Source: a virus. From it: a stretch of 22,757 nt of DNA. The notes under the pieces were generated by a model. It was not told the DNA's origin, did no database searches, and saw only the letters and a list, made by a program, of their open reading frames with translations. Numbering within the stretch: position 1 is the stretch's first letter; every line of letters starts with the position of its first letter. A program made the translations under genes and the position numbers. The stretch covers positions 1-22,757 of IMG/VR virus record IMGVR_UViG_3300020121_000065; one strand, 5' to 3'. Shown piece after piece: positions 1 to 22,757 of the stretch.

Positions 1-2
1 CA

Positions 3-38
3 GCAGAAATGCGCCGATGGATCGAGGGGTTTAATTAA
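3..38 (+). CDS. possible 3' end of an upstream gene
   Basis: The frame starting at base 3 is open from the window edge to a TAA at 36-38 and would end in a plausible C-terminus (AEMRRWIEGFN). The next gene starts three bases later, which fits an operon. Only 11 residues are visible, so no function can be given. A competing frame stops at 32-34, so this call is weak. Confidence 0.3.
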   Translation, partial: AEMRRWIEGFN

Positions 39-40
39 AA

Positions 41-430
41 GTGATTATTTTCTACGCGAAGAAACCGGCCGGGCTGCCGATGCTTGGGCTTGGGCTGCTC
101 CCAAAAAATATTGAACGGCTGAAACAAGGCCAGCCGATATTCAGGCGTCTCGGCGACGATGTTCCTGAGCTCCGGGGCTGGGAGTTGTTCATCGGGCACA
201 ATCAATCGGCACGGGATCGAGGGACGCGAATAATTACTATTACCTTTCATGATGAGTCGATAAACCGGTTTGTGGTGAGGCAGCTTTGGGAGATTCCGGC
301 GCAGCCACCAGACATGCCGTTTAATATCACGCTGTTTTATGCTGAGAACGAAGAGAAGCTCATGGCGGAGCTGGTAGCGGGCGGCGTGAAAATTGAGCAT
401 TTCATCGACAAGCGCGGAGTTGCGAACTGA
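41..430 (+). CDS. hypothetical protein, 129 aa
   Basis: A GTG-started frame of 129 residues with a GAGGGG ribosome-binding site at about 24-29. I do not recognise the protein. It looks globular and soluble, with mixed hydrophobic and charged residues and no signal peptide, membrane segment or cysteine motif. Its TGA stop overlaps the ATG of the next gene by one base, so the two are probably translated together. A reverse-strand frame covers nearly the same bases but has no start signal and poorer composition. Being upstream of the ~500-base gap, it may belong to a different transcription unit from the packaging genes. Confidence 0.7.
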   Translation: MIIFYAKKPAGLPMLGLGLLPKNIERLKQGQPIFRRLGDDVPELRGWELFIGHNQSARDRGTRIITITFHDESINRFVVRQLWEIPAQPPDMPFNITLFYAENEEKLMAELVAGGVKIEHFIDKRGVAN

Positions 431-852
431 TGGCAAAGCTTAAAGAAAAACTGCAGAAAGAAAAAGCCGCGAAGACAGAGCGGAAACAGAAGATCAAGTT
501 CAAGCAGGTGAAAGAGCTGACCGCGAAAGAGACCGCCAGGGCACTGCGCGCGGCTTCGATGGCGATTGACAGCCTGAATGCGCAATGCGCGCAAATGCGG
601 CGGATGGTAATTACCGAACGGGCACAGGTGATCTATTACACAGACCAGGCGCTCGCATTCTGCCGGCGGGAGACCGTTGCCGTGACGGTTGTGAACTTTG
701 CCGATCTGGATGATGCGATCAAGGAAGCTTACGTAAAGAAGGCCATCCTGGAGCTCGAGGGCGACCAGGAGACGGTACAGCACACGCCCGGGCCCGCTGG
801 TCCTCCGAAGTCAAAGCTGGTGGACGCCGGCGGCAGGCCAATCATCAACTGA
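430..852 (+). CDS. hypothetical basic coiled-coil protein, 140 aa
   Basis: ATG start overlapping the previous stop by one base. Residues 1-40 are strongly lysine and glutamate rich and helical, a likely coiled coil or nucleic-acid-binding tail. The middle (about 60-115) looks globular, and the last 25 residues are proline and glycine rich. No family is recognised. It is the last convincing gene before the gene-poor stretch at 853-1349, so it probably ends the preceding transcription unit. Confidence 0.7.
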   Translation: MAKLKEKLQKEKAAKTERKQKIKFKQVKELTAKETARALRAASMAIDSLNAQCAQMRRMVITERAQVIYYTDQALAFCRRETVAVTVVNFADLDDAIKEAYVKKAILELEGDQETVQHTPGPAGPPKSKLVDAGGRPIIN

Positions 853-1349
853 AATGGCGTCAATAGCGAGAGGCAGAGTAGTTCTGACTTGCCCACCGCG
901 CTATCAGTGTTGCTCTTTTCAGACGGAAAAACATAAAAGCATGGCAGGGATGGAGATAATAGTTTTTCCCGAGATTATTTCCATGAGGTGCGGTTCGTCG
1001 CGATGGCGGATCCCTATCAGCCCCTTTCAATCCTAAAAATTGCGGCGGATGCAGTCGATATCGATGAAGGAACGCAAAATTAGGTGTTTTGTCTGAGTAC
1101 TCCCCCGGCGGATTAAGGCGTATCTTCTCGAAACCAGCTACTCACAATTTTTGTTTGAGTTATAGCAAGGATATTTGCTCTCTCCAGTCGAGGGTGCAAC
1201 GCGGGCCTGATTAAGCCCCTGCTGAGCGACATCCGGCCGCAGCACCCGACGAAATACGTGTGCTCAGGCCATTTCCGTTTTCCCGCTAGAAACTTTGCCC
1301 TGCGGACCTGGAGGTCTGCGGGGTGTTTTTATTTGGAAAGGTCCCCCTG
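853..1349 (+). other. gene-poor leader region before the packaging genes
   Basis: About 500 bases with no convincing gene. A 60-codon frame at 854-1036 lacks a ribosome-binding site and has atypical composition. Visible structure includes an AT-rich imperfect hairpin (arms 952-960 and 974-982, nine pairs including one G-U), a small GGGC/GCCC hairpin at 1203-1218 and the strong terminator at 1298-1331. Weak promoter-like elements exist (TTGCTC at 910-915 and TAAAAG at 934-939, spacing 18), but none is compelling. The stretch is visibly richer in A+T than the flanking genes. A promoter plus leader terminator for late genes is the likeliest role, by inference. Confidence 0.5.
1298..1331 (+). terminator. 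strong Rho-independent terminator just upstream of the 1350 gene
   Basis: Arms 1298-1308 and 1313-1323 form an 11-pair GC-rich stem (two G-U wobbles) closing a four-base loop (TGGA), followed by TGTTTTTATTT. The GGAAAGG ribosome-binding site of the next gene starts at 1335, only a few bases after the U-tract. It either ends the upstream transcript or acts as a leader terminator for the late operon. Confidence 0.8.
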
Positions 1350-1736
1350 ATGGCGCGCCACGCCTATCGTGCACACGTTGTTTCATGCAACGGAGATCGG
1401 TTGAAGTCGATCGGTCTCCAGGAAGCTTTAGAGATGGTCGACTCCGGCGAGGCAATCCGCATTTCGCGGATCAAGGCCGCCCAACTGGTGATACGGCTAC
1501 GTCAACCGCGGAACCCGGACCGGCTGCTGGCCCAGGCCTCAATCACGTTCAGTGAGATGAAGGCCAATGCCGGCGAGTTTGGTGGACGGCGCCGCTCTAA
1601 GAAGCGATATCGCCTGGGGAACTTTGTGGACCGGGCCAGGACCAAGATCGAGATCTGGCCACTTGTGGGGGATACGAAGGCGATCCGCGTGGGCCCGGTA
1701 GCAGTTCGACCAGTCAGGCGGCAACTAGCCGGCTGA
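1350..1736 (+). CDS. hypothetical basic protein, 128 aa
   Basis: The ATG at 1350 is chosen over an in-frame GTG at 1323 because 1323 lies inside the terminator stem, while 1350 has GGAAAGG at 1335-1341 with eight-base spacing. The protein is arginine rich and basic, especially in its C-terminal half (a cluster GGRRRSKKRYR near residues 77-87), which suggests nucleic-acid contact. No family is recognised and no membrane segment or cysteine pair is present. It is the first gene after the leader terminator and points the same way as the terminase genes. Confidence 0.7.
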   Translation: MARHAYRAHVVSCNGDRLKSIGLQEALEMVDSGEAIRISRIKAAQLVIRLRQPRNPDRLLAQASITFSEMKANAGEFGGRRRSKKRYRLGNFVDRARTKIEIWPLVGDTKAIRVGPVAVRPVRRQLAG

Positions 1737-1759
1737 ATTCAAGTAGGAGAGAAACGAAA

Positions 1760-1987
1760 ATGTTTAAAGCCCCGAGAGACGTTTACGATAACCAAGGTCA
1801 GACAAAAGGCGACCAAGTCGGCTGCTCCGTCGGATCCGATCATTCAGGCCGCTGGCGTAAGCAACTCCATGAACGTCAATGGAAGCTGCAGCGTGAGCTG
1901 GAAGAAGTCCAGGACGCCCTCCACATTCTCGCAAACGACGAGACCGTAAACAAAGTTATCAAGGTCTTTGAGGTCGCGCAAAAGTAA
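1760..1987 (+). CDS. small hypothetical protein with C-terminal coiled coil, 75 aa
   Basis: ATG start with a GGAGAG ribosome-binding site about eight bases upstream. Residues 1-30 are polar and likely disordered. Residues 31-73 are heptad-like and charged (RQWKLQRELEEVQDALHIL), consistent with a coiled coil. It is too short and featureless to assign. It follows the 1350 gene by 23 bases and probably shares its transcript. Confidence 0.65.
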   Translation: MFKAPRDVYDNQGQTKGDQVGCSVGSDHSGRWRKQLHERQWKLQRELEEVQDALHILANDETVNKVIKVFEVAQK

Positions 1988-2070
1988 GCTTTCTCTCACC
2001 CTAGTTCTTCCCCCTTTCAAAATCCAGATTTAAGCGCGCTTAGGGCTGATGCCCGGCGGGAGCTGAAATC

Positions 2071-2484
2071 ATGAATGAAGTCACAGCAGTAGTGTCTCTA
2101 AAAGATGTTCGCGCGGCCGCAAAGGCCTGCACGGAAGCGAGCTCGGCGCGAAAGACCGCGGAGTCGGCCGAAGCCGGCAAGAAATCGGCCATGATGAAGA
2201 TCTTCGAACCACTCCTGGGCGTGAAGACCGAGGATGAGGTTGCGGCGCTTTCTCCGGAGGCGCTGGCGAAGCTGGCGAAGAAGCGGATCCGCGCGGGCCT
2301 GGTCGAGTTTAACGGCATTGACGCTGAGGTTCTGCTTAACCAGGTGATCCAGAAGACACAGAGCCGCCGTTCAGTCTCCTGGAAGGACGCCTTCATTGCT
2401 GAGCTGGGCGCGTCAAAGGCGACGGAGCTGACTGAAGCGACGGATGAAAGCTTCAGTTACAAGATTGTGGATGCCGCGCTGTGA
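2071..2484 (+). CDS. hypothetical protein upstream of terminase, 137 aa
   Basis: ATG start preceded by GGGAG at about 2058-2062. The protein is alanine and lysine rich and predicted by eye to be mostly helical, with a middle segment (about 50-110) that looks like a compact helical fold. Its stop overlaps the GTG start of the terminase small subunit (GTGA, 2481-2484), indicating translational coupling. Position directly before the small terminase suggests a packaging or DNA-end role, but no family is recognised. The upstream gap 1988-2070 carries a 10-base perfect palindrome AAGCGCGCTT at 2032-2041. Confidence 0.7.
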   Translation: MNEVTAVVSLKDVRAAAKACTEASSARKTAESAEAGKKSAMMKIFEPLLGVKTEDEVAALSPEALAKLAKKRIRAGLVEFNGIDAEVLLNQVIQKTQSRRSVSWKDAFIAELGASKATELTEATDESFSYKIVDAAL

Positions 2485-3053
2485 AACGTCCCGGCAAGAA
2501 GCCGGCAAAAAAGAAAGCGCCGGCGAAGAGCAAATCGAAGGTGGGAAAAAGTAGGAAATCGGCACGGCTGGAACCGCAGGCGCACGGCGGCGCCCTGAAG
2601 CGCGAGAAGGCGGAAGTTAAGGCGATTGATCCGCGGCGGCGCGAATACCTGAACAACCGGGCCCAGGGCGACTCAAAGAAGGAAGCTGCGTTGAAAGCCG
2701 GCTTCAGCGAGTCAATGGCGGAGAACGCCAAAGAGAAGATCGAGAAGCCGATTGCCGAGCAACTGGCCCAGGCGATCCAGGCGCGGATCCCGCTTGCGAA
2801 GATTGTCCAGCGCATTGACGAAGGCATGGATGCGCTGGAGACAAAGATTGTGCAGCACCAGGGGATTGTGACGGACTATGTTGACCTGGTGGCATGGGCG
2901 GAGCGGCGGGAGTACACCGCGATGGCCGCTGAATATGGGCAGTATCACATCCCCCGCCAGAAGCACGAGCATGAAGGCGAAATCCACAATGATGTGAAGG
3001 TAGTTGTGGAATTCCTGGGCGGTGGCGGTGCGGAAGCCCCAGCGAGCGCCTAG
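2481..3053 (+). CDS. terS: terminase small subunit (putative)
   Basis: GTG start overlapping the previous stop by four bases. Residues 1-45 form a lysine-rich disordered tail. Residues about 50-95 match the helix-turn-helix style of small terminases (REYL..RAQGDSKKEAALKAGFSES, then ENAKEKIEKPIAEQLAQAI). In that family (Terminase_2-like) this part recognises phage DNA and recruits the large subunit. The following helix (about 96-160) would mediate oligomerisation. The gene sits directly before, and overlaps, a clear large terminase, the classic pairing. The long basic N-terminal tail may add non-specific DNA binding. The assignment rests on motif style and context, not on alignment. Confidence 0.75.
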   Translation: MKRPGKKPAKKKAPAKSKSKVGKSRKSARLEPQAHGGALKREKAEVKAIDPRRREYLNNRAQGDSKKEAALKAGFSESMAENAKEKIEKPIAEQLAQAIQARIPLAKIVQRIDEGMDALETKIVQHQGIVTDYVDLVAWAERREYTAMAAEYGQYHIPRQKHEHEGEIHNDVKVVVEFLGGGGAEAPASA

Positions 3054-4581
3054 CTTATTTCGAATTCGCTTCCAGCCTAAGCAACGCAGGTTCTGGGAGC
3101 TGGTAATCAGCAACCGGCCGGGCTGTCCGACAAAGATCGGTTACGGCGGCGCCCGCGGAGGAGGGAAGTCAAAAGCCGGCAGGGACGTAATGATCCTGCT
3201 GTGCCTGACGTTCCCGGCAATTGATTGCCTGATTCTGCGGCGGACGTGGAAGGAGGTTTACTCCAACCACGTTGTGCCGATGTTTCGCGAGTTCCCCGGG
3301 CTTAGACAATGGTGGAACGAGTCAAAGAAGACCCTGACTTTCCCGAATGGGTCAAAGCTGGTCTTCGGCTACGCGGAACACAAAGAAGACATTTATGCAT
3401 TCCAGGGCCAGGAATACGCATTCATCCTGGCGGAGGAGGCCACGCACTTCTGTGAAGAAGAGCTGGTCTTCCTGGAGACGTGTAACCGGTGGACGAAGAA
3501 TCCGTCGATCGTTCCCAAACTGCTCTATACGACGAACCCGGGCAACGTGGGGCATGAGTACATCAAGCGAGTACTCGTCGACGGCGATTACACCGAGAAC
3601 GAACGCAAGGAAGATTATGCGTTCATCCAGGCTTACGGCTGGGACAACGTCGAGTGGGCGATCCCGAGCTTTGTGCGCGAGCAGCGAATCGATCCGCTGA
3701 CCTGGAAGAGCTGGTCGAGTTCAACGCAGGAAGCTTTTGTCGCGCCTTTCATCCAGCAGTATTACAGCTGGTCAGATGAGACGCGCTTCCAGTTCTTCAC
3801 CACGGTCACCGATTACGGCCGCAAGCTGAATGCGCTGAGCGGGCAGATGCGGTCCGCGCATTTGTTTGGATCGTGGGACGCATTCGTCGGGCAGTTCTTC
3901 AGCGAGTTCAGCCGGCGGATCCACGTGGTAAAGCCGTTCCACATCCCTAGCTGGTGGGAACGGTTCTCAAGCTTTGACTGGGGCTTCAGCTCGCCGGCGT
4001 GCACGTTGTGGCATGCGGTCAGTCCTGAAGGCAGAGTCTTTACCTATCGCGAAGCGTACATCACGAAGCGCGATTCGGTATGGCTGGCAAAGAACAACGT
4101 CCGGATGACGGGCACGGAAAAGATGCGCTACAACGTTGGCGATCCTTCCTGCTTTAACCCAGGACAAGCAGGCCCAGTGATCTCAGAAGTTATGGGATTG
4201 CAGGGCTGGCAGATGATCAAGGGCGACAATGACCGCGTGAACGGCTGGGCCCGTTTGCGTGAATACCTGGCCTGGGAGATCGACAACTCCACCGGCGACC
4301 TGATCCGCGCGCCAATGTGGCAGATGTTCAGCGTGGACCCGGAATTCCCAATGATGGGATGTCCGAACCTGATCAGGACACTGCCGGCGCTGGTCCATGA
4401 CGAGCACGATCCTGAGGACGTGGATACGAACTCAGAAGACCACGCTCCGGATTCAGCGCGGTATGGCCTGATGACGCGGCCGAAGATTTCAGTGGTACCG
4501 CTCGAGGTGATGCCTGAGGAATATGCGGAAGCGACCAGGCGCGCCGAACACAATGAAAAGCGGCGCCACGCTCACGACTGA
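3004..4581 (+). CDS. terL: terminase large subunit (packaging ATPase and nuclease)
   Basis: Motor that pumps phage DNA into the prohead and cuts it. Numbering from the TTG at 3004, the Walker A motif is GGARGGGKS at 48-56. The Walker B strand is FILAEEAT at 140-147, with Glu where most relatives have Asp. The coupling motif is TTNPGN at 176-181. The RNase H-like nuclease carries FDWGF (D325), VGDPS (D380) and EDHAPDSARYG (D483), all at expected spacing. The start is uncertain: TTG 3004 overlaps the small subunit by 50 bases, and GTG codons at 3022 and 3028 are equally possible, the ATPase beginning only after residue 20. Length about 515-525 aa is typical. The linker between ATPase and nuclease (about 196-285) looks unusual, aromatic and serine rich. 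Confidence 0.95.
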   Translation: MWNSWAVAVRKPQRAPSLFRIRFQPKQRRFWELVISNRPGCPTKIGYGGARGGGKSKAGRDVMILLCLTFPAIDCLILRRTWKEVYSNHVVPMFREFPGLRQWWNESKKTLTFPNGSKLVFGYAEHKEDIYAFQGQEYAFILAEEATHFCEEELVFLETCNRWTKNPSIVPKLLYTTNPGNVGHEYIKRVLVDGDYTENERKEDYAFIQAYGWDNVEWAIPSFVREQRIDPLTWKSWSSSTQEAFVAPFIQQYYSWSDETRFQFFTTVTDYGRKLNALSGQMRSAHLFGSWDAFVGQFFSEFSRRIHVVKPFHIPSWWERFSSFDWGFSSPACTLWHAVSPEGRVFTYREAYITKRDSVWLAKNNVRMTGTEKMRYNVGDPSCFNPGQAGPVISEVMGLQGWQMIKGDNDRVNGWARLREYLAWEIDNSTGDLIRAPMWQMFSVDPEFPMMGCPNLIRTLPALVHDEHDPEDVDTNSEDHAPDSARYGLMTRPKISVVPLEVMPEEYAEATRRAEHNEKRRHAHD

Positions 4582-4592
4582 GGAGCTTTTTG

Positions 4593-4796
4593 ATGACCAG
4601 GCTTCCACCGTTACTGCGTATCGCATTAAGTAAGGTTGAGTACCACTTCGGCCAGCAACGTGAAGCTGATGCGATCGCCGAAGCAGTTTTAGCCGGCACA
4701 ATGCGCGATGTCGATGCAATGAGCCAAACTATCACCCTTTGCGTCAGGCTCGTCAAAGAAAGTGCAGCAAGGCCGAAGCCGTGCTTGGCTCCCTAA
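4593..4796 (+). CDS. small hypothetical protein, 67 aa
   Basis: The ATG at 4593 is preferred over the adjacent TTG at 4590 because AGGAG at 4581-4585 gives better spacing. It is a mostly helical small protein with no recognisable motif. It follows the large terminase by 11 bases and precedes a row of cysteine-rich small genes. Its ending is polar and proline containing. A real gene is likely from the ribosome-binding site and tight packing, but no function can be offered. Confidence 0.6.
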   Translation: MTRLPPLLRIALSKVEYHFGQQREADAIAEAVLAGTMRDVDAMSQTITLCVRLVKESAARPKPCLAP

Positions 4797-4801
4797 AAGT
4801 T

Positions 4802-5044
4802 ATGGCCAATGTCCGCGTTCCGATCTGCGCTTGCGGCAAAGACCTGCGCTATAGCGCAGCGCTCAGAGTTTACCGCTGCGCTGATGAGCATGTGACCACG
4901 GTGCGCGATTACTGGCTGGGAACGATCCCGGATGATTCACTGCGCAACCAGATGCGCCGAAGTGTTGAGCTCGGCAACGTTCGCCTGGCCTGGGACAGAT
5001 TACTGGAAGGGACAGACCGGGTCTGTGATGGCCGGCTTCCATGA
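4802..5044 (+). CDS. small cysteine-containing (zinc-ribbon-like) protein, 80 aa
   Basis: The ATG at 4802 is preferred to an in-frame TTG at 4739, which would overlap the previous gene. The N-terminus has CACGKDL then a cysteine at YRCADEH, giving C-x-C followed by C after 13 residues, with a nearby His that could complete a zinc site. The rest is helical. The stop overlaps the ATG of the next cysteine-rich gene (ATGA at 5041-5044). It belongs to a run of three zinc-finger-like small proteins between terminase and the first fibre-like gene. No family is recognised, and no good ribosome-binding site is seen. Confidence 0.6.
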   Translation: MANVRVPICACGKDLRYSAALRVYRCADEHVTTVRDYWLGTIPDDSLRNQMRRSVELGNVRLAWDRLLEGTDRVCDGRLP

Positions 5045-5475
5045 AGCTGCTGCAGATGCGGCCGCGCTCCGGAGATCCAACGCGGCGCGAGCTCAAGATG
5101 TGCGAATGGTGCCCGCGGGTGTTCACGCGCGCGATCGGTTCGAAGCGGAAGTACTGCGATGAATGTTTGAGGCCGAAGAATGCAGAAGCTGGAACCGGAC
5201 CGGAGCAACCTGAGCGGGTATTCCGGGAAGCGGGAAACTTCCTCGAGCGCGCCGGCGCCTATCAGTTCAGCCAAGCCAGCAAGTGCCGAGGTGAGGCGTT
5301 GTTCCGTATGCGGATGCGCCGATCAGATGACGGAAAGCGGGGAAGTGGACCCGCTCGGCCGAAAGAAGTTCGATCACCTGGTGACGATCGAATTGAGGTA
5401 TCTCAGGCGCAAAGAGGACCTGACGCTTTACCTCAAGAACAAGGGATGGCGATACAAGCTCCACCAGGCGCGTGA
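5041..5475 (+). CDS. small zinc-finger-like protein, overlapping the next gene
   Basis: ATG start coupled to the previous stop. Residues 21-43 contain CEWCPRVFTRAIGSKRKYC followed by DEC, a clear CxxC...CxxC zinc-binding pattern. After residue about 47 the same bases are also covered by the 5180-5608 gene in the +1 frame, and this frame's remaining ~98 codons look low in quality (many Arg, Gly and Pro). The real protein could end at 5475, or the finger could be joined to the next frame by a frameshift. The first 45 codons look like true coding sequence and the tail is doubtful. Confidence 0.5.
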   Translation: MKLLQMRPRSGDPTRRELKMCEWCPRVFTRAIGSKRKYCDECLRPKNAEAGTGPEQPERVFREAGNFLERAGAYQFSQASKCRGEALFRMRMRRSDDGKRGSGPARPKEVRSPGDDRIEVSQAQRGPDALPQEQGMAIQAPPGA

Positions 5476-5608
5476 CGCGATGGAGCGCTTCATCTGCCGG
5501 CCGTGCTTGAGAGAAGTAACGGAGATGGAGCGGGACTGGGCGCGCAAACGGGACGGAGAGCGGCGCCAGAATTTCGACAATTTCTACGGAGTGTTATGCG
5601 GCGAATGA
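5180..5608 (+). CDS. cysteine-rich hypothetical protein, 142 aa
   Basis: ATG at 5180 with GAGG at 5166-5169 upstream. Residues 1-38 are serine and alanine rich and disordered. Residues 40-46 carry CSVCGC, a helical charged middle (about 60-100) follows, and a second CRPC pair near residues 107-110 could complete a split zinc site. The C-terminus is aromatic and charged, typical of genuine coding sequence. It overlaps the preceding zinc-finger frame by 296 bases, and its stop overlaps the start of the fibre-like gene. It could be the downstream half of a single frameshifted protein with 5041. Function unknown. Confidence 0.65.
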   Translation: MQKLEPDRSNLSGYSGKRETSSSAPAPISSAKPASAEVRRCSVCGCADQMTESGEVDPLGRKKFDHLVTIELRYLRRKEDLTLYLKNKGWRYKLHQARDAMERFICRPCLREVTEMERDWARKRDGERRQNFDNFYGVLCGE

Positions 5609-6789
5609 AGATGTGGCTGGGAATGGTGCTGCTGGCGGTCCTCGCCCTGGGCGCGAAGAGCGAAGGGCAGGCAGCTTATAACGCTGATCGGGACCAGTTC
5701 CTGTTCAAGGCGCAGGGCGTCACCTACCAATTGAACAACCGGATTGGCGCGCTCAATCTGACGTTTGAATATGTGATGAGTGGAAGCCCTGGCTCAGTGG
5801 TGATGACTATCCAGGGCTGCATGCGCGGCGGCACGTGCGACACGCTCGACACCTATACAGGCACTTCTAGCACGGTCCGCAAAATTACCGGCCTTTACGA
5901 CAATTACCAGATCACCAGCACCACGCTTTCAGGCGGGACATCGCCTACGGTGCAGATGAACGCCTACTTCACGTCGACCAGTTCTCCGACCTCGGCGCAG
6001 GGATCGCTTTCAGCGCAGGTGCAGGGCACCGCAGCCAGCGGATCGGCACCGGTGTGGAATCCGCTGTTAATGGCCGGAGTTGCTAACGCGGCGCCGCCGA
6101 CTGACACAGAAGCCGCGCAGGCCCCTTTTTCCCTAGATCTCGCGGGAAACCTTCGGGTCTATGCCCACCCGACAAATGTACTCGGCTGCTATAAGTTCAA
6201 CGCCCGGACTAATCCCTATTCAGGCTTGGCAGCGGGAGCGCCGCTGTTATCGATGCGCTGGGGCGATGCCACGCATATTGCCATCATCATGCGCGTCCAG
6301 GTGTCGGTGACGACCACGGTAGCGGCGACTGTGGCGGGACCAAATGAACGAGAGCTTATCATCGCGCGCGGCTTTACGGCGTCGGACACGGGCGGAGCCG
6401 CGATCACGCTGACGGGCAATAACCAAAAGATGCGGACGAGCCAGGGGACTTCGCTCTTTACGGACGTACGCGTCTTTGGCAATACCATCACTCCGGGCAC
6501 GCGGACGCTCGATGCCAATCCAATCAGCGCGGCGATGGGCTGGGGCGGCCTTAACTTTACCGGAATTGCGGTGGGTGGCGGAGGCGGCGCACAGACTTCA
6601 GCGGCATGGTCGAACGCAGGCGACGGACAGTACGTTGACCTACTGAACGCCACAAATGGGCAGGAATACCCGATTGTGCTGTCCACCAATGAAGGGATCA
6701 TCGGGCGCATCGGCAAAGACGCTCAGCCCACGGGCGCGACCAATCAGACCTATTGGCAGGTCACCTGGTGCGAGGCAAGCGCTTACTAA
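5596..6789 (+). CDS. exported fibre-like phage protein, 397 aa
   Basis: Start chosen at ATG 5596 (GGAG at 5588-5591); ATG 5605 is also possible. The frame extends upstream to 5503, but that part overlaps the previous gene. The N-terminus is a textbook Sec signal peptide: basic residues MRRMK, a hydrophobic stretch at about 7-19 and an Ala-containing cleavage region near 20-27. The remainder is rich in Thr, Ser, Gly and Ala with beta-strand patterning, as in tail fibres, adhesins or other surface proteins. The C-terminal ~200 residues look like a compact beta domain ending WQVTWCEASAY. No family is recognised. A signal peptide is odd for a virion component, so it may instead act on the cell surface. 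Confidence 0.75.
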   Translation: MRRMKMWLGMVLLAVLALGAKSEGQAAYNADRDQFLFKAQGVTYQLNNRIGALNLTFEYVMSGSPGSVVMTIQGCMRGGTCDTLDTYTGTSSTVRKITGLYDNYQITSTTLSGGTSPTVQMNAYFTSTSSPTSAQGSLSAQVQGTAASGSAPVWNPLLMAGVANAAPPTDTEAAQAPFSLDLAGNLRVYAHPTNVLGCYKFNARTNPYSGLAAGAPLLSMRWGDATHIAIIMRVQVSVTTTVAATVAGPNERELIIARGFTASDTGGAAITLTGNNQKMRTSQGTSLFTDVRVFGNTITPGTRTLDANPISAAMGWGGLNFTGIAVGGGGGAQTSAAWSNAGDGQYVDLLNATNGQEYPIVLSTNEGIIGRIGKDAQPTGATNQTYWQVTWCEASAY

Positions 6790-6826
6790 ATTTCTCACAA
6801 TGTTTTTCGCAAAGGAGCAATCTCTC

Positions 6827-7981
6827 TTGAAACGTACACTTCTCTCTATCATTGCGGTCCTCACGATCGCATGTTCAATGCAGGCGCAACAGGGCTATGT
6901 GCGCCAGGGCCCGGGCGGGCCGGTGATGACGGGCGTGAATGCCGGCATCTGCGGTGAATCGGCTTACCTGGCTGGAGTAGATTTCTGCATGCTGCGGGTT
7001 GGCCCGGGGCAGATCGGCTTCAGCAATGGCACGGGACCCGTGGCATCGCTTCTGCCTGTTACACCAAACTTCCTGCTTCCGGCGCCAGCAGCTGCAGGCA
7101 GCCTGGGAACGTCGACCACGGGAGGCACGATCGCTGCAGGAACGTACCGCGTGGGATTGACCTATGCCTCTCTCACAGGCGGACGAACAACGATTTCGAC
7201 GGACTCGAGCTCCACGCAGGCGACAACGGGATCCACGTCGACGTTGACCGGCAATGCGCCTTCCGCGATTGCGGGAGCCGCGGGCTATGAGATATGGGTA
7301 TCACCTGCAGGCGGGGCGGCGAACTCTGAGGTCCTGCAGCCGATCACAACCGCGGTATGCTCCGGAGCGTTCACGAATGCCGGCGGGAACACGATTTGTC
7401 CCTTTGGCTCGAACTATACGCTGACCTCTTTGACTTCTACCGGATTAGCGGTGCCAGGCGCGAACACAGCGGGAGTGATTAACTTCACTGCTGGACCGCA
7501 GACGGCGGTGACGTCAGTTACGACGGCGCAAACGATGCTTTCCGTTTCCGTTGCGAACGGCGCGCAGAACGTGCAGGGCAAGAAAGTCCATTGCGTGAGC
7601 CATGGGGTTTATAGCTTTGCCGGCGGCAGCACGCCTACGATGACGTTCTCAGTGACTGAGGGCGGGCAGACGCCGGTAACAATTACGTCGGCGGCTATCA
7701 ACACCGCGGCTTCAACGAACCTCCCATGGGAGTTCGATTTCGATCTGACCACAACGACCACGGGAGCAAGCGGAGTGCTGGAGTCCCATGGCAAGCTGGA
7801 CTTGAACATCACGGCGAACACGCCGGCGGCCGCCGTGGCAACTTACCATGACACCAACAGCGCGGCCACTACGGCCTTTAGCCTGGCGCAGGCTAATACG
7901 CTGGCATTCCAGGTGGCTGCTTCAGGCTCCATCAGTTCGGTGACGTTGCGCGATGCCTCCTGCGAGTCCATCCAGAACTAA
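6827..7981 (+). CDS. exported fibre-like protein with FN3-like module, 384 aa
   Basis: TTG start at 6827 supported by AAAGGAG at 6811-6817 with nine-base spacing; an in-frame ATG at 6800 has no such site. Residues 1-20 (MKRTLLSIIAVLTIACSMQA) form a signal peptide. The Cys at 16 gives a weak lipobox, so either a lipoprotein or cleavage after residue 20 is possible. Residues about 80-150 resemble a fibronectin-III-like repeat (AAGTYRVGLTYAS... GYEIWVSPAGG). The C-terminal ~150 residues form a Thr- and Ala-rich beta domain resembling phage structural tips. It is followed by an intrinsic terminator at 8051. Function is inferred as surface or receptor binding, with no family match by eye. Confidence 0.72.
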   Translation: MKRTLLSIIAVLTIACSMQAQQGYVRQGPGGPVMTGVNAGICGESAYLAGVDFCMLRVGPGQIGFSNGTGPVASLLPVTPNFLLPAPAAAGSLGTSTTGGTIAAGTYRVGLTYASLTGGRTTISTDSSSTQATTGSTSTLTGNAPSAIAGAAGYEIWVSPAGGAANSEVLQPITTAVCSGAFTNAGGNTICPFGSNYTLTSLTSTGLAVPGANTAGVINFTAGPQTAVTSVTTAQTMLSVSVANGAQNVQGKKVHCVSHGVYSFAGGSTPTMTFSVTEGGQTPVTITSAAINTAASTNLPWEFDFDLTTTTTGASGVLESHGKLDLNITANTPAAAVATYHDTNSAATTAFSLAQANTLAFQVAASGSISSVTLRDASCESIQN

Positions 7982-8050
7982 CAACTTTTAAAAGCTTGAT
8001 GGCGCGCCAGGCCTGTAACGCCTGCAACGCCCATTGGGGAGCCGAAAGCG

Positions 8051-8088
8051 GCCCGGTACATCGGGGGAAGTGCCGGGCTCTTTCGTTT
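8051..8088 (+). terminator. Rho-independent terminator before the lysis cassette
   Basis: Arms GCCCGGTAC (8051-8059) and GTGCCGGGC (8070-8078) pair over nine bases with one G-U, closing a ten-base loop, followed by TCTTTCGTTT. The AGGGGA ribosome-binding site of the next gene begins at 8089, directly after the U-tract. It would reduce read-through from the fibre genes into lysis genes. Confidence 0.7.
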
Positions 8089-8099
8089 AGGGGACACCC

Positions 8100-8285
8100 A
8101 TGCAGCAGCAGATCTACTGGGTCATCAGCATCCTGATCCAGCTGGCCGCGGCGATCTTCGTCTACGGCCGCCTGGCGGAGCGCAACAAGGTCCACACCGA
8201 GCAGATACAGAAGCTCGAAGACAAGACGGACAAGCACGACGGTGAGCTCGGCGTGGTTTACGGCACTCTGAGGCTTAAGCGATGA
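8100..8285 (+). CDS. small membrane protein, lysis cassette (XhlA/holin-accessory-like)
   Basis: ATG start with AGGGGA five bases upstream. The 61-residue protein has one membrane segment at about 6-24 (WVISILIQLAAAIFVYG) and a charged coiled coil at 25-55. This layout is like the XhlA-type or other small accessory proteins found beside phage holins. Its stop overlaps the ATG of the DUF5675-like gene (ATGA at 8282-8285). With the downstream holin it probably helps control membrane permeabilisation. The assignment rests on topology and neighbours only, as such proteins have little sequence conservation. Confidence 0.65.
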   Translation: MQQQIYWVISILIQLAAAIFVYGRLAERNKVHTEQIQKLEDKTDKHDGELGVVYGTLRLKR

Positions 8286-8686
8286 ATATCGAAGTCCGGC
8301 GCCGCTGGACAACCGGGAAGAGCGTTATTTCGCACGTCTTTGTGAACGGCCGTTGCATGTGCTTTGGCCTGGAGCCGCCGATCCGCACTGACGATGTGAA
8401 GCCGCGGGCGATTCCCGCCGGCACGTATGAGGTCACGATCCGCTGGTCAGAGAAGCATAAGCGGAACGTCCCGCACGTGGAGAAGGTCCCGGGATTTGAA
8501 GAGATCGAGATCCACGTGGGCAATTATCCGCGGGACACCGAAGGCTGCCTGCTGGTGGGCGAGACGATGGGCGAGGATTACGTCGGCAACAGCCACGGCG
8601 CATTTGAAATGTTTTACGCGAAACTGCTGGACGTCTGGAAGAAAGAGCCGATCGCTATTACCTATCGCGATCCGGAGGCGGCATGA
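8282..8686 (+). CDS. DUF5675-like protein, candidate murein-active lysis enzyme
   Basis: ATG start overlapping the previous stop. The 134 residues match my recollection of the DUF5675 family: an IPAGTYEV strand, a PGFEEIEIHVGN segment and DTEGCLLVGE, then a conserved N-S-x-x-A-F motif. His78 in IHVGN and Cys89 in TEGC recall the His...Gly-Cys arrangement of YkuD-type L,D-transpeptidases, so a peptidoglycan-cutting or cysteine-enzyme role is possible. No other endolysin (lysozyme, amidase or transglycosylase) was recognised in the window, and this gene lies between a small membrane protein and the holin. The family call is moderately firm; the enzyme role is inference. Confidence 0.7.
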   Translation: MNIEVRRRWTTGKSVISHVFVNGRCMCFGLEPPIRTDDVKPRAIPAGTYEVTIRWSEKHKRNVPHVEKVPGFEEIEIHVGNYPRDTEGCLLVGETMGEDYVGNSHGAFEMFYAKLLDVWKKEPIAITYRDPEAA

Positions 8687-9171
8687 ATCCGATTCTTGAA
8701 AAACTGTTTGGCGATGGCGTTACCAGCATCGGTGACGTGTTCACCAAGATAGTCGGCGCGTTCAAGCTTCCGCCTGAAGAGGCGGCAAAGTATGCGGCGC
8801 TGAAAGAAGCCAACACGGAGAAGCTGGCGGAGATGGACCGCGAGCTGCAGCAAAAGGCCATGGATATCCAGGCAGCCGAGGTTGCCGCGGCGAGCGCCAA
8901 CATTCGGGCTGAAGAAATGAGCGGCGACAAATATACGAGCCGCGCCCGGCCGAGTTTCATTTATCTGATGCTGCTCATCTTCCTGTGTAATTACGTGGTC
9001 TTTCCGCTCCTGGGCAAGTCGCCGATCGTCTTTCCTGATGCTCTGTTCTGGCTCTTCGGTTCCTGCATGCTGGGCTACACCGCGGCGAGGACGTGGGAGA
9101 ATTTCATGGGCGCGCCGGGCGATAGTTCGATGCAGATAGGCTCGCTTTTCAAAGCGGGAAATAAACAGTAA
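8683..9171 (+). CDS. holin, GTA 3TM-holin type
   Basis: ATG start overlapping the previous stop (ATGA). Residues 30-85 form a long alpha helix rich in Glu, Ala and Lys. This is followed by the SRARP motif at 87-90 and membrane segments at about 91-110 and 118-136. That order (helix, Arg-Ala-Arg-Pro, hydrophobic pair) is typical of the holin family described from gene transfer agents and many phages. It would form the membrane lesion that releases or activates the lysis enzyme. Length, 162 aa, fits. Only two membrane segments are obvious by eye, the third being weak. Confidence 0.8.
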   Translation: MNPILEKLFGDGVTSIGDVFTKIVGAFKLPPEEAAKYAALKEANTEKLAEMDRELQQKAMDIQAAEVAAASANIRAEEMSGDKYTSRARPSFIYLMLLIFLCNYVVFPLLGKSPIVFPDALFWLFGSCMLGYTAARTWENFMGAPGDSSMQIGSLFKAGNKQ

Positions 9172-9182
9172 GGAGAAAACCG

Positions 9183-9404
9183 ATGGTTCCCTGGTATATC
9201 GCTTTGCTGGCTCTTCTGATCGGCGCGCTCGTCACGTCGATCGTTGAGTACAAGCTCAACTACAACCTGGTGGACAAGATTCTTGATCTTTTCCGCAGCC
9301 TGGAAGCGAGAGCGGCCGCGGACAAGCGAAAGCTCGAAGCGCTTACGGCGCGAATGCGCGCGCAGGCCGCCGCCGATTTACAGAACATCAAATCGAAGTT
9401 TTAA
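9183..9404 (+). CDS. one-TM coiled-coil membrane protein, 73 aa (spanin-like topology)
   Basis: ATG at 9183 with GGAG at about 9172-9175. Residues 4-24 form one membrane helix (WYIALLALLIGALVTSIVEY). The rest is a long charged helix, rich in Ala, Arg and Lys, ending at a basic tip. Its topology resembles an inner-membrane spanin subunit or a second small lysis protein, but no outer-membrane lipoprotein partner is identified nearby. Position right after the holin supports membership of the lysis cassette. Function is inference. Confidence 0.65.
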   Translation: MVPWYIALLALLIGALVTSIVEYKLNYNLVDKILDLFRSLEARAAADKRKLEALTARMRAQAAADLQNIKSKF

Positions 9405-9416
9405 GGGGTAGCTCCA

Positions 9417-9968
9417 ATGGCGAGAGATCCACGGAGGTCCTCCGCGTTCGATAGCGGGATGCGGGGAAGAGAAAAGCCCAAGGTCCAAAGCGGCAATGGC
9501 AGCGGCGAGCAGGGCACAAAAGGTCCGGACGGCAGCGCCGGCGGGGAGAATGCCCAGGGCGCGGGAAAGACCATCGGCGATCCCAAGGGCGTTGGACTGG
9601 ATGCATACACTTCCGGGATGCGGGGCCCGGAGAAGCCGAAGCAGAAGTCGGTGGACCAGGCCATGCAGACGACCGGGGATGACGTCGCCTCAGGCAATCT
9701 GAGCGGGAGCAAAAAGCAGGGGCCGAATAGTGTTGTCGGAAAGCCTGAGGGCGAGAATCCGGAAGGAACCGGCAAGAGGTCTGGTGTGCAGGATGGCCAG
9801 CTACAGAACTCTGCCTCGAACTCTTACAAGATCGGAATTCCGGGGAACAACACGGAAGCCGCGGCTGCGGGCATAGAGCCTACAGCGGAAGAGGACGACA
9901 CGCACATCAACGTGCGGATCCCCAAGGCATCACTGAAGCGCAAAGCTCCGGGCGTCCAGGGGCAGTAA
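9417..9968 (+). CDS. disordered Gly/Ser/Lys-rich phage protein with repeated motif, 183 aa
   Basis: ATG start with AAGGGG at about 9404-9409. The protein is highly hydrophilic and almost certainly disordered for residues 1-150. SGMRGREKPK (13-22) recurs as SGMRGPEKPK (66-75), an internal duplication. The C-terminal ~25 residues (THINVRIPKASLKRK) look more structured and basic and may be the binding end. No family is recognised. It lies between the lysis genes and the small genes preceding the third fibre-like protein. Possible roles are a virion-associated peptide or an unstructured internal protein. Confidence 0.65.
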   Translation: MARDPRRSSAFDSGMRGREKPKVQSGNGSGEQGTKGPDGSAGGENAQGAGKTIGDPKGVGLDAYTSGMRGPEKPKQKSVDQAMQTTGDDVASGNLSGSKKQGPNSVVGKPEGENPEGTGKRSGVQDGQLQNSASNSYKIGIPGNNTEAAAAGIEPTAEEDDTHINVRIPKASLKRKAPGVQGQ

Positions 9969-10253
9969 GTGCGCCGCGTTCTTTTATGCGCGGGATGCGG
10001 TGACAAGTTTCCTCACGCGCATGGCGCCGATCGCTTTTGCGATGATGATTGCCGTGAGGACCACAAGGCCGCGCTCGCAGAGGCCGAACGGGCGATTCTC
10101 TCCAAGGGCTTCTCGCGCGATGAGGCCACGCCGAACCTCTTCCACAAGGACGGCGTGGCCATTTCTATTGAGCAGGTGATGGATGAAGGCATGGATAACG
10201 TTCTGGCGGCGCATGACCGGGCAAAGCAGCAAGGACTCCAGCTCCCTACTTGA
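9969..10253 (+). CDS. small zinc-finger-like protein, 94 aa
   Basis: GTG start directly after the previous TAA. Residues 7-28 contain CAGC followed by CDDDC, giving CxxC...CxxxC with nearby histidines, a plausible zinc-binding finger. Residues 33-90 are helical and acidic. No family is recognised. It is another zinc-binding candidate after those at 4802-5608. The following gene overlaps its 3' end by about 40 bases or more, depending on the start used. Confidence 0.6.
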   Translation: MRRVLLCAGCGDKFPHAHGADRFCDDDCREDHKAALAEAERAILSKGFSRDEATPNLFHKDGVAISIEQVMDEGMDNVLAAHDRAKQQGLQLPT

Positions 10254-10563
10254 TCAGGCGCGAACGGAGCACATCCGTGATCTCCGCGTGCTCCTGGACC
10301 AGAGCGTCGAGCGGGAGAAGGAGTTTGCCGGCATGCTGAAGCTGGTGATGGAGGAGAGATTCTACCGGCCGGTTATCACTCGCCCGGGCGAGAACAAGAC
10401 CACGCCGATTCTTCCTCCGGACCAGCTCCAGGACGTGACGGCGTTTGACCAGGCCGCGGATCAGGCGCAGATCGAGGACCACGAAGAGCTGGGAAGGAAT
10501 CTGCAGCAGGAATTTGAAGAGCTTAAGAGAGAGGAAGACGAGTACCGAGCGCAGAAGGCATGA
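10213..10563 (+). CDS. coiled-coil hypothetical protein, about 116 aa
   Basis: The frame is open from ATG 10183. I prefer ATG 10213 because the ten extra residues look like out-of-frame sequence of the previous gene, but 10183 has a weak AGG site and cannot be excluded. The protein is acidic and helical, with coiled-coil character near residues 15-45 and 85-115 and a proline-containing middle (RPGENKTTPILPPD). The stop overlaps the ATG of the large exported protein. No family is recognised; possibly a chaperone or accessory to the fibre-like gene, by position only. Confidence 0.6.
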   Translation: MTGQSSKDSSSLLDQARTEHIRDLRVLLDQSVEREKEFAGMLKLVMEERFYRPVITRPGENKTTPILPPDQLQDVTAFDQAADQAQIEDHEELGRNLQQEFEELKREEDEYRAQKA

Positions 10564-12404
10564 AGAAACTTTATAACGTTATTGCACTATTACTCTTTTT
10601 TGCCTCAGGCGCGATCGCGCAGACCACGACATCCGTCACCGGCACGGTGAAGGACGTGACGGGCACGCCGATTGTCTCCGGGAAGATCACTTTTCAGTTC
10701 ATGCCTGGTCCGGATGCGACGATCTCGGGATCGGCGCGCTTCTCTCTTTCGCAGACGAACTGCGCCATCAATCAACCGCAGATATCGACCGTCTCCCGCG
10801 CGGCAAACGTGGTGACGGCCACGCTCTCGGCCACACCTACACAACCGTTTAGTATTGGCGATGTAGTAAACGTCACGGGCGTGACGGACACCAGTTTCAA
10901 CGGCACGGGATTCACCTTGACGAACGTAGCCGGCGGCGGAGTGACCCTGACCTGGTCACAGACCGCGGGCAATGCCTCCAGCTCGGGCGGGTTCGTGGGC
11001 GGAGTGCTGGGGAAGAACGGGACTGGGGTCTGCACGCTTGCTACAAATACCGCCCTGCAGCCGCCAGGCTCGTATTACGTGGCCACGGTCTATGCCGGAG
11101 GGGTAAAGACCTCCCAATTCAACTTCCCGACCTATCTGGCCAGCCAGGACATTTCCACGACGGTCCCCACGCCGGCTACGGCGCCCTTCCAGAGCTTTGT
11201 GGACGTGATGTCAAACCAGACGATCGGCGGGAACAAGAACTTTACCGGGGCGATCTCTTTCCAGAGCGGATTCGCTTTCGGGTCCTCCGGAGTGATGGGC
11301 TGGTCCAGCAACGTGGATCCCAGATTGGCGGCAATCGATTCGGCCATCTCGCGGATCGCTGCCGGAGTGCTGGGAGCTGGGAACGGGACTCCTGGTGATG
11401 TTAGCGGGACATACAAGGCAACCGTGTTTCTCGGGGCATCAGCGAATCCGGCAACCGCGGGTGTGCTGCGCGGAGCCAGTGGGGATTCACTGGTTTGTTT
11501 TCGCAATAATGCCAATGGCGCGAATGTCTGCCTGAAGAAAACCGGCGCTCTGGCCAGTCCGTTTCCGGCGGATACGCTTGATCTCACCGATTTCGGCGGC
11601 GCCAAGGCTGCACAGTTGTTTGCGACCGGCAGCGGCGGACAAAGCAGCTCATCGTTTATAGGAACTGCGAATGGAAGTCCTGGCTGGGCGCTAAATTCAA
11701 CGGGCGGAGCAGCGGATCAGAAGTGGATGGACTGCTTCCTAAATACCACGACCTATGCGTGCCGCTTTGTAAATGACGCTGGCAACACTGCCAACGCATT
11801 TATGACCGTAAGCCGGGGATCTGGCGCAGCCGTAGGAACGATGACATTTGGGGCGGGCGGATTCGTGCAGACGCTCCCATCGGCCACAGGTACGCTTGCG
11901 CGCACATCGGGCGATACTTTCACTTCGACCACATTGACCAGCCCGGTCATAAATGGAAGCCCCACAGGTACAGGCATTCCAACTATTACCTTAAAGAAAG
12001 GGAGCGGCGGCGGAAACTATACAAGCGCATCCACAACCTATGTCGTGGTGGACGCAACGAACCTCTGTTATACGGTGACAATTCCGACAGGATGGAAGCT
12101 GGCCGTGCAATCTCAAGGCTCCCTTGGAACAAGCACAGCGGCGGTATCCGCCAATATTGCATTGACTGATAATGCAGCCTGCTCTACGGCAAATGCTGGC
12201 GTGTTAGTTGAGAATGCTTTTCAAACCGTGGGTGCGGGAGCAACATCCCCATTCAATTTAGTATGGGCCATTACTGGCGACGGGGCTTCTCACAATATCG
12301 CACTACAGTTTAAGACCAGCAATGGGGCTGATTCCGCATTGCTGGCCAATTCTAGTGCAACTTTTTTGCCGACAATGGTATTTCTGCTCACGCCGAGCAA
12401 TTAG
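10560..12404 (+). CDS. large exported fibre- or adhesin-like protein, 614 aa
   Basis: ATG start overlapping the previous stop (ATGA). A clear Sec signal peptide is present (MKKLYNVIALLLFFASGAIA, cleavage probably after residue 20). Next come a carboxypeptidase-regulatory-like strand pattern (VTGTVKDVTGTPI, about 26-40) and a module containing GDVVNVTGVTDTSFNGTGFT (about 102-121), a pattern common in soil-bacterial surface and phage proteins. The C-terminal 150 residues form a Thr-, Ala- and Ser-rich beta domain. Length and composition suit a trimeric fibre or adhesin. It is the last + strand gene before the minus-strand cassette. A signal peptide on a fibre-like phage protein is unusual; receptor binding is inference. 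Confidence 0.75.
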   Translation: MKKLYNVIALLLFFASGAIAQTTTSVTGTVKDVTGTPIVSGKITFQFMPGPDATISGSARFSLSQTNCAINQPQISTVSRAANVVTATLSATPTQPFSIGDVVNVTGVTDTSFNGTGFTLTNVAGGGVTLTWSQTAGNASSSGGFVGGVLGKNGTGVCTLATNTALQPPGSYYVATVYAGGVKTSQFNFPTYLASQDISTTVPTPATAPFQSFVDVMSNQTIGGNKNFTGAISFQSGFAFGSSGVMGWSSNVDPRLAAIDSAISRIAAGVLGAGNGTPGDVSGTYKATVFLGASANPATAGVLRGASGDSLVCFRNNANGANVCLKKTGALASPFPADTLDLTDFGGAKAAQLFATGSGGQSSSSFIGTANGSPGWALNSTGGAADQKWMDCFLNTTTYACRFVNDAGNTANAFMTVSRGSGAAVGTMTFGAGGFVQTLPSATGTLARTSGDTFTSTTLTSPVINGSPTGTGIPTITLKKGSGGGNYTSASTTYVVVDATNLCYTVTIPTGWKLAVQSQGSLGTSTAAVSANIALTDNAACSTANAGVLVENAFQTVGAGATSPFNLVWAITGDGASHNIALQFKTSNGADSALLANSSATFLPTMVFLLTPSN

Positions 12405-12431
12405 AGCATTGGATCCGGCGGTGGCAATGCT
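12405..12431. repeat. inverted repeat between convergent genes
   Basis: AGCATTG (12405-12411) and CAATGCT (12425-12431) flank 13 bases, giving a seven-pair hairpin immediately after the TAG of the 614-residue gene and before the converging minus gene's end. No U-tract follows on either strand, so it is a weak terminator candidate or a stem protecting the two 3' ends. Confidence 0.35.
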
Positions 12432-12444
12432 GGAGTTGCAGCCT

Positions 12445-13104
12445 TTATTTGCCGGTTCCATACAGACGCCAGTGAACCTCGGTGGCGCAGTGGTCCCACG
12501 TTGCTCCAACTTCTTGCCCGTTGGGGTTGGTAATGTTGCCTCCGAGAACCGAGGGACCTTCGATCCGCCAGAAGTCGGCGCCGCAGAATATAAGTCCGCC
12601 CACATAGCGATAAACATCCACCACCGAACCAGCGGGGATGTCTATTGGAGTAGGGAATGTCCACTGGCGGTCCGTGTTTCCTGTTACGTCCTGGTGCTTG
12701 TCAAACTCGCACAGGCTATCGAACAGCATGTGGAAATTTCCAGAAGGGTCTTTTATCCAAATCTGCAGGTTGCTGACTGGTTCAAACCGAGCGTTGGCGG
12801 AAGTTCCTATCCAACAGTGAAGAGCCTGAAGATGCAAGGGAGCTTGCAACGTGTAAGTGCCATACTGATCGACGTTCATTTGGCACGGACCCAGCTTCAT
12901 CAACACAAAGAAGCTGGAAGGCAGTGGCGAATACCACCCTTCATAAGGGACGGATTGACAGGGGTTATTTTGGCCGGCGTTTCCTATGTAGGGCGCCAGG
13001 TGGCCTTGTTGGAGATAGTCCGGAGCGCCCGGATTCATGGAAATCTGTTGAGAGAACGAAGGCAGAGACACTAAGAGCGTAAAAAGCAAAGCGAGCTTTT
13101 TCAT
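12445..13104 (-). CDS. secreted six-cysteine protein, 219 aa (moron candidate)
   Basis: Minus-strand ATG at 13102-13104 with AGGAAG at 13110-13115. The N-terminus is a strong signal peptide (MKKLALLFTLLVSLPSFS). The mature part has six cysteines, enough for three disulfides, and a beta-rich, aromatic composition with a WIKDPSGNFHMLFDS stretch. It is transcribed against all neighbours and visibly richer in A+T. This suggests a horizontally acquired moron that alters the host surface or acts outside the cell. No family is recognised. A + strand frame over the same bases (12322-13074) is an artefact. Confidence 0.75.
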   Translation of the reverse strand: MKKLALLFTLLVSLPSFSQQISMNPGAPDYLQQGHLAPYIGNAGQNNPCQSVPYEGWYSPLPSSFFVLMKLGPCQMNVDQYGTYTLQAPLHLQALHCWIGTSANARFEPVSNLQIWIKDPSGNFHMLFDSLCEFDKHQDVTGNTDRQWTFPTPIDIPAGSVVDVYRYVGGLIFCGADFWRIEGPSVLGGNITNPNGQEVGATWDHCATEVHWRLYGTGK

Positions 13105-13150
13105 TTGTTCTTCCTGGAAGTAGTTTTAAGGATGGCCCTGATTCAGGAAC

Positions 13151-13176
13151 GTTATACAGGTGTAGCGCATTGTCAA
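13151..13176 (-). promoter_or_regulatory. promoter-like site for the secreted protein gene
   Basis: Read on the minus strand, TTGACA (13171-13176) is a perfect -35 hexamer, and TATAAC (13151-13156) resembles a -10. The spacing is 14 bases, shorter than the usual 16-18. It sits about 50 bases upstream of the start codon, the expected place for an autonomous promoter. Confidence 0.45.
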
Positions 13177-13179
13177 GGG

Positions 13180-13332
13180 TTATTTTGCTCGGCCCAAAGG
13201 ACCTTGTTCGGGTGGATTAGGCTTGTCGTTGAAAAGTCGAACTATAACGCCCCAGAAAAGCGCAGGCACTAAAGCTATGAGGGCAAGAACGGCGAGAATG
13301 GCCCAGAAGGTTCCCCAGCTGAATTCAAACAT
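13180..13332 (-). CDS. 50-residue single-pass membrane peptide
   Basis: Start chosen at the internal ATG (13330-13332) because GGGAG at 13339-13343 lies six bases upstream; an upstream in-frame extension to 13398 would run into the portal gene. The peptide has one membrane segment at about 9-33 and a polar, proline-containing tail. It lies upstream of, and in the same orientation as, the secreted six-cysteine protein, forming a two-gene minus-strand cassette. Function unknown; possibilities are a superinfection-exclusion peptide or small toxin, neither supported by motif. Confidence 0.6.
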   Translation of the reverse strand: MFEFSWGTFWAILAVLALIALVPALFWGVIVRLFNDKPNPPEQGPLGRAK

Positions 13333-13354
13333 AGTGTTCTCCCAAGACGGCAGA

Positions 13355-13363
13355 ACTATAACA
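13355..13363 (-). promoter_or_regulatory. extended -10 promoter-like site for the minus-strand cassette
   Basis: On the minus strand this reads TGTTATAGT, an extended -10 (TGn plus TATAGT), about 23 bases before the start codon of the membrane peptide. No good -35 is seen, which is tolerable for an extended -10. On the + strand TATAAC (13357-13362) overlaps it, just before the portal start. Confidence 0.4.
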
Positions 13364-13374
13364 CATTTTAAAAA

Positions 13375-15747
13375 GTGAACGACGTCGAGACGAAGCAAGT
13401 AGCCCGGGCGGGTGGAACGGGCCTGAGAAAAGTCTTATACAGCTTCCAGGAGATGTTGCACAACGATCTTTCCCGGAACCGCTTCGCGGAAGAGCGCGAA
13501 TGGTACGAATCAGCCTTGTTTTATCAGCGCCGGCAATGGCTGAAGTGGGACAACAGCAACAAGCGCTGGAGCGTGGTAAAGCAGGACCCGGACAAGCCCC
13601 GGCCGATGCCGGTGACGAACCACTTTGCCCGGACCATCAATGCGAATGCCAACCAGCTGGCCGGCGGCAATCCGCGGGTCCAGGTAACACCGAATGACGA
13701 TTCGGACAAGAACCGGCGCGGCGCCCAGTATGCGGAACGGGCGATCCAGGCGATTGACGAGGAGTCAGGCTTCAACATCCAGAGGCCTTTGCTGGGCAAG
13801 CATACGGCGCTGTGGGGCATCGGCGTAACGATTGATATCTGGGACAGCTCAAAGTCAAACGGGGTCACGAAGATCCCGCAGATTGAAATACAGAGCACGC
13901 CGAAGCTGGGATGCATCGATTGCGGGCAGGTGGCGGACCTAAGCCCGGAGATGAGCACGGCACAGCCTGTCGGTCCTGGAGACCTGGCCCAGGCCAACGG
14001 TGTTCCGGATAACGCGGGAGCGCAACTCCCTGGGCAAGGCGAGGCGCCGTGTCCTTCATGTGGATCGATGCAGACGATGGGCTGGATGGCGCAGCAGCCC
14101 GTGACGACCGAGGTCAAGGAATTTTCGAAAGGACGGATCTGCACGGAAGTGCGGCCGATCTTTGAGTTCTTTATTCCGCGGGATGCGATTCATCCGAACC
14201 TTTCGAAGAAACTGCAGCGGCGGTACCGGAAACCGCTGAGCGAAGCAAAGAGGTTGTGGCCGGACCAGGCGGACGATCTGAAGGCGGATGAAAAGCAGGA
14301 TGTCCATGAGATCTACATGGAAGCGCTGCGCAGCCTGGTCAACTACAACTACATGCACGACCAGGCAACTGATGGTCTGACGATCACGGAGACCTGGATC
14401 GATTTCGACCAGCTCCCGGACAACGTGCAGGAGTTGCTAACGCAGGCCTGCGAGACTGGCCAGGACGATGAAGGCGAACCGGTTGAATATCCGGACGAAG
14501 AGCTGGATCCGGTTGAGCAGCTGGAGCAGTGGGGAATTTACATTGTCGCCGGCGGCGGGAAGGTCCTGGACTGGGGCATCAATAACGTCGAGGGTGAAAA
14601 GCCTCCGACGTTCTATATATGGGACGTGGACCCGGCGAGCGTTTATCCAAAGTCGCTGGGCTCTGACCTGGTGCCCTTGCAAAAACGTTTGAATCGCCTA
14701 GACAGCCTGATGGAGCTGGGCATGATGTCAAACGCCGCGGGTAAGTGGCTGTGGCCGACAACGCAGACCACGAAGCCGCCAACGGGATCGCCGTCGGACG
14801 TGGTTGAGTTTGATCCAATCGGCGATGGCAAGATTGCGCCAACATTTGTGCAGCCATCTCCATTTCACCAGGCGTGCTGGAACCTGCGCGCGGCGATCAA
14901 GCAGGACTTCATGGAGATCGGCATGACGGAGTCGATCAACCAGGGACAAAACCCGAGCGGAGTGACGGCGTTCCGCGGGCTGGCGTATCTGGGAGCGAAG
15001 TCGGCCGAACAGTTCTCCACGCCGCGGCAAAACTGGGAACGGGCGCTGGCGTGCCGGCATAAGAAGAATTTGATCCTGGCAAAGCGCAACTGGAATGAGG
15101 AGCGCAAAGTCAGGGTCGCAGGCTTCAACGGCCGTTACGGCATGCAGGCCATGACCGGAGCGGACCTGGAAGGCGATTACTCGATTGAGATAGTGGAAGG
15201 ATCGAGCCGGCCGAAGACGTTTGACGAAAAGCAGCAGGACGTGGCCATGCTGCTGCAGGGCGGGTTGCTCGATCCCACGGATTCAGCCACGCGGGAATAC
15301 ATCTTTGACCAGGTCAATCTTGACGGGGTCAACATGGTGGACCATCTCCAGTATCTGAAAGCGGAGCGTGATCTGGACATGGTGATAGCCGGGAATATTC
15401 CGGCGCCCAACAAATATGCGAATCCGCAAATCTTCCTGAAGGTGTTTTCGAACTTCACCTTTACGGAGGAGTTTGACGCGCTGCCTCCGGATGCGCAGCA
15501 ACGAGTGGACATGGCGTGCGATTTCTTTGCCCAGATGATCCAGCAGGCGCAAGCTGCGGCCGCGGAGCAGCAGCTGAGGGCGCAGATGGCGTTGAAGGTG
15601 GGAACGGCCATGGCGGGCAGGCGCGAGAAGTCAGGGAAAGCGGGCAATACGGCGCTTGAAGGCGTACCGGGAAGCACGACGTCACCGGAGGCCAGCGCCG
15701 CCGGCGCGAACCAGGAAGCAAATCAGGTAGCTGCACAGCTGCCGTAA
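13375..15747 (+). CDS. portal protein (P22-type, putative)
   Basis: Forms the dodecameric ring at the capsid vertex through which DNA enters and leaves. The GTG start at 13375 lacks a clear ribosome-binding site. The N-terminal part (FAEEREWYESALFYQRRQW, then NHFARTINANANQLAGGNPR) is typical of P22-like portals. The 790-residue length is close to the 725 of P22 gp1. The central part includes PPTFYIWDVDPASVYPKSLG and later SGVTAFRGLAYLGAKSAEQF, consistent with the stem and wing. Unusually, residues 180-229 carry two CxxC pairs (C180/C183 and C226/C229), a possible zinc ribbon with a Gly/Pro/Ala-rich loop between. The tail after about 710 is helical, then disordered. Confidence 0.85.
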   Translation: MNDVETKQVARAGGTGLRKVLYSFQEMLHNDLSRNRFAEEREWYESALFYQRRQWLKWDNSNKRWSVVKQDPDKPRPMPVTNHFARTINANANQLAGGNPRVQVTPNDDSDKNRRGAQYAERAIQAIDEESGFNIQRPLLGKHTALWGIGVTIDIWDSSKSNGVTKIPQIEIQSTPKLGCIDCGQVADLSPEMSTAQPVGPGDLAQANGVPDNAGAQLPGQGEAPCPSCGSMQTMGWMAQQPVTTEVKEFSKGRICTEVRPIFEFFIPRDAIHPNLSKKLQRRYRKPLSEAKRLWPDQADDLKADEKQDVHEIYMEALRSLVNYNYMHDQATDGLTITETWIDFDQLPDNVQELLTQACETGQDDEGEPVEYPDEELDPVEQLEQWGIYIVAGGGKVLDWGINNVEGEKPPTFYIWDVDPASVYPKSLGSDLVPLQKRLNRLDSLMELGMMSNAAGKWLWPTTQTTKPPTGSPSDVVEFDPIGDGKIAPTFVQPSPFHQACWNLRAAIKQDFMEIGMTESINQGQNPSGVTAFRGLAYLGAKSAEQFSTPRQNWERALACRHKKNLILAKRNWNEERKVRVAGFNGRYGMQAMTGADLEGDYSIEIVEGSSRPKTFDEKQQDVAMLLQGGLLDPTDSATREYIFDQVNLDGVNMVDHLQYLKAERDLDMVIAGNIPAPNKYANPQIFLKVFSNFTFTEEFDALPPDAQQRVDMACDFFAQMIQQAQAAAAEQQLRAQMALKVGTAMAGRREKSGKAGNTALEGVPGSTTSPEASAAGANQEANQVAAQLP

Positions 15748-15769
15748 AACTGTCACGATAGGAAGGTAA

Positions 15770-15940
15770 ATGCCTCATGGAAGACAAAAACGACGCAAGC
15801 TTACAGCAGCCGAACGAGCTCGAGAAGAAATCAGGAAACGGCAGCTCGGATTCTACTGGGCCTACTTCGCCTTCCGCGAAGGACGCAAGCAACGAAGGAT
15901 CAAGCGAACCGATCCCAACCAACTCCAGCTCTTCAGCTGA
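15770..15940 (+). CDS. possible small basic protein in an overlapping frame, 56 aa
   Basis: An ATG at 15770, three bases after GGAAGG, opens a frame to a TGA at 15938-15940. The protein is strongly basic and helical, with an aromatic core (LGFYWAYFAFREG) between charged helices, more protein-like than the Ser-rich sequence read in the 15777 frame over the same bases. Just after its stop, GGGAGG (15941-15946) precedes a GTG at 15957 in the 15777 frame. The true arrangement may therefore be this small gene followed by a shorter gene starting at 15957. Both readings remain open. Confidence 0.4.
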   Translation: MPHGRQKRRKLTAAERAREEIRKRQLGFYWAYFAFREGRKQRRIKRTDPNQLQLFS

Positions 15941-16679
15941 GGGAGGCGTTTACCCAGTGCCGTTAAAGCCGGAACTGGTTCCACTCCAAGAGCGTTTGAA
16001 TCACTTGACTTCTGATGGCTTTGACGCCTATCGAATCGCGGCAGGGCTTGAGGAGCCAAAGGAACACGCGGAAGCGAAGCTGCCGCCTTCGGTAGCACGT
16101 GCGCCGATTGTCAAGATGGGAACGATTTCTGCAGAAGAAATCGAAGAAGCGGTCGCCTATGACAAAGCCCATCCAACACAAGAGGAACAGGAGCGGGCAA
16201 AGGTCCCCAGCCTTGAGGAGCACCGGGATGTGAAGCAGCAGCGGGAATTGAACGAGCTGAATCCGCACCTGGCAGCGCCGCCTTCGCTTCCGCATCAGGA
16301 GCCCAAGAAAGCTGTGCCTGGCGGACCGCATCAACCGTCGCTCGACGAAGACAAGCATGATTCGCTGGGTCACGTAAAGGACGATGCCGGGCCGGTGGGG
16401 CCGCGCGGAGCGCATGTATCTCCGGAGCACCTGAGCGAAGAGCAGAAGGCGGAGAGCGCCCGGCAACAGCATGAGCGCGAGCATCGCGGGATGAGCTCCA
16501 CCGCGGCGGTGGATTCACGCGGCGAATCAAAGCATATCTTTGTGCATGAGCCGCAGGGCAACGACCGGAACGGCGCGCGGATCCCGGACAAGAAGACGGA
16601 CCAGTTGGTGGAAGAAGCTCCGCCGCACGTTGGCCCGCGCGGGATCGGCGTGCCGAAGGATACCTTTCACAGGGGGTGA
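15777..16679 (+). CDS. disordered acidic/histidine-rich protein, up to 300 aa
   Basis: ATG 15777 is the longest start; GTG 15957 is an alternative with a good GGGAGG site, which would give 240 residues. Residues 1-60 are Ser- and Pro-rich. Residues 60-140 include a helical patch (LVPLQERLNHLTSDGFDAYRI). The rest is Glu-, Gln-, His- and Pro-rich and probably disordered, with GPRG repeated near residues 207 and 287. It lies between portal and scaffold, where head-completion or internal proteins are common. No family is recognised. Confidence 0.7.
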   Translation: MEDKNDASLQQPNELEKKSGNGSSDSTGPTSPSAKDASNEGSSEPIPTNSSSSAEGGVYPVPLKPELVPLQERLNHLTSDGFDAYRIAAGLEEPKEHAEAKLPPSVARAPIVKMGTISAEEIEEAVAYDKAHPTQEEQERAKVPSLEEHRDVKQQRELNELNPHLAAPPSLPHQEPKKAVPGGPHQPSLDEDKHDSLGHVKDDAGPVGPRGAHVSPEHLSEEQKAESARQQHEREHRGMSSTAAVDSRGESKHIFVHEPQGNDRNGARIPDKKTDQLVEEAPPHVGPRGIGVPKDTFHRG

Positions 16680-16681
16680 CG

Positions 16682-16864
16682 ATGCCAGGACCGAACGGCA
16701 AGCATAATTCGCTGGACAGCTATAGCGGCCCTGCAGCTCCGGCGCCGGCGGGAATTTCCGGTTACCTGATTGTTCCGCCGAAACAGATCAACGCCGGCGA
16801 TGCGAAGACGGGACCAAAGAAGGCCGGCAACGGCCGGATCAACAACGACAGCTACAGCGAGTGA
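16682..16864 (+). CDS. small polar hypothetical protein, 60 aa
   Basis: The ATG at 16682 has GGGGGTG just upstream; a GTG at 16676 overlapping the previous stop is possible. The protein is Gly-, Asn-, Ser- and Pro-rich with one hydrophobic strand (GYLIVPP) near residue 27. It is probably disordered and no family is recognised. It is the last gene before a terminator. Tight packing and a good ribosome-binding site support it. Confidence 0.55.
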   Translation: MPGPNGKHNSLDSYSGPAAPAPAGISGYLIVPPKQINAGDAKTGPKKAGNGRINNDSYSE

Positions 16865-16898
16865 CTCGCGTAAACGCATAAACAATTTCGTAAGCCCA

Positions 16899-16928
16899 GA
16901 AAGCCCGCTATCCACGCGGGCTTTTCTT
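16899..16928 (+). terminator. Rho-independent terminator upstream of the scaffold gene
   Basis: A perfect eight-pair stem AAGCCCGC (16901-16908) / GCGGGCTT (16916-16923) with a seven-base loop, followed by TTCTTAT. The scaffold gene's AGGAGA lies at 16941-16946, so the hairpin sits just ahead of the scaffold-capsid unit. Confidence 0.8.
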
Positions 16929-16953
16929 ATGGGCGCGATCAGGAGAATGAGCA

Positions 16954-18060
16954 ATGAAGTTTTTAGACGTGAGAAAGTTTATTCCGCGGATGCTGTGCAT
17001 GATCGATGGCGGCGAAGACGCGGGCGGCGGCGGTGGCAGCAACAACGGCCAGACCACGGCCGAAGCTGCGCTTGAGTTCTGGGACAAAGATGATTCAGAG
17101 GCGGCCGGGCAGAATCAGAACCAGAACGGCGAGCAGGGGCAACAAGGCACTCAGGGACAACAGGGCGAGCAGCAAGGCACTCAGAATGCCGGCAAAGAAG
17201 GCGAACAGCAGCAGGCCCAGCAAATCCCGGATGAGCAGCTCCAGGCGGATCCTCGCTACAAAGAAGTAGCGGCGTTCCGCGATGAAGTCCAGCCGATCCT
17301 GGACAAGCACGGCATTCCCGATTCGAAAGAGCTGGGGCTGCAGCTGGCGGACTCCGCTGTGTTGTATCAGATCGCGGCCGGCCAGGCGAAGCCATCTCAG
17401 CTGCTGGACGTGATGGCGCAAAACGCGGCGTGGTCAAAAGACCAGGTGGGCGCAGTCGCGCAGGACCTGATCGGCTGGCTGACCAAGCAGGGCTTCCTCA
17501 AAGAAGGCCAGGTACAGAATGCCGGCGGCGAGAACCAGAACGGGAACCGCCAGTTCAACGATCCGGCTCTGGAGCGCCTGGACAAACTGGAGCGTGAACG
17601 CGAGGAAGAGCGGCGCCGCGGCGAAACGGAAAAGACGCAGAAGGCGGAGCAGGAACGCCAGGGCAAGATTTTCAACTCATATACCACGAAGGTAACCGAT
17701 CTACTCAAAGCCAAAGGCCTGGTCGACGACAAAGGGAACGTGGATCCGGCGGACGTGGACCTGTACGGCCGCGCGGTCCGGGCGTTGATTCCTCCGGAGC
17801 AATTCAATGCGGTGATCGGTCGGATTGAAAAAGGCAATTTCGTGGACGTGATCAAGTTGTTCGACCAGGTTCACAGCAAAGAAACCGCCCGTCTGAAAGC
17901 GTGGACGGACCGGCAGACGAAATCAGCAACGAGGCGTGATGGAACTGCGCCTCGAGTACCTGCTGGCGGAGCACCGCCGGCGCCGGCTGGACAGCAAAAG
18001 CGTAATCTTCGCGACCGCGATGAGCGCCTAGCGGCAGCCAATGCCGAGTGGGACAAATAG
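16954..18060 (+). CDS. scaffolding protein (putative)
   Basis: ATG start with AGGAGA at 16941-16946. Immediately upstream of the major capsid gene, as scaffolds usually are. Residues 25-95 are Gly-, Gln-, Asn- and Glu-rich and disordered, with repeated GQQG-type units. The central region (about 95-185) is helical and globular. Residues 195-235 form a strongly charged coiled coil (LEREREEERRRGETEK). The C-terminus is basic (RNLRDRDERLAAANAEWDK), typical of the capsid-binding end. It would direct capsid assembly and then leave the prohead. Identity is by position and composition. Confidence 0.75.
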   Translation: MKFLDVRKFIPRMLCMIDGGEDAGGGGGSNNGQTTAEAALEFWDKDDSEAAGQNQNQNGEQGQQGTQGQQGEQQGTQNAGKEGEQQQAQQIPDEQLQADPRYKEVAAFRDEVQPILDKHGIPDSKELGLQLADSAVLYQIAAGQAKPSQLLDVMAQNAAWSKDQVGAVAQDLIGWLTKQGFLKEGQVQNAGGENQNGNRQFNDPALERLDKLEREREEERRRGETEKTQKAEQERQGKIFNSYTTKVTDLLKAKGLVDDKGNVDPADVDLYGRAVRALIPPEQFNAVIGRIEKGNFVDVIKLFDQVHSKETARLKAWTDRQTKSATRRDGTAPRVPAGGAPPAPAGQQKRNLRDRDERLAAANAEWDK

Positions 18061-18140
18061 CTCTAAGCCCGTAAGACCTTCAACCCTACGCGAGCCCCCC
18101 GTATCGCTTCTTTTACCCCCGAGAAAACCGGAGTTTTACC

Positions 18141-18647
18141 TTGGCTGATCAGAATACGATCAACCGAATCGGCGGACTGCTGAAGAACGTCTATTCGGAT
18201 GCGATTGTTGAACAACAGAACCTTGCCGCTGTGGCGCGCAAGTTGTTCACCAAGGCCAAAGGCGTCCGGCTGGGTGGCGATCACTACGAGATTTCAATCC
18301 GTATCGGCGGAAACCGCGCCGGTGTGGGTGCTCGCAACTCAGACGATCCTTTGCCTGTACCCCTGCGCCAGCAGGAAAAGAAATTCCTTGTATTCGACCG
18401 CGGCGTCTTCGGCGTAATCCGCGTCTTTGACAAGGACATCCAGAACTCAAAAGACAACAAGCAGTCCTTCATCAACCACCTGGACGATGAAGTCACACAA
18501 GTCGCCAAAGACGTGATGAAGCACATGAACATCATGACCTATGGCGACGGCACGGGCACGCTCACCACGGTGAACGCGAACACCGCGAACACCAACCAGT
18601 TCGTGGGCAAGGCCGGCGCCGCATTCGGCCAGTTCGGCACCCGCTAA
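18141..18647 (+). CDS. major capsid protein, N-terminal part up to an in-frame stop
   Basis: TTG start with GGAG at 18130-18133. The 168 residues (NRIGGLLKNVYSDAIVEQQN, then GGNRAGVGARNSDDPLPVP) look like the N-arm and start of an HK97-fold capsid protein of podovirus-like phages. A TAA at 18645-18647 ends it, but the same frame continues without further stops to 19367, adding 239 residues. The complete frame would give a 408-residue capsid protein if the TAA coded for an amino acid. A TAC (Tyr) to TAA change is the simplest explanation. TAA is an ordinary stop for other genes here, so a changed genetic code is unlikely. Confidence 0.75.
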   Translation: MADQNTINRIGGLLKNVYSDAIVEQQNLAAVARKLFTKAKGVRLGGDHYEISIRIGGNRAGVGARNSDDPLPVPLRQQEKKFLVFDRGVFGVIRVFDKDIQNSKDNKQSFINHLDDEVTQVAKDVMKHMNIMTYGDGTGTLTTVNANTANTNQFVGKAGAAFGQFGTR

Positions 18648-19367
18648 CTGCAGCTGAACGATCAGATCGACGTTTGGGACCCGACGTTCACCATCCAGCG
18701 CACGCCGGCGGGCGGAGTCCAGATCACCAACCTGGATCCCACCACGCAAACGGTGACGGTCAGCGCCAACCTGACCCTGACCGCGAACGACGTGGTTGTC
18801 CGCGCCAGCTCTGCCAACAAGGAATACATTGGCCTGCAGCTTGCGACCGACAACAGCTCTTCTGTGACGTTCCAGGCGCTTTCGCGTGGTTCGTTCGCTA
18901 TCCTCCGCGGCAACGTGGTGGCGGCGGGCGGAGCAGGCCTGGCGGAGAGCCACCTGCAGCAGATCATCTCGCTGATTGAGATGAGCTCGGGCGAGACTCC
19001 TGACCTTTTCCTGACCGGCAACGCGCAGTGGGACGCTTACGTCGCCCTGGGCCAGTCACTCAAGCGGTACGTCAACACCCAGAAGCTCGATCGCGGCTTC
19101 CAGGAGCTGGACTACAACGGTATCCCGTTCCTCAAGGACGTGGATGCTTCACCCGCGGAGATCTTCGCCATCAACAGCGAATATGTCCAGAATGGCGTGG
19201 TCACTCCGTTGAGCTGGTCTGAGGAAGACGGCTCGATCCTGAAGTGGGACGCCGGCTTTGCGGCTTACAAGGCCTTCATGCGCGAATATGGCAACTACGT
19301 ATATCCGCGCCCGAATGCCATTGGCCGCATCGATACCCTGGCGGTCAACGCAGTCTACGTCAGATAG
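18648..19367 (+). CDS. major capsid protein, C-terminal part, same frame after the stop
   Basis: It continues the 18141 frame directly after TAA (LQLNDQIDVWDPTFTIQR) to TAG at 19365-19367. The only plausible internal start is GTG 18753, without a good ribosome-binding site, so independent translation is doubtful. Content is typical of the capsid core: DPTTQTVTVSANLTLTANDV, LAESHLQQIISLIEM and PDLFLTGNAQWDAYV, then WDAGFAAYKAFMREYGNYVY near the end. It would be expressed only by read-through, by a suppressor tRNA, or if the stop is a sequencing error or a mutation that has inactivated the gene. Confidence 0.75.
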   Translation: MQLNDQIDVWDPTFTIQRTPAGGVQITNLDPTTQTVTVSANLTLTANDVVVRASSANKEYIGLQLATDNSSSVTFQALSRGSFAILRGNVVAAGGAGLAESHLQQIISLIEMSSGETPDLFLTGNAQWDAYVALGQSLKRYVNTQKLDRGFQELDYNGIPFLKDVDASPAEIFAINSEYVQNGVVTPLSWSEEDGSILKWDAGFAAYKAFMREYGNYVYPRPNAIGRIDTLAVNAVYVR

Positions 19368-19398
19368 CACTCAGCCACTCAGCACTCAGCATTCAGCC
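19368..19398. repeat. short tandem CACTCAGC repeat after the capsid gene
   Basis: Three near-perfect copies of CACTCAGC (19368-19375, 19376-19383, 19383-19390) and a diverged fourth, ATTCAGCC (19391-19398), follow the capsid stop. The last units form the left arm of the terminator hairpin, so the repeat has probably expanded from, or into, the terminator stem. Confidence 0.7.
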
Positions 19399-19427
19399 AG
19401 AGATGGTTGGATGCTGAGTTAGTTTTT
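19384..19427 (+). terminator. strong Rho-independent terminator after the capsid gene
   Basis: Arms 19384-19398 and 19405-19419 form a 15-pair stem with two G-U wobbles around an AGAGAT loop, followed by TAGTTTTT. It closes the scaffold-capsid unit and lies just before the end of the small minus-strand gene. Confidence 0.85.
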
Positions 19428-19432
19428 GGTCT

Positions 19433-19639
19433 TTAGTACAGCGCAACCATGCGGACAACGCGGCATTTGCAGGGCGGCTCGACATCGGGGATCTTCAGAT
19501 CGGGAAGAGTATCGCCCGGGCAAATGTCGTTTGCAGTTCTTCCATTGGCTGCGATGCGTTGAAACGTGAGATAGCGATAGACCTTCCCGCACTCGACTTC
19601 AACGTCGATCCAGCGGGCAATCCTCCGAGGTTCCACCAT
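19433..19639 (-). CDS. small cysteine-rich protein on the minus strand, 68 aa
   Basis: Minus-strand ATG at 19637-19639, overlapping head-to-head with the + strand ATG at 19638 inside a CCATGG. The protein looks genuine (IDVEVECGKVYRYLTFQRI, then PCKCRVVRM), with cysteines at 17, 40, 57 and 59 that could bind zinc or form disulfides. No ribosome-binding site is obvious, so its status is uncertain. It opposes all neighbours, like the minus-strand pair at 12445-13332, and could be a second small moron. Confidence 0.45.
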   Translation of the reverse strand: MVEPRRIARWIDVEVECGKVYRYLTFQRIAANGRTANDICPGDTLPDLKIPDVEPPCKCRVVRMVALY

Positions 19640-20144
19640 GGCAATTATTGTATGCGGCGAAAGTACTCCCAGCCGGCCGACAGATTTTGAAGACAAGCTT
19701 CAGGCCTTTGACAAAGACCTGCTGATCGTGTGGCACAAACCGCCGACGCAACCGCGGCACAAGCCCGGGCGTTGGAAGATCGAGCAATGCATCGAGCACC
19801 TCTCCGGACTGACGAAAGCGAACGGGATGCCGGACCACACGCACGTGTGCCGGCGGATCTACGTGATGATGGTTCAGGACGACGAAGGAACTGCGCTTCC
19901 CCTGGGCGAGCACGTGATCGACAAACTGCGCGCGATGCGCGCTTATTCGGAATCGTTTGGAGGGGAGACAGAGCGCGGGCTCAGGAATTTTATCCACCAT
20001 TCCAACAATATCGACAAAGAGTTGGAGCTGCGGCGCGACATCAAGCGCGAGGACATCAAGCAGCACAACCGTAGATTTAACCGGGTCTCGCTCAATCGGG
20101 CGTGGAACTTGATCGAGCGGCATGACCTTGAGCCGAACCAGTGA
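19638..20144 (+). CDS. hypothetical protein downstream of capsid, 168 aa
   Basis: ATG 19638 with GAGG at 19627-19630. The protein is charged and helical, with a His-rich early-middle region (VWHKPPTQPRHKPGRWKIEQ) and an Arg-, Lys- and Asp-rich C-terminal helix (about 125-165). No family is recognised. Its stop overlaps the ATG of a 52-residue gene (TGATG, 20142-20146). Position between capsid and connector genes suggests a head or head-completion role, unsupported by motif. Confidence 0.65.
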   Translation: MAIIVCGESTPSRPTDFEDKLQAFDKDLLIVWHKPPTQPRHKPGRWKIEQCIEHLSGLTKANGMPDHTHVCRRIYVMMVQDDEGTALPLGEHVIDKLRAMRAYSESFGGETERGLRNFIHHSNNIDKELELRRDIKREDIKQHNRRFNRVSLNRAWNLIERHDLEPNQ

Positions 20145-20302
20145 TGGAGTTTAAGAACCTCCAGTTTCAGGGCATCAACATGGGCGCCTGTGGAGCGTTT
20201 GACCTGCAATTTCTGAAGATTGCCGCGGTGAAGTGGCAGGAGCTCGAGGACATGATCCGCGGGCGCGGATGCCGAGGGGCGCAGCCGCCCCAGGAAGAAT
20301 AA
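20144..20302 (+). CDS. very small hypothetical protein, 52 aa
   Basis: ATG at 20144 overlapping the previous stop by one base, ending at TAA 20300-20302. The residues are helical and mixed (MEFKNLQFQGINMGACGAFD, then LQFLKIAAVKWQELEDMI), resembling a real small protein rather than a random frame. The overlapping start-stop arrangement supports translation. No family is recognised. Confidence 0.55.
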   Translation: MEFKNLQFQGINMGACGAFDLQFLKIAAVKWQELEDMIRGRGCRGAQPPQEE

Positions 20303-20363
20303 TTTCTATTCCCCCAAATCAAACCTTAAGGCGCGGCATGAGGCTAAGCGCCGGGAGAAAAGT

Positions 20364-21158
20364 GTGCAAGCAGAGTTTTACAACGCCGGGGACAAGATCG
20401 ACGAAGTCCTGCTTTATTCCATTCCGACCGGGTCAGATATCCATGCCCTGGCCAGGTACAACATCGTTGCGCCGAGAGAAGAGTTCTTTTCGGTGCCCAC
20501 AGAAATGACGATCCAGAACACCGGCGAGACGATCGCTGTGCAGTTCCAGCGCGACATCCCCCGGAAGTGGGGAGACCGTGGCGTGATCAAGATCGACCCG
20601 GCTTATGACCCGGAGCAGGAAGATCCTGAAGCGCCTTTGAGCAAGTATCCCTTCGCGCGGACCAGGCAGGAAGCCGTATCGCGCGGCCGGGAGCTGTGGA
20701 GCCTTTACTTGCGTTCAGTGGTTGAGTCACACCTGGCTGATTGCGAAGCCGCCCGGGCGGCCGGAGGAGCTCCGCGATCGGCGCGCGGCTTTACCAAGCG
20801 CGCATTGAAGCTGCTGGGCATCCAGGACCCCGGAGAGCAGTACTTCAATTCATTGACGAACGGCGGCGCCGGGCAAATGCACGAAGCAAATCCTCAGGTC
20901 GCGGCCATGCAAGCGCAGATGCAGATGATGATGGCGATGCTGATGGCAGTCGCAACGGGCGAAAAACTGGATCCGGCAAAGCTGGCCGAATTGATGAAGA
21001 CGCCGAATGCGATCGGCGTGGATGCCAAGGGTGCGGTGGTGACCTCGGGCGTGGCCACGGGCGAGATCAAGAAACCGATTGCCGGGCCGAGCGGCTATGA
21101 ACGGGAAACGGCCGGCGGCAAGGAAGATCGTCGGAAAAAGGCGGAAGCGCACCTGTGA
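20364..21158 (+). CDS. probable structural protein with Met-rich helix, 264 aa
   Basis: GTG at 20364 with GGGAG at 20353-20357. The N-terminal ~80 residues look like a beta-rich domain (VLLYSIPTGSDIHALARYNI). Residues 95-165 are helical. A methionine cluster at about 182-194 (MQAQMQMMMAMLM) and a basic disordered tail follow. It lies between capsid and adaptor genes and overlaps the adaptor start by four bases (GTGA, 21155-21158). It is probably a head or connector accessory; no family is recognised. Confidence 0.65.
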   Translation: MQAEFYNAGDKIDEVLLYSIPTGSDIHALARYNIVAPREEFFSVPTEMTIQNTGETIAVQFQRDIPRKWGDRGVIKIDPAYDPEQEDPEAPLSKYPFARTRQEAVSRGRELWSLYLRSVVESHLADCEAARAAGGAPRSARGFTKRALKLLGIQDPGEQYFNSLTNGGAGQMHEANPQVAAMQAQMQMMMAMLMAVATGEKLDPAKLAELMKTPNAIGVDAKGAVVTSGVATGEIKKPIAGPSGYERETAGGKEDRRKKAEAHL

Positions 21159-21853
21159 CGCTGCAGCAGTTGTTCGACAAGGTAAATAAACGGTCCTACC
21201 AATCGCGGGCAGATGATGAAATTCTCGCCGCGATTTCCTCCGCTTCGAAGTTGCTCTACAACAAGATTCTCAATGAGAACCGGGGCAACTTCCTGAAGTG
21301 GGACACGACGACGGTTGCGATCGTGGCGAACCAGGAGGATTACGCGCTTCCGGTGGACCTGCAGCAGATCGTGCGTTTCCGTGAGCGCTTGAATTCATCT
21401 TCGGATTACCGGCGGATCGATCCGGCCGATATCAACTCAAACGACTTTGTGGATGCGCAATTTGCGTCGAGTTTTGGGGCTGACCTGGACGGCCCGGTTT
21501 CAGATTTCATGTACTACGGCCCGATTCTGCTTGAGGCGGATGCGCAGACCGCGGCAAAGCAGCGCCACGTGCGCCTGGCTCCGACGCCGCAGGACTCGCG
21601 ACAAACCGAGCTGGTCTATACGGCGAAGTTTATCGAGATCATCGATCTTGAGAGTTTTCTGACCATTCCGGACGAGGGGCATGAGGCTGTGATGTATTAC
21701 GCGGCCGCAGACCTGAAGGTCCTGAACGATGACGACAATACTGGCGATCTGACGATGGCGCAGATGCATGAGCGGGAATTTCTGAAGATCGTGCGCAAGA
21801 ACCAGACACAGCAAGGCCCGAAGGTCGAGCCGTACATCATCGACATGGATTAA
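21155..21853 (+). CDS. head-tail adaptor protein, SU10-type (putative)
   Basis: GTG start coupled to the previous stop. The first ~40 residues (LQQLFDKVNKRSYQSRADDE, then ILAAISSASKLLYNKI) match the start of phage SU10-type adaptor proteins, which dock under the portal and carry the tail. The middle includes YALPVDLQQIVRFRERL and the C-terminal part VMYYAAADLKVLNDDDNTGD, also as in that family. 232 aa is a typical length. It supports a podovirus-like tail. The call rests on motif recall, not alignment. Confidence 0.75.
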   Translation: MTLQQLFDKVNKRSYQSRADDEILAAISSASKLLYNKILNENRGNFLKWDTTTVAIVANQEDYALPVDLQQIVRFRERLNSSSDYRRIDPADINSNDFVDAQFASSFGADLDGPVSDFMYYGPILLEADAQTAAKQRHVRLAPTPQDSRQTELVYTAKFIEIIDLESFLTIPDEGHEAVMYYAAADLKVLNDDDNTGDLTMAQMHEREFLKIVRKNQTQQGPKVEPYIIDMD

Positions 21854-21856
21854 GCA

Positions 21857-22757
21857 ATGGCGATCCGCAACCTGGAAGAGAAGGTCTGGGATTCCTTCCG
21901 CGGGGGAAGGTTTACCCGGAACAACCTGATCAAGATTTCCGACGATCATTTACTGGTCGCGACCAACCTGATCATGCCGGGTGATGGAGTGGCGCACCGC
22001 CGGCCGGGCTATACACAGGTCACGCCGAACGCGCTGGGGTTCGTTCCCAGCAGGATCTTCGATTTCGAACGCCAGAGCGACGGCCGTCAGTTTGTGATTG
22101 TCTCCGGCGCCGGGCACTTTGGATACATCGATCCAGTCAGCGGCGCTTATACGGAGCTCTCCGCGAATGAGAACGCAGCGCCCTTTGCTTTTGCGACATC
22201 GGTGTCCGCCTGCTATGCCTCAAACGGCGTAAAGGCTTACAAGCTGGTGGACGTCAATGGCGTCCTGACGAAATGGAACTGGGGCATCCAGGCGCCAACG
22301 GTCGCGCCGGCTATTGCGATAGCCGCGGGTAGCTTGAGCCTGGTGAAGGGCAGGCAGTACTGCTACAGCTTTGTTTCGAAGTGGACGGACTCCGCGGGCG
22401 TGACGCGCGTCCACGTGGGACCGCCTTCGCCGATTTCGGCCCACACCGGGCCGTTTACCAATGGCGTGGTGAACGGAAGTGGAGTGCAGATTTCCACCGA
22501 TCCACAAGTTACCCACATCTGGGTGTTTGAAACGAATGACACCGCGCTGAATACCACGTCAGTTTTTTACTTCAGTTTGGAGCTGACGAACGGCACGACT
22601 AGTTTTGGCGAAACACTGGCGGACACTGCGCTCGATACCACGCGCCAGGCTCCATTTGAGAACCTGCCCGCGCCGGCGTCGACGATCCTGGTGGAATACC
22701 AGCAGCGGATCGCCGCCATGGGGATCGCGGGCAAGCCTGACCTGATCCAGGCCTCCG
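21857..22757 (+). CDS. probable tail protein (nozzle or propeller-like), incomplete
   Basis: ATG at 21857, three bases after the adaptor stop, open to the window end (300 codons). The N-terminal ~100 residues show strands with Gly turns (IMPGDGVAHRRPGYTQV, then QFVIVSGAGHFGYIDPVSG), resembling propeller-type tail nozzle proteins that follow the adaptor in short-tailed phages. Residues 155-250 resemble a fibronectin-III-like domain (YCYSFVSKWTDSAGVTRVHV, later IWVFETNDT). The protein is probably much longer than seen. Identity is inferred from position and fold-like pattern. Confidence 0.7.
   Translation, partial: MAIRNLEEKVWDSFRGGRFTRNNLIKISDDHLLVATNLIMPGDGVAHRRPGYTQVTPNALGFVPSRIFDFERQSDGRQFVIVSGAGHFGYIDPVSGAYTELSANENAAPFAFATSVSACYASNGVKAYKLVDVNGVLTKWNWGIQAPTVAPAIAIAAGSLSLVKGRQYCYSFVSKWTDSAGVTRVHVGPPSPISAHTGPFTNGVVNGSGVQISTDPQVTHIWVFETNDTALNTTSVFYFSLELTNGTTSFGETLADTALDTTRQAPFENLPAPASTILVEYQQRIAAMGIAGKPDLIQAS

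Follow-up and report, generated by a model that had tools for sequence, protein, structure and literature searches.

Why should a tailed phage encode fibre-like proteins that carry signals for export? Tailed-phage morphogenesis is taught as entirely cytoplasmic, and the cytoplasm is also where the fibres of these phages are normally put together. The question is raised by an uncultivated IMG/VR virus record, IMGVR_UViG_3300020121_000065, whose positions 1 to 22,757 were analysed in this study and are referred to as the window. A sequence-only reading of this 22.8 kb fragment had proposed that three large proteins around a lysis cassette, starting at 5596, 6827 and 10560, open with Sec signal peptides and continue as Thr/Ser/Gly-rich chains, perhaps for host-surface modification or particle-matrix adhesion. 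The window belongs to a tailed dsDNA phage and contains terminase, portal, capsid and holin genes.

Gene arrangement in the window

Analysis of the window revealed four leader-bearing proteins, SP1 to SP4, in a block located between the large terminase subunit upstream (3004..4581, plus strand) and a portal/head-tail adaptor downstream (13375..15747, plus strand; phrog_332). SP1 (5596..6789, plus strand; 397 amino acids, predicted leader of about 22-24 residues) is fibre-like, and its C-terminal domain (residues 158-397; 6067..6786) shows homology to leaderless phage proteins of about 220 amino acids. SP2 (6827..7981, plus strand; 384 amino acids) is likewise fibre-like and has a TTG start. 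SP3 (10560..12404, plus strand; 614 amino acids) is a fibre with a 20-residue leader ending in AIA before Q, and its last 140 residues (475-614; 11982..12401) form a predicted knob. SP4 (12445..13104, minus strand), which the sequence-only reading overlooked, has 219 amino acids and an 18-residue leader; it is convergent with SP3, and the same arrangement occurs in record G017.

The lysis cassette amid the three proteins is real and occupies positions 8100-9404 on the plus strand. A DUF5675 protein (8282..8686; PF18925, E = 2.1e-32; phrog_1501) and a holin of the GTA_holin_3TM family (8683..9171; PF11351, E = 2.1e-15; phrog_3427, holin) are flanked by two small transmembrane proteins (8100..8285 and 9183..9404), the second of which may be spanin-like, judging by its position.

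Signal peptides of the four proteins

The leaders are MRRMKMWLGMVLLAVLALGAKSEG in SP1 (from 5596), MKRTLLSIIAVLTIACSMQA in SP2 (from the TTG at 6827), MKKLYNVIALLLFFASGAIA in SP3 (from 10560) and MKKLALLFTLLVSLPSFS in SP4 (minus strand, 13104 to 12445), each followed by Q. In SP1-SP3 two or three positive charges are followed by a strongly hydrophobic core, a small-residue cleavage site and Gln, and the proposed export-signal starts were thus confirmed as leaders of the n/h/c type. SD-like sequences precede the leader-bearing starts (GGAG before 5596, AAGGAG before 6827, GAAGG before 10560 and AGGAAG in SP4), and in no case does the start fall behind the hydrophobic segment. For SP2 there is also an ATG in frame at 6800, which likewise preserves the leader. 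The mature parts are rich in Thr, Ser, Gly and Ala, in agreement with the earlier description.

Signal-peptide prediction was carried out with a home-made test combining a von Heijne-type matrix with hydrophobicity and charge rules. SP1, SP2 and SP3 passed this test, as did SP4. Random N-termini with each protein's own composition passed in 0.3-0.8% of trials, permuted N-termini in 1.6-5.7%, and none of the 93 non-gene ORFs passed. Four leaders within one late block are far above chance. By the n/h/c signal peptide predicted at the true start, the window proteins are probable substrates of Sec/signal peptidase I export.

Among 53 leaders from the window and related records, 38 have A/G/S followed by Q at the cleavage site and six have a lipobox-like motif. 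Gln at +1 is the pattern named the Q-rule in Bacteroidetes (PMC5837995). The leader-bearing N-terminal regions are mostly without homology to one another. No relative of the SP1 or SP3 domain was found in GTDB scans; the sites before Gln and a GC content of about 58% hint at a host that may be a member of the Acidobacteriota or Bacteroidota.

Cysteine parity

SP1, SP2, SP3 and SP4 have four, six, eight and six mature cysteines respectively, all even numbers, and the six of SP4 are conserved in L057 and L058. In the window record and 17 related records, counting ORFs of at least 150 amino acids, an even number of mature cysteines was found in 41 of 47 leader-bearing ORFs versus 141 of 263 leaderless ones (Fisher p = 8.6e-6). 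After four spurious or antisense signal-peptide-like ORFs were removed, SP4 was added and the length was taken from 100 amino acids, the count was 47 of 52 versus 141 of 263 others. When each BLAST cluster was represented by a single protein, 21 of 25 were even (p = 4.6e-4).

Families and predicted folds of the C-terminal domains

Scanning of IMG/VR with the C-terminal 240 residues of SP1 identified 33 loci. The usual form of this domain is a protein of about 220 amino acids that starts MAIQVQGNGG and has no leader; one such protein (L030) adjoins a PHROG tail-fibre gene, and three others (L021, L025 and L036) lie near a large terminase gene. The cysteine pair C198 (6187-6189) and C392 (6769-6771) is present in all six members of the window clade that carry a signal peptide, and in none of the other members. 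L012, the fully supported sister of the leader-bearing L013, has neither the leader nor C198/C392. L042, in which a leader of its own is fused to the common leaderless form, has a different cysteine pair that is unique among the members. Well-supported branches of the SP1-domain tree force three changes of leader state, and each is matched by the gain or loss of a cysteine pair. Automatic signal-peptide calls at internal starts in L033, L034, L040 and L041 were rejected because these starts fall inside the conserved SP1 domain; the leader of L014, missed by the automatic rule, was read by eye.

We take the cysteine parity, this covariation of leader and cysteine pair in the SP1 domain and the A/G/S-Q cleavage sites as independent signals that the leaders are probably functional, and they support export beyond the evidence of the sequence-only reading. 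The paired cysteines would form disulfides in the periplasm; we infer this oxidation from correlations among the sequences.

The C-terminal 140 residues of SP3 were found at 14 loci in the IMG/VR scan. Structure prediction, as suggested in the earlier reading, was run on the C-terminal domains of SP1 and SP3. The SP3 model (pLDDT 87.7) is a jelly roll of the TNF/C1q class whose best structural match is the PLTL lectin (9ib7; Z 14.9, rmsd 1.9, 123 residues aligned), with further matches to BC2L-C (2wq4; Z 14.1), the Bdellovibrio fibre tip Bd2734 (8okw; Z 12.7) and C1q heads. The C-terminal end of SP3 can therefore be assigned as a predicted TNF/C1q-like lectin knob with a jelly-roll fold. Its cysteine pair, C503 (12066-12068) and C541 (12180-12182), is present only in leader-bearing members, which adds to the case for functional leaders. 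The result for SP1 was weaker: the model (pLDDT 72.9) has a weak C1q-like fold with a best Z of 7.8.

Nothing significant was found in Pfam or PHROGs for any of the four proteins. A search of 50,697 annotated phages gave no match to SP1, SP3 or a canonical leaderless member of the SP1 family, and by sequence the SP1 and SP3 domains match unannotated phage proteins only. SP2 has no relative in IMG/VR, and neither SP2 nor SP4 has a PDB relative by sequence.

Leaders on tail-collar fibres of related phages

The closest annotated relative of the window by its portal (24% identity over 86%) is ctLwi270 (MW202554), a podovirus with a complete circular genome. Downstream of its portal are leader-bearing proteins of 846, 195 and 263 amino acids, the last a LamG lectin. 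Also downstream of the portal, a leader is present on its PF07484/PHROG tail-collar fibre, and a better start (GTG with SD) yields one on its PHROG tail spike; these proteins can be assigned to the tail-collar and tail-spike families. In three more leader-bearing IMG/VR fibres the leader precedes the motif T-[IV]-x-R-P-x-K-S-F-G-G...DTIY.EFNGNI, and the leaderless L107 and L108/L109 begin with Met-Gly right at the corresponding motif. In four collar fibres, then, the leader abuts exactly the motif that opens leaderless fibres, so that cleavage would restore the usual N-terminus. The leader-bearing collar fibres keep a conserved cysteine pair (PC...C..GG), which L107 and L108 do not have. A putatively cleavable leader is thus placed before otherwise ordinary tail fibres. 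The collar leaders of ctLwi270 and L104 are without positive charge in the n-region. It was related phages, and not the window, that yielded leader-bearing collar fibres and tail spikes.

Virion fibres or other exported proteins

SP1-SP3 seem to be of the fibre class by their architecture, position and homologues, and it is very probable that the proteins are exported adhesins of this class. What they would do after export is a separate matter. Our analysis favours, by a small degree, disulfide-bonded tail fibres or spikes that are exported to the periplasm and probably join virions at lysis. Of the earlier interpretation, export stood, and the evidence points to the phage's own fibres rather than to host-surface modification or matrix adhesion. 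The phage's own fibres or spikes are preferred because of gene position, leaderless fibre homologues, the absence of a leaderless tip duplicate from the same genome and the leaders at the N-terminus of collar fibres.

The main rival, to which we give roughly one chance in four, is that the proteins are exported adhesins or decoys that never enter the virion and remain on the infected cell or are released, where they might coat glycans against superinfection or progeny re-adsorption to debris, or modify the host surface. Sequence supports export and disulfides, and exported surface proteins are made by known phages, as in lambda Lom and Bor; SP4, convergent with SP3, resembles a moron gene. Proteins with Q-rule signal peptides in Porphyromonas phages have been proposed as outer-membrane modifiers (PMC10367356), and the adhesins exported by Bdellovibrio include phage-fibre-like ones that end in TNF-like tips (PMC10769870). 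However, a decoy should be accompanied by a second copy of its tip without a leader, and this pairing within one genome was not found in the records examined: the SP3-type knob occurs once per record, with or without a leader, and the SP1-type domain is present in one copy in records with the leader-bearing form, the two records with two copies being leaderless. The genes also occupy the usual positions of tail fibres. Leader-bearing proteins lie between terminase and portal in the window and in G001, and in G015 (14335-25273) four of them, of 937, 496, 1413 and 780 amino acids, stand in a row where the virion gene block ends. In the larger records the majority of fibre-like proteins are leader-bearing and few leaderless fibre candidates are left; the window is fragmentary, and the genome could encode a leaderless fibre beyond its ends. 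Collar fibres, moreover, retain the fibre N-terminal region directly behind the leader.

The same collar fibres bear on the suggestion, also made in the sequence-only reading, that the hydrophobic segment is an uncleaved virion anchor. This explanation, extended to a membrane anchor or a lipoprotein signal, fits SP2, whose leader matches a relaxed lipobox (LTIAC, by eye), and the six lipobox-like leaders. We consider it improbable, since the A/G/S-Q c-regions of most leaders and the end of the collar-fibre leader exactly at the leaderless start are as cleavage predicts, and paired cysteines require periplasmic exposure. Still less probable, and hardly credible, is that the leaders are non-functional leftovers from the capture of host exported genes: SP3 does have at its start a carboxypeptidase-regulatory-like stretch that, judged by eye, is similar to exported proteins of hosts, and leader-bearing N-terminal regions are largely non-homologous, but leaders are kept across divergent records, change together with cysteines and go with the even cysteine counts of the revised set.

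Leader-bearing fibre-like proteins were not found in the stretches scanned of T7, lambda, P22, HMO-2011, CRP-13, HTVC010P and phi38:1. HMO-2011 and CRP-13 are cultured phages related by terminase or type, and neither has such fibres. Two exported proteins, of 534 and 224 amino acids, are predicted in the cultured Pelagibacter phage HTVC033P.

Proposed assembly

In the preferred reading SP1-SP3 would be the tail fibres or spikes (receptor-binding proteins) of the phage with added Sec signal peptides, and SP4 an exported companion. All four would be synthesised late and translocated by the host Sec system, and signal peptidase I would cut their leaders, often before Gln. The fibres would then fold and oxidise in the periplasm, the paired cysteines forming disulfides, while DNA-filled heads are made in the normal way in the cytoplasm. 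Once the holin has opened the inner membrane, the heads would come upon the fibres stored in the periplasm, and assembly would be completed by fibre attachment, at or during lysis. P22 tail spikes and T4 fibres join nearly finished particles last, also in extracts, and a periplasmic fibre store met by heads is therefore feasible. More generally, we see even chances that tailed phages of some soil and freshwater bacteria have Sec-exported fibres, oxidised in the periplasm and mounted on finished heads at or after lysis, so that assembly ends outside the cytoplasm.

Comparison with known systems and significance

The window proteins share fibre architecture, a putative C-terminal binding tip and a late position with podovirus tail fibres, collar fibres and spikes (T7 gp17, P22 gp9, PF07484); however, the T7, P22 and lambda fibres are without a leader, whereas the proteins described here have Sec signal peptides and an even number of cysteines, in pairs. 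Bdellovibrio mosaic adhesive trimer (MAT) fibres (PMC10769870) are phage-fibre-like with a signal peptide and TNF-like tips, but they are chromosomal predator adhesins, and the proteins described here are phage-encoded inside a virion gene block; no sequence-level match was found between MATs and the window proteins. MATs are characterised by a conserved N-terminal domain of about 130 residues behind the signal peptide. The Q-rule proteins of Porphyromonas gingivalis phages (PMC10367356) similarly have phage leaders that obey a host rule, with Gln at +1; those proteins had no assigned function, whereas here the cargo is fibre material of presumed soil phages. G3p of filamentous phages (M13 pIII, PMC8310372) is a receptor-binding virion protein exported by Sec with a signal sequence, but filamentous phages assemble in the membrane, unlike the tailed dsDNA phage of the window with its terminase, portal and holin. 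Lambda Lom and Bor are exported phage proteins, the Lom gene lying between tail-fibre genes, but they are outer membrane proteins and not fibres. A search of the open-access literature brought up no description of a tailed phage whose tail fibres are exported by Sec.

Annotation pipelines may class such fibres as host-derived or as secreted accessory genes. If the preferred reading is true, receptor-binding proteins of this type could misfold when expressed in the cytoplasm. Periplasmic maturation of fibres would give tailed phages a second compartment and a dependence on host Sec, Dsb and glutaminyl cyclase, and would make disulfide-stabilised tips usable by them. It would also suggest a route by which secreted fibres of phage-like type, the Bdellovibrio MATs for example, could pass to bacteria.

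Predicted exported proteins in the window and related records

SP4, a cysteine-rich predicted exported protein of the window (12445-13104, minus strand), is convergent with the fibre-like protein SP3, and all six of its cysteines are kept in the relatives L057 and L058. Analysis of the related virus record G017 revealed an SP4 relative in the same convergent layout, adjoining another leader-bearing protein (one with a predicted signal peptide). Four leader-bearing proteins form a tandem array in G015 (14335-25273; L080/L081); in one of them, Pfam gives matches of kelch-like and ASH/HYDIN-like Ig type that fall near or under the cut-offs. At locus L039, a leader-bearing protein of 785 amino acids with 12 cysteines (2447-4936) lies near a leaderless gene for the domain homologous to the SP1 C-terminus. 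A family of predicted exported or lipoprotein-like proteins of ~200 amino acids, with 4-6 cysteines, is common to G001 (10342-11034), G004 (15192-15779) and G016 (2936-3520).

Other genes of the window

The repetitive Gly/Lys-rich protein at 9417-9968 (plus strand) contains two like segments, SGMRG.EKPK; no family match was found for it. A single in-frame TAA at 18645-18647 splits the major capsid gene (18141-19367, plus strand), both halves of which match the same capsid PHROG; no such interruption is present in the relatives from G011 and G016. This TAA may represent a sequencing error, a defective genome or a population variant.

A cultured phage with signal-peptide proteins

Two adjoining signal-peptide proteins were found in the Pelagibacter phage HTVC033P (record positions 18052-20330; L095 14977-17255), each with four cysteines over the whole protein and one annotated as carbohydrate-binding. 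This cultured phage is a possible test system.
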